Below are positions 1-64,000 of a DNA stretch of 64,000 bases, piece by piece. The stretch comes from Achromobacter dolens (lineage in GTDB: Bacteria; Pseudomonadota; Gammaproteobacteria; Burkholderiales; Burkholderiaceae_B): positions 1 to 64,000 of the forward strand of contig NZ_CADIJW010000028.1 in NCBI RefSeq assembly GCF_902859745.1, written 5' to 3'. Both the position numbers and the translations under genes were made by a program. Within the stretch, counting starts at the first letter, position 1. The number at the start of each line of letters is the position of its first letter. The notes under the pieces were generated by a model, which searched no databases, was not told the DNA's origin, and worked only from the letters and a program-made list of their open reading frames with translations.

Positions 1-216
1 CGCCGCGGCCGCGGCACGGGCTTCGCGGCGGGCGCGCGCGATGCGCAGGCCGGCCCAGCCGGCCGCGATCAGCGCCAGCGGCAGCGCGAACAGATACAGG
101 CCGATGTCCAGCCCGGTGGGCAGCGTGCGTGATTCCTGCCACCAGATAATGACGGCCAGCCAGACCGCCCCGAAGACCAGGGCCAGCAGCAGGCCGGTTT
201 TGAGAAAGCGGGTCAT
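1..216 (-). CDS. N-terminus of a two-helix membrane protein (partial, T6SS-linked)
   Basis: Only the first 72 codons lie in the window; the gene continues beyond position 1. The start is ATG at 214-216 on the minus strand. Residues about 5-26 and 38-60 are hydrophobic and form two likely membrane helices, followed by an Arg/Ala-rich stretch. It lies 64 bases downstream of the M15 peptidase gene on the same strand, so it is probably the next gene of a T6SS accessory operon. The family cannot be named from this fragment. It is not obviously TssM, although TssM also begins with two helices. Confidence 0.7.
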   Translation of the reverse strand, partial: MTRFLKTGLLLALVFGAVWLAVIIWWQESRTLPTGLDIGLYLFALPLALIAAGWAGLRIARARREARAAAAA

Positions 217-280
217 GTGGATTCGTAGCGGTAATCGGTTGTCGGGGCAGGGGGCAGGGTAGTCGCGCGAGATGATCGGC

Positions 281-1132
281 TCATTGCGCGGCCCCCGCGT
301 CGCGTCGCATGACGCCGGGGCGCCGCAATTCGGTGTGGCCGAAGTCCATCAGCTTCCAGCGGCCGCCCCACGTCAGGCCGACACGCTCGGCGGTCTCGCC
401 AAACAGCTCGTAGCCGCGCATGGCCCAGGGGTCCTTCTCCGACACCACCACCTTGCCGTCGCGCAGGAACGCGCTGTCGGCGGCCAGGCCGTATTGGTGA
501 TAGCTCTGGTAGGCGCCGGCGTTGGTTACGTGGGAACCCTTGCTGGCCAGTTCTTCCTGGCGCTCGGGGCTGCGGTAGCCCTCGATCAGCACCATTTCAT
601 AGCCATGCTCTTCGCGCATGATGCGATAGGCGGCCAGCAGGCGCTGGCGGTAATCGGCGTCCAGCAGGTTCCAGTCGCGGCTCGCGCCGCCCAGGTTCGG
701 GCGCACCAATTCCACCTCGCGCGTGGTGAAGACTTCGGGCGGCAAGGGCGGCGGCGGAACCAGTCTTTCTCCGGTCAGAAGGGCCTGGATGCGAGGGTCC
801 GGACCGGCCATCCGATCCTCGTAAATAAATGTGTGATTGTGTCGCATGACGAAAGCGAAAAGGGACGGAAGCAACACGACAGCGAGGCCCGCGGCGATCT
901 GCCAGCGGTACGCGGAAAACGTGCTGCCGGCACGGCCCACGCCCGCGCGCACCACCTGCGCGGAGCCGCCGACCATCCCGCCCGCATGTCCCGCGCCGCG
1001 CGCCACGCGGCGCCGCATTCCCTGTGCGAACGCACGCAGGCTCCGCGCGGTTCCCGTCCGGAATGACGGAAAGACCAGCAGCGCGGAGACGCCAATCGCA
1101 AGCAGAAAATATAGGGGCAGTAGAACTAGCAA
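281..1132 (-). CDS. tagX: M15-family peptidoglycan peptidase, TagX-like
   Basis: This 283-residue protein has hydrophobic N-terminal segments, the clearest at residues 1-20 and about 75-93, and a C-terminal M15 zinc peptidase domain. The SxHxxGxAxD signature gives H212 and D219, and a later GHTEL gives H266; these are the three expected zinc ligands. TagX, described in Acinetobacter, is a peptidoglycan endopeptidase of this kind needed for T6SS assembly, so local opening of the cell wall for the T6SS is the inferred role. The start is TTG at 1132: an in-frame stop lies just upstream and a GAGGG ribosome site sits six bases before it. It is divergent from the gene at 1323. The symbol is by similarity only. 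Confidence 0.78.
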   Translation of the reverse strand: MLVLLPLYFLLAIGVSALLVFPSFRTGTARSLRAFAQGMRRRVARGAGHAGGMVGGSAQVVRAGVGRAGSTFSAYRWQIAAGLAVVLLPSLFAFVMRHNHTFIYEDRMAGPDPRIQALLTGERLVPPPPLPPEVFTTREVELVRPNLGGASRDWNLLDADYRQRLLAAYRIMREEHGYEMVLIEGYRSPERQEELASKGSHVTNAGAYQSYHQYGLAADSAFLRDGKVVVSEKDPWAMRGYELFGETAERVGLTWGGRWKLMDFGHTELRRPGVMRRDAGAAQ

Positions 1133-1138
1133 CGGTAT

Positions 1139-1184
1139 CCCTCAATCACGAAGGCGTAATCTTTTGTTCTATTCGGGATTGAGG
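1139..1184 (-). promoter_or_regulatory. Inverted repeat covering the tagX-like ribosome site
   Basis: On the minus strand, CCTCAATC (1184-1177) can pair with GATTGAGG (1147-1140), an 8-bp perfect stem with a loop of about 29 bases. The second arm contains the GAGG of the ribosome site used by the TTG start at 1132. If the transcript begins upstream of 1184 the stem would hide that site. The transcription start is unknown. Confidence 0.35.
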
Positions 1185-1322
1185 CAAGCGCTTGGGCGTT
1201 GCAGACAGCGTCGATGCTTTAGAAATCGTAACAAGAAGCCGTGATCTAAAAGATGTCATCAGGTATTCTCGGACACCTTGGTTAAAGGGGCTTCGTGCGC
1301 CCTTGCCGACACGGGATCTCGC

Positions 1323-2255
1323 ATGGCAGAAGACGAAAAAAGATCGCGACCACCGCCTCCTATTCCCAGCTTGCTAGCCGGACGCTCATCCTCCGCGGAT
1401 GCGCAGCAGTCGTCGCGCATTCTCGCCACGCTCGAGGGCCGCGTGCCCGAAGCCGAGGCGGGGCACTTGCCGCCCAGGCAACGTTCGAGGGCGCCGCTGC
1501 GGGTGCTGCTGGTGCTGCTCCTGGTATGTCTCGGCGCGGGGCTGTGGGCGGTCTATGACACGGCGGAATTGCCGGCCGTCGTGGCGCGCATCGAGCCGGA
1601 TGCCCGGCCCGCGGGCAACCCGTCCGCCGGAGGCGCCGCCGCGGTCGCGACGCAAGCCAACCCGCAGGGCAATGCTCCCGCGAGCGCGCAGGCGCGCATG
1701 CCGGCGGACGCGCCTGCGCCGCCGCCCAGCGCGGCCGCCATCATCGACGATCATCCGTTGGCGCAATTGACGCAGCCCGCCGACGAGGGCGAACCCGCCA
1801 ATCCGCTGGCGGCGCTGGCCGTCACGGCCGCCGCGCCCAAGCCCGCAACCGCGCCGCGCGCCGCAGCGCCGAAGGCCCCCGGCCCGACCACGCAGCGCGC
1901 CGAGCGCTCGCGCGAAGCCACCGTGATCGCCGCGGCAACGCCCGGCGCGGCGGCGTCGACGTCGAAGAGCGCGCCGGCGCGCGGCAAGGCGACGCCACGC
2001 AATGACAGCGACGCGGCCTTGCTGGCGACGCTGATGGCCTACGGCTTGCCGCCGGCGTCTCCGCCCGGCACCAAGGTCTACAAGACCGACGGTATCTTCG
2101 TGCGCGAGTTGCCGGGATCGTCGCTCGCCACCCGCCTCGGGGAATGCCGCAAGCTCGGTTTTCTCGAAAGCGAACAATGCCGCCTGCGCGTCTGCGCGGG
2201 CCACTGGGGCACGGCCCCTGAATGTCCCAACGCGCAATCCCACATCGAACCGTGA
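1323..2255 (+). CDS. Single-pass membrane protein with Pro/Ala-rich stalk and Cys-rich end, T6SS-linked
   Basis: This 310-residue protein has a basic, proline-containing cytoplasmic segment, one membrane helix at about residues 59-76, then a long Pro/Ala-rich stalk expected in the periplasm. The last 55 residues form a compact segment with four cysteines, which could pair in the periplasm. The family is not recognised. ATG at 1323 is preferred over the upstream frame opening at 1278 because it gives a normal charged N-terminus. It is divergent from the tagX-like gene and sits directly before a VgrG gene, so a T6SS accessory role is inferred from context only. Confidence 0.65.
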   Translation: MAEDEKRSRPPPPIPSLLAGRSSSADAQQSSRILATLEGRVPEAEAGHLPPRQRSRAPLRVLLVLLLVCLGAGLWAVYDTAELPAVVARIEPDARPAGNPSAGGAAAVATQANPQGNAPASAQARMPADAPAPPPSAAAIIDDHPLAQLTQPADEGEPANPLAALAVTAAAPKPATAPRAAAPKAPGPTTQRAERSREATVIAAATPGAAASTSKSAPARGKATPRNDSDAALLATLMAYGLPPASPPGTKVYKTDGIFVRELPGSSLATRLGECRKLGFLESEQCRLRVCAGHWGTAPECPNAQSHIEP

Positions 2256-2281
2256 TCGCGCCTGACCAAGGTTTTTCCTCG

Positions 2282-5158
2282 ATGGATCCGACCGCAACCG
2301 CTGGCTTGTTCAATGCAGATGCCCGACTCTACCGTTTGCAAGGCGAGGGCGCGCTTGCGTCCCTGCAGGTGGAGGGTTGGATCGCGCGCGAGGCGCTTTC
2401 GAGCGTGGGCCAGTTGCGCGTGGTGGCGCTGTCGGATGACGCCGGCCTCTCGTTGCAGGACATGATTTCTCGCCCGGTCACGCTGTGGACCGCGCGCGCC
2501 GACGGCAGTCGCGCGGCGCGCAGCGGCGTGATTCGGGAAGCCGAGCTGCTGTCGGGCGACGCCGGCCTGGCGCGCTACCGGCTGACCGTGGCGCCGTGGC
2601 TGTGGCTGGCCACGCAGCGGCGCGCCAGCCGCGTGTTCGAAGGCAAGGCGGTGCTGGACATCGTGCGCCACGTGCTCGATGGCTATGAAGGCTATGTCTA
2701 CCGGTTGGCGGCCGACGTCGAACCGGCGTTGGCGGACCTGAAGCCGCGTCCCTACACCACGCAATATCGCGAGACCGACTACGACTTCCTGGCGCGCCTG
2801 CTGGCCGAGGCCGGCCTGGGCTGGACCGTGCTGGAAGACGAAAGCGTGCCCGCTCGCCACGTCGTGCAGTTGTTCGCCGACAGCCGCAACCTGGCCGAGG
2901 ACGCCGAGTCCGCGAACGGCGGCATCCGCTTCCAGCGCGCCGCCGCGACCGAATCGCGCGACACCGTACAGGCGCTGGCGCGCCAGCGACGCCGCACGCC
3001 GGACAGCATCACCGTGCTGGGCTGGCATGACAGCGGCAAGCGCGCGGTGGCCGCGCAGTCGCTGGTCAATCCGGCCAGCGGCAACAGCGACGAGCATGGG
3101 CTGGATTGGTACGAGGTCGCCGGCCACGGCGGCTTTGCGGATGAAGCCCAGGCCCGCCGCCAGGCGGACCTGGCGACCGAAGCCGTGCGCGCCCGCGCGG
3201 AAACCTTCGTCGGGCGCGGGGTGGTGCGCACGTTCCGCTCGGGCACGCGCTTCACGCTGCAGGACCTCTCGTCGCTGGGGCCGGCGGGCGAAGCCGGCTT
3301 CGAACCGGTCTTTGCGCTGGACCGAGTCGAGCACGTGGGCATCAACAACCTGCCGCCCGAAACGCGCGCCTCGCTGGCGCAGCGGCTGGGCGGGCTGGAT
3401 CAGTACCTGGCGCTGGATGGCGACGCCTTGGCCGGGCCGGGCGCGCAACCGCATGACGCCATCGCCTTGCGCGCGGATGCGGCCGTGCTGGCCAGGGCGC
3501 GCGAGGTCGGTTACGCCAACCGCTTCGAGGCGGTGCGCTGTGACCGTCCCTGGCGGCCCGCGCTGCCGCAACCACGTGGCGCGCGCCTGACGGGCGCGCC
3601 GTCGGTGCACGGCGTGCACACCGCTGTCGTCACCGATGCCGAGGGCGGCACGCAACCGAAAGAGCAGGACGAGATCCTGCGCAACAAGCGCGGCGACGTT
3701 CGCATCCGTTTTCATTGGCAGGCCAACGCCGCCGAGGGCGAGGCCGCCAGCCGTTGGGTTCGGGTGGCGCAGCGCCAGTCAGGCGCGGGCATGGGCATCA
3801 GCTTCGTGCCGCGCATCGGCCAGGAGGTGCTGGTGCGCTTCCTGGATGACGACATCGACCAACCCATCGTGGTGGGCGCGCTGTACAACGGCCGAGGCGA
3901 AGGCGGCACGCCCGCCACGCCGGGCGGGCGCCAGGGCGCCAAGGCCGACACGCAGGTCTATGCCGCCGCGCGCGATGGCGCGCCCAGCGCCCAGGCCAAC
4001 CTGGCCTCGGGCAACGCGCCGGCCTGGCACGGCGCGGCCGGCGGCGACGAAAACCATCGCAACGCGGCCGCCTTGAGCGGCTTCAAGAGCAAGGAGTTCG
4101 GCGGCGCGGGCTACAACCAGATCGTGTTCGATGACACCGATGGCCAGTTGCGCATGCAGGTCAAGAGCAGCGCGCAGGCCAGCGAGCTGAACCTGGGACA
4201 CCTGATCCACCAGGCTGGCAACTACCGCGGCGGCCTGCGTGGCCTGGGCGCCGAGCTGCGCACGGATGGCTACGGCGCGGTGCGCGGCGGCGCGGGCGTG
4301 CTGCTGAGCACGTATACGGCGACCGGCGGCCTGGCCAGCGCCATCGGCGATGCGGCCGGGGTGCAGGCGCTGGCGGGCCAGACTGAGCAGATGGCGCGTT
4401 CGCTCGACGGCGTGGCGGGCGCGCATCAGGGGCTGCGGCTGGCGACTGTGCAGGGCACGCGCGGGCCGGGCGCCAGCGTGCTCGATGGCGACAAGGCGCC
4501 GCTGGCGGCCATGCATCGCGCGGTTTCGGGCACGGTGGCCGGTGACAGCGTGGAAGGCGCGCGCGGTGACGCCTCGGCCAAGCATACCGACGCGGCGCCA
4601 GGCAAGGTGCCGCACGCCACCGATCCGGTGGTGCTGATGGCCGCGCGCGCCGGGCTGGCGCAGGTGGCCGGCCAGCACCTGCAGTACAGCGCCGGCGAGG
4701 CGCTGCACTGGTCGGCGGGCAAGGACCAGAACCTGGCGGTGATGGGCGCGCTGCGCCTGCATGCGGGGCAGGGCCTGGGCATCGTGGCGGGCCTGCAGCA
4801 GGGCGGAGCGCAGTCGGGGCTGGATCTGATCTCGGCCAAGGGCAATGTCGACGTGCAGGCGCAGCACGACATCCTGCGGGTGCAGGCGCAGCAGGACATC
4901 ACCATCGGCAGCGCCCAGACGGCGGTGGAATACGCCGCGCCCAAGCGCATCCGCATCGCCACGGCGGCCGGCGCCAGCATCGTGCTCGAAGGCGGCAACA
5001 TCACCGTCACCGCGCCGGGCCGCATCGACGTCAAGACCGGCAACAAGCAGTTCGCCGGGCCCGACCGCCTGCCGTATGCCTTCCCCCAGTTCACCGTCTG
5101 CAAGCAGTGCGTGCTGGACGCGCAGGATGGCGTGCAGTCGATCACCGACAAAGCATGA
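2282..5158 (+). CDS. vgrG: VgrG spike protein (TssI) with DUF2345 extension
   Basis: This 958-residue protein has the phage gp27/gp5-like VgrG core. Typical segments are TQYRETDYDFLARLLAEAGL near residue 160 and the OB-fold motif RIGQEVLVRFLDDDIDQP near residue 520. A DUF2345 beta-helix region follows, and the protein ends in a short tail with a CKQC motif. It forms the trimeric tip of the T6SS tube. No toxic domain is visible, so it is probably a carrier. The next gene is a DUF4123 adaptor and then a Tle1-like effector, so this VgrG most likely loads that effector. ATG at 2282 was chosen over the frame opening at 2222, which overlaps the previous gene. Confidence 0.93.
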   Translation: MDPTATAGLFNADARLYRLQGEGALASLQVEGWIAREALSSVGQLRVVALSDDAGLSLQDMISRPVTLWTARADGSRAARSGVIREAELLSGDAGLARYRLTVAPWLWLATQRRASRVFEGKAVLDIVRHVLDGYEGYVYRLAADVEPALADLKPRPYTTQYRETDYDFLARLLAEAGLGWTVLEDESVPARHVVQLFADSRNLAEDAESANGGIRFQRAAATESRDTVQALARQRRRTPDSITVLGWHDSGKRAVAAQSLVNPASGNSDEHGLDWYEVAGHGGFADEAQARRQADLATEAVRARAETFVGRGVVRTFRSGTRFTLQDLSSLGPAGEAGFEPVFALDRVEHVGINNLPPETRASLAQRLGGLDQYLALDGDALAGPGAQPHDAIALRADAAVLARAREVGYANRFEAVRCDRPWRPALPQPRGARLTGAPSVHGVHTAVVTDAEGGTQPKEQDEILRNKRGDVRIRFHWQANAAEGEAASRWVRVAQRQSGAGMGISFVPRIGQEVLVRFLDDDIDQPIVVGALYNGRGEGGTPATPGGRQGAKADTQVYAAARDGAPSAQANLASGNAPAWHGAAGGDENHRNAAALSGFKSKEFGGAGYNQIVFDDTDGQLRMQVKSSAQASELNLGHLIHQAGNYRGGLRGLGAELRTDGYGAVRGGAGVLLSTYTATGGLASAIGDAAGVQALAGQTEQMARSLDGVAGAHQGLRLATVQGTRGPGASVLDGDKAPLAAMHRAVSGTVAGDSVEGARGDASAKHTDAAPGKVPHATDPVVLMAARAGLAQVAGQHLQYSAGEALHWSAGKDQNLAVMGALRLHAGQGLGIVAGLQQGGAQSGLDLISAKGNVDVQAQHDILRVQAQQDITIGSAQTAVEYAAPKRIRIATAAGASIVLEGGNITVTAPGRIDVKTGNKQFAGPDRLPYAFPQFTVCKQCVLDAQDGVQSITDKA

Positions 5159-5166
5159 GGGGCGGC

Positions 5167-6135
5167 ATGATGAATTGGGAGTCGCGCCTGAGCGACACGC
5201 TGGCCCAGGCCGTTGAGCTGGCCGCCGATGTCGGCGCCGCATTGAATACCTTTCTGCTGGTGGATTTTCGCGGCCACGCCGAACTGGCAGCGCCGATCCG
5301 GGCCAGCGCGGATCTCAGCCACGGCTCGATCTGGGTTGGCACCGAACTGGCGATCTACGAAGACATCGCGCCGTTGCTGATCGAGGTCGATGACCTGACC
5401 CGTTTCGAACTGTCGCGCGACCCGGGCGAGCCGCGTACCTCGGAATTGCTGCGCCTGCTGAAGCGGCTGCACCAAAGCGATAGCGGCGCGTATGCGCTGA
5501 CCCATCTGGTGTCGCCCTTGCCGCTGGCCGAACTGATGGCGCACTTCGCCTATTACGGGGAGTACGGCCTGCCCGATGGCCGCGAGTACTACCTGCACCT
5601 GTACGACAGCCGCATCCTGGACCGCGCCTTCCAGGTGTGGACGCCGGCCGAGCGCGCGCGTTTCCTGGCGCCGTTCAATCTGCTGCGCTACCCGCGCCGC
5701 GACGGCACCCTGGCGCAGTGGACCGGCCCCGGCCAGCGGCCGGCCGACGATGCGCCCCGGCAGCAACCGTTCACGCTGGCGCAGCACCAGGCGCTGCTGG
5801 AGCTGGACTATCCGGACAAGCTGGCGGTGCAGATCCGCCGCATCTACCTCGGCGTGCTGGGCGAACTGCGGCAGGATGAACTGGTCGAGCGCGTGACCGA
5901 ACAGATGGCGCGGGCGCGCTCATACGGCATCGCCAGCGAGCGCGACATGCTGGACTACGTGGCGTGGGGCATCACGATTTCCCCGCGCTTTGACGAACAC
6001 GAGGCAATCGCGCCGGCGCTGCGCGCCTTCCAGGGCGAGGGGCTGTCGCAGGCGCTGGCACATGTGCCCGACGCGGTGTGGGATGGGCTGCTGCGGGCGG
6101 AGCAGGAACGGGAACAGGGGGTTTTGAATGCGTAA
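5167..6135 (+). CDS. DUF4123 effector-loading adaptor
   Basis: This 322-residue protein matches DUF4123: an N-terminal segment with LLVDF, a middle SPLPLAELMAHF segment and the YYLHLYDSRILDR motif typical of the family. These chaperones (Tap/TEC type) bind an effector and place it on its cognate VgrG in the cytoplasm before firing. A GAGGGG ribosome site beginning inside the vgrG stop precedes the ATG pair at 5167/5170. It overlaps the following lipoprotein gene by eight bases, so the VgrG, adaptor, lipoprotein and effector genes are translationally linked. Confidence 0.88.
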   Translation: MMNWESRLSDTLAQAVELAADVGAALNTFLLVDFRGHAELAAPIRASADLSHGSIWVGTELAIYEDIAPLLIEVDDLTRFELSRDPGEPRTSELLRLLKRLHQSDSGAYALTHLVSPLPLAELMAHFAYYGEYGLPDGREYYLHLYDSRILDRAFQVWTPAERARFLAPFNLLRYPRRDGTLAQWTGPGQRPADDAPRQQPFTLAQHQALLELDYPDKLAVQIRRIYLGVLGELRQDELVERVTEQMARARSYGIASERDMLDYVAWGITISPRFDEHEAIAPALRAFQGEGLSQALAHVPDAVWDGLLRAEQEREQGVLNA

Positions 6136-6907
6136 GGGCTTGGTCATTCTGTTGATGTGGCTGGGGATGCTGGCGGGATGCAGTGGCGAGCCTAGCTACA
6201 AGGGACTCTCGTTCGTAACTTACAACTACACGCCTTGGGATTTGGATCGTGTCGAGGTCACGGATAAAGAGGGAAACTCGGCCACTACAGGTGCCATCAT
6301 CGCGGGTGGCGGGGAAGGTTCGGTGACCTGCTGCTATCACCTCAAGGGCACCGATTTCAAGGTGCAATGGCGGGGAGCGGACGCGGAGGAGGCCCGCCAA
6401 CACATGTTTGACGGCAAGTTGGAGGAGGTGATCTTCAACAAGGAGACGCCCGTCCGTTTCCCAGCGGCCGAAATTCCGCCGGGTGATGGGCCGCTATATC
6501 TGGAGCTGCACATCTACCCCGACGAGCATATGGAGCTGGCACTGAGCCGCAAGTTGCTGGGGCAGGTACGCATTCCGATCGTCGAGGTTACGCGTTGGCT
6601 TTATGCCCAGCATCGTGACGCTCTGGGCGACTATCGCAGTAGTGCCGAGGTTCGCAGGGTTGTCGCCAAGGTGACCAAAACGGCCTGGACGAAATACCGT
6701 CTCGAGGATAAGCAGGACCTGCAGGAATACATGCTGCTGTATTTCACCGTGGCATCGAACTTCAACACCGACCCGGACATCGCGGCGCTGCTGGCCAAAT
6801 CTGGTCGCCAGCCGGGCGACTTTGCCAAGGCCGTGCAGGCCTTGCCTGCCGACAAGATCGCGCATCTGAAAGCTACGGGAACCGCCCCGGGAGACAAGAA
6901 TGGCTGA
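6128..6907 (+). CDS. DUF3304 lipoprotein, candidate immunity protein 1 for the Tle1-like effector
   Basis: This 259-residue protein has a lipoprotein signal peptide ending in the lipobox LAGC. The mature part matches DUF3304, with the NYTPWD and VTCCY motifs and a conserved block containing LYLELHIYPDEHMEL. Lipoproteins of this kind beside T6SS phospholipase effectors commonly protect the periplasmic side of the envelope, so immunity is the inferred role. The stop overlaps the effector start by eight bases. A paralogue of 262 residues follows the effector. Base composition is clearly less GC-rich than the preceding vgrG, which fits acquisition of the effector-immunity module. Confidence 0.8.
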   Translation: MRKGLVILLMWLGMLAGCSGEPSYKGLSFVTYNYTPWDLDRVEVTDKEGNSATTGAIIAGGGEGSVTCCYHLKGTDFKVQWRGADAEEARQHMFDGKLEEVIFNKETPVRFPAAEIPPGDGPLYLELHIYPDEHMELALSRKLLGQVRIPIVEVTRWLYAQHRDALGDYRSSAEVRRVVAKVTKTAWTKYRLEDKQDLQEYMLLYFTVASNFNTDPDIAALLAKSGRQPGDFAKAVQALPADKIAHLKATGTAPGDKNG

Positions 6908-9200
6908 CCGCCTGCCGCCGGTGGATCGCACCCCCGCCACCGTGCTCAAGAAAATGGCCGAGAACGAGGCTGCCTATCCCAAGCAGGACTGCCAGGAATG
7001 TGGCGCCGTGATCCGCATCGGGTTCTTCTTCGACGGGTTCGGCCGCAGCCGCGATGTCGATAACAAGCATCCCACGTTCTACTCGAATATCTGTCGGCTC
7101 TGGGAAGCGCACTATGCTCATGACGACGAAGATCGTCCCGTGAATCAGTATTGGTTCCGGTTCTACTATTCAGGACTGGGCACGGAGTTGAATGCGGACG
7201 CCAAGAATGACGATTTGATATACGGAGCGACCACCGCCGGAAAAAAAATCCTGAGCGAAGCCGCGAAGAACGCCAAGAACGCTGCCAAGAACATCACCCG
7301 CACCGACGAGATTCCGGAGACGGATGCGCTCAAGCGCTTGCGCAGTGCTACCCAGAAGATGATCAAAGAGGGCTCGTTTCAGCCGGTGGTCAAGGCGTAC
7401 AAGGATGTGGTGAAGGACGTCAAGACGCTTCCCGACAAGGTGGTGCGGATCTGGAATGCCTGGGACCCGGAACGCCTGGTCAATCGAGCCAAAGGTACGG
7501 TGCGTGGCTTCTGGGCAGGCTTCAAGAAAAATCCCTTGAAAGTTGGTTGGACCGCGGCCAAGGAAGTCGCCAAGACCACGGCGCTGGAAGGCGTACCCGT
7601 CATTCGTGACAACGAAACCGTGGCCTACCTGATGGGAACCGGTGTTGACGTGCGGGTCGATGCGGCGCTGCGCCAGTTGCGTGCGGTCCATGAGGCGGTA
7701 AGCGCCGAAATGAATAACGTGCGGCGGATCGAGATTTCGGTGTTTGGCGGCGATCGGGGAGGCGTCATGGCACGCCAGTTCATCAACGACGTGGTCAAGA
7801 AGTACCGCCGTCGCCATGACAAGGATCTCGTCTTTCCGGGCGTGAATGGCGCGCGCGAGGCTGAAATCCGCATCCGCTTCCTGGGGTTGCTCGATTCCGT
7901 CTCGTCGATCATGGATGAGAATACCTTCCTGGGTTTTCTGCCATTTACGGATCTGATCAAACAGACTCACAAGGATCGTACGCTGACGGTGCCGGGCGCA
8001 GTCGAAAAATGCGTCCACTTTGCCGCCGCGCAGGAGCTGCGTGCCAACCAGCGTGTGGATAGCCTTGAGAAAACCCGGGGTGAGCAGTATCTCTACCCCG
8101 GGTCGAGCGGGGATGTCACGGGTGTCAGTCCCGAGGGGTCGCTTGGATCACGCGGCGAGCTGTCGCGGGTGCCGTTGCGCGACATGCTGAATCTTGGCCT
8201 CTGCCACGGCGTGGGCTTCTACAGCATGGAGCAACTATTCGACAAGCGGGCGCTGACTTATGCCAAGTTCAGCATGGCTGCGTCTATCCAGGATGGCGGC
8301 CAGACATACCATATCAACGAGTTGGTTGATGCCTATCGCAGCGTCGTGAAATACGAGCCCGGCATCGACTTCATGCCCCACATGGAAGTCTTCCTGCGCT
8401 GGCTCGCCGTCCGCTACCAGGACCCCGTCTTCAAGAGCGAACTGTCTGATCCCGCGGAAAAGTGGATCAAGGATCGCGATTTCTTCACGCCCGAACAGGA
8501 ATACAACGAAGAACTCCGCCGCGTGTCGGCGCTGTCCCGCGAAGAGCGGGCAAAGCCCGAAAACACGGCTCGCCTGAAAGAACTGGAGGCGCTGAAGGAC
8601 GAACGCTGGGAGCGCGCGGCGGCCAGCCGTGGCGAGTTGCCGCCCAAGCGGTTCAAGCCGTTGTGGCAGCGGCTTGAGGAGGAATACCGGGCGCTGGAAG
8701 ATGCCGAGCGCAAGGATGCCGAGAACGAGCGGCGCAAAGACGAACTCCGCCGCACCAATCCTGAGCTGGTGCGCCGCATCGAGCAGGTGAACCAGGGCCC
8801 GCGCGATATGCAAAAGATGCGCAACGACATCATCGTGCGCAATGGCGGCAAGTTGACCGACGAAGACCAGCCCAAGGACCCGTTCGCCGACATGAAGGCA
8901 AGGCGGGCCACCGAACAGCGCCTGCTGAACGTATGGCGCGAAGCCAGCGCCGGCAAGAATCCGCTGCCGCCCAAGGTCATGGCGCTGTTCGACTTCCTGG
9001 TGCACGACGCCATGCTGAGCAGTTGGCCGGATCACCTGCTGGCCAGCACCACGCTGTACTTCCGCACGCGCGACAAGGACATTTTCGGCAAGACCGATTT
9101 CAAGGCCGAGGAGGCGAAGATGAAGAGCGACACCGCCGCTGCGGCGCGCGTGGACCAGATGCGGGCGAACCTGGATAGTTTGGCGCCGGCCCGGCCATGA
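6900..9200 (+). CDS. Tle1-like (DUF2235) T6SS effector with GxDxG in place of GxSxG
   Basis: This 766-residue protein has a DUF2235/Tle1 alpha/beta-hydrolase plan: GFFFDG near residue 41, the nucleophile elbow at 283-287, GLLDSVSS (candidate acid) near 327 and an HFAAAQELRANQR segment near 365. The elbow reads GGDRG, so Asp285 (codon 7752-7754) stands where Tle1 lipases have serine. Residues about 530-690 are highly charged and helical. Tle1 enzymes are phospholipases acting on the target cell membrane. Here either Asp is the nucleophile, as in epoxide hydrolases and haloalkane dehalogenases, or the lipase activity is changed or lost. It is flanked by two DUF3304 lipoproteins. Confidence 0.78.
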   Translation: MADRLPPVDRTPATVLKKMAENEAAYPKQDCQECGAVIRIGFFFDGFGRSRDVDNKHPTFYSNICRLWEAHYAHDDEDRPVNQYWFRFYYSGLGTELNADAKNDDLIYGATTAGKKILSEAAKNAKNAAKNITRTDEIPETDALKRLRSATQKMIKEGSFQPVVKAYKDVVKDVKTLPDKVVRIWNAWDPERLVNRAKGTVRGFWAGFKKNPLKVGWTAAKEVAKTTALEGVPVIRDNETVAYLMGTGVDVRVDAALRQLRAVHEAVSAEMNNVRRIEISVFGGDRGGVMARQFINDVVKKYRRRHDKDLVFPGVNGAREAEIRIRFLGLLDSVSSIMDENTFLGFLPFTDLIKQTHKDRTLTVPGAVEKCVHFAAAQELRANQRVDSLEKTRGEQYLYPGSSGDVTGVSPEGSLGSRGELSRVPLRDMLNLGLCHGVGFYSMEQLFDKRALTYAKFSMAASIQDGGQTYHINELVDAYRSVVKYEPGIDFMPHMEVFLRWLAVRYQDPVFKSELSDPAEKWIKDRDFFTPEQEYNEELRRVSALSREERAKPENTARLKELEALKDERWERAAASRGELPPKRFKPLWQRLEEEYRALEDAERKDAENERRKDELRRTNPELVRRIEQVNQGPRDMQKMRNDIIVRNGGKLTDEDQPKDPFADMKARRATEQRLLNVWREASAGKNPLPPKVMALFDFLVHDAMLSSWPDHLLASTTLYFRTRDKDIFGKTDFKAEEAKMKSDTAAAARVDQMRANLDSLAPARP

Positions 9201-9985
9201 AGCGGCGGCACGCAAGCCGGGTTTTCGCAATCGCATTGCTGGCGGCATCGGCCGCTTGTGGCGGCGAGCCCGAGTATCGTGGTCTGAACCTGATCGCCTA
9301 CAACTACACGCCGTGGGACATCGACACCATCCTCATTTCCGACAAAGCGGGGCGGACCGCCAGCAGCGGCGCCATGGGTGTTGGCGGCGGCGAGGGATCA
9401 GTGACCTGTTGCTACACCTTGAAGGGCACGGAGTTCACGGTTCGATGGTCAGGTCTGGATGGTGAAGAGGCGATCAAGCATCTCTATGACGGTACGATGG
9501 ACAGCTTGCTGTTTCGCAAGGAAACCAAGGTCCATCTCGACCCGACGCCCATACCCGCTGGCAATGGGCCGTTGTACCTGGAACTGCACATCTACCCCGA
9601 TGAGCATATGGAGCTGGCCCTGAGCCGCAAACTGCTCGGCCAGACACGCTTCCCGTTGGTCGACACGACGGACTGGCTTTACCGGGAATACCGAGGCGCA
9701 TTCGAAGATTATCGGGATGGCGATGAGGTCCTGCGTGTGCTTGGCAAAGTCGCCAGGACGGCCTGGATCAAGTATCGCATCGTGGAGAAGCAAGACATGC
9801 GCCAATACATGCGCCTGTATTTCACCGTCGCCTCCGACTTCGACACCGACCCGGAAATCGCCGCGCTGCTGTCGCAACCCGGCCGCCAGCCAGGCGATTT
9901 CGCCAAGGCCGTCGCTGCATTGCCGGTGGCGACCATCGCACGCTTGAAAGCCCAGGGCACGCCGCCGGGCGACAAGAATGGTTGA
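9197..9985 (+). CDS. DUF3304 lipoprotein, candidate immunity protein 2
   Basis: This 262-residue paralogue of the lipoprotein upstream of the effector has a signal peptide with lipobox SAAC. It shares the NYTPWD, GSVTCCY and HIYPDEHMELALSRKLLGQ segments and the GDKNG C-terminus with copy 1. It overlaps the effector stop by four bases (ATGA). An ATG at 9978 overlaps its own stop by eight bases exactly as the effector ATG overlaps the stop of copy 1, so this copy probably arose by duplication of a lipoprotein-effector boundary. Immunity is inferred from family and context. Confidence 0.8.
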   Translation: MKRRHASRVFAIALLAASAACGGEPEYRGLNLIAYNYTPWDIDTILISDKAGRTASSGAMGVGGGEGSVTCCYTLKGTEFTVRWSGLDGEEAIKHLYDGTMDSLLFRKETKVHLDPTPIPAGNGPLYLELHIYPDEHMELALSRKLLGQTRFPLVDTTDWLYREYRGAFEDYRDGDEVLRVLGKVARTAWIKYRIVEKQDMRQYMRLYFTVASDFDTDPEIAALLSQPGRQPGDFAKAVAALPVATIARLKAQGTPPGDKNG

Positions 9986-10021
9986 CGCCGACGCGGTCGC
10001 AACGCTCGGGCTACCGCGTAT

Positions 10022-10411
10022 TCACGATTCGGACTGCGCCCCTGAGCGCCGCAGCCATCGCCGCAACCCGTTCCACAGCCAGTGCTTGACCCTGCCTCCA
10101 TAGGCCCAGGACAGCACCATCAACCCCAGCATCGCCACCACGTAATAATCCGTCGCCCAGGGCGGCACCGGATTCAATTCATGGATCCGGTCGAGGATCG
10201 GGTGAAACGGCAGGATTTCGCTGGCGGCCAGCAGGCTGAACACCAGGGCCAGCAGCGGGCCGGTGAAATGGGGCCGCTCGCCGTGGGTCGCGTCGTCGGC
10301 CCAGTACCCCCAGTGGATGAAGCGCAGCACCTGGATCGCCACCCCCAGCACGGCGACGCCGACGGCCAGCGCCATGCCACCCATGAGCACAAGGATTTCG
10401 AGCGGGAACAT
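10022..10411 (-). CDS. Small multi-helix membrane protein downstream of the peptidase-type VgrG
   Basis: This 129-residue protein has three or so hydrophobic segments at about residues 5-30, 48-65 and 88-105, and a basic Arg-rich C-terminus. The ATG is at 10411 and the gene follows the exported 213-residue protein after 29 bases. The family is not recognised. As the last gene of the TssJKL-VgrG operon it could be a second immunity factor or a T6SS accessory, but nothing in the sequence decides this. Confidence 0.6.
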   Translation of the reverse strand: MFPLEILVLMGGMALAVGVAVLGVAIQVLRFIHWGYWADDATHGERPHFTGPLLALVFSLLAASEILPFHPILDRIHELNPVPPWATDYYVVAMLGLMVLSWAYGGRVKHWLWNGLRRWLRRSGAQSES

Positions 10412-10440
10412 GCTCAGCCGGGGGCAGCGCCGCGCCAGGC

Positions 10441-11082
10441 CTAGGGCGCCGCCTGCACTTCGATCGTGACCGTATTGGACCGCACGCCGTTGGACTCGAT
10501 GTACACCTCGTATCTCGCCGGCTCCGTGGGCAATCCCACCTGCGCCGCCAGGTCGGTGCTGAACTGCGTGCCGACGCTGATGCCCGGGCTGATCGGGATG
10601 CCCTTGGGCGGGCGCGAGCCCGGGATCTCGTCGACCTCGACGCCGGCGCGGGGCGGACGGCGCTTGTATTCGTAGGCCACGCCTTCGTAGGTCTTGCCGG
10701 TCTGGGTGTTGACCGCCACGAAGCGCGGCAACTTCTGATTTTGCGAGACGGGGATGATGCCCTGCGCGCATACCGGGATCACTAAGGCGCCGGTGGCCTG
10801 CGGCCGCACGCGGGTGGGCGCGGCGATGTTCAGTTGGTCATCGCTGCCGTGGTTGGGCGGGATGCAGGCGTGGTCCAACACGGTGCCGATGGGGGCGGTG
10901 GCGAAGGCGGGCGGGTCAATCCAGTCGGTGGTCATGGAAGCGGTCTGGGTAGCGGGTTGAGAGGGGGCGCGCGGACCGCCGACGGTCCGCGCCGACGCGG
11001 GCAGGGCGGAGAGCGCGGCCGCGAGCAGCAAAACCAGGGCTGGCGCCGCGCGGCGCCAGCCGTCAGAACGTGGGCCAGCCAC
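10441..11082 (-). CDS. Exported protein, candidate immunity for the VgrG metallopeptidase
   Basis: This 213-residue protein has a clear Sec signal peptide: an Arg-rich start, a hydrophobic stretch at about residues 14-29 and a likely ALPASA cleavage site. The mature part begins with a Pro/Thr-rich linker, contains two cysteines (CIPPNHG and PVCAQG) and ends in beta-rich sequence. Its start overlaps the stop of the 1702-residue VgrG by 20 bases, so the two are translated together. Periplasmic proteins encoded directly after VgrG2b-type peptidases can be their immunity proteins. That role is inferred; the family is not recognised. Confidence 0.65.
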   Translation of the reverse strand: MAGPRSDGWRRAAPALVLLLAAALSALPASARTVGGPRAPSQPATQTASMTTDWIDPPAFATAPIGTVLDHACIPPNHGSDDQLNIAAPTRVRPQATGALVIPVCAQGIIPVSQNQKLPRFVAVNTQTGKTYEGVAYEYKRRPPRAGVEVDEIPGSRPPKGIPISPGISVGTQFSTDLAAQVGLPTEPARYEVYIESNGVRSNTVTIEVQAAP

Positions 11083-14000
11083 CGGACATATCCACTTTGC
11101 GGACGGCCTTGGCGCAATGGACGCAGAAGCGGATGCTCATGCAGTCGGCGCCGAACATGACGCAGGCGCCAGTGTCGGCATCGCTGAACCGGTTCGCAGG
11201 CAGGCCCTGATGGCAGTGGTTGCCCCACTTGGAATAGAAAAACGGCCCCTTGTCGAGTTTGGACGAGTCCATGTCGGCTTCGTCCGGATGCGCTTGGACC
11301 CATTCCGGGCCGCTGGGCGTCATGCCGATCAGGTGGCCGATTTCATGGACGAAGGTCTCCTGCTGGTAGTTCATCGTCACCGGGTCCCAGGGGGACATCG
11401 CGGCCACGCACAGCAGGTTGGTGTTGTAGAACGCGAGACCGGCCGCCGCGCTTTCCATGAGTCGCACGCGCAACACGATCTTGCCGGCCGTGGGCACGGG
11501 CAGCAGCCCCTCAAGGCGTACGTTCACCGCGTGGCAGGCCTTGGGCTGGGCCGGATCGTAGGGGACCGGCGTGACCCGATCGCGTGACACCTCCGCGCGT
11601 CGCACGCCGGCGGCCGGGTCGGTGTACTCGAACAGGCATTCCAGGAACCAGTCCTGGGCCGGATCGATGTTGTACCAGAGGAAGCTGACGTCGCCGGCGG
11701 CGTCGGCGAACTGGACCTGTGTGCTGCCGGCGCCCGGGCCCGCGTTGGCGCGGATGTAAAAGGGTTGCACCGGCTTCGGCGTGGCGAGCCGGTCCACGTG
11801 GCAGGCCACGATGGTGTACGGCTCGCGCTCGGCGCCCTGCGATTGGGCGTAGACCGACCGTGCCGCGCTGCGCAGGCGGGCATCGTCAGCGCTGTTGTCG
11901 TAGATCACATCGTAATTGGCCTGGCCGCGCGTGGTCAGCGGCGGCAACTGCACCACGTCCACGCCGTGCCGCGCGTACTCGGTCGCGGTCGGCTGGAAGC
12001 CGTGGGGGCGTTGCATCGGCTCGGGGCCGGGCAGCATGATTTCCTGGATGTACAGGCGCCTGACCGTTTCCACGACCTCGGTGGAGATGATCTGGTTCTT
12101 GTCGTTGACCACCTCGAACAGATAAGTGTTCAGTCCGGCGGCTGGCAGCGCGATATCGTCGACGATCTTGGTGCCGTCCGGATCGGTGACGTAACTGTAG
12201 GAGCGCTGGTTCGGTTCGCGGTAGAGCGGCTGACGGCTCAGTTCGCGCGCCGAGTACACCGCATTGCCCGGCCGCGGGCTGACCTTGACCGTGAAGCGGT
12301 GTTGGCCGGCCTTGTCGAAGCGCACGCGGATCTTGGGCTTGTTGGTCTGGCGGTCCAGGCTGGTGAGCGCCTGGCCGTCGTTCCAGCGTTCCTCGGCCTG
12401 CGGCAGGTTGACGTATTGCAGCTTGGCGCCGCTACGCGCCTGGTAGGCCGAGGCCACCGTGGTGGCTGGCCTTGGCGTGTCGCCCGCCGGTTCGCCGGTG
12501 GCGCCGCCGGGCACCCGCGCGGCGCCGGGCAGGTTGATGCCGGCCGCTTCCATCACGCGCCGGGCCAGGCCCGGATAGGGCGAGTTGGCCACCGCGGGGA
12601 TGTTCATGATGGCTTGCGCCACCTTGGGCAGCGTCACGCTGGAAATGCTGGGCGATTGCAGGATGGCGCCCACCACCGCCGGGACCGCGGAGTGGGTCAG
12701 CCCCGGCGTGCTGAGAATGGCGCCGGCCACGGCGGGCAGGTTGCCCTGGGTGACGTCCGGCATCGACAGCAGCGTGTTCACGGTGGAGCCGAGCGCCGCG
12801 CCGCGGTCGCCCATGACGCTCATGGCCTGGGTCATCATCGGGCCGATGGCTGCGCCCACGCCGCCAGCGGATGTCGACGCGCCCGCCGCGCCACCCGCGG
12901 ATGCCGAGGCACCCGCCGCGCCAGCGGCACCGTCCGAGGCGCCGGACAACATGCCGCCGGCTTTCGAACCCAGCGCGGCGGCCTGCGATGCCATCGCCGT
13001 GGCCTGGCCGGCCATGGCGCCGGCCTGGGAGACCGCGTCGGCGGCGTTGGCCAGGCCGGCAGGCATGGGCACGGCGCTGGCGAGCGCGCCGCCGGCGCCT
13101 TGCGTCAGGGACGCGGCGCTTTCACTTACCAGCGATTGCGTGGCATTGCCGGCGGCCGAAGCGGCGCGCCCCATCAGCGACGGGGTGCCGCCGCTCATCA
13201 GCGACGGCGTGACCGCGCTCACCGCGGACTGCGCCATGCCGCCGGCCTTGGCCGCGACGCCCGAGACCAGGCCGGAGCCGGCTTCGGTGACGGCGCCCAT
13301 GGCTTTGCCGGCCATCGCGCCCAGGTCCTGCACCGGCTTGAGCACGGCGCCGGCCATTGACTTGGCTTTGTCCAGCATGCCGGAAGCGGCCGTCAGGCCG
13401 CTCGAAAGCGCGCTGGCGCCACCGGCCAGGGCCGAGCCGGGGCCGCCCGCGGAAGTCGCATCGGCGGCGGCCGGCGCGGCGGCTAGGGCGTCCGAAGCGC
13501 CAGCGGCATTGAGCGCCTTGCCTGAACCGCTCAGGGCCTGGAGCAGCGCGGCGGGCCGGTGCACCAGTTCGGCCGTCACCAGCATCGGGTCGCCGACCTG
13601 GCTGGAGGGTAGCGCGGGCAGGGCGGCCGCGTCGCTGGCCGGGCCGATCAGGTTGTGCGAAGCGCCCTTGACCGAGAACATGCCCGGTCCTTTGAAGAGG
13701 ATGTCGCCGCCGTCCATGACGATGGCGCCGCCCGCGGCCTGCAAGGTGATGCGGGTGTTCGCCAGGATCTCGATGCTGTCGGTGGTGGAGGTGATGGTGA
13801 TGTCCTGGCCCGCCAGCATTTCCAGCATGTCGGTGTGCGCGTGGATCGACACCGGCGCGTTGGCGGCGATGGCGCGCAGGCCGCCGTCCTGCACGAACAG
13901 GCTGGTGGAACGGCCCGAGGCGCTGGCGAAGGTCTGGCGCGCCGCGACGTGGCCGTCGGCCTGGGTGGTGGCGTGCAGGTTTTCGCTGGCATGCAGGATC

Positions 14001-16171
14001 GCGCTGGCGGGGGTCGCCAGGTTCAGCGACGAGGGCGCGTCGACCAGCATGCGGGCGCCATCGATGCGTTCGACCGGGTCGGTGCCGCTGCGTTCGTTGG
14101 CGCTGGCCTTCACCGCCTGCTGGCCGCCGACGCTGCCGGCATAGCGGCCGTCGGCCTTCGGGTCCAGCGCCTGGATCAGCGGGTTGAATTGTTCGTTGGC
14201 CGCCAGCGCGCGCGCCTGGCTCTGCGTGGCCAGGTTGTCGATACGCTGCGCGGCATGTTGCGCGCCGCGCAGCAACAGCAGCGCTTCCTGGGCATCGGCC
14301 TGGGTGGAGCGGGCGCTTTCGCGGGCGTTGGCCGACAGCAGCATGCCCTGGCCTGAACGCACCACGGTCCAGGCGTCGGAACGCAGCTCGAAGCCCGTGC
14401 CGCGCCATTGGCCGCGCGAGGCGTCGTCGGCGCCTTGCTGCACCAGATAGCCCAGCCCCAATTGCGAGGCGGCGATGGAGCTGGACAGGCGCGTGCGCAC
14501 CTGGCCTGCGGTGTCGTCGAACAGCCACTGGGTGTGGCCGCTGCCGTCCAGGCCCTGGCTGTGCCAGCCGCTGAGCGTGCCGGGATGGTTGGCATCGGCG
14601 TCCACGCCCGCGCTCCAGGGCGGCAGGTCGCTGTCGTTGTACAACTGCGCCACCACCACGGGCTGGTCGATGTCGCCGTCGAGGAATTCCACCACGACTT
14701 CGGTGCCCTGGCGCGGCAGGTGGTGCGCGCCCCAGTTCGGGCCCGCTTGCGCGCCGGCCACGCGCAGCCAGGTGCCGGAGCGGTCGTCGCCGGGCGCGTT
14801 GCCGGCGTCGTCGCCGTGGCTGCGGTGGCGCAGCCCGCCCGGCAGCGGCCGTTCGCCGCGTTGCCACGGGAACTGCACCTTGACGCGCAGGTCGCGGCCG
14901 GTGGTCACGCTGGCGTCCTGCGCCGTCACCACCAGCGCGGTCACGCCCTCGGGGGCCGTGGGCCGGGCGCGCCAGGCTGGCAGCAGCGCGGCGGCGGCCG
15001 GCTGCGCGCCGAAGTTGTTGCGATAGGCGCCGTGCTCCAGATCGGGCGTGTCCAGCGCCTGGGCGGCCTGGCTGCCCAGGTTGTTGGCGGCCTCGTGTTC
15101 CACCCACAGCAGGGTGTATTGGTTGCCGCCCAGCTCGTCGCCCGGGGCGGCATCGCCCTGCGCGTAGCGGTCGTGCTGGGTCAGCGCGAAGACGTGGCCC
15201 GGCAGCATCTGGCGGGCCGTGCCGCCGCCCTCGAATTGCAGCGCGCGCGCTTCGTGCGCCTGCAGGCCGCGGCTGGCCAGCTGCTCGGCCGTGGCATCGT
15301 CGGGATGGCGGCCGTGGCCGTCGTAGTCGTAGTCTTCCAGCGGCGGCAGCGCGCCGGCGTCCAGGGCCGATTCGGCATGGGCGCCGTGCGCCAGCAACGC
15401 GCGGTCGTTCCAGGCGACGCGGGTGACGGTGTTGGCGCGCAGCGCGCGCGCCGCGCCAAAGCGCGTGACGCTGTCTTCGGATTCGGTGGCGTCGCTGCGA
15501 TGAAAGCGCAGCGAGGCGGCGGGGTTGGCCGGCCGCGCGGCGCGGGCGTCGAACACCACCAGGCGGTGGCGCGCGCCGCCGCCGTCGGCCTGGCCGTCGC
15601 CCTGCTGGTGGTCGAAGCGAAAGCTCAGGCCGGCCTCGGCCATCAACCGCAGCACGAAGTCCAGGTCGGTCTCCCGGTACTGGGTGCGCACCGGGCGCGG
15701 CGCCAGCGGTTCTGTGATCTCGAAGGCGAACGCGGCCAGCGGGTAGTCCGCGAACACGTCGGTCAGGATGTCGGTGACCGACTTGTCCTGGAACACGAAG
15801 CTGTCGCGCCGCAGCCGCAGCGTGGCCAGCCAGGGCGCGGCGTGCAGGCGGTAGCGCGCCAGCCCGCCGTCGGCGCCCAGCGCATCCACGCCTTCCACCA
15901 CCGCGTGCCAGCGCCGCTGTCCGCCATCGGCCAGCAGCAGGCCGACGCTGATCTCCTTGCCCAGCAGGGATTCGATATCCAGTTCGGCGGACGAGGACAG
16001 GCAGTCCAGCGTCAGCGCGAACAGCTCGGACACGCCTTCGCGCAGATGCATGCGTTCGACGGCGAGCGCCTCGCCCAGCGGGGTGTCGACGCGCAGCAGG
16101 CGGGCGTTCTGGGACAGCGAGGCAACATTCAGGCTGCTATAGCCCGCGGGCGGGGAGGAGCGATCGATCAT
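11063..16171 (-). CDS. vgrG: Evolved VgrG with C-terminal HExxH zinc-peptidase domain
   Basis: This 1702-residue protein has several parts. Residues 1 to about 600 are the VgrG core (TQYRETDLDFVLRLMAEAGL; GTEVVVEFLDGDIDQPVVV). A DUF2345 region runs to about 850, then a long Ala/Gly/Ser-rich linker to about 1210 and a C-terminal domain to 1702. That domain contains HEIGH at 1609-1613 (codons at 11347-11333) and a cysteine-rich end with NHC, GAC, ADC and CVHC. Pseudomonas aeruginosa VgrG2b also carries an HExxH metallopeptidase after its VgrG core, so a periplasm-acting toxin is inferred. The linker includes three related helical units around LPAVAGAIL, VPAVVGAIL and LPKVAQAIM. The gene follows tssL after 25 bases. 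Confidence 0.9.
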   Translation of the reverse strand: MIDRSSPPAGYSSLNVASLSQNARLLRVDTPLGEALAVERMHLREGVSELFALTLDCLSSSAELDIESLLGKEISVGLLLADGGQRRWHAVVEGVDALGADGGLARYRLHAAPWLATLRLRRDSFVFQDKSVTDILTDVFADYPLAAFAFEITEPLAPRPVRTQYRETDLDFVLRLMAEAGLSFRFDHQQGDGQADGGGARHRLVVFDARAARPANPAASLRFHRSDATESEDSVTRFGAARALRANTVTRVAWNDRALLAHGAHAESALDAGALPPLEDYDYDGHGRHPDDATAEQLASRGLQAHEARALQFEGGGTARQMLPGHVFALTQHDRYAQGDAAPGDELGGNQYTLLWVEHEAANNLGSQAAQALDTPDLEHGAYRNNFGAQPAAAALLPAWRARPTAPEGVTALVVTAQDASVTTGRDLRVKVQFPWQRGERPLPGGLRHRSHGDDAGNAPGDDRSGTWLRVAGAQAGPNWGAHHLPRQGTEVVVEFLDGDIDQPVVVAQLYNDSDLPPWSAGVDADANHPGTLSGWHSQGLDGSGHTQWLFDDTAGQVRTRLSSSIAASQLGLGYLVQQGADDASRGQWRGTGFELRSDAWTVVRSGQGMLLSANARESARSTQADAQEALLLLRGAQHAAQRIDNLATQSQARALAANEQFNPLIQALDPKADGRYAGSVGGQQAVKASANERSGTDPVERIDGARMLVDAPSSLNLATPASAILHASENLHATTQADGHVAARQTFASASGRSTSLFVQDGGLRAIAANAPVSIHAHTDMLEMLAGQDITITSTTDSIEILANTRITLQAAGGAIVMDGGDILFKGPGMFSVKGASHNLIGPASDAAALPALPSSQVGDPMLVTAELVHRPAALLQALSGSGKALNAAGASDALAAAPAAADATSAGGPGSALAGGASALSSGLTAASGMLDKAKSMAGAVLKPVQDLGAMAGKAMGAVTEAGSGLVSGVAAKAGGMAQSAVSAVTPSLMSGGTPSLMGRAASAAGNATQSLVSESAASLTQGAGGALASAVPMPAGLANAADAVSQAGAMAGQATAMASQAAALGSKAGGMLSGASDGAAGAAGASASAGGAAGASTSAGGVGAAIGPMMTQAMSVMGDRGAALGSTVNTLLSMPDVTQGNLPAVAGAILSTPGLTHSAVPAVVGAILQSPSISSVTLPKVAQAIMNIPAVANSPYPGLARRVMEAAGINLPGAARVPGGATGEPAGDTPRPATTVASAYQARSGAKLQYVNLPQAEERWNDGQALTSLDRQTNKPKIRVRFDKAGQHRFTVKVSPRPGNAVYSARELSRQPLYREPNQRSYSYVTDPDGTKIVDDIALPAAGLNTYLFEVVNDKNQIISTEVVETVRRLYIQEIMLPGPEPMQRPHGFQPTATEYARHGVDVVQLPPLTTRGQANYDVIYDNSADDARLRSAARSVYAQSQGAEREPYTIVACHVDRLATPKPVQPFYIRANAGPGAGSTQVQFADAAGDVSFLWYNIDPAQDWFLECLFEYTDPAAGVRRAEVSRDRVTPVPYDPAQPKACHAVNVRLEGLLPVPTAGKIVLRVRLMESAAAGLAFYNTNLLCVAAMSPWDPVTMNYQQETFVHEIGHLIGMTPSGPEWVQAHPDEADMDSSKLDKGPFFYSKWGNHCHQGLPANRFSDADTGACVMFGADCMSIRFCVHCAKAVRKVDMSGGWPTF

Positions 16172-16196
16172 GGTGCGTGGCGGTGTGCGTGAACCT

Positions 16197-16976
16197 TCAG
16201 GGCAGCGAGATGGTCAGGTGGGCGGCGCGCGGCCCGAGCTTGACGATGTCGTGATAGGGCGCCATGGCGGTCTGCATGTCGCCGTTCAGGAAGTGGGCCA
16301 TGCCCAGGTAGGCCAGCAGGCCCAGCAGGGCGAACAGCGCGCCGATGCTCCACAGCGGCACGTCGCGCTTGAGCGTGTGGGCGATCTTGTCGGGCAGCGG
16401 CCAGTGCGGCGCGAAGCCGGCGCGCTTGCCGCGCAGCAGCGCGATCTCGTCGCCCAGGCGCGCGGTCAGGTAGCCGAGTTTTTCCTGGCCCTCGATCATG
16501 TACTTGCCCTGGAAGCCCAGCAGCAGGCACATGTAGAACACCTCCAGCGACTGCAGCCGCGGCGCGCCCTGGGCGCGCAGGTCCTCCAGGCGCGTGAAGA
16601 AGTTCTCGCCGGCCAGTTGCTCGCCGAACAGTGTCAGTTGCAGCGGTTGCAGCATCCACGCGTCGCGGATCGAGAAGCCGGAGTTCAGCACGGTTTCGTC
16701 AACCGCGGCGCAGAACGCGTACTTGGTGGCGTAGACGTCCTCGGCCGGGATGTCGAGCTTCTTGGCGCTGCGTTCGAAGTCCGCGAGGAACTGCTGCACC
16801 CGGGCCGAGAACGACGCGGCGCTGGCCGGCTCCTGCCCGCTCTTGAGCAGGAACAGCATCAGGAAACCGTCGTACAGCAGGTCCAGCAGTGACTTGGCGG
16901 GACGCGAGCCGTAGAAGTCGGCGGCGTGGGGCGGGAGCGAGGTTGCAGGCATCAGAGAGGGCGCGGCGGTGTTCAT
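16197..16976 (-). CDS. tssL: TssL, T6SS inner-membrane anchor (DotU/IcmH family)
   Basis: This 259-residue protein has the IcmH/DotU cytoplasmic domain, with segments KYAFCAAVDETVL and EVFYMCLLLGFQGKY, and a single membrane helix at about residues 208-228 near the C-terminus. It has no OmpA-type peptidoglycan-binding extension, so it is a short-form TssL. TssL, TssM and TssJ form the membrane complex that anchors the baseplate. The ATG at 16976 has an AAAGAG ribosome site; the frame opening at 17153 would overlap tssK. It lies 50 bases after tssK. Confidence 0.95.
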   Translation of the reverse strand: MNTAAPSLMPATSLPPHAADFYGSRPAKSLLDLLYDGFLMLFLLKSGQEPASAASFSARVQQFLADFERSAKKLDIPAEDVYATKYAFCAAVDETVLNSGFSIRDAWMLQPLQLTLFGEQLAGENFFTRLEDLRAQGAPRLQSLEVFYMCLLLGFQGKYMIEGQEKLGYLTARLGDEIALLRGKRAGFAPHWPLPDKIAHTLKRDVPLWSIGALFALLGLLAYLGMAHFLNGDMQTAMAPYHDIVKLGPRAAHLTISLP

Positions 16977-17026
16977 GGCGGCTCTTTCAGTGGGCGTCGG
17001 GTTGCGTCGGGTCGTACGGGCGCCGG

Positions 17027-18373
17027 TCAGCGGGTGACGGCGATCAGGTCCAGTTTCAGTTCGGGTATGCCGGCAGGCGCATAGATGGCGATGCTGCGGG
17101 CCTGCAGCATGCGGTCGTACAGCGAACCGCGCGTCTGCAAGGCGAAATAGCACGCGCCGGGCTTGACCGGCACCGCCGGCGGCACCTGCGGGGTGTAGGC
17201 CAGTTGCACGCCCGGCATGGCCGACAGCACCAGCTTCTCGACGTCGTCGGGCGCGCCGACCTTGAAGCGCAGCGGCACGGTCTCGGCCAGTTCGCTGGCG
17301 GGCGTTGCGGCCGACACCGACAGGTACAGCGCGGTGGTTTCGTCGAGCTTGTCGGAATCGAGCCGGCCGACGTGGAACGACGGCCGCAGTTCTTCCAGCA
17401 CGATCGAGAAGTAGCGAGTCGAGATGACGGTGTCGAGCAGGTCGCGCAGGATCGTGTCGAGCTGCGCGAAGGCCGCGCCGGGCTGCTCGTGGCGATACAC
17501 CGGCAGGTCGGCCAGCGTGTGCACTTTCGAGAACGTCATCAGCGCGCCGGCCAGCCGCAGCATTTCCTGGAACAGGCGCTCCGGATGCAGTTGCGGGTTG
17601 TGGAACAGGTGCGACAGCGCCGAATAGGCTTCGTTGGCGGTATGCAGCAGCCAGAACGAGGCCACGTCGCCCGAGCGGAACTCGATGATGTTCTTGTTGG
17701 GTTCGCGGTGAAAGCCGTACAGCGCGTTGACCTTGGCCTGCAGCGCGTCCAGCAGGCGGCGCAACTGCTCGAACAGCGCGCCGCAGGCCTGCACCGTGAG
17801 GCTGGGGGCGATGAAGCTGGTGTCCAGTTCGTAACCGGCGCTGGCGGTGCGGCGCACGCGCGCCACCGGCAGGGTCAGCAGCGCGTCGCGCGGTTCGTGC
17901 TCGGACAGCAGCCGCACGTTCTTGCGCAGGAACGCCAGGTCGGCGGTGCTGGCGTTGGTGTAGAGGTCCGGCGCCGGGCTGTCCTGGTGCGCGTAGCGGG
18001 CATCGAAACCTTGCGATTGCTGCGCGTCGCGGTAGTTGCCGCCGATGTCCTTCATCGGATGCAGGGCCAGGTAGAACACGGCCTCGCTGGCGCCGTCGAG
18101 CCCGTCCAGCGCCACGGCCGGCGGCAGGTCGTCGTTGTGCGGCGCATTGTAGATCTCGCCGTCGGGAAAGATCGCCGACAGCTCGGTGGCGCGCAGCATG
18201 CCGTTGGCGAGCGCGGCGGCATCGAAGCGCGCCGCGCGCAGGCCCCAGGAATAGGGATGCAGCGCCCGGCTCATCTCCGCCAGGCGGGCCTCATGGTAGG
18301 CGTCCTGGCGCTGAAAATGCTGGGGCCGCAGGAACAGCCCCTCTCCCCACAGAATCTTCGCTGAATAACTCAC
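17027..18373 (-). CDS. tssK: TssK, T6SS baseplate protein
   Basis: This 448-residue protein is of normal length for TssK. The start MSYSAKILWGEGLFLRPQHF matches the conserved opening, where the WxEGxFLxPQHFQ block is diagnostic. TssK is the trimeric cytoplasmic baseplate part, evolved from a phage receptor-binding protein, and links the TssF-TssG wedge to the TssL-TssM membrane complex. It lies between tssJ and tssL in the minus-strand operon, after an 81-base gap with a hairpin and AT-rich sequence. Confidence 0.96.
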   Translation of the reverse strand: MSYSAKILWGEGLFLRPQHFQRQDAYHEARLAEMSRALHPYSWGLRAARFDAAALANGMLRATELSAIFPDGEIYNAPHNDDLPPAVALDGLDGASEAVFYLALHPMKDIGGNYRDAQQSQGFDARYAHQDSPAPDLYTNASTADLAFLRKNVRLLSEHEPRDALLTLPVARVRRTASAGYELDTSFIAPSLTVQACGALFEQLRRLLDALQAKVNALYGFHREPNKNIIEFRSGDVASFWLLHTANEAYSALSHLFHNPQLHPERLFQEMLRLAGALMTFSKVHTLADLPVYRHEQPGAAFAQLDTILRDLLDTVISTRYFSIVLEELRPSFHVGRLDSDKLDETTALYLSVSAATPASELAETVPLRFKVGAPDDVEKLVLSAMPGVQLAYTPQVPPAVPVKPGACYFALQTRGSLYDRMLQARSIAIYAPAGIPELKLDLIAVTR

Positions 18374-18389
18374 GTTGGCGGGCTCTCGT

Positions 18390-18421
18390 TATTGACTATC
18401 TATATATAAATATAAAGAGGA
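18390..18421 (-). promoter_or_regulatory. AT-rich stretch before tssK
   Basis: A run of about 30 mostly A/T bases lies between tssJ and tssK in otherwise very GC-rich DNA. On the minus strand it contains TATATT and TATATA, which could serve as a -10 element for tssK, but no good -35 is visible. It may instead be an unstructured leader. Confidence 0.25.
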
Positions 18422-18436
18422 CGTTTCGGTGAACGC

Positions 18437-18454
18437 ATCCGGCTCGCGCCGGAT
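18437..18454 (-). other. Hairpin directly after tssJ
   Basis: ATCCGGC (18437-18443) and GCCGGAT (18448-18454) form a perfect 7-bp stem with a 4-base loop, touching the tssJ stop codon at 18455. There is no T-run on the minus strand, so it is more likely an mRNA-stabilising or attenuating hairpin than a full terminator. Confidence 0.4.
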
Positions 18455-19072
18455 TCAGTTCGGGCATTGCAACGAACCGAGCCGGGACGGATCGAACGCG
18501 GGCATGCCTGGCGGCACCACGATCTTGCCGGTGGCGACCGTCATGGCGCAGGCATGCGCGCCCAGGACGATGCCCGTGTCCTCGACCTCTTTGACCTCGA
18601 ACACATATTTCCAGCGCTGCGGCGCGGGCGCGTAAAACAAGGCGGCAACGGCGATATACGCGGCGCCTTTCGGCACCTTCTCGACGTTTTCGAAACGCTG
18701 GCCTGGAGTCAGGGTGATTTCGCGCGACGCGATCAGACTGTCGCCCAATGCCGCCTTTTCCTGCGCAGTATCAACCAATTGCGTGAGCGGTGCGCGCTGA
18801 AATGCCTCGGCATTCTTCAAATAGTATGCTTTCGTAACGACGGCGGTTGGCTGGCCGCTGCTCGCATTCAAATTTTCTCCGGCGTGTATCGCCAATTTCA
18901 CGTCCGTGGGCGCATTCGGGTCCTTTTTCAGGCCCGCCGCATCGAGCGCCGTGCCGGTGATTCCGGCCACCGCGCCAAGGGCGGAAACCGCCGCACAACC
19001 AGTAATGACGGGGGCTGCCGCGATAAGCATCGTGGCGGCCAGGCATCGCGATAAATTGAGATGTTTTGACAT
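18455..19072 (-). CDS. tssJ: TssJ, T6SS outer-membrane lipoprotein
   Basis: This 205-residue lipoprotein has a signal peptide with lipobox ITGC (Cys26). The mature part has the TssJ pattern: a DVKLAIHAGENLN strand, a VVTKAYYLK segment, LIASREITLTPGQ and a C-terminal beta region. TssJ is anchored in the outer membrane and binds periplasmic TssM. An extra segment of about 30 hydrophobic and small residues lies between the lipobox and the conserved domain. It is the first gene of the minus-strand T6SS operon, divergent from the TPR-like lipoprotein gene. Confidence 0.93.
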   Translation of the reverse strand: MSKHLNLSRCLAATMLIAAAPVITGCAAVSALGAVAGITGTALDAAGLKKDPNAPTDVKLAIHAGENLNASSGQPTAVVTKAYYLKNAEAFQRAPLTQLVDTAQEKAALGDSLIASREITLTPGQRFENVEKVPKGAAYIAVAALFYAPAPQRWKYVFEVKEVEDTGIVLGAHACAMTVATGKIVVPPGMPAFDPSRLGSLQCPN

Positions 19073-19228
19073 GGCTCTTTATACCGGATCATTGCGACGG
19101 CATACAGATGACGGCACGTTGAGCGACATTTCGGCGTGAGTTACATGACGTAATGCCCTGTAGTGGTGTACTAACAAAAAGTTGTTGAAATACGCGGCCC
19201 TTGGTTACATCAGACACGTGCCCAAAAA

Positions 19229-19951
19229 ATGCAACTTTCCCGGTATTTCCTCATAGGTGGCATGGTGGCGTTAATGGCCGGTTGCGCCACCACCAGCAAG
19301 CCCCAGACGGACGCTGAATACAAGCAGTCGATCACCCAGGCCACGGAGACGCTGGCCAACAAGGGCGGCGACGAGGCCGTGGCCCAATTCCAGGAAATCG
19401 CACAACGCAACCCCTCGCGCGGCGAGCCCTGGTCGTATATCGCCAAGATCCGCTTTGACGAGCAGAAGTACGGGGAAGCCATCGTCGCCGCCGACGAGGC
19501 GCTGAACCGCGATTCGAACGATTTCACCGCCAAGACGGTGCGCGCCGTGGGCGGCCTGCGGGTCGCGATGCAGTCGCTGGCGGACCTGCGCGCCGACGCG
19601 CTGCTGGCCGGCAATGCCCGCAGCGACGCGGTGGCCCTGGCCGCCGCCATGCGCGAGACGCTTGGCCAGGACGTGTTGTTCCCCGAGGGCCGCAAGCCGC
19701 CGCGCGGCGGCGGCGCGCGTCCGCCCAAGCCGCGCAACGACGGCGCCGCCGGCACGGGCACGCCCGCAGCCGGTACGCCCGCAGCCGGTACTCCCACCAC
19801 GGGCGGCGCGCCGGCCTCGGCCGCCAACACCCCCGCGACGCCCGCGGCCAGGCCGGCGCAGTCTGGCGGCGCCGCCTCGTCCGCCCAGACGCCTCCGCCC
19901 GCATCGGGCCGCGCGCCGGATCCGTTCGGCAACCTCCTCAACAAACCCTGA
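19229..19951 (+). CDS. TPR-like lipoprotein at the head of the tssB operon
   Basis: This 240-residue protein has a lipobox MAGC and helical, TPR-like sequence at about residues 30-150 (AVAQFQEIAQRNPSRGEPW; YGEAIVAADEALN). A disordered tail rich in Pro, Ala, Gly and Thr follows, including short AAGTP repeats. Many betaproteobacterial T6SS clusters carry such a lipoprotein before tssB, sometimes named TagM; I do not assign the symbol. It is probably an outer-membrane accessory of the TssJLM complex. No ribosome site is evident before ATG 19229. A hairpin separates it from tssB. Confidence 0.8.
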   Translation: MQLSRYFLIGGMVALMAGCATTSKPQTDAEYKQSITQATETLANKGGDEAVAQFQEIAQRNPSRGEPWSYIAKIRFDEQKYGEAIVAADEALNRDSNDFTAKTVRAVGGLRVAMQSLADLRADALLAGNARSDAVALAAAMRETLGQDVLFPEGRKPPRGGGARPPKPRNDGAAGTGTPAAGTPAAGTPTTGGAPASAANTPATPAARPAQSGGAASSAQTPPPASGRAPDPFGNLLNKP

Positions 19952-19959
19952 TCGGCCGC

Positions 19960-19981
19960 CGGACCCGGCTGGCCGGGTCCG
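19960..19981 (+). other. Hairpin between the lipoprotein gene and tssB
   Basis: CGGACCCGG (19960-19968) pairs with CCGGGTCCG (19973-19981), a 9-bp perfect stem with a CTGG loop. No T-run follows, so it may be an attenuator or stabilising hairpin rather than an intrinsic terminator. Confidence 0.4.
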
Positions 19982-20017
19982 CTTGCCATCGTCAATACGC
20001 ACCCGCTTGGAGCCCCC

Positions 20018-20542
20018 ATGGCTAAGAAAGAAAGCGTTCAGAAAAGACTCCAGAAAGTACGCCCGCCGCGCGTCCAGTTGACCTATGACGTCGAGAAGGG
20101 CGACGCGATCGAGCAAAAGGAACTGCCCTTCGTCGTGGGCGTGGTGGGCGACTTCAGCGCGCAGTCGGAAGCCGAGCTGCCGCGCCTGAAGGACCGCAAG
20201 TTCGTCAACATCGACGTCGACAACTTCGACGACGTGATGCGCGGCCTGGAGCCGCGCGCCGCCTATCGCGTCAAGAACCGCCTGACGGAAGAGGGCGGCA
20301 CCTTCGGCGTCGACCTGAAGTTCCGCTCGATCGAGGACTTCCGGCCCGAGGCGGTGGTGCAGCAGATCGAACCGCTCAAGGAATTGCTGGAGATCCGCAC
20401 CAAGCTGGCCGACCTGCGCAACAAGCTGGCCGGCAACGACAAGCTGGAAGACCTGCTGGGCGAGGTGCTCAGCAGCACGGAAAAACTGCAGCAACTGACC
20501 AGCGAAGCCGGCAAGGACGGCAAGGGAGGCAGCAATGAGTAA
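20018..20542 (+). CDS. tssB: TssB, small contractile sheath subunit
   Basis: This 174-residue protein has the canonical TssB start MAKKESVQKRLQKVRPPRVQ and the segment YDVEKGDAIEQKELPFVVG. TssB and TssC form the cytoplasmic sheath whose contraction drives the Hcp tube. A GGAG ribosome site precedes the ATG. It overlaps tssC by eight bases, as usual for this pair. Confidence 0.97.
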   Translation: MAKKESVQKRLQKVRPPRVQLTYDVEKGDAIEQKELPFVVGVVGDFSAQSEAELPRLKDRKFVNIDVDNFDDVMRGLEPRAAYRVKNRLTEEGGTFGVDLKFRSIEDFRPEAVVQQIEPLKELLEIRTKLADLRNKLAGNDKLEDLLGEVLSSTEKLQQLTSEAGKDGKGGSNE

Positions 20543-22028
20543 TTCCGCCGCTGCGCAGAACGCATCCGCCCCGGCCGCCGCCGCCGACTCGGGCCTGCTC
20601 GACCAGATCGTCGAGCAGAGCCGGGTGGCCAAATCCACCGCCGAGCACGATCGCGCCAAGGACCTGATCGGCGAACTGGCGCGCGAAGTCATGAAGGGCA
20701 CCGTGGTGGTGTCGGACAACCTGTCCGCCATGCTCGACGCCCGCGTGGCCGAGCTGGACCGCCTGATCTCCGCCCAGCTCAGCGAAGTCATGCACGGCGC
20801 CGAGTTCCAGAAGCTCGAAAGCACCTGGCGCGGCCTGCATTACCTGTGCCAGGAAAGCAATACCGGGCCGATGCTCAAGATCAAGGTGCTCAACGTCACC
20901 AAGCGCGACCTGGTGCGCGACTTCCAGACCGCCATCGACTTCGACCAGAGCCTGATGTTCAAGAAGGTCTACGAAGAGGAATTCGGCACCTTCGGCGGTT
21001 CGCCCTTCGGCGCGCTGCTGGGCAACTTCGAGATCACCCGCCAGCCCGAGGACATGTACTTCATCGAACAGATGTCGCACGTGGCCGCGGCATCGCACGC
21101 CCCGTTCATCGCCTCGGCCTCGCCCGAACTGCTTGGCCTGGACAGCTTCGCCGACCTGGGCCGGCCGCGCGACCTGGCCAAGGTGTTCGACACCGTCGAA
21201 TACACCAAGTGGCGCAGCTTCCGCGATTCCGAGGACTCGCGCTACGTCGGCCTGACCATGCCGCGCTTCCTGGGCCGCCTGCCGTACGACCCGAAAGAGG
21301 GCACCTCGGTGGAAGGCTTCAACTTCGTCGAGGACGTCGACGGCACCGACCATTCCAAGTACCTGTGGTGCAACGCCGCCTGGGCCTTCGGCGCGCGCCT
21401 GACCGCGGCCTTTGCCGACTTCGGCTGGTGCGCGGCAATCCGCGGCGTCGAAGGCGGCGGCCTGGTCGAGAACCTGCCGACGCACACCTTCAAGACCGAC
21501 GACGGCGAGATCGCGCTGAAGTGCCCGACCGAAATCGCCATCACCGACCGGCGCGAGAAGGAACTGAGCGACCTCGGCCTGATCCCGCTGGTGCACTGCA
21601 AGAACTCCGACTACGCCGCGTTCTTCGGCGCCCAGTCGGTGCAGAAGGCCAAGAAGTACAACACCGACAGCGCCAACGCCAACGCGGTGCTGTCGGCGCA
21701 GTTGCAATACATCTTCTCCGTGTCGCGCGTGGCCCACTACCTGAAGGCGATGATGCGCGACAAGATCGGCAGTTTTGCGTCCGCGCAATCGGTCGAGAGC
21801 TTCCTGAACCGCTGGGTCTCGCAGTACGTGCTGCTGGACGACAACGCGAACCAGGAGCAGAAAGCGCAATTCCCCCTGCGGGAAGCATCGGTGCAAGTAG
21901 CCGAAGTGCCGGGTCGTCCTGGCGTGTTCCGGGCCGTGGCGTTCCTGCGGCCGCATTTCCAACTCGACGAGCTGTCGATTTCCCTGCGCCTGGTTGCGGA
22001 ACTGCCCGCCCAGGCCCAGAAATCGTGA
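20535..22028 (+). CDS. tssC: TssC, large contractile sheath subunit
   Basis: This 497-residue protein is of normal TssC length. Conserved segments include ESTWRGLHYLCQESNTGP, FDQSLMFKKVYEEEFGTFGG, FIASASPELLGLDSF and the C-terminal FRAVAFLRPHFQLDELSISL. It pairs with TssB in the sheath that ClpV disassembles after contraction. It is followed after 40 bases by hcp. Confidence 0.97.
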   Translation: MSNSAAAQNASAPAAAADSGLLDQIVEQSRVAKSTAEHDRAKDLIGELAREVMKGTVVVSDNLSAMLDARVAELDRLISAQLSEVMHGAEFQKLESTWRGLHYLCQESNTGPMLKIKVLNVTKRDLVRDFQTAIDFDQSLMFKKVYEEEFGTFGGSPFGALLGNFEITRQPEDMYFIEQMSHVAAASHAPFIASASPELLGLDSFADLGRPRDLAKVFDTVEYTKWRSFRDSEDSRYVGLTMPRFLGRLPYDPKEGTSVEGFNFVEDVDGTDHSKYLWCNAAWAFGARLTAAFADFGWCAAIRGVEGGGLVENLPTHTFKTDDGEIALKCPTEIAITDRREKELSDLGLIPLVHCKNSDYAAFFGAQSVQKAKKYNTDSANANAVLSAQLQYIFSVSRVAHYLKAMMRDKIGSFASAQSVESFLNRWVSQYVLLDDNANQEQKAQFPLREASVQVAEVPGRPGVFRAVAFLRPHFQLDELSISLRLVAELPAQAQKS

Positions 22029-22068
22029 TGACCGTCTGATTCAAAGCTTTTAACCGGAGAGTACTTTA

Positions 22069-22572
22069 ATGAAGGACATCTACGTCAAATTCGGCAATCC
22101 CGCGCTCAAGGGCGAGTCCCAGGACAAGGACCACCCGGACTGGATCGAAGTGGGCTCGTGGCGCCACGAGATCATCCAGCCGCGTTCGGCCACCGCCTCG
22201 ACCTCGGGCGGCCATACCGCCGAACGCACCGAGCACGGCGAAATGGTCTTCACCAAGGATCTGGACGTGGTCAGCCCGCTGCTCTACCAGCACGCCTCGG
22301 GCGGCACGACGTTTGACGAAGTGACCATCGACTTCCTGCGCGCCGACGGCGAAGGCAACCGCGTCAAGTACCTGGAAATCAAGCTCAAGTACGTGATCAT
22401 CTCGCGCGTGGCGCCGGAAGTGGTCAGCGAAGGCCTGCCGCACGAATCGTTCTCGCTCAAGTACGCCGCGGTGCAGTGGAAGTACACGCAGCAGAAGGTG
22501 GGCGGCAACCAGGGCGGCAATTCCCAGGGCGCCTGGAGCCTGACCAAGAACGACAAGACCTACTCGGTCTGA
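22069..22572 (+). CDS. hcp: Hcp, T6SS tube protein (TssD)
   Basis: This 167-residue Hcp1-family protein begins MKDIYVKFGNPALKGESQDK. It contains VVSPLLYQHASGGTTFDEV and YLEIKLKYVIISRV, which form the tube-building beta-barrel. Hexameric Hcp rings stack inside the sheath and are expelled. A strong GGAGAG ribosome site precedes the ATG. A hairpin with a T-run follows the gene, which should raise hcp transcript levels over the genes downstream. Confidence 0.97.
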   Translation: MKDIYVKFGNPALKGESQDKDHPDWIEVGSWRHEIIQPRSATASTSGGHTAERTEHGEMVFTKDLDVVSPLLYQHASGGTTFDEVTIDFLRADGEGNRVKYLEIKLKYVIISRVAPEVVSEGLPHESFSLKYAAVQWKYTQQKVGGNQGGNSQGAWSLTKNDKTYSV

Positions 22573-22596
22573 TCCCGACCGCGCGGCAAGGCGAAG

Positions 22597-22625
22597 GCCG
22601 CGGCTCGTCCCCGGGCCGCGGTTTT
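22597..22625 (+). terminator. Intrinsic terminator or attenuator after hcp
   Basis: CCGCGGC (22598-22604) pairs with GCCGCGG (22615-22621), a 7-bp GC-only stem with a 10-base loop, followed at once by TTTT. It lies 25 bases after the hcp stop and before tssE. Partial termination here would give more hcp than baseplate mRNA. Confidence 0.6.
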
Positions 22626-22642
22626 CCTGAAAGAGGTCCGTG

Positions 22643-23128
22643 ATGAAGGGATTCGAACCCAGCCTGTTCGACAAGCTGTTCGAGGCGGACGGCCCGGCGC
22701 CGCACGCGCTGCGCCGCCTGTCGGTCGAGGAAATCAAGGAAACCGTCGCGCGCGACATCGAGGCCCTGCTCAATACCCGCATGGTCTTCACCGAGGCGTC
22801 GCTCAAGCGCTATCCGAACTGCCAGCGGTCGATCCTGACCTATGGCCTGTCGGATTTCTCCGGGCTCAGCCTGGCCAGCCACTACGACCGGGAATTCATC
22901 TGCCGGTCGCTGGAGCAGGCCATCGCCCGCCATGAGCCGCGGTTGACGCACGTGCGGGTGGTGCTGCAGGTCGACGGCCGCGCCACGTCGGTGCTGTATT
23001 TCGCGATCACCGCGATGCTGGACGTCGGCCCGGCCCACGAGCCGGTGACGTTCGACGCGACCCTGCAGCCGTCGACGCTGCAGTATTCGGTCAGCAAGGG
23101 CTGGGCCAAGGCCGCGGCGGCCGCCTGA
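22643..23128 (+). CDS. tssE: TssE, gp25-like baseplate protein
   Basis: This 161-residue protein has the gp25-like lysozyme-related fold of TssE: SLFDKLFE near the start, the helix EIKETVARDIEALLNTR, and GLSDFSG in the middle. It is part of the T6SS baseplate wedge. ATG at 22643 is preferred over GTG at 22640 because the AAGAGG ribosome site (22631-22636) is better spaced for it. Confidence 0.95.
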   Translation: MKGFEPSLFDKLFEADGPAPHALRRLSVEEIKETVARDIEALLNTRMVFTEASLKRYPNCQRSILTYGLSDFSGLSLASHYDREFICRSLEQAIARHEPRLTHVRVVLQVDGRATSVLYFAITAMLDVGPAHEPVTFDATLQPSTLQYSVSKGWAKAAAAA

Positions 23129-23147
23129 CAACATAAACGCACGCGGG

Positions 23148-23169
23148 CGCCGGCGGCCAGCCGCCGGCG
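23148..23169 (+). other. Strong hairpin between tssE and tssF
   Basis: CGCCGGCGGC (23148-23157) is followed after two bases by its exact complement GCCGCCGGCG (23160-23169). No T-run follows; the tssF ribosome site GGAAGGGAAAG comes directly after. It is likely an mRNA hairpin affecting stability or coupling. Confidence 0.4.
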
Positions 23170-23181
23170 AGGAAGGGAAAG

Positions 23182-25020
23182 ATGGAAGAACTGCTGCCGT
23201 ACTACGAACGCGAGCTGGGGTTCCTGCGCGGTTCGTCGCGGGATTTCGCCCAGCGCTATCCGAAGATCGCCGCGCGCCTGGGGCTATCGGGCGAGACCTG
23301 CGAGGATCCGCACGTCGAACGCATGATCGAGTCGTTCGCCCTGTTGGGCGCGCGCATCAACAAGAAGCTGGACGACGACTATCCGGAGTTCACGGAAGCG
23401 TTGTTCGAAGTGATGTACCCGCATTACCTGCGGCCGTTTCCGTCATGCTCGATCGCGCAGTTCGACATGGGCGGGGTGGCGGCGCAATTGACCGCGCCGG
23501 TGCGCGTGGCGCGGGGCACCGAATTGAAATCGCACGCCGTGCGCGGCGTGGCCTGCCGCTTCCGCACGGCCTATGACGTGACCCTGGCGCCGGTGGCCAT
23601 CCGCCAGGCCACGTTCGCCTCGACCGCCAACGCGCCATCGGCCACGCAGTTGCCGCCGGGCGTGACCGGCCGGCTGTCGCTGACGCTGGCCTGCCTGGCC
23701 GAGACGCAAAGCTTCGCCACGCTGGCCGTGGACCGCCTGCGGGTCTATCTGCATGGCGAGCCGTCGTTCGTGGCGGCGCTGCGCGACTGCCTGTTCCTGC
23801 GCACCGCGGCGGCTTACATCGAAACCCAGCCCGGCCGCTGGAACCGGCTGCCTGACGTGCCGCTGGCGCAAGTGGGGCTGGCCGAGGACGACGCGCTGAT
23901 CGACTTTCCGGCCAGCTCGCATCCGGCCTATCGGCTGCTGGCCGAGTACTTCGTCTTCTCCGAAAAATTCAATTTCGTCGACATCGACCTGGCGGCGCTG
24001 CGGCGCGCGGTCGGCCCGGCGCGCGAATTCACGCTGCACCTGCCGGTCAAGGGGCTGCGCGCCGATTCGAATACCGCGCGCCTGCTGGAGTCGGCGTCGG
24101 CGGATAACTTCCGGCTGGGCTGCACGCCGGTGATCAACCTGTTCGAGCAGCGCGCCGATCCCATCCGCGTCACGCATGCGGCGGCCTCCTATCCGGTGGT
24201 GGCCGACGCCCGCCGCGCCTACGGCTACGAGGTCTATTCCATCGACCGCGTGCGGCTGGTGCGGCAGAACGCGCAGGGCGATTCGGTGGTGGAGTTCCGG
24301 CCGTTCTATTCGCTGCATCACGGCGAAACGCCCGAGGGCGCCAGCCATTACTGGACCGCGCGGCGCGATGCGATGGTGGCCGAGCGCAGCCCGGGCTACG
24401 AAATGGAGATGTCCATCGTCGACATCGATTTCAACCCGGCCTTGCCACAGACCGAAACACTGAGCCTGGAACTGACCTGCACCAACCGCGACCTGCCGTC
24501 GCACCTGGCGGTGGGCCAGCCGGGCGGCGACCTGTTCCTGGAGGGCGGCTCGGTGGCGCGCGAGATCCGCATGCTGCGCCGCCCGACCCACACGCACCGC
24601 TTCCAGCAGGGCCGCGCGGCGCACTGGCGGCTGATCTCGCACCTGGCGCTGAACCACCTGTCGCTGGTGCACAGCGGCCTTCCTGCCCTGAAGGAGACGC
24701 TGCGCCTGTACGACCTGTCGCACGCGGCGGTGGCGGCGCGCCAGATCGAAGGACTGGTGGGGCTGGACTACAAGCCCGCGACCCACTGGATGCCCGGCGA
24801 GCCATTCGCGACCTTCGTGCGCGGCATCGAGATCCGGCTGACGATCAATGAAGACAACTTCGTGGGCACCAGCCTGCATGCCTTCGTGGCGGTGCTCAAC
24901 CGCTTCTTCGGCCTTTACGTGCATGCCAACAGCTTCGTGCAGTTGGTGGTGCTGTCGCGCCGCGGCGCGGAAGAAATCCTACGGTGTGCTCCATGCAACG
25001 GCGACGCGATCCTAGCGTAA
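23182..25020 (+). CDS. tssF: TssF, T6SS baseplate protein
   Basis: This 612-residue protein is of usual TssF length. The start MEELLPYYERELGFLRGSSR and the segment KIAARLGLSGETCEDPHVER are typical, as is YPHYLRPFPSCSIAQFD. TssF with TssG and TssE forms the baseplate wedges around VgrG. It overlaps tssG by about 30 bases. Confidence 0.97.
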   Translation: MEELLPYYERELGFLRGSSRDFAQRYPKIAARLGLSGETCEDPHVERMIESFALLGARINKKLDDDYPEFTEALFEVMYPHYLRPFPSCSIAQFDMGGVAAQLTAPVRVARGTELKSHAVRGVACRFRTAYDVTLAPVAIRQATFASTANAPSATQLPPGVTGRLSLTLACLAETQSFATLAVDRLRVYLHGEPSFVAALRDCLFLRTAAAYIETQPGRWNRLPDVPLAQVGLAEDDALIDFPASSHPAYRLLAEYFVFSEKFNFVDIDLAALRRAVGPAREFTLHLPVKGLRADSNTARLLESASADNFRLGCTPVINLFEQRADPIRVTHAAASYPVVADARRAYGYEVYSIDRVRLVRQNAQGDSVVEFRPFYSLHHGETPEGASHYWTARRDAMVAERSPGYEMEMSIVDIDFNPALPQTETLSLELTCTNRDLPSHLAVGQPGGDLFLEGGSVAREIRMLRRPTHTHRFQQGRAAHWRLISHLALNHLSLVHSGLPALKETLRLYDLSHAAVAARQIEGLVGLDYKPATHWMPGEPFATFVRGIEIRLTINEDNFVGTSLHAFVAVLNRFFGLYVHANSFVQLVVLSRRGAEEILRCAPCNGDAILA

Positions 25021-26084
25021 TCGAATCGCTGCTGGCCGAGCCGCAGCGCTTCAAGTTCTTCCAGGCCGTGCGGGTGCTGGAACTGTGGTTCGCGCGCCAG
25101 GAAGGCACGCGCGCCAAGAATGCCGTGCCGGCGCACCTGCGCTTCGTCAACTCGTCATCGCTGGGCTTTCCGGCCAGCGAGATCGCGGGGTTGACGGCCT
25201 TCGACAAGAACGGCCAGGCCCTGCACGACGCCGAGGCGCGCCTGGCGGCGCTGGCGGCCGGCACCCTGGGGCGGGTGGAGATCGAGCCGGCCTTCTTCGG
25301 CCTGCTGGGCGGGCAGGGCGCCTTGCCGCTGCATTACTCCGAGATCCTGAGCCACCGCGAAAGCGCCACGCGCGACCGCGGCGCCCGCGCCTTCTTCGAC
25401 ATCTTCTCGAACCGGGCCGCGGCGCTGTTCTACGCGGCCTGGAAGAAGTACCGCATGCCGCTGCGGCACGAGACCGAGCAGGACCATCACTACCTGCCGC
25501 TGCTCCTGGCGTTGGGCGGCGTCGGCCATCCGGCGCTGCGCGACCGCCTGCATGCGGGCGAAGGCCGCGTGTTCGACGAGTCGCTGGCGCACTACGCGGC
25601 GGCGGCGCGGCAGCGGCCGGTGTCGGCCGCGTACCTGCAGCGGGTGCTGGCCGACTATTTCCAGGTGGCCTTGCGGGTCGAACAGTTCGTCGGCCGCTGG
25701 TATCACGTGCCGCCCGAGAACCGCACCCAGTTGGGCCGGCCCGGCGCGGTGCTGGGCGTGTCCGCCATGGCGGGCGACCGCATCTGGCAGCGCGACCTGC
25801 GCATCCGGCTGTGGATCGGCCCGTTGTCCAAGTCGGCGTTCGCCGACTTCCTGCCCGGCGGCGCCCGCGCCCAGGCGCTGGAAAAGCTGCTGACGATGTT
25901 CGGCGGGCTCAGCTTTGAATACGAGGTGCGCCTGGTGATGGCCAAGGAGGACGTCGCCGGCAGCGCGCTGGGCGGCGACGCCGAGGGCGGCGGCGCGCGC
26001 CTGGGCTGGAATTCCTTTCTCTGCACCGAACCGTCGGCGTCGGACCGCGACGACGCCAGCTACGAACTGCACACCATCCACTAA
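24984..26084 (+). CDS. tssG: TssG, T6SS baseplate protein
   Basis: This protein has 366 residues from GTG 24984, or 363 from ATG 24993. GTG has the better spaced GGAAG ribosome site; ATG gives the more usual MQRRRDPSVIESLL start. Conserved segments are EPQRFKFFQAVRVLE, LRFVNSSSLGFPASEI and FGLLGGQGALPLHYSE. TssG clamps two TssF copies in each wedge and contacts TssK. The gene overlaps tssF and is followed after 19 bases by clpV. Confidence 0.95.
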   Translation: MCSMQRRRDPSVIESLLAEPQRFKFFQAVRVLELWFARQEGTRAKNAVPAHLRFVNSSSLGFPASEIAGLTAFDKNGQALHDAEARLAALAAGTLGRVEIEPAFFGLLGGQGALPLHYSEILSHRESATRDRGARAFFDIFSNRAAALFYAAWKKYRMPLRHETEQDHHYLPLLLALGGVGHPALRDRLHAGEGRVFDESLAHYAAAARQRPVSAAYLQRVLADYFQVALRVEQFVGRWYHVPPENRTQLGRPGAVLGVSAMAGDRIWQRDLRIRLWIGPLSKSAFADFLPGGARAQALEKLLTMFGGLSFEYEVRLVMAKEDVAGSALGGDAEGGGARLGWNSFLCTEPSASDRDDASYELHTIH

Positions 26085-26103
26085 GAACAAGACAACCGAG
26101 AAC

Positions 26104-28788
26104 ATGGCCACTCCCCTGAAAACCCTGATCGGGAAACTGAACCAGACCTGCCGCCAGGCCGCCGAGCGCGCCGCCAGCCTGTGCATGGCGCAAGGCCACT
26201 ACGAGGTGGACCTGGAGCACCTGTTCCTGGCGCTGCTGGAAAAGCCCGCCAGCGATTTCAGCATCGTGGCGCGCCGCAGCGGCATCGAGGCCTCGGTGCT
26301 GGAGGCCGACCTGAACGCCGAGATCCGCGGCTTCAAGAACGGCAATACCCGCACCCCGGTGTTTTCGCCGCATCTGCCGCGCCTGTTCGAGCACGCCTGG
26401 CTGATCGCCTCGCTGGACACGCAGACCACCCGCATCCGTTCCGGCCACCTGTTGCTGGCGCTGCTGACCGAGCCCGATCTGGCGGCGCTGGCGCGGCGCG
26501 GCTCGCGCCTGTTCGAGTCGTTCCGGCTGGAAGAGCTGAAGCACGATTTCGCGGCCCTGACGGCCGGCTCGGAAGAGGCCGGCCAGTCCGTCGCATTGGG
26601 CGATGACGCCGCGCAGGGCGAGGCCGCATCACCCGCGGCCGCGCTGTCCAAGACGCCGGCGCTGGACCAATACACCACCAACCTGACCGAGCGCGCCCGC
26701 GAAGGCAAGATCGATCCGGTGATCGGCCGCGATGCCGAGATCCGGCAGATGATCGACATCCTGACGCGGCGTCGCCAGAACAATCCCATCCTGACCGGCG
26801 AGGCCGGCGTCGGCAAGACCGCGGTGGTCGAAGGCCTGGCGCTGCGCATCGTGGCCGGCGACGTGCCGCCGGCGCTGGCCGGCGTGGCGCTGCGCACGCT
26901 GGACATGGGCCTCTTGCAGGCCGGCGCCAGCGTCAAGGGCGAGTTCGAGAACCGCCTGAAAAGCGTGATCGACGAGGTCAAGCAAAGCCCCACGCCCATC
27001 ATCCTGTTCATCGACGAGGCCCACACCATGATCGGCGCAGGCGGGCAGGCCGGCCAGAACGATGCGGCCAACCTGCTCAAGCCGGCGCTGGCGCGCGGCG
27101 AACTGCGCACCATCGCCGCCACCACCTGGAGCGAATACAAGAAGTATTTCGAGAAGGACGCCGCGCTGGCGCGGCGCTTCCAGGTGGTCAAGGTGGAAGA
27201 GCCCAGCGAGACGCTTGCCGCCAGCATGCTGCGCGGCATGGCGCCGCTGATGGAACAGCATTTCGGCGTGCGCATCCTGGACGAAGCGATTGTGGCCGCC
27301 GCCCGCCTGTCGCACCGCTACATCAGCGGCCGCCAATTGCCGGACAAGGCGGTCGGTGTGCTGGACACCGCCTGCGCCCGGGTGGCATTGGGCCGTAGCG
27401 CCACGCCGGCCCTGATCGACGACGCCCGCCACCGCCTGGCGCGCCAGGAAACCGAGCGCGCCGCCCTGCGCCGCGAGGCCGCCGCCGGCGCCGCGCAGTC
27501 GGCCCGCCTGCGCGAGCTGGACGAGGAGATGGCCGCCACCCGCCAGCAACTGGTCGACGCCGAAGCGCGCCTGGCCCAGGAAAGCGAGCTGGTGCGGCAG
27601 ATCCACGCGCTGCGCGAGGAGCTGGAAGCCGCGGGCCAGGAGCCCGACGCCGAAGCGGGCGCCAAGCGCCGCGGCGGCAAGGCCGCCGAGCCGACGCCCG
27701 CCCAGGCGCAACTGGCCGAGTTGCAGCAGCAACTGCGCGCCCTGCAGGGCGAGGCGCCGCTGGTGCCGGCCTATGTGGATGCGCAGGTGATCGCCGAGAT
27801 CGTCTCGGCCTGGACCGGCATCCCGCTGGGCCGCATGGTCAATGACGAGATCCGCACCGTGCTGGAACTGCAGCCGCTGCTGGCCGAACGCGTGATCGGC
27901 CAGGACCACGCGCTGCACGCCATCGCCCAGCGCGTGCGCACCGCGCGCGCCGGCCTGGAAGACCCGAACAAGCCCAAGGGCGTGTTCCTGTTCGTCGGCC
28001 CCTCCGGCGTGGGCAAGACCGAGACCGCGCTGGCGGTGGCCGACATCCTGTACGGCGGCGAGCGCAAGCTGGTCACGATCAACATGAGCGAATACCAGGA
28101 GGCCCACAGCGTCTCGGGTCTGAAGGGTTCGCCGCCCGGCTACGTCGGCTACGGCGAAGGCGGGGTGCTGACCGAGGCCGTGCGGCGCCAGCCCTACAGC
28201 GTGGTGCTGCTCGATGAAATCGAGAAGGCCCATCCCGACGTGCTGGAATTGTTCTTCCAGGTGTTCGACAAGGGCGTGATGGACGACGCCGAGGGGCGCG
28301 AGATCGACTTCCGCAACACGCTCATCATCCTGACCTCCAACGTCGGCTCGTCGACCATCATGCAGGCCTGCCTGAACAAGACCGCCGAGGAGCGGCCGGA
28401 CCCGGACGCTTTGCAGGAACTGCTGGCGCCGCAACTGTACAAGGCCTTCAAGCCGGCCTTCCTTGGCCGCATGAAGACCATCGCCTACTACCCGGTGGAC
28501 GACGACGCCCTGGCGCGCATCATCGGCCTTAAGCTGGCCCGCATCGCCGAGCGGGTGCAGGCCAACCACCGCGCCGTGTTCGATTGGGACGACGCGCTGG
28601 TCGAGGCCGTGCTGGCGCGCTGCACCGAGGTGGACACGGGCGCGCGCAACGTCGACCACATCCTGAACGGCACGCTGTTGCCGCAGATCGCCGAGCAGGT
28701 GCTGGGCCGCATGGCGCAGGGCGAGGCGATCGCGCGCATCCGCGTCACGGCCGGCAAGAACGGCGACTTCCGCTACCGCCTGACCTGA
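26104..28788 (+). CDS. clpV: ClpV (TssH), sheath-recycling AAA+ ATPase
   Basis: This 894-residue ATPase has a Clp-N domain (about 1-150) that binds contracted sheath. The first AAA domain has Walker A GEAGVGKT at 232-239 and a FIDEAHTM Walker B. A short coiled middle domain follows, then a second AAA domain with GPSGVGKT at 632-639 and LLDEIEKAH. ClpV unfolds TssC to recycle the sheath. The Ala/Glu/Gln-rich middle domain is shorter than that of ClpB, as expected for ClpV. Confidence 0.97.
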   Translation: MATPLKTLIGKLNQTCRQAAERAASLCMAQGHYEVDLEHLFLALLEKPASDFSIVARRSGIEASVLEADLNAEIRGFKNGNTRTPVFSPHLPRLFEHAWLIASLDTQTTRIRSGHLLLALLTEPDLAALARRGSRLFESFRLEELKHDFAALTAGSEEAGQSVALGDDAAQGEAASPAAALSKTPALDQYTTNLTERAREGKIDPVIGRDAEIRQMIDILTRRRQNNPILTGEAGVGKTAVVEGLALRIVAGDVPPALAGVALRTLDMGLLQAGASVKGEFENRLKSVIDEVKQSPTPIILFIDEAHTMIGAGGQAGQNDAANLLKPALARGELRTIAATTWSEYKKYFEKDAALARRFQVVKVEEPSETLAASMLRGMAPLMEQHFGVRILDEAIVAAARLSHRYISGRQLPDKAVGVLDTACARVALGRSATPALIDDARHRLARQETERAALRREAAAGAAQSARLRELDEEMAATRQQLVDAEARLAQESELVRQIHALREELEAAGQEPDAEAGAKRRGGKAAEPTPAQAQLAELQQQLRALQGEAPLVPAYVDAQVIAEIVSAWTGIPLGRMVNDEIRTVLELQPLLAERVIGQDHALHAIAQRVRTARAGLEDPNKPKGVFLFVGPSGVGKTETALAVADILYGGERKLVTINMSEYQEAHSVSGLKGSPPGYVGYGEGGVLTEAVRRQPYSVVLLDEIEKAHPDVLELFFQVFDKGVMDDAEGREIDFRNTLIILTSNVGSSTIMQACLNKTAEERPDPDALQELLAPQLYKAFKPAFLGRMKTIAYYPVDDDALARIIGLKLARIAERVQANHRAVFDWDDALVEAVLARCTEVDTGARNVDHILNGTLLPQIAEQVLGRMAQGEAIARIRVTAGKNGDFRYRLT

Positions 28789-28804
28789 GCCCGGAGCCAA
28801 GACC

Positions 28805-31498
28805 ATGCCCCAGGATGCTTCCGGACTGTCCCGCCTGTCGACCGCCGGCATCGCGCAGGCCAACCGCCTGCTGGACCTGCGCACGCCGCTGGGCGATAAC
28901 CGCCTGGTGGCCGAGACCCTGTCGGCCACCGAACAATTGAGTGGCGGCGCCTATCGCCTGGAGATCACTGCGCTGTCCGACGACGCGCATATTCCATTGA
29001 AGGCCCTGATGGGCCAGCCCGTCACCCTGCGCCTGCAGACCGCGCTGGACCGCGAGCAGCCGCGCCTGTGGCACGGCCACGCCACGGCGGTGCGTTTCCT
29101 GGGCGCCAACGGCGGCCTGGCGCGCTATGGGCTGACCGTGGAGCCGTGGCTGGCGTTCCTGCGGGCGCGGCGCGACAGCTTCGCCTATCAGGACAAGACG
29201 GTGATCGACATCGTCGACAGCATCTTCGGCGACTACAAGGGCCAGGGCACGCTGGCGCCGCAATGGCGCTGGGAGGTCAAGGACCGCGCCGTCTACGCCA
29301 AGCGCAGCCTGACCATCCAGTACCGCGAAACCGACTACGCCTTCATCGAACGCCTGCTGGCCGAAGAGGGCCTGTTCTACTGGGTCGAGCATGCCGACGA
29401 CGGCCACACCCTGGTCATTGCCGACCACAACGATGCCTTCAAGGCCGGTCCGCAGGCCAGCGTGCGCTTTGCGCGCGCCGACGTGACCGAGACCGAAGAC
29501 AGCATCCAGCGTTGGAGCCCGCGCCAGCGCTGGCAGACCAACGCCGTGCGCATGGCCAGTTGGGACTACCGCAGCGCCCAGGCGCGGCCGGTGTCGGCGC
29601 AGGCGGACGCCGGCAAGCTGGCGAACCCGTTGGAGCTGGTCAGCGACGACTACCCCGGCCAGTACGCCTACGAAGACAGCGCGCAGGGCGAGCGGCTGGC
29701 GCACAACGCGCTGGCGGCCCTGCGCGTGCGCCAGCAGAGCGTCGAGGGCGCTGGCACGGTGCGCACGCTGGCGCCAGGCCAGCGCTTCACGCTGACCGGC
29801 CACTATCAGCAGGGCGGTCCGTCCGCGTTCGTGGTGATCGCGATCACGCACCAGGCCCGCAACAACTTCGACGCCGACCTGGGGCGCGCCGTCAGCGAGG
29901 CTTTGGGGGGCGACAACGGCGACGACGCCGATTTCTATCGCAACACCTTCACCTGCATCGGCAGCGACACCGAATTCCGTCCCGCGACGCAGGATGGCCA
30001 CGGCGAGCGCCTGCATCCCCGTCCCACGGTGTTCGGCGCGCAGACCGCCCTGGTGGTCGGCGCCGAGGAACCGGTGCACACCGACCGAGACCACCGCATC
30101 AAGGTGCAGTTCCATTGGCAGCGCGGCAAGGCTTCCAGCAGCCGGATGACGCATCCATCGGGCGATGAGAACGCGCCCGCCAAGGATGAACTGGGCACTT
30201 GGGTGCGCGTGGCCGAGCCGGTCGCCGGCGGCGACTGGGGCGGCCATTTCGTGCCGCGCGTGGGCCAGGAAGTGCTGGTGGAATTCCTGCACGGCGATAT
30301 CGACCGTCCGGTGGTGGTGGGCGCGCTCTACAACGGCGAGGGCGCCGAGGATGCCGCGCACAACAAGGTGCAGGCGGGCGGCGCCAACGCCACCGGCAAT
30401 GCGCCGGCCTGGTTCGCGGGCGCCAGCGAGGGCCACGCCCACAACGCGGTCATGTCGGGCTTCAAGACCCAGGCGCTGGCGACCAGCGGCGCGGGCACCG
30501 GCGGCTACAACCAACTGGTGCACGACGACACGCCGGGCCAGTCGCGCCTGACTGCATCGACCACGCAGGCCGATTCGCGCCTGAACCTGGGCCACGTCAA
30601 ACAACAGCGCGACAACGAACGCCTGCAGGACCTGGGCCACGGCGCCGAGCTGTCGACCAAGGAGGCCGTGGCGCTGCGTGGCGGCCAGGGCCTGTTGATC
30701 AGCGCCGACCTGCGCGAGAACGCCGACGGCGCGCTGCTGGACAGCGCGGAGGCGGCCAAGCAGATCGAGGCCGCGCTCGAGTCAGCCAGGGAACTGGGCG
30801 ACATCGCGGTCAAGCAGAAGGCTTTCCTGGAGGGGGATCCGCAGGCGCTGCCGGCGCACGAGGCGCTGGAGCACGTGCGGGACGTGGTCGAGGCGACCCA
30901 GGACGACCCCCGCGCGCAGGGGGGCGGGGCCAAGGTCGCGGCCTATAGCGAACCGCATATCCAGGTCAGCGCGCCCAGCGGCATCGGCCAATACACCCCG
31001 GGCAACGCCTTCCTGGTGGCCGGCGGCACGCTGGCACAGGTGGCGCCGGACGTGAACTGGGTCAGCAGCGCCAACCTGGCGGTGGGCGTGGCGGCCGGCG
31101 TGGTGCTGTTCACGGCGGGCCACGAGGCGGGCGGTAGCCGCCCGGTGAAGGACCGTGGCCTGCGGTTGCACGCGGCGGGCGGCAAGCTGCGCCTGCACAG
31201 CCAGGGCGCCAAGATGACCCTGACGGCAGAGAAGGCGGTGACCTTTGCCTCGGCCAGCGCGGCCGTGATGGTGCAGGCCAGGCAACGCGTGCTCGCCACC
31301 GCCGGCGGCGCCTATCTGCGCCTGGAGGGCGGCGGTATCCAGTTGCACGCGCCGGGCAAGGTCGAGCTCAAGGCGAGCGCGCATAGCTGGGTGGGGCCGC
31401 AGACCGCCAGTGGCGACTTGGCGCTGCCCTCGGGGGAATTCAAGGATTGCCCGAGCAAGGTGAATAGCGCCGCGGCGGGAGGGTCGGCCTTTGTTTGA
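28805..31498 (+). CDS. vgrG: VgrG spike protein (TssI) with DUF2345 extension
   Basis: This 897-residue VgrG follows clpV after 16 bases. The core motifs TIQYRETDYAFIERLLAEEG and RVGQEVLVEFLHGDIDRPV are present, then a DUF2345 beta-helix region with GGGIQLHAPGKVELKASAHS near the end. No toxin domain is visible, so it is probably a carrier for the VasX-like effector encoded two genes downstream. Its stop overlaps the TTG start of the adaptor gene. Confidence 0.94.
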   Translation: MPQDASGLSRLSTAGIAQANRLLDLRTPLGDNRLVAETLSATEQLSGGAYRLEITALSDDAHIPLKALMGQPVTLRLQTALDREQPRLWHGHATAVRFLGANGGLARYGLTVEPWLAFLRARRDSFAYQDKTVIDIVDSIFGDYKGQGTLAPQWRWEVKDRAVYAKRSLTIQYRETDYAFIERLLAEEGLFYWVEHADDGHTLVIADHNDAFKAGPQASVRFARADVTETEDSIQRWSPRQRWQTNAVRMASWDYRSAQARPVSAQADAGKLANPLELVSDDYPGQYAYEDSAQGERLAHNALAALRVRQQSVEGAGTVRTLAPGQRFTLTGHYQQGGPSAFVVIAITHQARNNFDADLGRAVSEALGGDNGDDADFYRNTFTCIGSDTEFRPATQDGHGERLHPRPTVFGAQTALVVGAEEPVHTDRDHRIKVQFHWQRGKASSSRMTHPSGDENAPAKDELGTWVRVAEPVAGGDWGGHFVPRVGQEVLVEFLHGDIDRPVVVGALYNGEGAEDAAHNKVQAGGANATGNAPAWFAGASEGHAHNAVMSGFKTQALATSGAGTGGYNQLVHDDTPGQSRLTASTTQADSRLNLGHVKQQRDNERLQDLGHGAELSTKEAVALRGGQGLLISADLRENADGALLDSAEAAKQIEAALESARELGDIAVKQKAFLEGDPQALPAHEALEHVRDVVEATQDDPRAQGGGAKVAAYSEPHIQVSAPSGIGQYTPGNAFLVAGGTLAQVAPDVNWVSSANLAVGVAAGVVLFTAGHEAGGSRPVKDRGLRLHAAGGKLRLHSQGAKMTLTAEKAVTFASASAAVMVQARQRVLATAGGAYLRLEGGGIQLHAPGKVELKASAHSWVGPQTASGDLALPSGEFKDCPSKVNSAAAGGSAFV

Positions 31499-32477
31499 TG
31501 GAGACTTTCTCCACGACGCGGACCGGGCCGCCTGCGCGCGGCTCTATCAGCAACTGCTGGCCGCGGCTTCACGCCCGCAGCACAGCCGGCTCTATGTGCT
31601 GATCGACCCCACTATCGAGGATCCGCTGGCCCATGCCGCGCACCGCGGGCAGGCTGTGGCATTGCCGCTCGATCGCAGCCGCTTCCTGCCCGAGCACTGC
31701 CCCTATCTGCTCGAATTGGGCGAGTTCGGTCGCGATGACGCCATCGAGCTGTCTGTCCAGGCGGCTTGCGCGGCCGCCGGTCCTGGACAGACGCATCGGC
31801 CGGTCTGTGGCTGGATCGCCAGTCCCTTGGTAGCCTCCGTGCTGGCCCGGCATCTGGCCCGCATGGCGCGTTGCCTCGTGCCGGATCGCGTCGACCCGGT
31901 GACGCTGCGCCATTGGGATCCGCGCGTCGCTGAAGTCCTGGCGCAAGTGCTGTCCAGCGACCAGATGGCCCAATGGCTGGCACCGGTCCAGGCCTGCTGG
32001 CGGCCGGGCCGCGCCGCCGGCGAACTGGAACTCCAGTACGAACGGCCAGCGACGGCCGGCGTGGCGCAAGCCGGCCCGGCCGCGCCGCTGGTGCTCGATC
32101 ACGCGCAGTGCGCCGTGCTTGAACGTGCCGGCTGGGTCAACCAGGCGCTCGACGCCTTGGCCGAGGCCGGCCACCACATGGCCGAGGCCGGTCTGCGCGC
32201 GCGCGCAGACCGGCTGGTGGCGCGCGCCCAGGCGCGTTGGGGGCTGGAGACGGATACCGACATCGTCGACTACACGCTGCATGGTTTGTTGGTGCACCCG
32301 CACTTCGACCAGCACCCGGATATCCGCCACGCCATGGCGACGGTGCAGGCCAACGGCATCGCGGCGGTGGCGGCCCTGAACGACATCACGCAAGAACAAT
32401 GGAACCGCGTGCGGCAATGGACCGGCGAGGCATCCGAATCGGAGCAGACAGAGGTGAGGGATGGCGGAGCTTTCTAA
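31491..32477 (+). CDS. DUF4123 effector-loading adaptor
   Basis: This 328-residue DUF4123-type protein begins with LYVLIDPTIEDPL, has a GWIASPLVASVLARHL middle segment and the HWDPRVAEVL motif, and ends with a helical C-terminal region. It is expected to load the VasX-like effector onto the preceding VgrG. The start is TTG at 31491, eight bases before the end of vgrG, with a strong GGGAGGG ribosome site at 31477-31483; the ATG at 31498 is out of frame. It overlaps the effector gene by 17 bases. Confidence 0.85.
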   Translation: MFDGDFLHDADRAACARLYQQLLAAASRPQHSRLYVLIDPTIEDPLAHAAHRGQAVALPLDRSRFLPEHCPYLLELGEFGRDDAIELSVQAACAAAGPGQTHRPVCGWIASPLVASVLARHLARMARCLVPDRVDPVTLRHWDPRVAEVLAQVLSSDQMAQWLAPVQACWRPGRAAGELELQYERPATAGVAQAGPAAPLVLDHAQCAVLERAGWVNQALDALAEAGHHMAEAGLRARADRLVARAQARWGLETDTDIVDYTLHGLLVHPHFDQHPDIRHAMATVQANGIAAVAALNDITQEQWNRVRQWTGEASESEQTEVRDGGAF

Positions 32478-35400
32478 CGCGCGCAGCGCCGCGGCGGCGA
32501 ACACCTGCGGCGAGACCAAGGGCAAGTGCATCAACTGCGACAAGCAGGGCGGCGTGGCGATCATGCCGCTGGTGCCGGCGCCGTTGCCGCGCCCCATGGT
32601 GCGCGAAGCCTGGGCCAATAGCGAGCATGGCGGCGCCAGCAATACGCAATGGGAGATCCCTGCCCATCGCATGTACAGCACCTGGCTGGAAAAAAAGCTG
32701 AACGCGCACGCCAAGGTGCGGCTGTTCGATCCGCGGTTCGACCCCGTCGGGCTGCCGGTGGAAACCTATTTCGTGCGCGTGCCCGCGGCCGGCTACCTGT
32801 ATGTGCTCAAGCAGGACAAGACCTGGGACGGCTACCTGCTCGACAAGAAGGGCTACTACCGCAAGATCCCGGTCGCCAAGATGCCGGAGGACGCCGAAAC
32901 CACCAAACCGCTGTCCGAGGCCTGCTCGTCGGAGGGGCACAACAATACCGCCACGCAGTTCATCACCATCGATCACGTGCGCAGCCCCAAGGTCTGGATC
33001 GCCTACAGCCGCTACGTCTGGGACAGGGAGACCCGCAAGGATTACGAAGACGACAAGGATGGCTGCCGCACGGCGCGGATGACCGAACTGAACCTCAAGG
33101 ACATTGCCGACGGCAAGGTGGGGCCGGGCAGCACCGCGCCCAACACCTGCAAGCTGACCATGCCCGACATCACGGAGATCGTCGCCGATTACGCGCCGGC
33201 GGACGTACAGCGCTGCCTGAACGCGGGGCTGCACAACCCGCTGCAGCTGCGCGCCGAGCCGGAGCCGCAGTTGCTGACGTCGTTCATGTGGGCGGTGAAT
33301 TCGAAACTACCAGCCTTGCAGTGGGGAGTGGGGCTGGTGCTGCCGGATCCGGTGGGGATCGTGCAGGAGTTGAATCTGCGGCGCAATATCGCGGCGGCGC
33401 GGGCGTCGGAACTGGAGGGGGCGCTCGACCCGGAGCGTGCTCGCAAGCGTGTCATCGCCGATATCATCCAAGGGATGTGCTTGAGCGCCAAGGCCAATCC
33501 GGGGCCGTTCTGGGCGCCTAATTATGGGCCGGAGCGCTACCAGCGCAATATCGACACCGGCGCATGGCAGAGTTCGCTTGCCGACAGCGAGGGCAGGGTT
33601 TCGCTGATGAACCAGATCGAGAGCGTCAGTGCCCTGTTCTGCACATGGATGGGAAGTCCATGCTGGAAGCAGCAGCAGCGTTCGGATTTTCACGACAAAG
33701 ACGAAATGGCCGGCGTGCGGCGTGAGTTCATGGCTGCATCGTGCGTGGCCGGGTCCGGTCATACGGAACGGGAACGAAACCAGATCTGGGGCGAACTCTG
33801 GAAGTTGCCTATCGAATCGCCTGACAATTGGTACTACCGTAGTCTGGCTGCCGGGAACCCTGATTTCCTGAAATTGCTGGCTGACACTTCGTCGGTTGAT
33901 GAAGCGATCACCACGATCAAGGCTGCGGTCGACATGAGCAAGGAGTTCAGCCAGGAGTACGCAAAAAAAATCGACACTTTGCGTGAAGTCTTGAGAGCCA
34001 AGCGCCGTTACAACGAGGCGACTGCGGCGCTCGTGGAAACGGTTTCGGGGCAGTTGGCCAGGCTGCTGGTTAAAGACATCAAGACCTATAACCGGTTGAT
34101 GCGCGGCGTCGCTATGACCCTGGTGACGCGCGAAGACTTGCTGGTGAAACCAACAATCCTCAGCGGTCCGCTGGAGGAGATCAAACGTTTGGTCGAAGAG
34201 GCTGCCACCAAGCCCTTGAAAGGTGCTGCGCCCGTTACCTTGGGAGATGCGCTGCCTGTTGGTCGCGGCTATTTGTCCCAACCGGGCAACCTTGGGCAGA
34301 AAGGACTCAGCCTATCGGAGTCTGTTGGAAGAGGCGTCTATCTCGATCTCCCCTCGGAGAAGACGACCATCGCAAGCGTAGTCGCGTTCACGGTCCAGAA
34401 GCTGGAACAGGGCCAGACCTTGAGCAGGGCGTTGGCAGGGGGTACGCCACTGCAGGAGCTGGAGTTGCCCATGCGCAATCCGGCCCAGGTCAATCCTTAT
34501 CTGGAGACGCGAGTGGCCCTGGCTGGTTCCATTGCGGGAACGGTGTTGGGGGCGGGCATTATGTTCTTCCAGGTTCAAGGCGCAATGAATGCGTTGAACG
34601 CGATGCTCAAGGAGGACGCGGGCCTCGACGACAGGATGGTGAGCGGCGCGGGAGTCGCGGCCAATGTCCTGGCGCTGGTCAGTGTGGGTATGGACATGTC
34701 CACCACGATAGTGGCGTTGGTGTCGCAGACCGCCGCCAAGAAGGTAACCACAATGGGCGCGAGGTTTGGTCTGTTCGCCGGCGTCCTCGAAGGAGGGGCG
34801 ACGCTGATCGGCGCTTCGTACAAGATATATCAGGGGAAGAATACCCGCTCCGCGTATTGGAGTAGCGCGTCCGGGTTGGCCACGATCATCGCTGGCGGGG
34901 CGTCTTATGGGCTGACCATGGCGTCGGTTTCGACCGTTGGGGGGGCGGGCGTGGCCACGGTATTGGGCGTTACGCTGGGCCCGGTAGGCTGGACATTGTT
35001 GCTGGTCGCCGCGCTGGGCGTGGCGATCTGGACCGCCATCAATGCGGCGGGTACCGACGAGGGCAACCGTCTCCCGGTGGAGTATTGGCTCGATAGCGGG
35101 GTTTTTGGAAAAAAGGAGCAGCTTTCCAACACTCAGGCCAACCCGTTCGCGATCAAGGCATCAGGGGGCCAGAAAGCGGCGCCAGCTATTCCCTTCGCCA
35201 ATCTTCGCGATGAATTGCAGGCGCTGGAGCGCATTTTGTTGGTGGCGGCAGGCTATCTGATGCCGGGGGCCCGGGGCGGCGGGTATGCTTATATCCATTT
35301 TCACGTCTCCGTTCCGCGGTATATCTCGCAGAGCCGAATCAGTATCGAGTTTTTCCGCAACGAGCGCGCTGGTGCCAATACATTCCGCAAGCTGGTGGCA

Positions 35401-35634
35401 GCCAGGAATGCGCAACAACCCACGGTCACCGATACCCCTTCTTTTATCCCGGCGCCGACGTTCCGGTCTACGGAAATGGAAGTGGATGGATCCAGCAAGA
35501 GTGTCAAGATCGTAGGGCTGTTTCAGGTTTTCCAGGGGCAGGGCGGATTCTATTGCATGCGGGTCAAGTATTGGCCGGATGAGCACAGCCGTCCCGAGCT
35601 GGAAACGGGCTTTGAGTCTTGGGTATACATTTGA
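32461..35634 (+). CDS. VasX-like pore-forming T6SS effector
   Basis: This 1057-residue protein begins like VasX N-terminal-region proteins: Cys16, Cys23 and Cys26 before a GVAIMPLVPAP segment, then a MIX-like motif VRVPAAGYLYVL at about 105-116. A charged helical middle follows. Several hydrophobic helices lie at roughly 690-710, 735-755 and 800-860, and a beta-rich tail ends the protein. This is the plan of VasX and BTH_I2691-family effectors, which disrupt the target inner membrane. From about codon 280 onward the DNA is visibly less GC-rich than the N-terminal part. Four membrane-protein genes, probably immunity, follow. Confidence 0.85.
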   Translation: MAELSNARSAAAANTCGETKGKCINCDKQGGVAIMPLVPAPLPRPMVREAWANSEHGGASNTQWEIPAHRMYSTWLEKKLNAHAKVRLFDPRFDPVGLPVETYFVRVPAAGYLYVLKQDKTWDGYLLDKKGYYRKIPVAKMPEDAETTKPLSEACSSEGHNNTATQFITIDHVRSPKVWIAYSRYVWDRETRKDYEDDKDGCRTARMTELNLKDIADGKVGPGSTAPNTCKLTMPDITEIVADYAPADVQRCLNAGLHNPLQLRAEPEPQLLTSFMWAVNSKLPALQWGVGLVLPDPVGIVQELNLRRNIAAARASELEGALDPERARKRVIADIIQGMCLSAKANPGPFWAPNYGPERYQRNIDTGAWQSSLADSEGRVSLMNQIESVSALFCTWMGSPCWKQQQRSDFHDKDEMAGVRREFMAASCVAGSGHTERERNQIWGELWKLPIESPDNWYYRSLAAGNPDFLKLLADTSSVDEAITTIKAAVDMSKEFSQEYAKKIDTLREVLRAKRRYNEATAALVETVSGQLARLLVKDIKTYNRLMRGVAMTLVTREDLLVKPTILSGPLEEIKRLVEEAATKPLKGAAPVTLGDALPVGRGYLSQPGNLGQKGLSLSESVGRGVYLDLPSEKTTIASVVAFTVQKLEQGQTLSRALAGGTPLQELELPMRNPAQVNPYLETRVALAGSIAGTVLGAGIMFFQVQGAMNALNAMLKEDAGLDDRMVSGAGVAANVLALVSVGMDMSTTIVALVSQTAAKKVTTMGARFGLFAGVLEGGATLIGASYKIYQGKNTRSAYWSSASGLATIIAGGASYGLTMASVSTVGGAGVATVLGVTLGPVGWTLLLVAALGVAIWTAINAAGTDEGNRLPVEYWLDSGVFGKKEQLSNTQANPFAIKASGGQKAAPAIPFANLRDELQALERILLVAAGYLMPGARGGGYAYIHFHVSVPRYISQSRISIEFFRNERAGANTFRKLVAARNAQQPTVTDTPSFIPAPTFRSTEMEVDGSSKSVKIVGLFQVFQGQGGFYCMRVKYWPDEHSRPELETGFESWVYI

Positions 35635-36692
35635 TGAATCGAGCCAGCAAGAAGCAATCAGTGGGCAATGAAATTCCGGAAAAAAGCGGAGCGTGGGGCT
35701 GGCTGCTGCCCGTGGGAAAAGAGCGTGGAACGTCGACGCCTTCTGGCCATGATCATGTCGTCGAAATATCCCCGGCATGCCTGCGGCTCGTACCGCCCCG
35801 GGATTCCATGCGTGGGTATGGGGCGGCGGTAGCCTATCTGTTCGGATTGCTGATGAGTTTCACGGCGATCAATTTCATCGTGAAATTCGATCCCACCGGC
35901 CGAGGCTACGGCCAGGATTTCTTCATATTTGCAACGTTGTACGTTGTCCTTGCCTTGGTCGGCCTGATTACCGCATTGAAGCTGACGTTCGCGCTCGTGC
36001 CGGATACGGTGATCATCAGTCGCCGTCTGCGCCGCCTGTACGCGTGGGAAAAGAAGGCGGGCTGGATCGCGGTCGACTATGACCAGGCTGTTCCCTATGT
36101 TGCCAACCGCATGGTTGTCACCACGACCGGCGCGGGTGCGCTGTATCCCTTGCGTGTGGCGCAGCTGTGGCCGGGGAGCCGTCGTGTCAAGACGGGGGTG
36201 ACGCCCACCAGTCCGTTCGCCAGTCCGCAGTTGGCGGGGGAGGTCTGGGAATTCATTCGGTGCTACATGGACGGGGAACCGGCACAGGTGCCGCCGGTGG
36301 CGCTGATTCCCGATCATCGCGCCAATGCGTATGCGTGGATGGACCGTGAATTGTTCTCGGACTCGGTCGATCGGCGGCACCGCTTGAAGGGAGGACTGCA
36401 GTCGGTGGCGTTCTGGTTCTTCGGCAGCATGTATTACGTGCCCAATTGGCTGGAATACTGGATCCGTTGCCACGGCCGCCGTCCGGCGCTGCCGGCGGAG
36501 TTGGCCGAGTCGATGAAGTGGGAGGGCGAGAATCCTTATCCCATTATCCCGCCCACGCCTGAAGAGCGCTTGGCGATTGAAGGCAAGCTGCCGCATATGC
36601 TGAATCGATGGCGCTTGGTAAGCGTTTTCGGGCTATTGACCTGGGTGGTGTTGCCGGTCGGGTTTGTATCGGTATTCGCGTTTTTCTTGTAG
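35634..36692 (+). CDS. Membrane protein, candidate immunity A for the VasX-like effector
   Basis: This 352-residue protein has helices at about 60-85 and 98-122, a central soluble domain with RRLYAWEKKAGW, VVTTTGAGALYPLRV and IPDHRANAYAWMDREL, and a last helix at the extreme C-terminus (VSVFGLLTWVVLPVGFVSVF). ATG 35634 overlaps the effector TGA by one base. It resembles the DUF6708 group seen next to VasX-like effectors, but the family name is tentative. Inner-membrane immunity against a pore-former is inferred. The last 129 bases are repeated in diverged form at 38678-38806. Confidence 0.72.
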   Translation: MNRASKKQSVGNEIPEKSGAWGWLLPVGKERGTSTPSGHDHVVEISPACLRLVPPRDSMRGYGAAVAYLFGLLMSFTAINFIVKFDPTGRGYGQDFFIFATLYVVLALVGLITALKLTFALVPDTVIISRRLRRLYAWEKKAGWIAVDYDQAVPYVANRMVVTTTGAGALYPLRVAQLWPGSRRVKTGVTPTSPFASPQLAGEVWEFIRCYMDGEPAQVPPVALIPDHRANAYAWMDRELFSDSVDRRHRLKGGLQSVAFWFFGSMYYVPNWLEYWIRCHGRRPALPAELAESMKWEGENPYPIIPPTPEERLAIEGKLPHMLNRWRLVSVFGLLTWVVLPVGFVSVFAFFL

Positions 36693-36844
36693 TTGACTCC
36701 AAGGGCGTGGGTATGGGCTGAGCGTGAAAAGTAACGGCACGTGATCCAGGGATTTTCTGTCGTCCAGAAGAAGGAGGCGCGTTGTGGGCGGTTGCCGCAT
36801 CGCCGTCCTGTCGAACTCGATGACAACTATTAGGAAAATGAGAG

Positions 36845-37855
36845 ATGGAAGTACTGCCGGAACGCACCGGCACCTGGGGCTGGCTGCTGTCGGGACGGTC
36901 TGGCGTGCAGCCGGCCGCCGAGGGCATGGTTACCGAATTGACGCCGGCCTGCTTGCGTCTGACGGGGCCTTTCGAGGCGTCTCGCGGTTACGTGGCCTGC
37001 GTCTCGTTGGCGGCGGCGGTTGGGTTGACATTGCTGTTTCTCACCGCGCTGATCGATCTCCGTATGGGTAGGACCACCCTGGATACGGGCCTTGCGGTCA
37101 TGATGGCAAGTTATCTCGTCTGTGCGTTGATCGGCTGGGTCTGCGCTTATCGATCGGTTTTTTCACCCATCCAGGAGACCACTATCGTCAGTCGCGCACT
37201 GCGGCGCTTGTATGCGTGGGAAAAACGGACCGGCTGGACGTCGGTCGACTTTGACCGTGCGCTGGCTTACGTGGGCAACTATCACGTGGTCACCACGACC
37301 GGGGCGGGAGCGGCCTATCCATTGCGTGTCGTCGAGATCGCGCCCGACACGCGCCGCATTCTCAAGGGCGTGGCGCTTACCGCGCCATTCGACCGTCCCG
37401 AAGCCGGGGCGCAACTTTGGGAGTTCATCCGCTTGTACATGGACGCCGAACCCGCGGCATTGCCGCCGGTCGCGTTGGTGCCGGACCATCGCGTCAACGC
37501 GTATGCATGGATGGAGCGTGAACTCTTTCCCTATGCGATCGATCGTCATCACAGACTGGTGCGGCCGTTCGCGTTCTGGTTCTTCAGCGGCGCCTATTAC
37601 CTGCCGAATTGGATGGAGTGCTGGATTCGCCGATTCGGACGCCGCCCTGCGCTGCCGGCGGAATTGGCGGCAGTGGCGGGCTGGCAAGGCGACAACCCGT
37701 ATCGGATCGTCCCGCCGACGCAGGAAGAACTGCTGGCGCGTGCCGGGAATCTGCCGTCCATGAAAAGGCGATGGTGGCTGGCAAGTATTTTCGGTTTGGC
37801 GCTCTGGGTTGCCCTGCCGCTGTTTTTCGCGGGCGTCGTGGTGTCCAACTGGTAG
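36845..37855 (+). CDS. Membrane protein, candidate immunity B (paralogue of A)
   Basis: This 336-residue paralogue of the preceding protein has the same plan and shared segments: GTWGWLL at the start, RRLYAWEKRTGW, VVTTTGAGAAYPLRVVE, PDHRVNAYAWMERELFP and GRRPALPAELA, with two helices near 55-105 and one at the C-terminus. Identity by eye is about half. It follows a 152-base gap in which I see no clear gene or promoter. It is probably an extra immunity protein, perhaps against a related effector in other strains. Confidence 0.72.
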   Translation: MEVLPERTGTWGWLLSGRSGVQPAAEGMVTELTPACLRLTGPFEASRGYVACVSLAAAVGLTLLFLTALIDLRMGRTTLDTGLAVMMASYLVCALIGWVCAYRSVFSPIQETTIVSRALRRLYAWEKRTGWTSVDFDRALAYVGNYHVVTTTGAGAAYPLRVVEIAPDTRRILKGVALTAPFDRPEAGAQLWEFIRLYMDAEPAALPPVALVPDHRVNAYAWMERELFPYAIDRHHRLVRPFAFWFFSGAYYLPNWMECWIRRFGRRPALPAELAAVAGWQGDNPYRIVPPTQEELLARAGNLPSMKRRWWLASIFGLALWVALPLFFAGVVVSNW

Positions 37856-37917
37856 GCGGGTATTGACGGGGTCGGTTCCACGCCGGCGGTATGCATTCGA
37901 TGAGCGGAGTGCGATCG

Positions 37918-38679
37918 ATGGGATATTCGGAATCGGTAGCAATGACGACGGAACGTCATGACAAGGTCCGCAAGCTGGCCGGCAAGATCGCGGGACTGCG
38001 CCGCGTCAGGCGCTCGCGTGATTTCGTGATGGAGCAGCTAGGCGGCGGCGTTGGCGCGTCGGCGGTGTCCGCCGGCCTGGCGGAGATGGGGGGCGCGGCC
38101 ATTGCGATCGCTACCCTCGACAGTACGGAGAAGGCGGACTTCGTGGAGTTCACGCTCGGCGGCGAGCCCGTTCGAGGCTGGTTCTGGCGGTTTCCCTTTG
38201 ACGAGGGCGATGACATCGAACTGGTGGCCGAGCGCGACGGGCAGGCATGGATCGCCTACGGCGCCCGGCGGCCGGCCGATGCGCTGGTTGCGGTGTATCC
38301 GCATTGTTTCGAGGGGCGCCGGGCGCACTACGCTTCCACGTTCCGCTTCTGGGGCATCGTAGTGGGGGCGGTTTTTCTGTTCATGATGTGCCTGGATGCG
38401 ATTTTCGCAATGTTCAAGGGCACATTCAGCCTGAGCAGCCAGTTGTCGGCGTATGCGGTCTACCTGGCCTATGGGTTGCCGGCGTTGTTGCTGGTTTTCG
38501 GGTTCCTGGCTTGGCGCGGCGGTTGCAAGACGGAAGGGTTTGCGCGGATGGCAGAGACCATTTTCGCCGGCTTTGGCTGGCGGGATGCCAGCCGCATCAA
38601 TTTGCGCAAGACCTCCAGGGCGTTGCGTCGCGACGGTGATGGGCGTGACTATGGCACGCTCTATTTCCGCTACAGGTGA
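37918..38679 (+). CDS. Membrane protein C in the immunity array
   Basis: This 253-residue protein has a basic N-terminal region (KLAGKIAGLRRVRRSRDF), a Gly/Ala-rich stretch, a beta-rich segment and two membrane helices at about 138-158 and 175-195. ATG 37918 is chosen for its GGAG ribosome site (37906-37909); earlier in-frame ATGs at 37891 and 37900 lack one. Its length and plan differ from its neighbours. The stop codon is immediately overlapped by a fragment of gene A. The family is not assigned with confidence; T6SS immunity or accessory is inferred from position. Confidence 0.62.
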   Translation: MGYSESVAMTTERHDKVRKLAGKIAGLRRVRRSRDFVMEQLGGGVGASAVSAGLAEMGGAAIAIATLDSTEKADFVEFTLGGEPVRGWFWRFPFDEGDDIELVAERDGQAWIAYGARRPADALVAVYPHCFEGRRAHYASTFRFWGIVVGAVFLFMMCLDAIFAMFKGTFSLSSQLSAYAVYLAYGLPALLLVFGFLAWRGGCKTEGFARMAETIFAGFGWRDASRINLRKTSRALRRDGDGRDYGTLYFRYR

Positions 38680-38806
38680 GCGCTTGGCGATTGAAGGCAA
38701 GCTGCCGCATATGCTGGGCCGGTGGCGCTTGGTAAGCGTTTTCGGGCTATTGATCTGGGTGGCGCTGCCCATCGGGTTCGTGTCGGTATTTGCGTTTTTC
38801 CTGTAG
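38678..38806 (+). pseudogene. Remnant of an immunity-A-type gene (last 43 codons)
   Basis: These 129 bases match the last 129 bases of the immunity A gene (36564-36692) with about 13 mismatches by eye and no gaps, including the stop codon. They encode an intact C-terminal segment (ERLAIEGKLPHML to the stop), but there is no start or upstream part. The match begins exactly at the stop of the preceding gene, which points to recombination or gene replacement that left the tail of a third paralogue. Confidence 0.85.
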
Positions 38807-38910
38807 TTGGCGCGTTGACGCCGACTCGCTTGCGCCTGACGCGAGAGTATTCCCCGCTCGGTGCCGGGGGGCGCCTTGCCGGCGTTTTTCCTTGACCCAG
38901 GAGGGGCCCG

Positions 38911-39840
38911 ATGGATTTCAACGGACTCATGTCCAAGTTTCCCAACGACCGTCCACTGACGGAATTCGAGCGTGAGCACCGACTGCTGCAGAAAAAGCGG
39001 CTGGATGTCCCGCTGCTGGCGCAACTGTGCGTGGTGAGGATGAATTCCAACAGCCTGCTGTCGGTCGACCGTTGGTATGCCTGGCGTGGCTTCGTGGCGC
39101 TGCTGGGTGCGATCGGCCTGGCCTTCGGCATCGGCGGCGTCCTGATGCTGGCCTGGATCCTGGTGGTGGACCGGCTGCCCAATGAAAACGGCCTGTGGGA
39201 AGCCGTCTTCTTCGGCATGGCCATTTGCGCGGCGCTGGGCGCGGCGAGCGCCTGGGTCGCCCACAAGGAAATGTTCCGCTGGACCTACTATCCCATCGCG
39301 CTGGATCGCAAGCGCCGCCTGGTGCATGTGTTCCGGCTGGACGGCACCGTGCTGACCGCAGCGTGGGACAAGATCCATTTCACGCTGGGACGGGGCAGGG
39401 GCAGCTTCGGTTTGCTCAACTGGGATATCCGCGGACTGATCCTCGATCAGGACGGGGCCACGGTCAGGGAGACCTTTGCGTTCTGCATCGCCACCAGCCG
39501 CATCGAAAACGCATATTCGCATTGGGAGTTCCTGCGCCGTTACATGGAAGAGGGCCCGCAAGCGGTGCTGGACGCGGTGCTGTTCTGCATGCCGGTCGAC
39601 GGCAAGCGCGAGAGTTTCGCCTTCAGCAAGGAGCGCATCTTCGCCAACGATGCCCAACAGCCGGGCCTGGCCTGCCTGATCTTGGCGCCCGTCAACTACC
39701 TGCACGCGATCATGCGTTGGGCTGTCATGCGCACCAGCAGGATCCCGGCGTTTTCGCCCGAGATCGAGGCGACGCTGCGGCCTGAGCCAGGCGATCCGTA
39801 TGTTCGCGACGCCTCGATGATCCCGGAAGACCTGCGTTAA
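38911..39840 (+). CDS. DUF6708-like membrane protein, candidate immunity D
   Basis: This 309-residue protein has helices at about 63-90 and 102-118 and a soluble domain with YPIALDRKRRLVHVFRLDGT and NWDIRGLILDQDG. An IENAYSHWEFLRRYMEEGP segment resembles the WEFIRCYMDGEP segment of paralogue A. A near-perfect AGGAGGGG ribosome site precedes the ATG. It is more distant from A and B than they are from each other. Tentatively DUF6708; immunity against a membrane-active T6SS effector is inferred. It is the last gene of the T6SS island. Confidence 0.72.
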   Translation: MDFNGLMSKFPNDRPLTEFEREHRLLQKKRLDVPLLAQLCVVRMNSNSLLSVDRWYAWRGFVALLGAIGLAFGIGGVLMLAWILVVDRLPNENGLWEAVFFGMAICAALGAASAWVAHKEMFRWTYYPIALDRKRRLVHVFRLDGTVLTAAWDKIHFTLGRGRGSFGLLNWDIRGLILDQDGATVRETFAFCIATSRIENAYSHWEFLRRYMEEGPQAVLDAVLFCMPVDGKRESFAFSKERIFANDAQQPGLACLILAPVNYLHAIMRWAVMRTSRIPAFSPEIEATLRPEPGDPYVRDASMIPEDLR

Positions 39841-39845
39841 TTAAA

Positions 39846-39885
39846 CCCGGGTAATATTGACGAATAATTTAATCCGGGTAAAAAT
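39846..39885 (+). promoter_or_regulatory. Promoter with two CCGGGTAA repeats before the carotenoid oxygenase gene
   Basis: TTGACG (39857-39862) and TAAAAA (39879-39884), 16 bases apart, make a plausible sigma-70 promoter in an AT-rich island. Copies of CCGGGTAA at 39847-39854 and 39874-39881 lie just upstream of the -35 and across the spacer/-10, 27 bases apart, which is typical placement for repressor sites. The regulator is unknown. Confidence 0.45.
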
Positions 39886-39917
39886 TACATCCTTCTCCAA
39901 CCCGAAGGATGCAAGGC

Positions 39918-41252
39918 ATGACCCGATTCGACCTGAACACCGGCGCCACCGCGCCGCTTGCCGATGAAACCGACCTGACCGACCTGCCGGTGACGGGCAC
40001 GTTGCCGCCCGAGCTGGACGGCGCGCTGGTGCGCAACGGTCCCAACCCCCTGCGCGGCCGTTTCGAGGGCAACGACGTGCTGTCCTGGTGGCCCCAGCCG
40101 GCGATGCTGCACGCCATCACCTTGCGGGATGGCCGCGCCATGGACTACCGCAACCGCTGGGCCCGCACCCGCCTGTGGGCGCGCGAATACGCGCCCGCGC
40201 TGGCCGCCGACCTGCCCGACACCAATCCCAACGTCAACGTGCTGCGCCATGCCGGCGAAACCCTGGCGCTGGCCGAAGGCGGCGTGCCGCTGGCGATGAC
40301 GGCGGGGCTGGACTTCCTGGGCGCCTGCGGCCGCCATCCCGGCTTGGCGGGCGGCATGACCGCGCACCCCAAGATCGATGCCGTGACCGGCGAGTTGATG
40401 AGCTTTCGCGCCCATTGGGAGCGACCCTGGCTGCGCTATGGCGTGGCGGATGCCCACGGTCGGCCGCTGCTGGACCAGCTGATCGAGGTGCCCGAGCCGT
40501 CGATGATGCACGACATGGCCATCACCGCCCGCCACAGCATCCTGCTGGACCTGAACGTGGCCTACGATTTTTCGATGCTGTCGCGCGGCTACCGCATGCC
40601 GCTGCGCTGGCACGACGAGCGGCAATCGCGGCTGGGCGTGATCCCGCGCCATGGCGGGCCGGTGCGCTGGTTCGAGGTGGCGCCGTGTTTCATCCAGCAC
40701 GTGGTCAACGCCTACGAGGCCGACGACACCACGCTGGTGCTGGACGTGGTGCGCTATCCGGAATACCTGCGGCTGTCGCGTGACGGCGCGGGCTTCGTGG
40801 ACAGCCCGTTGGGGGTGCTGTGGCGCTACGTGATCGACCAGGCCGGCGGCGGCGTCAGCGAGCGCCAGCTGGATGACGCCGGCATCGAACTGCCGCGCAT
40901 CAACGATGGCCGCACCGGCCATGCCTATCGCTATGCCTACGCCGTGCATCAACCCAACAATCGCGAGATGCGCGGGGTGGTGCGCTACGACCTGGAGACC
41001 GGCGCGCGGCAGCGGTACGAGGTGCCGCCGGGCGACCAGAACAGCGAACCCGTGTTCGTGCCGCGCCCCGGCGCGCAGTCGGAGGACGACGGCTGGGTGC
41101 TGGTGTGCGTCTATCGACAGGAGGGCGACCGCAGCGACGTGGTGGTGCTCGATGCCCGTGACCTGACGGCCGGGCCGCTGGCCACGGTGCGCCTGCCGCG
41201 GCGGATACCGGCGGGTTTCCATGGCGCCTGGCTGCCACGCGAGGCGGGCTGA
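39918..41252 (+). CDS. Carotenoid cleavage oxygenase family protein
   Basis: This 444-residue protein is of normal length for the RPE65/CCO family. The opening GALVRNGPNPL is diagnostic. The four iron-binding histidines expected of the family are H150 (AHPKID), H198 (MHDMAIT), H261 (HVVNAYE) and H435 (GFHGAW). The enzyme would split a carotenoid, apocarotenoid or stilbene-type double bond with oxygen; the substrate cannot be told and no carotenoid biosynthesis genes are nearby. ATG 39918 has a GAAGGA site eight bases upstream; ATG 39909 overlaps that site and is less likely. Confidence 0.92.
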   Translation: MTRFDLNTGATAPLADETDLTDLPVTGTLPPELDGALVRNGPNPLRGRFEGNDVLSWWPQPAMLHAITLRDGRAMDYRNRWARTRLWAREYAPALAADLPDTNPNVNVLRHAGETLALAEGGVPLAMTAGLDFLGACGRHPGLAGGMTAHPKIDAVTGELMSFRAHWERPWLRYGVADAHGRPLLDQLIEVPEPSMMHDMAITARHSILLDLNVAYDFSMLSRGYRMPLRWHDERQSRLGVIPRHGGPVRWFEVAPCFIQHVVNAYEADDTTLVLDVVRYPEYLRLSRDGAGFVDSPLGVLWRYVIDQAGGGVSERQLDDAGIELPRINDGRTGHAYRYAYAVHQPNNREMRGVVRYDLETGARQRYEVPPGDQNSEPVFVPRPGAQSEDDGWVLVCVYRQEGDRSDVVVLDARDLTAGPLATVRLPRRIPAGFHGAWLPREAG

Positions 41253-41262
41253 AGGCGAGGGC

Positions 41263-41284
41263 GGCGCGGGGAGGGGGCCGCGCC
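41263..41284 (+). other. Hairpin after the carotenoid oxygenase gene
   Basis: GGCGCGG (41263-41269) pairs with CCGCGCC (41278-41284) across an 8-base G-rich loop. No T-run follows on either strand. It lies between convergent genes and could limit readthrough. Confidence 0.3.
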
Positions 41285-41369
41285 GGGAGGCTGCTTGAGG
41301 GCGCCCGCCAGCGGGGCTTTGGGCCGGCATGGCCAGCGTTGCCTGTCGCGGTTGCGAGCGGGAGGTGTC

Positions 41370-42098
41370 CTAGCGGCCCTTGGCGCGCGCGCCTTTCCTG
41401 GCGGGCGCGCGCGACGTCTCCCTGGCCGGCGGCGCGGCGGCCGCCGTTACCTGTTCCATCCAGGCCAGCGTCTCGGTGTAGGTCACGAACTGCTGCAGAT
41501 AGCCCGGCGACAGCTCGCGCATCAACGACAGGGCGCGGTGCACCAGCTGGTTGGAATTGAGCGGGCCGGCGTTCTTGTGCACCTGCTCCTGCGACTGGCG
41601 CACCTGACGGTCGGCGCTCAGGCCGGACCAGATCTCGCGCAGGCCATCCAGCACCGGCATGTCCGGATAGGCATCGCGGCGCGCCTGCGCGGCGATGGCG
41701 TCGGGGTCTTCGCCGGGCGCGCCGGGGTAGGCGAGATACGCCGCCAGTTCCGCCAGCGGCCCGCGCGCGGGCTTGGGGGCTGCCGTGGCCGGCGCGGGGC
41801 TGGCATCGGGCGTGGCGGGATCGTCCAGCCCTTCGGCTGCGTTGGCCGCGCGGGCCGCGGCGACGCGCGCCGCATACGCCCGCAGCAACTGCGCCAGCCG
41901 CTCGTCCAGCCGGGCGCGGGCCGCGCCGGCGTGGGCGGCCGCGCGCCGGGCCAGCGCCTCGATGAAATGGAAACCGACCGGATCGAGCCGGTCGTCGCCG
42001 CGCTCGCGCCAGGCCTGCAAGGTGGCGAGCGTGGCGTCGGCGGGCGCGGTATCCGCGCCGGTCGTCAGCGCCGGGCCCAGGCCGCCATCACTGGCCAC
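41370..42098 (-). CDS. DUF2894 protein, last gene of the MotAB-like operon
   Basis: This 242-residue protein starts at GTG 42098, which overlaps the OmpA stop by 11 bases and has a GGAG ribosome site. An N-terminal helical region contains WRERGDDRLDPVGFHFIEALARR. An Ala/Pro-rich linker follows, then a C-terminal half with LREIWSGLSADRQVRQSQEQ and NAGPLNSNQLVHRALSLMREL, ending in a very basic tail. This matches DUF2894, a family of unknown function found with DUF802 and OmpA genes. No membrane helix is seen, so it is probably a cytoplasmic partner of the DUF802 tail. Confidence 0.85.
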   Translation of the reverse strand: MASDGGLGPALTTGADTAPADATLATLQAWRERGDDRLDPVGFHFIEALARRAAAHAGAARARLDERLAQLLRAYAARVAAARAANAAEGLDDPATPDASPAPATAAPKPARGPLAELAAYLAYPGAPGEDPDAIAAQARRDAYPDMPVLDGLREIWSGLSADRQVRQSQEQVHKNAGPLNSNQLVHRALSLMRELSPGYLQQFVTYTETLAWMEQVTAAAAPPARETSRAPARKGARAKGR

Positions 42099-42744
42099 GC
42101 GCGGGCTCCGCACTGTTGGTCGGCTTGGGAATGGGGGTGATCTCGACCCGGCGGTTCTTCGCGCGGCCGTCTTCATCGGCGTTCGAGGCCACCGGCTGCT
42201 CGGCGCCGAAGGCGGCGGCGAACACCAGCGACGACGGCACGCCTTCGTCGATCAGGGCGCGGGTGACGGTCAGCGCGCGCTGCGCCGACAGGTCCCAGTT
42301 GTCGGCAAAGCGCCGGTTGCCCTCGCGCACCTGCTGGTCGTCGGTGAAGCCGCTGACCATCAGGATCTCGTCATTGGCCTTCAGGTAGGCCGACAGCGGT
42401 TCGATCAGGCTTTTCAGCACCTCGCGGCCTTCCGGCTGCAATTGGTCGGAATTGAGCGCGAACAGCACGCTGCCGCTGATGCCGATGCGGCCGTTGACTA
42501 GCGTCACGCGGCCGGCCGCCAGCGGCGCGGCCAGGGCCTGCTCCAGCGTCTGGCGGCGCTGGGTCTCTTCCTGGCGCTGCTTGACCTCGCGTTCCAGTTG
42601 GGTCGACAGCTCGAGCTGCACGGCCACCACGCTCACCAGGATCAGCACGAAGGCGCCCAGCAGCACCGACATCAGGTCGCCGAAGACGGCCCAGGTCGGC
42701 ACCGCGGGTTCCACGCCGCCGTCGATGTCCTCGCCCGCGCTCAT
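42088..42744 (-). CDS. MotB-like OmpA-family protein
   Basis: This 218-residue protein has one N-terminal membrane helix (about 19-42) beginning WAVFGDLMSVLLGAF. Asp23 sits where MotB has its proton-binding aspartate. A short coiled region and a C-terminal OmpA peptidoglycan-binding domain follow (ALNSDQLQPEGREVL; VSGFTDD; LSAQRALTVTRAL; KNRRVEI). It overlaps the DUF802 stop by four bases. The pair has the MotA/MotB stator plan: an ion channel anchored to the wall. ZorB of Zorya phage defence is a comparable protein, but no direct relationship is shown. Confidence 0.88.
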   Translation of the reverse strand: MSAGEDIDGGVEPAVPTWAVFGDLMSVLLGAFVLILVSVVAVQLELSTQLEREVKQRQEETQRRQTLEQALAAPLAAGRVTLVNGRIGISGSVLFALNSDQLQPEGREVLKSLIEPLSAYLKANDEILMVSGFTDDQQVREGNRRFADNWDLSAQRALTVTRALIDEGVPSSLVFAAAFGAEQPVASNADEDGRAKNRRVEITPIPKPTNSAEPARGQ

Positions 42745-45700
42745 GCCGCCTGCGCTCCGGCGGTGGCGGCGCGCTGGCTGGCCAGTTCGCGCAGGTTCTC
42801 GACGATCTGCTTTTGCGACATGGTGCTCAGGTCGACCACTTCACGCGCCTGCGCCACGTAGTAGGCCAGTTGTTCGTCGCCACGGGCGATGGACTTGTCC
42901 AGCGCCGCTTCGATGCGTTCCAGGTGCGCCACGAGCCTGTCGTTGGACTCGCCGAACAGGCGCACCGCGGCGCCGAAGGCTTCGCCCAGGCTGGCCACTT
43001 CGGCCGCGCCGCTGGTCACCTGCGCGGCCACGTCGTCCAGGCGGGCGGTCTCGGATTCGACCTGCTCGGTGAACTGCGCGCCGACCCGGTCCAGCAGGTC
43101 GGTCGACGACGACACCAGCGCGTCCACCGCGCTGCGCTGTTCGCTGGAGGCGTGGTTGACGGCATCCAGCAGCGTCGCCAGCGTGTCCAGCAGGCGATTG
43201 CGTTCTTCCAGCATGGCGTTGTCGTAGGCCAGGCTGTCCGACAGTTTCTGGCGCATTTCGCCGATGACTTCGGCGGCCGCGCGCGGCGCTTCGGAGGCGG
43301 CCTGCACCAGTTGGCCGATCTCGGCGATGGTGCCGCTGGCGTGGGCCTCGGTCTGGGTGGCGATGTCCTGCGCGGTCTGGGCCAGGGTGGCGCAGATTTC
43401 CTGCTGCAGGGCGGCGCTGCGGGCGCCGGCTTGTTCCCATTCGTGGCGCAGCGCTTCGGCCATGCGGCCCAGCTCGCCGGTCCAGGCGGCCAGGCGTTCC
43501 TGGTCGCGCGCGGCCAGCTCGGCCTGCAGGCCGGCCTGCGATTGGCCCAGGGTCTGCAGCAGCGATGCCGAATGCTGCTCGAAGGCGGACGCCGCCGTGG
43601 TCAGGGCCTGCTGGTTGTCGCTGGCCAGTTTCTCGTTGGCCAGCTCCTGGCGTATCTGCGCCTCGGTCCAGGCCTGCGTCACGCCGCCAGCCGCCGTTTC
43701 CAGGCGGGCCGACAGGTTTTCCAGCAGCGCGGCCTGCGCCTGGGTCTGGGTGGTCAGGTCCTGCGCGGTGCGCTCCAGCAGTTGTTCCAGTGCCTGGTGG
43801 CGCGCGGCGGTCTGCTCGCCGGCCTGGCGCCATTCGCGGCCCAGGTCGGCGGCCATGGCGCCGAGCGAGGCGTGCCAGGCGGCCAGGCGCGCTTCGTCGC
43901 GCGAGGCCAGGGCGGCCTGCAGCTCGGCATGCGACTGGTCCAGCGTGCGCAGCAGCGACGCGGAATGTTGTTCGAACGCGGCGGCGGCCGTGGCCAGGGC
44001 CTGCTGGGTGTCGCCGGCCAGCTTCTCGCTGGTCAGTTCCTGGCGCACCTGCGCCTCGGTCCAGGCCTGGGTCACGCCGGTGGCGGCCGTTTCGATGCGG
44101 GCGGCGACCGTGTCCAGCAGCGCGGCCTGCGCGTCGGAGCGGGTCGCCAGTTCCTGCGCGGTCCGCGCCAGCGTCTGGCTGACTTCCTGCTGGCGGGCGG
44201 CGGCTTGCGCGCCGGCCTGTTCCCATTCGCGGCCGAGCTTGTCGGTCAGGGCGCCGAGCGTGCCGGCCCACGTGGCCAGGCGCTGCTCGTCGCGCGAGGC
44301 CAGGGCGGCCTGCAGGTCGGCGTGCGACTGGTCCAGCGTGCGCAGCAGCGTCGAGGCGTGTTGTTCGAAGGTGGCGGCGGCGGCGGCCAGGGCTTCGCGG
44401 TTGTCGCCGGCCAGCTTGTCGCTGACCTGCGACTGGCGCTCCAGCGCCTCGTGCCATTGCGCCGAGACGTTGCCGGCGGCGCTTTCCAGGCGCGCCGACA
44501 CGTTCTCCAGCAGGCCGGCCTGGGTCTGCGCGTGCTCGGTCAGTTCCTGGGCGCTGCGCGCCAGGGCCTGGTTGATTTCGAGCTGGCGCTCGGCGGCCTG
44601 CGCGCCGGCCTGCTGCCATTCCTGGCGCAGGGTGGCGGACAGCGCGCCCAGGGTTTCGGTCCACGCCGCCAGGCGTTGCTGGTCGCGCGAGGCCAGTTCG
44701 GATTGCAGGGCGGTGTGCGACTGGTTCAGCGTGCGCAGCAGCGACGCCGAGTGCTGCTCGAAGCTGGCGGCGGCGGCTGTCAGCGCCTGCAGATTGTCGC
44801 CGGCCAGTTTCTCGCTGGCCCGCTCCTGGCGGTTCAGCGCCACGTTCCAGGCTTCGGACATGCTGCCCGAGGACGCCTCCAGCCGTTCGGACACGCTGTC
44901 CAGCAGCGCGGCCGAGCGCTGCTCGAAGGTCTGCGCGAAGCGGTCCAGCGAATCGCGCAGGTCCTGCGCCAATGCTTCGCTGGCGCGCTGCTGGCCGGCC
45001 AGCGCCTGGTTCCAGATGCCGGCCACGTTGCTGGTGGCGGCCTGCAGGCCGGCGGTCATGCCGTCGAGCTGGCGCTGCACTGCCTGGGTCACGCTTTCGT
45101 GCAGCGAGGCGGTCTCGCGCGACAGGCCGGCCATGGTGGCCTCGACGGCGGGCTGCAGCGCCGCGCCGGCCGAACGGGCGCTTTCGGCCACGCTTTCCTT
45201 CATCGATTGTTCCATCACGGCGGCCAGGCGCGCGTAGGCGGCCTCGGCCTTGCCCTGGAACGCATCCTGGCTGGCGAGCTGGCGCTCGTTCAGCGTGTGG
45301 TTCTGCTGCTCCAGGTTGCGCATCATGGCGTCCAGGCGGTCGACCAGCGCGGGCATGGCCTCGGCCTGCCGTTGCAGCACTTCGGCCTGGCGCTGCAGCA
45401 GCTTGAAGCTTTCTTCGCGCTGGTGCGCCTGGCTGTACAGGCGCAGCGTGGTGGCCGCCTTGGCGTCCAGCAGTTGCGCCGCCTGGATGCGGTCGCGCCG
45501 GCACAGCGCCGCCAGCAGGCCCAGCATGGCGGAGGTGGCCACGCCCGCGATCGAGGTGCCGAAGGCAAAGCCCAGGCCCTTGACCGGCGCGGCCAGCGAG
45601 GCGCGGATGGCGGCCAGGTCGGTGGCGCTTTCCAGGGCGGTGCCGGTGCCGCGCAGCGTCACCACCATGCCCAGGAAGGTGCCCAGCATGCCCAGCAGCA

Positions 45701-46040
45701 CCAGCAGGCCGACCAGGTAGGGCGCCAACGCCGGGCCGGGCAGGCCCACGCGTTCGCCTTCGATGCGCAGCCGCACGGCGTTGCGCAGGCCGGCCGGCAA
45801 TTGGTCGAGCCAACCGCCCAGGCTGGCGGGCGCTTCCGACAGGTTGCCGACCGCGCGTCTGAGCGACGCGGTGGCCTGTTGGTAGCGCAGCAATTCAAGC
45901 GCGCCCGCCACGTAGCAGGCGCAGATCAGCAGCGTGACGGCCAGCGCCAGGGGGTTGGTGCCCGCGTAGCCCGCGCCGATCCAGCCGGTCACGGCCAGGC
46001 CGCAAATGAAAACAACGATATTGATCAGATACTTGGACAT
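42741..46040 (-). CDS. DUF802 protein: MotA/TolQ-like channel with giant repeat tail
   Basis: This 1099-residue protein has membrane helices at about 5-22, 31-50, 107-128 and 156-180. The last two carry MotA/ExbB-type sequence (LGMLGTFLGMVVTL; PVKGLGFAFGTSIAGVATS). The remaining 900 or so residues are almost all helical, rich in Ala, Gln, Glu and Leu, and contain four tandem units of exactly 131 residues plus degenerate copies, with recurrent FEQHSASLLRTLDQSHAELQ-like stretches. A cytoplasmic coiled rod is expected. ATG 46040 is chosen because it opens directly with the first helix. It lies 10 bases after the DUF3348 gene. The function is unknown; an ion-driven motor is inferred with MotB-like 42088-42744. 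Confidence 0.85.
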   Translation of the reverse strand: MSKYLINIVVFICGLAVTGWIGAGYAGTNPLALAVTLLICACYVAGALELLRYQQATASLRRAVGNLSEAPASLGGWLDQLPAGLRNAVRLRIEGERVGLPGPALAPYLVGLLVLLGMLGTFLGMVVTLRGTGTALESATDLAAIRASLAAPVKGLGFAFGTSIAGVATSAMLGLLAALCRRDRIQAAQLLDAKAATTLRLYSQAHQREESFKLLQRQAEVLQRQAEAMPALVDRLDAMMRNLEQQNHTLNERQLASQDAFQGKAEAAYARLAAVMEQSMKESVAESARSAGAALQPAVEATMAGLSRETASLHESVTQAVQRQLDGMTAGLQAATSNVAGIWNQALAGQQRASEALAQDLRDSLDRFAQTFEQRSAALLDSVSERLEASSGSMSEAWNVALNRQERASEKLAGDNLQALTAAAASFEQHSASLLRTLNQSHTALQSELASRDQQRLAAWTETLGALSATLRQEWQQAGAQAAERQLEINQALARSAQELTEHAQTQAGLLENVSARLESAAGNVSAQWHEALERQSQVSDKLAGDNREALAAAAATFEQHASTLLRTLDQSHADLQAALASRDEQRLATWAGTLGALTDKLGREWEQAGAQAAARQQEVSQTLARTAQELATRSDAQAALLDTVAARIETAATGVTQAWTEAQVRQELTSEKLAGDTQQALATAAAAFEQHSASLLRTLDQSHAELQAALASRDEARLAAWHASLGAMAADLGREWRQAGEQTAARHQALEQLLERTAQDLTTQTQAQAALLENLSARLETAAGGVTQAWTEAQIRQELANEKLASDNQQALTTAASAFEQHSASLLQTLGQSQAGLQAELAARDQERLAAWTGELGRMAEALRHEWEQAGARSAALQQEICATLAQTAQDIATQTEAHASGTIAEIGQLVQAASEAPRAAAEVIGEMRQKLSDSLAYDNAMLEERNRLLDTLATLLDAVNHASSEQRSAVDALVSSSTDLLDRVGAQFTEQVESETARLDDVAAQVTSGAAEVASLGEAFGAAVRLFGESNDRLVAHLERIEAALDKSIARGDEQLAYYVAQAREVVDLSTMSQKQIVENLRELASQRAATAGAQAA
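43300..44890 (-). repeat. Four 393-bp tandem repeats inside the DUF802 gene
   Basis: The anchor AGCGAYGCCG-like sequence recurs at 43561, 43954, 44347 and 44740, exactly 393 bases apart, with matching sequence on both sides. Each unit encodes 131 residues. Boundaries are approximate and degenerate copies continue outwards. Exact spacing with diverged sequence points to an old amplification held in frame. Confidence 0.85.
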
Positions 46041-46050
46041 AGTGTCCCGG

Positions 46051-46938
46051 TTAGCTGGCGCGAAGGGTGGCAAGCAGCCCTTCCACCGGTTGTAAACGAA
46101 CATCCAATTCGGCCAGCAGCACGCTGCGCATATCCTTGCGGAACGTCTCCAGCCACGCGCCCGGCGTGGGCGCGGATAAAGCGGGTTGCGGCGCCGCGCA
46201 GGCCGCCGCCTGCGCGGGCGCGGCGGCGGGAGCGTCGTCCGTTGCGCTGCCCCCCGGCGCGGCCGGCGCCTGGGCATCGGCCGCCGGCTCGTCCGCGGTT
46301 CCGGCCGGGACCCCGGTCTCGGCTTGCGCTTGCGCCGCCGCTTCCAGCGCGGCCTGTTCGGCCAGCCGCAGCCGGTCGAAATGCCCCTGCAGCAACTTCG
46401 GAATCGCGCCCAGCAGCGTCCGCTCGCGCGGCAGCAGGGCGCGGTCCATGATGGCGTCCACCACCGCCAGCCGCGTCATCTCCGGCGTTTTGGCCGCGAG
46501 CATGCCGCGCAGGCGGCTGCGCAGGTTGCCGATGCTGGTTTCCATCGTGTGCTGCAACGACAGATAACGCTGACGAAAATTCGAGTAATCGGCGTCGTCG
46601 GCCTGCAGCGCCGCCACCTTGGCGGACACCTGTCCCGGCATCTGCCGCTTGGCGGCCGTGGCCGCGGTGTCGCTGGCGATGGCATCGGCCAGCGTGGTGC
46701 GGACGCGCTCGCACTCGCGCTCCTCGGCGCTGCTGAACTGGCGCGCGCCCGGCGCGATCGCCGGCGGGCGGTTGTTCAGGGCGGCGGACAGGGCAATCGC
46801 GTCGGTCCAGCCGAGCCACTGGCTCAGATGATCCGACAACGGTTGCCGGGATTCCGGCACGTCGACATCCGTCAGGCGAGTCAGCAAGCGAATGAGCGTC
46901 GGGCCGCTTAAACCTGTGCGCTGTGGGGCTTGCAACAT
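46051..46938 (-). CDS. DUF3348 protein, first gene of the MotAB-like operon
   Basis: This 295-residue protein begins MLQAPQRTGLSGPTLIRLL. A helical region with AIALSAALN and FSSAEERECERVRTTLADAI follows, then LSLQHTMETSIGNLRSRLRG, an Ala/Pro/Gln-rich linker and a short C-terminal helix. This matches DUF3348, which occurs with DUF802. No membrane helix or signal peptide is seen, so it is probably cytoplasmic. ATG at 46938. The four genes 46938-41370 are tightly spaced and clearly one operon. The function is unknown. Confidence 0.85.
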   Translation of the reverse strand: MLQAPQRTGLSGPTLIRLLTRLTDVDVPESRQPLSDHLSQWLGWTDAIALSAALNNRPPAIAPGARQFSSAEERECERVRTTLADAIASDTAATAAKRQMPGQVSAKVAALQADDADYSNFRQRYLSLQHTMETSIGNLRSRLRGMLAAKTPEMTRLAVVDAIMDRALLPRERTLLGAIPKLLQGHFDRLRLAEQAALEAAAQAQAETGVPAGTADEPAADAQAPAAPGGSATDDAPAAAPAQAAACAAPQPALSAPTPGAWLETFRKDMRSVLLAELDVRLQPVEGLLATLRAS

Positions 46939-47061
46939 ACCACCAGAGTCAAAAAGGGGGGAGTTTACACGCTGGCGGGGGCTCGCTGGGTCGGAAAAGG
47001 GCCGCCGCGCCAATGCCTGCAACAATTTGTCAGGACGGCGCGGCGGCGCGGGACACCGCGG

Positions 47062-47107
47062 ATCAGCGGGATCAGGGCGGATCGGGGCGGATCGGGGCGG
47101 ATCAGGC
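47062..47107. repeat. 10-bp tandem repeat (ATCRGGGCGG)
   Basis: Four to five head-to-tail copies of a 10-base unit, ATCRGGGCGG with small changes, end at the stop of the propeller gene (47102). The unit equals about one helical turn. It may be a replication-slippage tract; no function is evident. Confidence 0.55.
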
Positions 47108-47743
47108 GCTGGCGCGTGGCCGGCGCACCGCGCGCACCCGGCCGCTGCTGGCGCCGCCGCAATAGAGCACGTCGCCGCCGTCCGACTCCAGGCCGGAGAC
47201 GTACACGCCGGGCGGCATCGCCAGTCGTTCCAACACCTCGCCACCGGCCGGGTCCACCCGCCGCAGCTCGCTGGCGTCGTCCTCCCAGGTGCCGTGCCAC
47301 AGGTCGCCATCGACCCAGGTGACGCCGGTCACGTAGCGGTCGGACGCGATGGTGCGCAGGACGGCGCCGGTGGCGGGATCGACCTGGTGGATCCTGCGGT
47401 CCTTGTAGCGCGCGATCCAGAGCATGCCTTCGGCCCAGGTCATGCCCGAATTGCCGCCGCCTTCGGGCGCCGGCACGGTGGCCAGCACGCGGCCCGATGC
47501 CGGGTCGATTTTCTGGATGATGCTGTCGGCCAACTGGTAGAGATGCTTGCCGTCGAAGGCGGTGCCGGCGCGGGCGATGACGTCGATGGTACGAACCACG
47601 TCGCCGCTGGCCGGATCCAGCGCGTGCAGCTTGTCGCCGACCGCGATCCAGATGCGGCTGCCGTCGTACGAGACGCCGTGCACGTCCGTGACGCCGGGGA
47701 AGGGGCCGTATTCACGGAGAATTTCTGCGGGCTTGGTTTTCAT
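47102..47743 (-). CDS. Beta-propeller repeat protein
   Basis: This 213-residue protein consists of blade-like repeats of about 40 residues: LHALDPASGDVVRTI, IQKIDPASGRVLATV, IHQVDPATGAVLRTI and LRRVDPAGGEVLERL. Each pairs with a WIAVG/LYQLA/WIARY-type strand. It resembles Vgb/SMP-30-like or glutamine-cyclotransferase-like propellers. No signal peptide is seen, so it is cytoplasmic. With four to five blades it is short for a closed propeller. It follows the regulator gene after 36 bases and is probably co-transcribed. The ligand is unknown. Confidence 0.75.
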   Translation of the reverse strand: MKTKPAEILREYGPFPGVTDVHGVSYDGSRIWIAVGDKLHALDPASGDVVRTIDVIARAGTAFDGKHLYQLADSIIQKIDPASGRVLATVPAPEGGGNSGMTWAEGMLWIARYKDRRIHQVDPATGAVLRTIASDRYVTGVTWVDGDLWHGTWEDDASELRRVDPAGGEVLERLAMPPGVYVSGLESDGGDVLYCGGASSGRVRAVRRPRASA

Positions 47744-47779
47744 GACGCTGTCCTTGTTGGGAGGGGTGACGTCTCCATG

Positions 47780-48997
47780 CTAGGCATTCGGCAGCGGGAC
47801 CGGGAGTAACAATGTCGTCGCGAAACCGGGCAGGGGCGGCGTGATCCAGCGCCGCGCCCGGCCCTGGCCGAACGAATGCGCCTGGCCGGAAGCCGCCAGC
47901 GCCTCCAGGGCGCGCTGCACCTGGCGCTGACTGGCGCCGGTGGCCAGCGCCAGCGCCGAACTGGACCAGGCTTGGCCGTCGGCCAGCAGCGCCAGCACGG
48001 CGGCGTGGCGGTCCCGCACCGGCGGCGTCAACACGGCAACGGTGTGCGCGGCTGGCATCAATGCAAAGCCTTGCCGCGTTGCCCGGATTTCTGCCCACGG
48101 CGCCAGGGCCGCCCGCAACCGGCCGATTTCCACCCGCAGCCGCGCGCGGTGCGAGTCATCGGGATGGCGGGTGCGGAACGTCTGTGCAATCAACGCGTCG
48201 CGCGGCGCGTCGTCCGGCCACGCCTGGCCCAGCGCCTGCGCCAGGGTGAAGAGCACGGGCCGGCTGGCCAGGGGCAGGGTGCGGCCCGCGCCATGCACGG
48301 CATAACGGCACGCGTCGATCACCAGCGTGTCGGACGCGAGCAGCGCTTGCACCTGCTCCAGGCGCAGCACCTGCGTGTCGCCGGCGCGCTGCAGGTGCGC
48401 GGCCGGCGCTTCCAGTACGAGCGACGCCTGGCGCACCTCGGCCTGCAGCGCCGGGATGCCGGCCGCTTGCGCGGCGCGCGCGGCCAGGTCCAGCGCGGCG
48501 CGTGCCGCCGTGGCTTGGAGGCGCCGCAGCGCAATGCCGGCCAGGGCCAGCTCGTGCACCGCTCGCAAGGCTGGCGGAAAAGGGGCGGGATTCAGTTCCG
48601 ACAGCACCTGCTCGGCCTGCTCCAGCCGTCCCATCAGGATCAGGCGGCGGCCGGCCAGATAGCCGGCGTAGGCCGCATTGCGCCGGTCGCCATGTTGCTC
48701 GAGCGTGGCGCGGGCGGCGTCGAGCGCCGTCTGTGGCCAGCCCAGGTCGCGCGCGGCCAGCGCGATCTCGGCCTCGGCCACCACGCAACGGGCGCGCGCC
48801 ACCGGATCCTTGGCGCCGAACGCGCGGGCGGCGCGGCGCACCAGCGGCCGGGCGCGTTCGAAGTCGCCCAACTGCGCCAGCGCGATGCCGCGCAATGCCA
48901 GCGCCGGCGCATCGTCGCGCAGCGCCACCCGGCTCAACGCGCCCAGCGGATCGCCGCTGGCCAGCGCCCGCGCCGCGGCCATGATCAGCCCGTCCAT
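47780..48997 (-). CDS. Regulator with TPR-like N-terminus and two winged-helix regions
   Basis: This 405-residue protein has helical TPR-like repeats at about 1-200 (ALALRGIALAQLGDFERARP; YLAGRRLILMGRLEQAEQVL). A winged-helix-like region lies near 215-310, comparable to the BTAD/OmpR type (RARLRVEIGRLRAAL). A C-terminal winged helix at about 330-385 (ALALATGASQRQVQRALEALA) is followed by GRARRWITPP. ATG 48997 is preceded by a GGGAG ribosome site. It is a predicted transcription factor, likely controlling itself and the propeller gene downstream. The signal is unknown. Confidence 0.72.
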   Translation of the reverse strand: MDGLIMAAARALASGDPLGALSRVALRDDAPALALRGIALAQLGDFERARPLVRRAARAFGAKDPVARARCVVAEAEIALAARDLGWPQTALDAARATLEQHGDRRNAAYAGYLAGRRLILMGRLEQAEQVLSELNPAPFPPALRAVHELALAGIALRRLQATAARAALDLAARAAQAAGIPALQAEVRQASLVLEAPAAHLQRAGDTQVLRLEQVQALLASDTLVIDACRYAVHGAGRTLPLASRPVLFTLAQALGQAWPDDAPRDALIAQTFRTRHPDDSHRARLRVEIGRLRAALAPWAEIRATRQGFALMPAAHTVAVLTPPVRDRHAAVLALLADGQAWSSSALALATGASQRQVQRALEALAASGQAHSFGQGRARRWITPPLPGFATTLLLPVPLPNA

Positions 48998-49180
48998 GAC
49001 GCTCCCGCCATCGTCCCCGCGCCCCGTTGCCACGTCCATTCGTGGATGCCGCCAATCTACCACCGCGCCGCGGGCGCGGGGAGTTCGTCGGCGATGCGGC
49101 AGGGCGCCTGCGTCTGCCGTGGCGTCGTCCCCATCCCCCACGGGTAGAATCCGAACCGGCATCTCCCAGGAAACCTGAAC

Positions 49181-50410
49181 ATGAGCGAGCATCATTTTTC
49201 CGCCGACGACATCCAGTCGCTGCGCCAACACGGCATTGCCCTGTTCGCCGATCGCGTCCTGATCGCGGTCCAGCCGCCCCTGGACGAGGCGCGCATCGAC
49301 GAGATCGAAGCGGCCTGTGCCGGCCCCTTGCCCGATGCGCTGCGCGACTTGTGGCGCCTGACCGCCGGCGGCGAACTGGCCTACGACCTGCATGCGCGCA
49401 TGGACGGCAACGAAGAGGCCCTCAGTTGGTCCGAGCTGTTCTATGACGGCAGTGACCAATACCGCGACCTGGCGGGCTGGATCGAGCACGAGCAGGAATG
49501 CGCCGAAGAGGCCGCCGCGGAACGCGGCGAGGCCTGGGACGGCAAGCTGCGCTATCTGCCGATCGGCGGCTTCGAATACTGCGACCGTATCTATGTGTGC
49601 GTGGAACCCGGCCCGCGGGCCGGCAGCATCGTGGCCTGGAAGCAGGGGCTGCCGGGCTGGACGCATGCGTTGCAGCAGGACGCCATCGCGACCGTCGCGG
49701 CGGACCTGCACGCGGCCTTTGCCGCGCTCTACCTGGAGCAGGATATCGACGACCCCGACAGCACCGGCATACGGGTGCTGGAATACCTGGACGAGCGCGT
49801 GGCCGATCACGGCATGCCGCAGGCTCTGGCGGACAAGCTGGCGGCGTTCTATCGGCGCGCGCTGGTGGACTGGCGCGCGCCGTTGGCGGCCGGCACGCTG
49901 GGCCAGTCGCCCACGCTGGCCAGGCTGGCCTTGCGGCATGCGTTGGCGCATGATGACGGCGCGCTGGTGGCGCACTTGGCGGCGCAGGGCGTGGGCTTTG
50001 ACCAGCCGTTGCGCGGCAGCGCGCTGGCGCTGGACGTGGCGCTGACGCAGCATGCCTATGCGGCGGCGCGGGCGCTGTTGCGGGCCGGCACGCCGGTCAG
50101 CGCGGAGGCGATCCATCGATTCGATCGCAAGCCGCCCGCCGATCTGGTGGCGCAGTTGCTGGCGCGCGGGGCGCGGGCCGACGGCCTGGGTATGGCGCGC
50201 TGCGTGGCCTGCGGGTCGCCCGAGGCCGCGCGCGTGATCGCCGCCGCCGCGGGCGAGGGGATCGCGGCGGCGTATGCCGAGGCGCGCGACGCGATGGCGG
50301 CCCGCTACGAGGAAGACCTGCGCCGCGTGCGGGCGGGCAAGCTGGGCCATTACCTGGGCGTGGACGGCCTGGCCGAACGGGTGGCCAACTTGCGCGCGTT
50401 TGTGCTTTGA
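49181..50410 (+). CDS. SUKH (SMI1/KNR4)-type protein with ankyrin-like C-terminus
   Basis: This 409-residue protein has an N-terminal SMI1/KNR4-like domain at about 25-150: IDEIEAACAGPLPDALRDLW with a following LTAGGEL, then LPIGGFEYCDRIYV. A C-terminal half of short helical pairs resembles ankyrin units (RLALRHALAHDDGALVAHLA; LDVALTQHAYAAARALLRAG). SUKH domains often form immunity proteins against contact-dependent toxins, but no toxin gene is adjacent. An AGGAAA ribosome site precedes the ATG. It is divergent from the regulator gene. Confidence 0.72.
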   Translation: MSEHHFSADDIQSLRQHGIALFADRVLIAVQPPLDEARIDEIEAACAGPLPDALRDLWRLTAGGELAYDLHARMDGNEEALSWSELFYDGSDQYRDLAGWIEHEQECAEEAAAERGEAWDGKLRYLPIGGFEYCDRIYVCVEPGPRAGSIVAWKQGLPGWTHALQQDAIATVAADLHAAFAALYLEQDIDDPDSTGIRVLEYLDERVADHGMPQALADKLAAFYRRALVDWRAPLAAGTLGQSPTLARLALRHALAHDDGALVAHLAAQGVGFDQPLRGSALALDVALTQHAYAAARALLRAGTPVSAEAIHRFDRKPPADLVAQLLARGARADGLGMARCVACGSPEAARVIAAAAGEGIAAAYAEARDAMAARYEEDLRRVRAGKLGHYLGVDGLAERVANLRAFVL

Positions 50411-50422
50411 GTCGGCCCCGGG

Positions 50423-51853
50423 CTAACGCGAGCCATCGCGCCAGGCCGCCTCGGAGGATCCCAAGGCGCTTGCCGGGTAATCCCAAGATTGCGGCGTGTC
50501 CGCGATCCGCAGCGGCGGCTTGACGCGCCTGATCGGGCCCCACGCGGTTGCCTCGATTTGTTCGGACCAGTCGGCTGCGCTTTCCGGCGCCAATGCCGGC
50601 CCGCCTTCCAGCAAGCCGCCATGCGCGACCAGCAATTGGGCGCTGCGGGCGAGCGACGCGCGCGTGGTGCTGCCCGCGCCGGTGGCCAGCCGTTCGGTCA
50701 AGCCCCGGATCGCCGCCGCCGCCATCAGATAGCCGGTGCCGTGGTCCAGCGCCTGGCACGGCAACGGCACCGGGCGGTCGCCACCCTTGGCGCGCATGCC
50801 GGCCTCGGCGATGCCGGTGCTCATCTGCACCAGGCTGTCGAAGCCGCGGCGGCCCCGCCACTCACCGCTCCAGCCATAGGCGTCCAGCGATACGTCGACC
50901 AGCGTCGGGTTGAGCTGGCGGCGGCGCTCGGCGTCCAGGCCCAGGCGGGCGAGGGCGTCGGCGCGATAGCCGTGGATCAGCACGTCGGCCTGGGACAGCA
51001 GGCGTTGCAGCGTGGCCAGCCCCTCGGCGGACTTGAGGTCCAGGCGCGCGCAACGCTTGCCCAGCACGACCTCGGGCACGGTGCCGGGCTCTTCCCAGCC
51101 GGGCGGGTCGATGCGCAATACATCCGCGCCAAAGCCCGCCAGGAAGCGCGTGGCCACGGGGCCGGCCAGGATGCGGGTCAGGTCCAGCACCCGCAGACCC
51201 TGCAACGGACGCTGGCGCGAAATGCGCCAAGCAGGGCGGGCGCCGCCGCCGCTGGCGGCGCGGTGCAGCAGGGGTTCGGCAGCAACGCTTTGGCCTTGCG
51301 GATGCTGGCGCCAGGCGTCCAGGCCGCGCATGGCGGCGGCGCAACCGTTGTGTTCGACCACCGCCGCTTCCAGTTCGTCGGCGCGCCAGCCTGCCACGGC
51401 GCGGGCGACGGCGTCGCGGTCGGCGGCCACGCCCAGGACCGCCAGGGCGGCGTCGCGATGATGGGGCGCGTTGGTGTGCAGCCGGATCCAGCCGTCCGCC
51501 GCGCGGTAGTCGCCGGCGACGGCGTCCCACAGCGGCGGCATGCTCCAGCCGATGGGGCGCAGGCTGGTGCCGAACCAGAAAGAGGCCAGTCGTTGGTCGA
51601 CCTCGACCGCCGGCACGGCGGGCGCACCGGCCGCGCCTGCGCCGGCCGCGACGAATTCCGCCATGGCCAGGCCGGCGGCGCCGATCGCGGCGGTGGCGAA
51701 TTCCGTGACGGCGAAGGCCGAGGGCAAGGCGCCCTGGCCGGTGATGGCGACCTGGCTCAGCAGGGCGGGATCGCCGCCCGCCGCGAGCCAGAACTGGCGC
51801 AGGTAGTCGGCGGTGGCCGGCGAGGGCGGGAGGGAGCGATGGATGGCGGACAT
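50423..51853 (-). CDS. Family III (CaiB/BaiF) CoA transferase
   Basis: This 476-residue protein has CaiB/BaiF motifs: LRVLDLTRILAGPVATRFLA, FGADVLRIDPP, RCARLDLKSAEGLATLQRLL, DVLIHGYRADALARLGLD and QALDHGTGYLMAAAAIRG. These enzymes move CoA between carboxylic acids; the substrate is not predictable. An N-terminal part of about 190 residues precedes the usual start of the domain and may be a second, degenerate copy. ATG 51853 has GGAAG five bases upstream and is preferred over the in-frame ATG 51892. It is divergent from the HTH-citrate synthase gene. Confidence 0.85.
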   Translation of the reverse strand: MSAIHRSLPPSPATADYLRQFWLAAGGDPALLSQVAITGQGALPSAFAVTEFATAAIGAAGLAMAEFVAAGAGAAGAPAVPAVEVDQRLASFWFGTSLRPIGWSMPPLWDAVAGDYRAADGWIRLHTNAPHHRDAALAVLGVAADRDAVARAVAGWRADELEAAVVEHNGCAAAMRGLDAWRQHPQGQSVAAEPLLHRAASGGGARPAWRISRQRPLQGLRVLDLTRILAGPVATRFLAGFGADVLRIDPPGWEEPGTVPEVVLGKRCARLDLKSAEGLATLQRLLSQADVLIHGYRADALARLGLDAERRRQLNPTLVDVSLDAYGWSGEWRGRRGFDSLVQMSTGIAEAGMRAKGGDRPVPLPCQALDHGTGYLMAAAAIRGLTERLATGAGSTTRASLARSAQLLVAHGGLLEGGPALAPESAADWSEQIEATAWGPIRRVKPPLRIADTPQSWDYPASALGSSEAAWRDGSR

Positions 51854-51914
51854 GTGGCTTCCGGGTCGTTGAGGGATGACGCCAGGATTCATCTTGCCGC
51901 ATTAATTGTCAATA

Positions 51915-51931
51915 TTGATTAATATAATCAA
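51915..51931. promoter_or_regulatory. 17-bp palindrome in the divergent promoter region
   Basis: TTGATTAATATAATCAA is a perfect inverted repeat (7-bp arms, 3-base centre) in a very AT-rich gap between the CoA transferase and HTH-citrate synthase starts. It contains TATAAT (51923-51928), and TTGACA lies on the minus strand at 51912-51907. It is a good candidate operator for the HTH-citrate synthase protein. Confidence 0.5.
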
Positions 51932-51962
51932 CCCATTGCCCTCGTTCCCCGTCTCGGAACCC

Positions 51963-53174
51963 ATGCCCAATTACCTGACCTCCGCCGCCGCGGCCACCCG
52001 CCTGGGGGTGTCGCGCCAGACCCTGTACGCCTACGTCAGCCGGGGATTGCTGCACGCCGAGACCGGCGCCACGCCGCGCGAAAGCCGCTACCTGGCCGAG
52101 GAGGTCGAACGGCTGGCGGCGCAGCGCACCCGTGGCCGCAAGCCGAAAGAGGTGGCCAAGGCGACGCTGAACTGGGGCCTGCCGGTGCTGGAGTCGGCCA
52201 TCACCCTGATCGAGGATGGCCAGTTGTTCTATCGCGGTGAAAACGCCGTGGCGCTGGCGCAATCGTCCTCGGTGGAAGCGGTGGCCGCGCATCTGTGGCA
52301 ATGCGACCAGGCCATGGCGTTCGGCGCGGCCGCGCCGGGGTTGTCCGAGGATCTGGCGGCGCTGTTCGCGCGCCATCGCGGCCAGCGCGCCGAGGCCGCG
52401 CTGTTGCCGCTGTTCACGGCGGCCAGCGATGACGATGCGACCGCGTTGTGGCAGCGCTCGCCCGAGCGCCAGGCGCAGGGCTGCGGCGCGCTGGTGCGCA
52501 CGCTGGCGGCCTGCCTGCTGCAGACCGCGCCGGACGACGCGCCGATCCACGCGCAGTGCGCCCGCGCCTGGGGCGTGGACGCGGCGGGCGCGGATCTTAT
52601 CCGCATGGCGCTGGTGCTCTGCGCCGACCACGAACTGAACGCCTCCAGTTTCACCGCGCGCTGCATCGCATCCACGGGCGCCAGCCTGCGCGCCGGCATT
52701 GTCGGCGGGCTGGCGGCGTTGACGGGCGGCCGCCACGGCGCCACCACGGCGCGCGTCGAGGCGATGTGGGAGGAACTGGAACGTGGCGACGGCGGCGCGG
52801 ACGCCGGCCAGCGGCTGGCGCGGGGCTTGCGCGAGCGGCTGGCGCGGGGCGAAGACATGCCGGGTTTTGGCCACCACCTTTACCCCGCGGGCGATCCGCG
52901 CGCCAGCGCCTTGCTGGCGCGGATACTGCCGCGGCGCCCCGAGTGGGAGACATTGATCGAGCAGGCGTTCGAGCTATCGGGGCAGCGGCCCTCGGTGGAC
53001 TTCTCGCTGGTGGCGGTGCGGCGCCATCTGGGCCTGCCGCCGGGCGCGGCCTTCGGCCTGTTCGCGCTGGGACGCTCGATCGGCTGGCTGGCGCATGGCC
53101 TGGAGCAGCGCGGCAGCCCCGATGTGATCCGGCCGCGCGCGGCTTATACCGGGATTCGTCCGGACGCGGCCTGA
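51963..53174 (+). CDS. Citrate-synthase-family protein with N-terminal DNA-binding domain
   Basis: This 403-residue protein starts with a MerR-like helix-turn-helix (YLTSAAAATRLGVSRQTLYAYVSRGLL, residues about 3-30) and an Arg/Lys linker, then a citrate synthase domain. Active-site features are visible: ADHELNASSF, GGRHGATT, GFGHHLYPAGDPRA and SVDFSLVAV. It could be an enzyme that binds DNA or a regulator sensing acyl-CoA or oxaloacetate-type ligands. Glycine-for-arginine style changes around GGRHGA differ from the usual GGLHGG. It is divergent from a CoA transferase gene, which suggests shared control. ATG 51963. Confidence 0.83.
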   Translation: MPNYLTSAAAATRLGVSRQTLYAYVSRGLLHAETGATPRESRYLAEEVERLAAQRTRGRKPKEVAKATLNWGLPVLESAITLIEDGQLFYRGENAVALAQSSSVEAVAAHLWQCDQAMAFGAAAPGLSEDLAALFARHRGQRAEAALLPLFTAASDDDATALWQRSPERQAQGCGALVRTLAACLLQTAPDDAPIHAQCARAWGVDAAGADLIRMALVLCADHELNASSFTARCIASTGASLRAGIVGGLAALTGGRHGATTARVEAMWEELERGDGGADAGQRLARGLRERLARGEDMPGFGHHLYPAGDPRASALLARILPRRPEWETLIEQAFELSGQRPSVDFSLVAVRRHLGLPPGAAFGLFALGRSIGWLAHGLEQRGSPDVIRPRAAYTGIRPDAA

Positions 53175-53200
53175 CGGCGGCGCGGTGGCGCGCGCCGCCG
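53175..53200. terminator. Hairpin between convergent genes
   Basis: CGGCGGCGCG (53175-53184) pairs with CGCGCCGCCG (53191-53200), a 10-bp perfect stem with a 6-base loop, starting at the citrate synthase stop. The DUF6882-like gene ends at 53206 from the other side. No T-run is present; possible two-way terminator. Confidence 0.4.
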
Positions 53201-53205
53201 GCGCG

Positions 53206-53685
53206 TCAGGCCTTGGACAAGGTCACCTGGCCGAACGTCATCCAGACGTGGGCGGTCTCCGAGGCCTGCGCGCGGTACGAGCCGCTGGCCTCGCCCAGCC
53301 GCATGGCCACGGCGGTGAATTCCCAGGCCAGGGCGTCATCGCATGGCACCTTGCGGTGGGTGTATGCCTCCAGGCCGTGGGCCTTGCCGAAGGCCAGCGC
53401 CAGTTGGGCGTGTTCGGCCAGTTCGGCGGGCACCGACGGATGATCCCAGCCCCACAGGAAGCTGCCGTCCTCGCTATTGGAGGTGCCGACGATCTGCACC
53501 GGCGCTTGCGCGGTGATGCCGCCGGGCAGTTGGAACACGATCAGGCCGCTGTCCATGTCCACGGACCATTGCTCGGCCTCATCCAGGTGCCAGGTGGCGC
53601 AGTGCGCCGAGGTGGCGGCCCGCATGCCTTCCAGGCTCTGGGCGATGTAGTTGGAAACGTCGAAGGGCTGCGTGGTGTCGGACAT
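53206..53685 (-). CDS. DUF6882-like small protein
   Basis: This 159-residue cytoplasmic protein contains GSFLWGWDHPSVPAELAEHA followed by LALAFGKAHG and a C-terminal segment ending HVWMTFGQVTL. This pattern fits DUF6882, a family of unknown function; the name is tentative. ATG 53685 is chosen over the frame opening at 53745 because MSDTTQPF gives a normal start. It converges on the citrate synthase gene. The 215 bases between this gene and the next contain no recognisable feature. Confidence 0.65.
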   Translation of the reverse strand: MSDTTQPFDVSNYIAQSLEGMRAATSAHCATWHLDEAEQWSVDMDSGLIVFQLPGGITAQAPVQIVGTSNSEDGSFLWGWDHPSVPAELAEHAQLALAFGKAHGLEAYTHRKVPCDDALAWEFTAVAMRLGEASGSYRAQASETAHVWMTFGQVTLSKA

Positions 53686-53900
53686 GCGGGGCTTTGCGGG
53701 TGATGGAAAGGCGATAGGGTACCCGCAAAGCGCTGGCCGGCGCATCGCTCATGCGCGACCGGACCGCCGCGATCGCGCGGCGCCATGCCGAAGCGGGTGA
53801 ACGGCGGCGTTCAGGTCGGCGATCAGTGCCCCGGACGCGCCAGCACGTAGACGCGAGTGTGCGGCCGTAGTGCGTTCGATCCAGCGGTTCCTGGCGGTGT

Positions 53901-54710
53901 TCAATACGTCAGCGGCGCGCCGGTCACGACTTCGTACAGGAACCGGTCCAGCCGCTCGGTCTGGCCGTCCGGCCGGTCGAAGAAGGGCGCCTTTTCCAGG
54001 GCCGGCAACGTGGTTTCCAGATAGGCGTGGATCAGCGGGAAGCGCGGGCCGTGCTTGGCCTCGCCGGCCTGCATCTTGATGGCCAGCAGCGCGTTGATCT
54101 CGTCGCGCAGCGCGGGGTCGGTGACCATGGCGTCGGCCAGGTCCGCGAAACGCATCGGCGGGATGCCGCGGCCGCTGTCGATCCATTGCGCGGCCAGCAC
54201 CGGACGCAGCACGTACAGGTATTTCTTGAGCCGCACCGTGTCGCCCTGCAGCGATTCGCGGAAGTTGCGGCCGGCCATGGCCACGTAATGCCAGCGGCCC
54301 TTGATGTGCGAGAAATACTCGCTGCGGAAGTGCCGCAGCCAGGCGCTGGTGGCGTCGTCGTGGCGATACAGCACGGGCGAATCCAGCCATTCGAACAAGG
54401 TCGGGTTGGAGCCGCGCAGCAGTTGCAGCGCCTTGCGCAATTCCCAGCCGGACACGTCCAGCTCGTCGTCGATGGGCAGCTCGATCACGTCGCGCTGGGG
54501 CACCACGCGCAGGTACCAGTCCAGCTTGTGCACGTACAGGAAGCGCACGTCGTAGTCGCTGTCTGGCGAGGCGAACCCCCAGCCCCGGCTGCCGGATTCG
54601 CAGGCGAGCAGGACGCGGACATCGTGACGCTGTTCGATGTGTTCCAGGGTCGCCATGACGCGCTCGCGGATGGCCGGGTCGATGGGGTGGGCATGCAGAA
54701 TCGAAGTCAT
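53901..54710 (-). CDS. RlaP-like nucleotidyltransferase (PF10127 type)
   Basis: This 269-residue protein has a polymerase-beta-type core: LLACESGSRGWGFASPDSDYDVRFLYV (residues about 33-60) holds the GS motif and the DxD metal pair. WELRKALQLLRGSNPTLFEWL and a helical C-terminus follow. This is the RlaP/YcgL-type nucleotidyltransferase family linked to RNA repair. No RtcB or other RNA-repair gene is in view. ATG 54710 opens directly before the domain; the frame is open much further upstream only because of high GC. It is divergent from the MarR gene. Confidence 0.8.
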   Translation of the reverse strand: MTSILHAHPIDPAIRERVMATLEHIEQRHDVRVLLACESGSRGWGFASPDSDYDVRFLYVHKLDWYLRVVPQRDVIELPIDDELDVSGWELRKALQLLRGSNPTLFEWLDSPVLYRHDDATSAWLRHFRSEYFSHIKGRWHYVAMAGRNFRESLQGDTVRLKKYLYVLRPVLAAQWIDSGRGIPPMRFADLADAMVTDPALRDEINALLAIKMQAGEAKHGPRFPLIHAYLETTLPALEKAPFFDRPDGQTERLDRFLYEVVTGAPLTY

Positions 54711-54796
54711 GGTCCGGATGCTAGCACTTCGCCAGGCGGGCGCCGCGCGGGGCGATCGCTCGGCGGGATGTCGCCATGGCCTGCTCGTTTGTCCTG

Positions 54797-54818
54797 TATA
54801 GTTAGGTGCCTTATCATA
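54797..54818 (+). promoter_or_regulatory. Possible MarR operator over a -10 element
   Basis: ATAGTTAGGTGCCTTATCAT (54798-54817) is an imperfect palindrome centred on GGTGCC, lying 30-50 bases before the MarR start. TATAGT (54797-54802) could be the -10. This is typical placement for MarR autoregulation, but the match is weak. Confidence 0.3.
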
Positions 54819-54846
54819 TGCTGCCGTATCAACTGCCGGAAATCCC

Positions 54847-55389
54847 ATGCCACCCGCCATTCCCATCATTTCCGCCATGCTGGAACCCAAGCACCACGCG
54901 CTGCTGGACGAGGCCGCCCGCCGCGGGCTGCAATCCGCGGACGGCATGCGGTTGTGCCTGCAGGTGCTGGCTCTGGCCGGCGCCATCGACCGCGATTGCG
55001 CCGCGCGCCTGGCGCCGCGGCAGTTATCGGAAGGCAAGTTCGTGCTGCTGTTCCTGCTGCACGGGCAGGCGGGCGGTCTGTCGCCGCACGAACTCGCGGC
55101 GCGCGCGGGGGTGACGCGCGCCACCGTCACCGGCCTGCTCGATGGACTGGAGCGCGACGGCTTCGTTTCGCGCCAGCCGGGCCAGGACGACCGGCGCCGG
55201 ATCGCGGTGGTCCTGACGCCCAAGGGCAAGACGGCGGCGGCCAGGTTGTTCAAGGAGCACACGCAGTGGATCGGCTCGTTGTTCGACCCGCTTTCGCCGA
55301 CCGAGCGGCGCCAGCTCGGCGAGCTGCTGGCGAAGGTATGGCGCGGCACCGACAGCGGGCGCGCGGCGTTGGCGAAGGACGCGCCATGA
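54847..55389 (+). CDS. MarR-family transcriptional regulator
   Basis: This 180-residue protein has a winged helix at about residues 60-140 with LSPHELAARAGVTRATVTGLLDGLERDGFV, and the wing QPGQDDRRRIAVVLTPKG. The conserved DDRRR-type wing and flanking helices are standard for MarR repressors. Its TGA overlaps the ATG of the DNA repair gene (ATGA), so the two are translationally coupled and the regulator probably controls that gene. The ligand is unknown. Confidence 0.9.
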   Translation: MPPAIPIISAMLEPKHHALLDEAARRGLQSADGMRLCLQVLALAGAIDRDCAARLAPRQLSEGKFVLLFLLHGQAGGLSPHELAARAGVTRATVTGLLDGLERDGFVSRQPGQDDRRRIAVVLTPKGKTAAARLFKEHTQWIGSLFDPLSPTERRQLGELLAKVWRGTDSGRAALAKDAP

Positions 55390-56147
55390 GCGCCGCCCGT
55401 CGAGGCGTCAAGGACATCGGCGCCGACCGCCTGGCGCGGCTGAACGCGGGCGCGCCGGCCACGCACCTGACCGAGTGCCTGGCGGTGGACTTTGCCGTGT
55501 TGATGCAGGCGCTGGCGCCCGAGGTGGGCGCCGATGGCATCGCCGCCATGCGGGCCGCGGCGGCGCTGGGCATCTCCAGGCGCATGGCGGTGGCGGCGCG
55601 CATCCTGCATGAACGCCTGGGCCCGGCCGGCTGCGCGCGGATGGCGGCGCAGGCCTCCGACACCGCGCGCGGCTGGGCTTGCTTCATGATCGGGGCGGCG
55701 CCGGATGTGCCGCTGGCGCAGCGCCTGGCGCGCATCCGGCCGTTGGCCGACGACGCGCACTTTGGCGTGCGCGAATGGGCCTGGCTGGCGCTGCGGCCGG
55801 CGTTGACGGCCGACCTGGACGCGGCCATCACGCAACTGCAACCCTGGACGACGTTGCCGTCCGAGCGCCTGCGGCGCTTTGCCAGCGAAGCGCTGCGGCC
55901 GCGCGGCGTCTGGTGCGCGCACATCGCCGCGCTCAAGGCGGATCCGGGGCGGGCGCTGCCGCTGCTGGAGCCGCTGCGCGCCGATCCGGCGGTCTACGTG
56001 CAGGATTCGGTGGCGAACTGGTTGAACGACGCCAGCAAGGACCAGCCCGACTGGGCCCGGCGGGTGTGCGCGCGCTGGCTGACGCACAGCCCGGTCGCGG
56101 CGACGCAGCGCATCTGCCAGCGGGCGCTGCGCACCATCGGACCGTAG
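55386..56147 (+). CDS. HEAT-repeat DNA alkylation repair-like protein
   Basis: This 253-residue, all-helical protein has HEAT-like units such as GVREWAWLALRPAL, LRRFASEALRPRGVWC and VYVQDSVANWLNDASKDQPDWARR. The last two segments are typical of AlkC/AlkD-type DNA glycosylases, which excise bulky or positively charged alkylated bases without flipping them out. ATG 55386 overlaps the MarR stop. The catalytic residues cannot be fixed by eye, so activity is inferred from the fold. Confidence 0.78.
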   Translation: MSAARRGVKDIGADRLARLNAGAPATHLTECLAVDFAVLMQALAPEVGADGIAAMRAAAALGISRRMAVAARILHERLGPAGCARMAAQASDTARGWACFMIGAAPDVPLAQRLARIRPLADDAHFGVREWAWLALRPALTADLDAAITQLQPWTTLPSERLRRFASEALRPRGVWCAHIAALKADPGRALPLLEPLRADPAVYVQDSVANWLNDASKDQPDWARRVCARWLTHSPVAATQRICQRALRTIGP

Positions 56148-56208
56148 CGCCGATCGTTGCGCCGCAAGCGCGGCCATCGGTGTCGATAATGCGTTGGCCG
56201 CGTGCGGC

Positions 56209-56814
56209 TCAACCCTGCGCTTCGGCCGCCAACGCGGCCTGCACGGCGGGGCGGGATTCGATGCTGCGCTGGAATTGCACCAAGGCAGGCCAGCGTATCA
56301 GGTCCACGCCGAGTTGCGGCGCCCAGCACAGCACCGCGTACAGGTAGATATCGGCCACGCCATAGCGGTCCTGCACCAGGGCGTGCCGCGCGTGCAGCGC
56401 GGAGGCCACGTAATCGAGGCGTTTTTCCAGCCGCGCCTGCCACCACGTGCGCGCAGCCTCGGGCAGGTCGCGATTGAACAGCGGGCCGAATCCGCCGTGG
56501 ATCTCCGCGGAGATGAAATTCAGCCATTCATGCAGCCGGTTGCGGGCCCAACTGCCGGCGGGCGGGACCAGGCCGGAATCGGGACGCAGGTCGGCCAGGT
56601 ACAGGCTGATGGCGGGGCCTTCAGTCAGCACCTCACCCCCCTCGACCTCCAGCGCGGCAACGTAGCCCTTGGGGTTGATGGCCAGGAAATCGCGGCCGTC
56701 CGCGGTGCGCTTGGCGCGGTTATCGACGCGGATCAGGTCGAATCGCAGGTCCAGTTCGCGCAGCAGGATGTGGGGCGACAGCGAGCAGGTGCCGGGGGCG
56801 TAGTAGAGCTTCAT
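56209..56814 (-). CDS. Glutathione S-transferase, beta-class-like
   Basis: This 201-residue protein begins MKLYYAPGTCSLSPHILL, with Cys10 at the beta-class GST active-site position. NPKGYVAALE and LTEGPAISLYLAD form the glutathione site, and ADIYLYAVLCWA lies in the C-terminal helical domain. It conjugates glutathione to small molecules or acts in redox protection. It is divergent from a LysR gene that may control it. Confidence 0.92.
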   Translation of the reverse strand: MKLYYAPGTCSLSPHILLRELDLRFDLIRVDNRAKRTADGRDFLAINPKGYVAALEVEGGEVLTEGPAISLYLADLRPDSGLVPPAGSWARNRLHEWLNFISAEIHGGFGPLFNRDLPEAARTWWQARLEKRLDYVASALHARHALVQDRYGVADIYLYAVLCWAPQLGVDLIRWPALVQFQRSIESRPAVQAALAAEAQG

Positions 56815-56887
56815 GGAATCGTTTCGGGGGTGGCCCGATCTGGGGGAAAGGACGCCCAGGATCGCTCGGCCTGGAGTATTCGTAAAA

Positions 56888-56905
56888 TTACTTCTTCAGA
56901 AATAA
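56888..56905. promoter_or_regulatory. Candidate LysR site between GST and LysR genes
   Basis: TTACTTCTTCAGAAATAA is an 18-bp palindrome with one mismatched pair, in an AT-rich patch 22 bases before the LysR start. LysR regulators usually bind such sites to control themselves and the divergent gene. Confidence 0.4.
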
Positions 56906-56926
56906 GGAATAAGTTGAGCTACTTCC

Positions 56927-57802
56927 ATGATGAATCTGATCCATTGGCGGCTGCTGCTGGCGGTGGTGGACGCCGGCAATATCACCCATGCCGCGCGGCA
57001 GGTGGGCATGACGCAGTCGGGCGCGAGCCAGGCCATCGCCCAGCTTGAACATCATCTGGGCGCGCCCCTGTTCACGCGCGAGCGGCGCCAGAGCGTGCCG
57101 ACCGCGCTGGGACTGCGGGTGGCGCATGAGGCCCGCGCCATGCTGGGCTCGCTGGGCCGCATCCAGGCGCTGGCGCGCGAAAGCGCCGGCGTGGCCGGCG
57201 GCGTCCTGCGGCTGGCCAGCTTTCCGATGGTGTTCTCGACCATTCTGCCGCCGGTGCTGCGACGCTTCCGGCAGTTGCATCCCGCCGTCGAGGTGGTGCC
57301 GTTGGAAGCCAGCGACAGCGAGATCGAGACCTTGCTGGCCGCCGGCACCGTGGACGTGGGCGTGGTGCTCAATCCGCCCGCGCGGCGCGGCGCCTGTCCG
57401 CTGGGCGAGGACGACTGGGTGGCGGTGCTGCCGGCCTCGCATCCGCTGGCGCGCGGCGCGTCGGTGACGCTGGCGCAACTGGCGGCGCAACCGTTCGTGC
57501 TGGCCACGGGCGGTTGCAGCGTGCACGCGGCCAGCGTCGCGGCGGATGCCGGCCTGGCGCTGGCCGACGTGCGCGCCACGGTCATGGAATGGTCCAGCGC
57601 CTACGCGCTGGTGCGCGATAACGTCGGCGTGGCCCTGGTGCCCGAACTGACGCTGCCCGAGAATCGCCGGGGCCTGCGGGTGATGCCCCTGGCCACGCCG
57701 GTGCGGCGGCGTTTCGCGCTGGCGGCGTCGCCGCAGGCCGCCAGCGCGCCGGCGGTGCTGGCCTTGTTCGAGATGTTGCGGCAGGATGACAGCAAGGCCT
57801 GA
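56927..57802 (+). CDS. LysR-family transcriptional regulator
   Basis: This 291-residue protein has the LysR helix-turn-helix at about residues 17-45 (GNITHAARQVGMTQSGASQAIAQLEHHLG) followed by PLFTRERRQSVPT. An effector-binding domain runs to the end. It is divergent from the GST gene, which is its likely target. The usual co-inducer is unknown. Confidence 0.93.
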   Translation: MMNLIHWRLLLAVVDAGNITHAARQVGMTQSGASQAIAQLEHHLGAPLFTRERRQSVPTALGLRVAHEARAMLGSLGRIQALARESAGVAGGVLRLASFPMVFSTILPPVLRRFRQLHPAVEVVPLEASDSEIETLLAAGTVDVGVVLNPPARRGACPLGEDDWVAVLPASHPLARGASVTLAQLAAQPFVLATGGCSVHAASVAADAGLALADVRATVMEWSSAYALVRDNVGVALVPELTLPENRRGLRVMPLATPVRRRFALAASPQAASAPAVLALFEMLRQDDSKA

Positions 57803-57882
57803 GGGCCGGGCGCGGGCCGTTGCGCGCCGTCATCGCGGCGACATCGGGGCGGCCTACGATCGCGGTTTTTGGCCGAGGCGAC

Positions 57883-58311
57883 ATGATCATCCGCAACGCA
57901 GAAGCCGGCGACAGCGCCGATATCGTCGAATTGCTGGCCCAACTGGGCTATCCGGGCACCGCGGCTTTCCTGCCCGGGAAGATCGAACGCCTGCTGGGGC
58001 ACCGCGACGCCGAGCTGCTGGTGGCCGAGGACGGCGACCGGCTGCTGGGCTTCATCGCCCTGCACTTCATGGTGCAACTGGCGCTGCCCGGGGACTTCTG
58101 CCGCATCACCTATTTCTGTGTCAGCGACGCGGCGCGCGGCAGCGGGGTGGGCCGGGCGCTGGAAGAGGCGGCCGAGGCGCTGGCGCGGGCGCGCGGCTGT
58201 GACCGCATCGAGGTGCACTGCCACCAGCGGCGCACTGACGCGCACCGCTTCTATTACCGCCAGGGCTATGAGGAATCGCCGAAGTACCTGATGAAGTCCT
58301 GCCGCCCCTGA
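57883..58311 (+). CDS. GNAT-family N-acetyltransferase
   Basis: This 142-residue protein begins MIIRNAEAGDSADIVELL. Strand LLVAEDGDRLLGFIALHF leads to YFCVSDAARGSGVGRALEEA, whose RGSGVG holds the acetyl-CoA pyrophosphate. HCHQRRTDAHRFYYRQGYE closes the fold as is typical of GNAT. ATG 57883 with a GAGG site is chosen over the opening at 57820. The substrate is unknown. Confidence 0.9.
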   Translation: MIIRNAEAGDSADIVELLAQLGYPGTAAFLPGKIERLLGHRDAELLVAEDGDRLLGFIALHFMVQLALPGDFCRITYFCVSDAARGSGVGRALEEAAEALARARGCDRIEVHCHQRRTDAHRFYYRQGYEESPKYLMKSCRP

Positions 58312-58406
58312 GCGCGCGCGGCGAGGTTGCGGCCACACAGGGTTGGCGCGCGCGCGCCGCGCTCGTGTAGTCTTGCCCGTTCCAACGACAAGTCCAAAGG
58401 ACGGGC

Positions 58407-59213
58407 ATGGAAGAGACAACCCAAGTGACCACGCAGGATGCGCCGCGCGACTGGGCGGCGCTGGTCGACGACCTGAACCGCCTGCTGCGGCTCAAGACCA
58501 CGGTCATCGGCATGAAGCTGTACGAGGACGAGGCGGCGCTGGCGGGCGTGAAGGGGCTGCGCCGGCCCAGGGCCACCCATACCACCGACCAGATCGTCGG
58601 CATGGCGGCGCGGCTGGGCTGGACCGTTGGCATCACCGGCGACGACCTGGTCGGCGCGCAGTGCCGCGCGGTGATCGGCCTGGGGCCGCAGGACGAGGCC
58701 TGGCGCAGCGGCAAGGAGTACGTCGGCGTGTGGCACGTCACCGAGGCCGACGCCCGCGCGCGCCAGGAGGCCCTGTCCTGCGTGCCGGCGGGCAGGTACC
58801 GGGCGATGGTGGTGTCGCCGCTGGCCTCGGGCCGGCTCGATCCGCCCGACATCTGCCTGATCTATGCGACGCCCGGGCAGATGATCATCCTGATCAATGG
58901 CCTGCAATGGAAAAACTACCGGCGCTTCGACTGGAGCGTGGTGGGCGAGACCGCCTGTGCCGATTCGTGGGGGCGGGCGCTGGCCACCGGCGAGCCCAGC
59001 CTGTCCTTGCCCTGTTATGCCGAGCGCCGCTACGGCGGCGTGCCGGACGAGGAAATGCTGATGGCGCTGCCGCCGCGCTACCTGCCCCTGGCGATCGAAG
59101 GCATGAAGGCGCTGTCGGCCAATGGCCTGCGTTATCCCATCCCGCCATACGGCATCCAGAACGACGTGCGCGCCGGCATGGGCGTGAGCTACGCGCAGCC
59201 GCCGCGCGGCTGA
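58407..59213 (+). CDS. DUF169 protein
   Basis: This 268-residue protein matches DUF169. VIGMKLYEDEA, QIVGMAARLGW, CRAVIGLG, PPDICLIYATPGQMIILING and YAERRYGGVPDEEMLMALPP are characteristic segments, with several cysteines (C115-ALSC style). The function of the family is unknown. It stands alone between a GNAT gene and a convergent LysR gene. GGACGGGC lies just before the ATG. Confidence 0.85.
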   Translation: MEETTQVTTQDAPRDWAALVDDLNRLLRLKTTVIGMKLYEDEAALAGVKGLRRPRATHTTDQIVGMAARLGWTVGITGDDLVGAQCRAVIGLGPQDEAWRSGKEYVGVWHVTEADARARQEALSCVPAGRYRAMVVSPLASGRLDPPDICLIYATPGQMIILINGLQWKNYRRFDWSVVGETACADSWGRALATGEPSLSLPCYAERRYGGVPDEEMLMALPPRYLPLAIEGMKALSANGLRYPIPPYGIQNDVRAGMGVSYAQPPRG

Positions 59214-59254
59214 GACGGGCGGGCCTGGGATGGGCCTGGGATGGGCGGGGCTGT

Positions 59255-60157
59255 TCAGTCCCCGGCCAGCGCCGCCGCCAGCGTGCGCGCCGCCGGGCCC
59301 AGCGGCTGGTCGATGCGGTGCGCCAGGTAGACCTCCGTGGCCACCTGGCTGCCGCGCCCGAGGCTGCCGGTGGGCAGGCGCAGCAGCCGGCCTTCGGCCA
59401 GGTCGCGCTCGACCAGCCACAGCGGCAGGCGGCCCCAGCCAAGGCCTGCCAGGATCAGCGCATGTTTGGTGTCCTGGCCGCTGACGCGGCAGGTCTGCGG
59501 CGACAGCACCGCGAAGTCGCGGCCGGCGCTGAGCGTGGACGGATCGATCTGCACCACCTGCAGGTGATCGGCCAGGTCGGGCGCGGTCAGCGCCGCGCCG
59601 TCGGCCACGCGCGCGGCCAGGGGATGGTTGGCGCCGACCACCGCCACCATCTGTACCGACGACAACGCCTGCATGGCGATGCGCGGATGGCGGAAATGTT
59701 CGCCGGCGATGATGCCCAGTTGGTGGCTGCCATCGAGCAGCGCGGCGATCGGTCCGCCCAGCGGCAGCACCGCGACGCGCGTGGCGACCGACGGATAGGC
59801 CGCCCGCAGGCGGTTCAGCGCGGCGCCGACCTGGGCGATCGGATACAGGGTGTCCACCGCCAGCGACAGTTCCAGCTCGACTCCGTCGCCCAATCCCTGG
59901 GCGCGGGCCCGCATGGCGTCCACCCGCAGCAGGATGTCGCGCGCATTGGCCAGCAGCGCCTGGCCTTCCGGCGTCATGACAGGGCGGTGGCCGCCCCGGT
60001 CGAACAGCTTCACGCCCAACTGCGTTTCCATGTTGGCGATGGCATGACTGACGGCCGACTGCACCCGCGCGAGCTGCCTGGCGGCGGCGCGGAAACTGCC
60101 GGTGTCGGCCACGGCCGCGAACACGCGTAGCTGGTCCAGGGTGAGGGCGTCTATCAT
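59255..60157 (-). CDS. LysR-family transcriptional regulator
   Basis: This 300-residue protein has the opening MIDALTLDQLRVFAAVADTG, helix-turn-helix SFRAAARQLARVQSAVSHAIANMETQLGV, the KLFDRGG wing and an effector domain. It is divergent from an MFS transporter gene, with a GATCT-N7-AGATC box between them, so it likely controls that transporter. The inducer is unknown. Confidence 0.93.
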   Translation of the reverse strand: MIDALTLDQLRVFAAVADTGSFRAAARQLARVQSAVSHAIANMETQLGVKLFDRGGHRPVMTPEGQALLANARDILLRVDAMRARAQGLGDGVELELSLAVDTLYPIAQVGAALNRLRAAYPSVATRVAVLPLGGPIAALLDGSHQLGIIAGEHFRHPRIAMQALSSVQMVAVVGANHPLAARVADGAALTAPDLADHLQVVQIDPSTLSAGRDFAVLSPQTCRVSGQDTKHALILAGLGWGRLPLWLVERDLAEGRLLRLPTGSLGRGSQVATEVYLAHRIDQPLGPAARTLAAALAGD

Positions 60158-60167
60158 CGTGCGTCCT

Positions 60168-60184
60168 GATCTATTTTCAAGATC
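60168..60184. promoter_or_regulatory. LysR-type box between LysR and MFS genes
   Basis: GATCT-N7-AGATC is a perfect 5-bp inverted repeat of the T-N11-A class bound by LysR proteins, 10 bases before the LysR start. The short direct repeat ATCGGTTCC follows at 60182-60190 and 60215-60223, 33 bases (about three turns) apart. Confidence 0.5.
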
Positions 60185-60264
60185 GGTTCCATCAAAAGAT
60201 TATCACTTATCAGAATCGGTTCCGGCCGGCATGCTGGCGGCATTGCAAGCGAGGAGAGGCAGGG

Positions 60265-61473
60265 ATGGAAAAGGTGGAAGGCGCGGCGCGGGCCGGCCGG
60301 CCGGCGGCGACCCGTTGGGGGGCGGTGCTGGCGATCGTGGGCGCCGGCGTGGTGGCGTCGTTGCAGGTCGGCAAGGTGATCATCGCGGCGCCCTTGCTGC
60401 GGCGCGACCTGGGGCTTGACCTGGCGTCGATCGGCACGCTGACGGCGGTGTTCTCGATCCTGGGCGTGCTGGGCGGCATCGCGGCGGGCGGCGTGATCGC
60501 GCGTTTCGGCGCGCGCCGCATGCTGCTGTCAGGCCTGGCGACGGTCGCGGCGGGCACGGCGGCGGGCGCGCTGGCGCCAGGTTATGGCGCGCTGCTGACC
60601 TCGCGCGTGGTCGAGGGCCTGGGTTTCCTCCTGATCACGGTGGCAGGGCCGGCGGCCTTGCAGCGCCTGGTGCTGCCCGCCAGCCGCGACCTGGCTTTCG
60701 CGCTGTGGAGCTGCTACATGCCGGCGGGCATGGCGATCGCGATGCTGGCCTCGCAGGCCTTCGGCGACTGGCACGCCTACTGGTGGTGCGCCGGCGCGGC
60801 CGCCGTGATCGCGCTGGCCTGCGTCGCCGCGCTGGCGCCGCCCACGCCCGCCGGCGCCGGCCTGTCCTGGCGCGGGCTGCGGCAGGACACAACCGATACG
60901 CTGGGCGCGGCCGGCCCGATGCTGCTGGCGGCTTCGTTCACGCTCTACAGCCTGATGTTCTTCGCGCTGTTCACCTTCCTGCCGGTGCTGCTGATGGACA
61001 AGCTCGGCCTGCCGCTGGCCACCGCCGGGCTGTACAGCGCGGCCGCCAGCGCCGCCAACATCATCGGCAACCTGGGCGCCGGCGTGCTGTTGTCACGCGG
61101 CTGGCGGCGCTCGACCCTGATCGCCTGCGCCAGCGTGGCGATGGGCGGGGTGGCGCTGCTGATTTTCCGCTCGGTGTTCCCGGCGATGCCGACCTTCCTG
61201 CTGTGCGTGCTGTTCTCGGCCGTGGGCGGCCTGATCCCGGCGACGCTGCTGGGCACCGCGCCGCGGGTGGCGCCTCGGCCCGCGCTGACGGCGGCCACGG
61301 TCGGCCTGGTGATGATGGGCAGCAACCTGGGGCAGGTGATCGGGCCGGTGACGGTGGGCGGGGTGATCGACCGCTATGGCTGGGCGCAGGCCTCGCTGGT
61401 GGTGGCGGCGGCGGCGCTGGGCGGCGTGGCCATCGCCTGGCGCCTGCGGCGGCTGCACGGCGCCCGCTTGTAG
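60265..61473 (+). CDS. MFS transporter
   Basis: This 402-residue protein has about 12 hydrophobic helices. The loop IARFGARRM after helix 2 fits the MFS motif A region, and a second half-repeat begins near residue 215. It has the cyanate/nitrate-like CynX-type length and is probably an inner-membrane proton-coupled importer or exporter. The substrate is unknown. It is divergent from, and likely controlled by, the LysR at 59255-60157. Confidence 0.9.
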   Translation: MEKVEGAARAGRPAATRWGAVLAIVGAGVVASLQVGKVIIAAPLLRRDLGLDLASIGTLTAVFSILGVLGGIAAGGVIARFGARRMLLSGLATVAAGTAAGALAPGYGALLTSRVVEGLGFLLITVAGPAALQRLVLPASRDLAFALWSCYMPAGMAIAMLASQAFGDWHAYWWCAGAAAVIALACVAALAPPTPAGAGLSWRGLRQDTTDTLGAAGPMLLAASFTLYSLMFFALFTFLPVLLMDKLGLPLATAGLYSAAASAANIIGNLGAGVLLSRGWRRSTLIACASVAMGGVALLIFRSVFPAMPTFLLCVLFSAVGGLIPATLLGTAPRVAPRPALTAATVGLVMMGSNLGQVIGPVTVGGVIDRYGWAQASLVVAAAALGGVAIAWRLRRLHGARL

Positions 61474-61557
61474 GCGCGGGATCCGGCCGCGGCGCGCCAA
61501 TGCGGCGGCTGTCATGTGAACGGCCTATCATGGGGCATTGTTCCCGCTGGAGTCCCC

Positions 61558-62226
61558 ATGCCTACGCCCGCCCCGCGCCTGGTCATCTTCGATTGCGATG
61601 GCGTCCTGATCGATAGCGAAATCATCGCGGCCCGCGCCCAGTCGCGCGCGCTGGCCGAACACGGCATCGCCATCACGCCGCAGGAAGCGGCGCGGCGATT
61701 CGCCGGCATTCCCGACGCCGATATGTGGCAGACCCTGCAGGACGAGAACGCGCGCGCCTTGCCGGCGGATTTTGCGCGCCAGTACGCAGATCGGCTGCAG
61801 GACACCTTCCGCCAGGAGCTGCGCGCCTTGCCCGGGGTGCGCGAGACCCTGGCCGCCCTGCGCCAGCGCGGCATGGCGTATTGCGTGGCCTCCAGCAGCA
61901 CGCCGCCCAAGCTGGAGGCGGCGCTCAAGCTGGTCGGGCTGTGGGAGGAATTCGCGCCCAACGTATTCAGCACCGCGCAGGTGGCGCATGGCAAGCCGGC
62001 GCCGGACGTGTTCCTGTTCGCCGCGCGGCAGATGCGCACCGCGATCCTGGAGTGCGTGGTGGTCGAGGACAGCGTGCCCGGCGTGCGCGCCGCCCGCGCC
62101 GCGCGCATGCGCGCGGTGGGCTACATCGGCGCTTCGCACAACGGGCCGGACCAGCGCAAGCGCCTGCTGGACGAAGGCGCGTTCGAGGTCATCGACGACC
62201 TGCGGCGGCTGTCGGAGATCATCTAG
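61558..62226 (+). CDS. HAD-superfamily hydrolase (subfamily IA)
   Basis: This 222-residue protein has motif I FDCDGVLIDSE (catalytic Asp pair), motif II VASSSTPPKLE, motif III lysine in HGKPAPDVFLFAA and motif IV VVEDSVPGVRAARAA. This is a beta-phosphoglucomutase/phosphatase-like HAD with a helical cap. ATG 61558 is preceded by GGAG; the opening at 61516 adds 14 unlikely residues. The phosphorylated substrate is unknown. Confidence 0.92.
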   Translation: MPTPAPRLVIFDCDGVLIDSEIIAARAQSRALAEHGIAITPQEAARRFAGIPDADMWQTLQDENARALPADFARQYADRLQDTFRQELRALPGVRETLAALRQRGMAYCVASSSTPPKLEAALKLVGLWEEFAPNVFSTAQVAHGKPAPDVFLFAARQMRTAILECVVVEDSVPGVRAARAARMRAVGYIGASHNGPDQRKRLLDEGAFEVIDDLRRLSEII

Positions 62227-62294
62227 CCGCGGTCGCGCGCGCGCCGCCATGGCATTGCCACCGGCGCGCGTCGGCGATGGCGGCGGGCCATGCG

Positions 62295-62678
62295 TCAGCG
62301 GCTCTTGGCTATCACGCCGGTCATGTATTCGTTCAGGTCGCGGAAATCCTTGACCGTCCAGGCGTGCGGCGGCACCTTCACGCCGTTTTCGCGCAAGGTC
62401 CTGGGAATCAGGTCGCCGTTGGGACGCAGGATCACCGAGGACACGATGACGCCCGGATAGTCGATCAGCCGCTTCCTGAAGGCGGCGGTGGTCAGATCCG
62501 GGGTGGGCGGGTTGCTTTTCCTGGCCAGCGGCCCGGTACCCTTGATGTCCGCGCCATGGCACATGGCGCAGCGTTGCTGGAACAGATTCCTGCCGTTGAT
62601 GTTCTCGGCATGGGAAGGCGAAGTTTGAACCAGCGCGGAAAATCCCAGCGCGGCCAGGGCAATCGTTGTTGTTTTCAT
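62295..62678 (-). CDS. Periplasmic c-type cytochrome
   Basis: This 127-residue protein has a Sec signal peptide (cleavage near SHA-EN, residue 24) and one haem c site C37-A-M-C40-H41. A short class I cytochrome domain follows, with a methionine near the C-terminus (EYMTGV) as possible axial ligand. It probably carries electrons in the periplasm. No partner oxidase or dehydrogenase gene is adjacent. The 172 bases upstream show no recognisable feature. Confidence 0.9.
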   Translation of the reverse strand: MKTTTIALAALGFSALVQTSPSHAENINGRNLFQQRCAMCHGADIKGTGPLARKSNPPTPDLTTAAFRKRLIDYPGVIVSSVILRPNGDLIPRTLRENGVKVPPHAWTVKDFRDLNEYMTGVIAKSR

Positions 62679-62850
62679 GAAGGCGTGTGGTATCGATCGG
62701 CGTCACGCTCGGCCGACTCGGCGGCGCCAGGCCATGGTCCCGATCCGGGTGATGGCATCCAGGTCCTGGATCGCGCGAAAAAAGCGCCTCGCATTCCAGG
62801 GCCTGGCGGCCTTGTCCGCTTGCCGTCGCGCGCTTGAGCGCCGACGCCGT

Positions 62851-63804
62851 CTAAGCGGGCAGCGGCTCGGGCTTGACCCGCACCGCGCTGAGCACGCCGA
62901 TCATCAGCAGGGCAATGCCGGCCAGCGTCAACGGCTGCGGCATGCTGCCGCGCAGGATGAAGGCGTAGGCCAGCGCCGCCAGCGTCTCGAACACGATCAA
63001 CTGCCCGGCCAGCGCGGTCGGCAGGCGCTGGCTGGCTTCGTTCCAGCACAGCGTGCCCAGCCACGAGGCGAACAGGCCGATGAGGATCATCAGGCCGAGG
63101 AACACCTGCGGGCGCGGCCCCAGCGGCATGTCGAAACCGCTGCCGGTGGCGGCCATGCCGCCCCACAGCAGGCCGTAGCCGGCCAGCGCGAGCGGCAGGG
63201 TGGCCACGCCCTGGGCGGTGGCCCAGGTGCGCGGACTGCGGCCCGGATGGTCGCGCAGCCAATCGGCGTTGCGCAGCGGATACCAGGTCCAGCACGCCAC
63301 CGCGCACAGCGCCAGCACGGCGCCGATGGCGTAGCGCGACAGGTCGGCGTCGGCCTCCTGGCGCAGCGCCTGCAATTCGACCTGGTTGACGCAGGCGATG
63401 CCCAGCGCGATCAGCGCCAGCGGGGGCGCCAGCCGCTTCCAGGGCAGGCGGCCGTCGCGGCGCGCGTTGCGCAGGTTGGCGCAGATGGCGATCACCACCG
63501 GCAGCGTGCCGATGATCATGGTGGGCACCGGGCCGCCGGCGCGCTGGATGGCGCTGGCCAGGCACAGGTAGTACAGCAGGTTGCCGATGGCGGCCAGCTT
63601 CAGGGCCTCGATCCAGTCGGCGCGGCTGAGCTGGCGCAGCGCCTTGCGGTCGAGCCAGGCCAGCGGGATGGCGATCAGGCCGAAAGCCAGATAGCGCGCC
63701 ACCGATTGCAGGGCGGCGGGGTATTCCGGCAGCAGCAGCGGGCCGACGAACACCAGCCCCCACATCAGTCCGGCCGCCAGCGCGTACAAGGTTCCTGCCC
63801 ACAT
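62851..63804 (-). CDS. DMT-superfamily (EamA-like) transporter
   Basis: This 317-residue protein has about ten hydrophobic helices arranged as two EamA-type halves, with segments MWGLVFVGPLLLPEY, ALRQLSRADWIEALKLAAIGNLLYY and a second-half WTWYPLRNADWL. It is probably an inner-membrane exporter of amino acids or similar metabolites. ATG 63804 with GGGAA upstream is preferred over TTG 63816. Confidence 0.9.
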   Translation of the reverse strand: MWAGTLYALAAGLMWGLVFVGPLLLPEYPAALQSVARYLAFGLIAIPLAWLDRKALRQLSRADWIEALKLAAIGNLLYYLCLASAIQRAGGPVPTMIIGTLPVVIAICANLRNARRDGRLPWKRLAPPLALIALGIACVNQVELQALRQEADADLSRYAIGAVLALCAVACWTWYPLRNADWLRDHPGRSPRTWATAQGVATLPLALAGYGLLWGGMAATGSGFDMPLGPRPQVFLGLMILIGLFASWLGTLCWNEASQRLPTALAGQLIVFETLAALAYAFILRGSMPQPLTLAGIALLMIGVLSAVRVKPEPLPA

Positions 63805-63932
63805 GAAGATTCCCAACGGGTATTTGATAGACGGGGCAGTCTAGCGGCGGCTGGGGCGGCCGGTCTTGTACCAGATTGCTGCGGGCCGCCAGCCCGGCGC
63901 GGCAGCCGATTCGCGGCCCGGCGCCGGGCGGC

Positions 63933-64000
63933 TCAGGCGCGCACCTGCCTCTGGTAGCGGGCGGGCGTGACGCCGTAGCGGCGGGTGAAGGCGCGGGTCA
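63933..64000 (-). CDS. C-terminus of an AraC-family regulator (partial)
   Basis: The last 22 codons before the stop at 63933-63935 read TRAFTRRYGVTPARYQRQVRA. This is the end of the second AraC helix-turn-helix, whose conserved FxRxYGxTPxxYR pattern is visible. The rest of the gene lies beyond the window. It is on the same strand as, and upstream of, the DMT transporter gene. Confidence 0.85.
   Translation of the reverse strand, partial: TRAFTRRYGVTPARYQRQVRA

Follow-up and report, generated by a model that had tools for sequence, protein, structure and literature searches.

A Zorya type III operon in Achromobacter dolens: a putative wall-anchored ion motor with a modular rod and a near-core marker gene in four genera

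The window analysed here, the first 64,000 nt of contig NZ_CADIJW010000028.1 of Achromobacter dolens (host genome, 6.29 Mb), contains at 41370–46938 four minus-strand genes whose products resemble parts of an ion-driven machine of the cell envelope. Two questions arise from this locus: whether the machine is a new one, and whether it serves defence against phages or the upkeep of the envelope. From the sequence alone, the original prediction had described a DUF3348-DUF802-OmpA-DUF2894 set recalling ZorA and ZorB of Zorya phage defence, with two other partners in place of ZorC–E and with no described function.

Gene content and assignment of the operon

The gene order is DUF3348, DUF802 protein (ZorA), OmpA/MotB protein (ZorB) and DUF2894, all on the minus strand. 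The first gene (46051–46938) encodes a 295-aa DUF3348 protein, which matches PADLOC model PDLC00656 over residues 1–295 (E 2e-160) and Pfam PF11828 (4.8e-89). The 1099-aa product of zorA (42741–46040) comprises a membrane and motor domain at about residues 1–182 followed by a long, putatively helical tail; it matches PADLOC ZorA3 (PDLC00650) over residues 1–1099 (E 0, 1831.5 bits) and Pfam DUF802 in five stretches (7.4e-59), and the peptides quoted beforehand as MotA/TolQ-type helices are present in its translation. The 218-aa product of zorB (42088–42744) has a single predicted transmembrane helix and an OmpA-like peptidoglycan-binding domain at residues 94–198 (PADLOC ZorB3, 1.1e-118; Pfam OmpA, 6.5e-19). 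The last gene (41370–42098) encodes a 242-aa DUF2894 protein (PADLOC PDLC00655, 8.3e-140; Pfam PF11445, 9.8e-57); it starts with GTG, overlapping zorB, and has an alternative open ATG further upstream at 42176. By their coordinates, DUF3348 and zorA are separated by 10 nt, zorA and zorB overlap by 4 nt, and zorB and the DUF2894 gene overlap by 11 nt; such short gaps and overlaps on one strand are the arrangement expected of an operon. Pfam matches to all four products, together with the gene coordinates, bear out the four-gene set that had been predicted. A promoter scan detected no promoter, terminator-like sites were no more numerous than chance, and the window contains no tRNA gene.

Zorya type III was defined in 2021, in the PADLOC paper, as zor gene pairs with a DUF3348 and a DUF2894 gene on either side, these two being the defining genes of the type, with 6,401 cases reported (PMC8565338). 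At the present locus zorA and zorB are adjacent, genes for DUF3348 and DUF2894 lie on their flanks, and all four products match the PADLOC-DB type III models over nearly their full length. ZorA scores 1831 bits with ZorA3, against 32 with the best ZorA1 and 29 with the best ZorA2 model; ZorB scores 392 with ZorB3, 70 with ZorB1 and 28 with ZorB2. On these profile matches the operon at 41370–46938 is assigned to Zorya type III, a known bacterial anti-phage system and not a new one. The likeness to ZorA and ZorB seen in the original prediction thus stands, as do the two partners that replace ZorC–E, which correspond to the published definition; the claim that no function had been described does not, since anti-phage activity of type III was published in 2021 (PMC8565338) and PADLOC-DB labels all four genes. 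As reported there, at least one phage plaques less efficiently on E. coli that carries the type III system of Stenotrophomonas nitritireducens (PMC8565338). The operon agrees with this published type in its four genes, their order, the domains they encode and profile matches over almost the full length, and differs from the tested Stenotrophomonas system in being an Achromobacter version with a 1099-aa ZorA bearing 131-aa tail modules.

Annotation may obscure this identity. The NCBIfam ZorA models give at most 22.5 bits with this ZorA, against cut-offs of 190–500, so annotation by NCBIfam only could miss the Zorya assignment, and some plasmid records label ZorA a "DUF802 domain-containing protein." The partner names are also swapped between sources: DUF3348 is ZorF and DUF2894 is ZorG in PMC8565338, whereas PADLOC-DB lists DUF3348 as ZorG3 and DUF2894 as ZorF3. 

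The operon is unlike types I and II in having no ZorC, ZorD or ZorE alongside, none of the seven neighbouring genes giving a PADLOC match. EH_Signature, the ZorC domain, was not found in the window's genome.

Motor, rod and partner proteins

Hydrophobic segments lie at about residues 1–27, 26–53, 98–131 and 158–180 of ZorA, and a single, transmembrane-like one at 15–50 of ZorB; the same scan gave no hydrophobic transmembrane segment in the DUF3348 and DUF2894 proteins. The original prediction had likened the DUF802 protein to MotA/TolQ and its neighbor to MotB. In profile searches, the motor part of ZorA matched among solved chains only type I ZorA (8vvn, E 5.4e-06), and ZorB matched MotB, PomB and OmpA-family structures. 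Residues of a polar ring in ZorA, Thr121 (codon 45678–45680, minus strand) and Thr162-Ser163 (codons 45552–45557, minus strand), are invariant (58/58) and align with Thr and Thr-Ser, respectively, in 8vvn. Asp23 of ZorB (codon 42676–42678, minus strand), the counterpart of the channel aspartate, is invariant in 59/59 aligned ZorB proteins, as are D135, N149 and R156. Both the MotB-type helix with its aspartate and the OmpA wall-binding domain are found where they had been predicted. It is through residues such as D135 and R156 that OmpA domains touch peptidoglycan.

For types I and II, structures with 5:2 ZorA:ZorB stoichiometry have been solved, in which the channel aspartate of ZorB (D24 in type I, D21 in type II) packs against a Ser/Thr ring (PMC11890865). 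These systems share with the present one the ZorA motor core, the key aspartate and OmpA domain of ZorB, and the long ZorA rod, and by analogy a 5:2 assembly would be expected of type III as well. The channel aspartate, the Thr/Ser ring and the OmpA-like wall-binding domain are common to the MotAB/PomAB stators too, and the match of the ZorB OmpA domain to MotB and PomB structures is what might be expected if the operon simply encoded another stator for the flagellum or a system of the TolQR/ExbBD kind. That reading is nevertheless exceedingly improbable: all of the genes fit models of Zorya type III, with 1831 bits for ZorA, and type III differs from the stators in its very long rod (about 870 residues) and its two additional, constant partner genes, while nothing ties the operon to motility.

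The rod is formed by the part of ZorA after residue 230, which has 869 residues and only 2 prolines. Its hydrophobicity has a period of 3.645 residues with a power of 27.5, a value that its tandem repeats inflate, whereas none of 300 shuffles exceeded 10.9. Judged by this periodicity and by the scarcity of proline, ZorA has the long helical cytoplasmic tail characteristic of Zorya, in agreement with the very long helical rod predicted for the DUF802 protein; it would measure about 130 nm if fully helical. The tail contains tandem 393-bp (131-aa) modules, present in 3.7 copies at 43476–44913 on the minus strand (Tandem Repeats Finder: 77% matches, score 1459; self-comparison: lag 131, score 1215).

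Lengths of ZorA range from 555 to 1229 residues among 135 proteins, a set that counts some genomes twice and includes, also twice, one frame-broken ZorA. In Achromobacter pulmonis ANB-1 (L074/L166) the ZorA frame ends at residue 1039 and the tail resumes in another frame, which reflects either a frameshift or a mistake in the assembly. When 79 proteins (78 loci plus the window) were each compared with themselves, 25, all of 705 residues or fewer, showed no strong repeat. A top lag of 87 residues was found in 26, with lengths near 785, 872, 959, 1045 or 1132, and a lag of 131 in 16, all from Achromobacter and including the window; the remaining 12 have other repeat units, e.g., 62, 94, 113, 116, 149 or 204. 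By these comparisons the tail grows by whole modules, to about 697 residues + n × 87 or, in Achromobacter, by modules of 131 residues, and the addition of whole modules accounts for the spread of lengths. This claim rests on self-comparison and not on the periodogram of ZorA lengths, in which the signal is weak. The idea that module lengths preserve the phase of the helix was rejected: the apparent fit to a period of 3.645 is circular, and at a period of 3.67, estimated from the 25 ZorA proteins without a strong repeat, an equally good fit was obtained in 10317 of 20000 random sets. Types I and II differ in that the size of their components is reported to be well conserved within each type (PMC11890865), so the wide, modular variation in tail length looks like a feature of type III.

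The authors who defined the type proposed that the DUF3348 and DUF2894 partners regulate ZorAB (PMC8565338). The AlphaFold model of the DUF2894 protein, made with the first residue omitted, is all-helical (mean pLDDT 73, pTM 0.41) and confident only at about residues 17–89, and the family consensus has a Lys/Arg-rich C-terminal tail. No solved structure was convincingly related to either partner in profile searches (best E 0.25 for DUF2894 and 5 for DUF3348), and a PHROGs search matched neither. PADLOC-DB, Pfam and NCBIfam assign neither to a nuclease-like or helicase-like family and so point to no effector, which we count against the defence explanation. The Pfam DUF2894 model also scored above its cut-off in Corynebacterium glutamicum, a control genome in which a Zorya III operon is not expected.

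Conservation, distribution and genomic setting

The original prediction had been staked on co-occurrence of the four genes across genomes, which was confirmed. Their order is the same in 56 of 60 loci gathered through DUF3348 or DUF2894 matches, the exceptions being two weak, false DUF3348 matches, one locus cut by a contig end and one whose DUF3348 gene only Pfam detected. Of the 80 loci gathered through ZorA, 77 keep this order, and the three misses lie at contig ends; so constant an order is not due to chance. All four genes are under purifying selection, which is weakest on DUF2894: median dN/dS in Achromobacter is 0.100 for ZorB, 0.135 for ZorA residues 1–230, 0.184 for DUF3348 and 0.359 for DUF2894 (190 pairs for each gene from 20 sequences, the frame-broken locus being omitted). 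Zor distances correlate with those of rpoB (Mantel r 0.87 in 30 genomes and 0.69 in 21 Achromobacter; neither value was reached in any of 5000 permutations). The trees share 12 of 27 splits; of the 22 well-supported Zor splits, the rpoB tree contains 10 and contradicts 11 with good support of its own. Descent has been vertical in broad terms only, and strict co-descent is not claimed because rpoB is a single, slowly changing gene.

Counts within genera used DUF3348 as the sole marker, the other three genes being checked in the loci that were fetched. DUF3348 is present in 41 of 43 Achromobacter genomes, both misses being incomplete (78 and 57% complete), in 117 of 127 Paraburkholderia genomes (a few matches partial or split), in 10 of 11 Pigmentiphaga genomes and in 77 of 81 genomes of one genus from another order of the class; the last three genera were chosen because each held a match, as all four did. 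Their 15 misses (Paraburkholderia 10, Pigmentiphaga 1, the genus from the other order 4) include only 2 in lower-quality genomes. Beyond these genera DUF3348 was found in 18 of 300 genomes across the order, 2 of them false, and in 7 of 274 across the class; its absence from most of these genomes indicates that the system is not needed in general. The two false matches (G051 and G183) are weak ones, set aside because no other zor gene was found within the surrounding 20 kb. In the family, 65 of 200 genomes, from 17 of 43 genera, carry DUF2894, and the genus g376 is mixed, with one match and one miss. Some genera thus carry type III almost throughout, most sampled genera lack it, and mixed genera exist.

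Control defence markers are patchy in Achromobacter and Paraburkholderia, unlike the near-universal DUF3348: EH_Signature was found in 2/43 and 10/127 genomes, respectively, and JetD, a marker of Wadjet, in 2/43 Achromobacter genomes. The ZorA motor domain was found in none of 50,697 phage records and in 27 of 72,556 plasmid records, all of at least 366 kb, of which 7 were called mobilizable and 20 not. 

Upstream of the operon, on its strand, 47102–49006 holds a beta-propeller-like gene (Glu_cyclase_2, 1.3e-10) and an adjoining gene with a sub-threshold HTH match. Of 20 Achromobacter loci, 19 have a beta-propeller-like gene and a helical, HTH-like gene no more than 7 kb upstream; in 16 of these the pair is oriented opposite to that in the window. 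The operon occupies a stable position on the chromosome, and its presence in nearly all species of the genus is unusual in a defence system. With no PADLOC match among the seven neighbors tested, no defence island is seen around the operon. It does not fit the pattern of a mobile accessory system, which would be patchy in relatives and would reside on mobile elements or in defence islands. The GC content of the operon (0.71–0.73) is similar to that of its upstream DNA (0.70–0.73). At 32000–40000 of the window it is 0.59–0.64, against 0.70–0.73 around the operon, and this stretch looks like acquired DNA adjoining it.

PMC8565338 describes the new Zorya subtypes as patchy at the genus level and reads this as a sign of horizontal transfer. 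Here the type III marker occurs in nearly all species of four genera, albeit genera selected for a match, and this mismatch makes a choice between core immunity and a housekeeping envelope motor a testable question. In the open-licence literature searched, neither the ZorA tail modules nor a near-core distribution of type III was found described.

Proposed mechanism and the question of defence

The locus is read as the Achromobacter form of Zorya III, in which a MotAB-like ZorAB ion motor with a cytoplasmic rod would act with DUF3348 and DUF2894 partners, and this explanation as a whole is quite probable. Its parts that the present analysis shows directly are membership of the family, conservation of residues in the motor and the wall-binding domain, the order of the genes and the rod-like tail. 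The working scheme is most likely that of types I and II, whose published mechanism is the source of the analogy (PMC11890865); stoichiometry, trigger, rotation and the job of the partners in type III are all carried over in this way. Five ZorA and two ZorB chains would assemble as an ion-driven motor in the inner membrane, the OmpA domain of ZorB holding the peptidoglycan and ions passing at ZorB Asp23 within the Thr/Ser ring of ZorA, while the five ZorA chains would bundle their C-terminal regions into the rod that extends into the cytoplasm. When the wall is disturbed by a phage or another insult, ZorB may sense or grip the disturbance; its binding, together with ion flow, would turn or strain the rod, and this motion would engage the small, soluble DUF3348 and DUF2894 proteins, which, taking the part of ZorC, ZorD and ZorE, would carry the response out or regulate it.

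The explanation as a whole is favored by near full-length matches to the PADLOC models, the four-gene order, Asp23 and the Thr/Ser ring, the match to 8vvn, the matches of ZorB to MotB, PomB and OmpA-family structures and purifying selection, as well as by the protection reported for the Stenotrophomonas type III system in E. coli (PMC8565338). Genus-wide presence, unlike the patchy spread of the two other defence markers in Achromobacter, argues against it. In infected Burkholderia cenocepacia K56-2, altered expression is reported to have been limited, among the genes of Zorya III, to the first one or two, and knock-down of any of 34 predicted defence genes, 3 of them with too few guides, to have left fitness with phage Bcep176 unchanged, a null result for which the authors give several possible reasons, including that the systems are perhaps inactive against Bcep176 (PMC12584637). 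The near-universal DUF3348 of four genera, taken with the modular tail, points to core immunity or to an added role in the envelope. A true defence system that has become fixed in these genera as broad and cheap, which is a version of the main explanation, has about an even chance of being correct: it reconciles phage protection in E. coli (PMC8565338) with near-core distribution and purifying selection, but the literature searched yielded no account of a native host being protected, and the one native screen showed none (PMC12584637).

It is unlikely, though not strongly so, that the operon is mainly a housekeeping machine that senses wall stress, maintains envelope tension or organises the cell body, with phage protection as a side effect or a product of over-expression only. 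The near-core counts of DUF3348 (41/43, 117/127, 77/81 and 10/11, against 2/43, 2/43 and 10/127 for other defence markers) are what such a machine would show, although three of the genera were picked for holding a match, most other genomes of the order (18/300, 2 false) and class (7/274) lack DUF3348, and losses occur inside genera (15 misses, only 2 in lower-quality genomes; g376 mixed). Two upstream neighbors kept in 19/20 Achromobacter loci and Zor distances that track rpoB (Mantel r 0.87 and 0.69) fit it as well, but the two trees disagree in detail; likewise, 0/50,697 phage records and 27/72,556 plasmids, all of at least 366 kb, are set against the 7/27 plasmids called mobilizable, and a GC content like that of the upstream side and the lack of PADLOC matches among seven neighbors against a low-GC stretch close by, below 40 kb. 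Finally, the native-host knock-down without effect, with one phage (PMC12584637), agrees with a housekeeping role, whereas E. coli does gain phage protection from a type III system (PMC8565338).

Unlikely to the same degree is the proposal that type III is not in the first place a mobile defence island but a core wall-anchored ion motor of several Burkholderiales genera and a second lineage, with a modular rod whose length is set by duplication of whole modules; the native job of this motor would be to sense or transmit envelope stress, and phage immunity would be one of its outputs. If this is true, the mobile Zorya I and II systems would be weaponised relatives of a core machine. Natural ZorA proteins, of 555 to 1229 residues, already supply a series of rods of different lengths with which to probe what the rod does.

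Other genes lie near the operon. A carotenoid-oxygenase (RPE65) family gene at 39909–41252 is convergent with it, and a DUF6708 gene at 38911–39840 lies in the low-GC stretch. The SUKH-1 (SMI1/KNR4) family is often linked to toxin immunity, and a 409-aa protein with this domain is encoded at 49181–50410.
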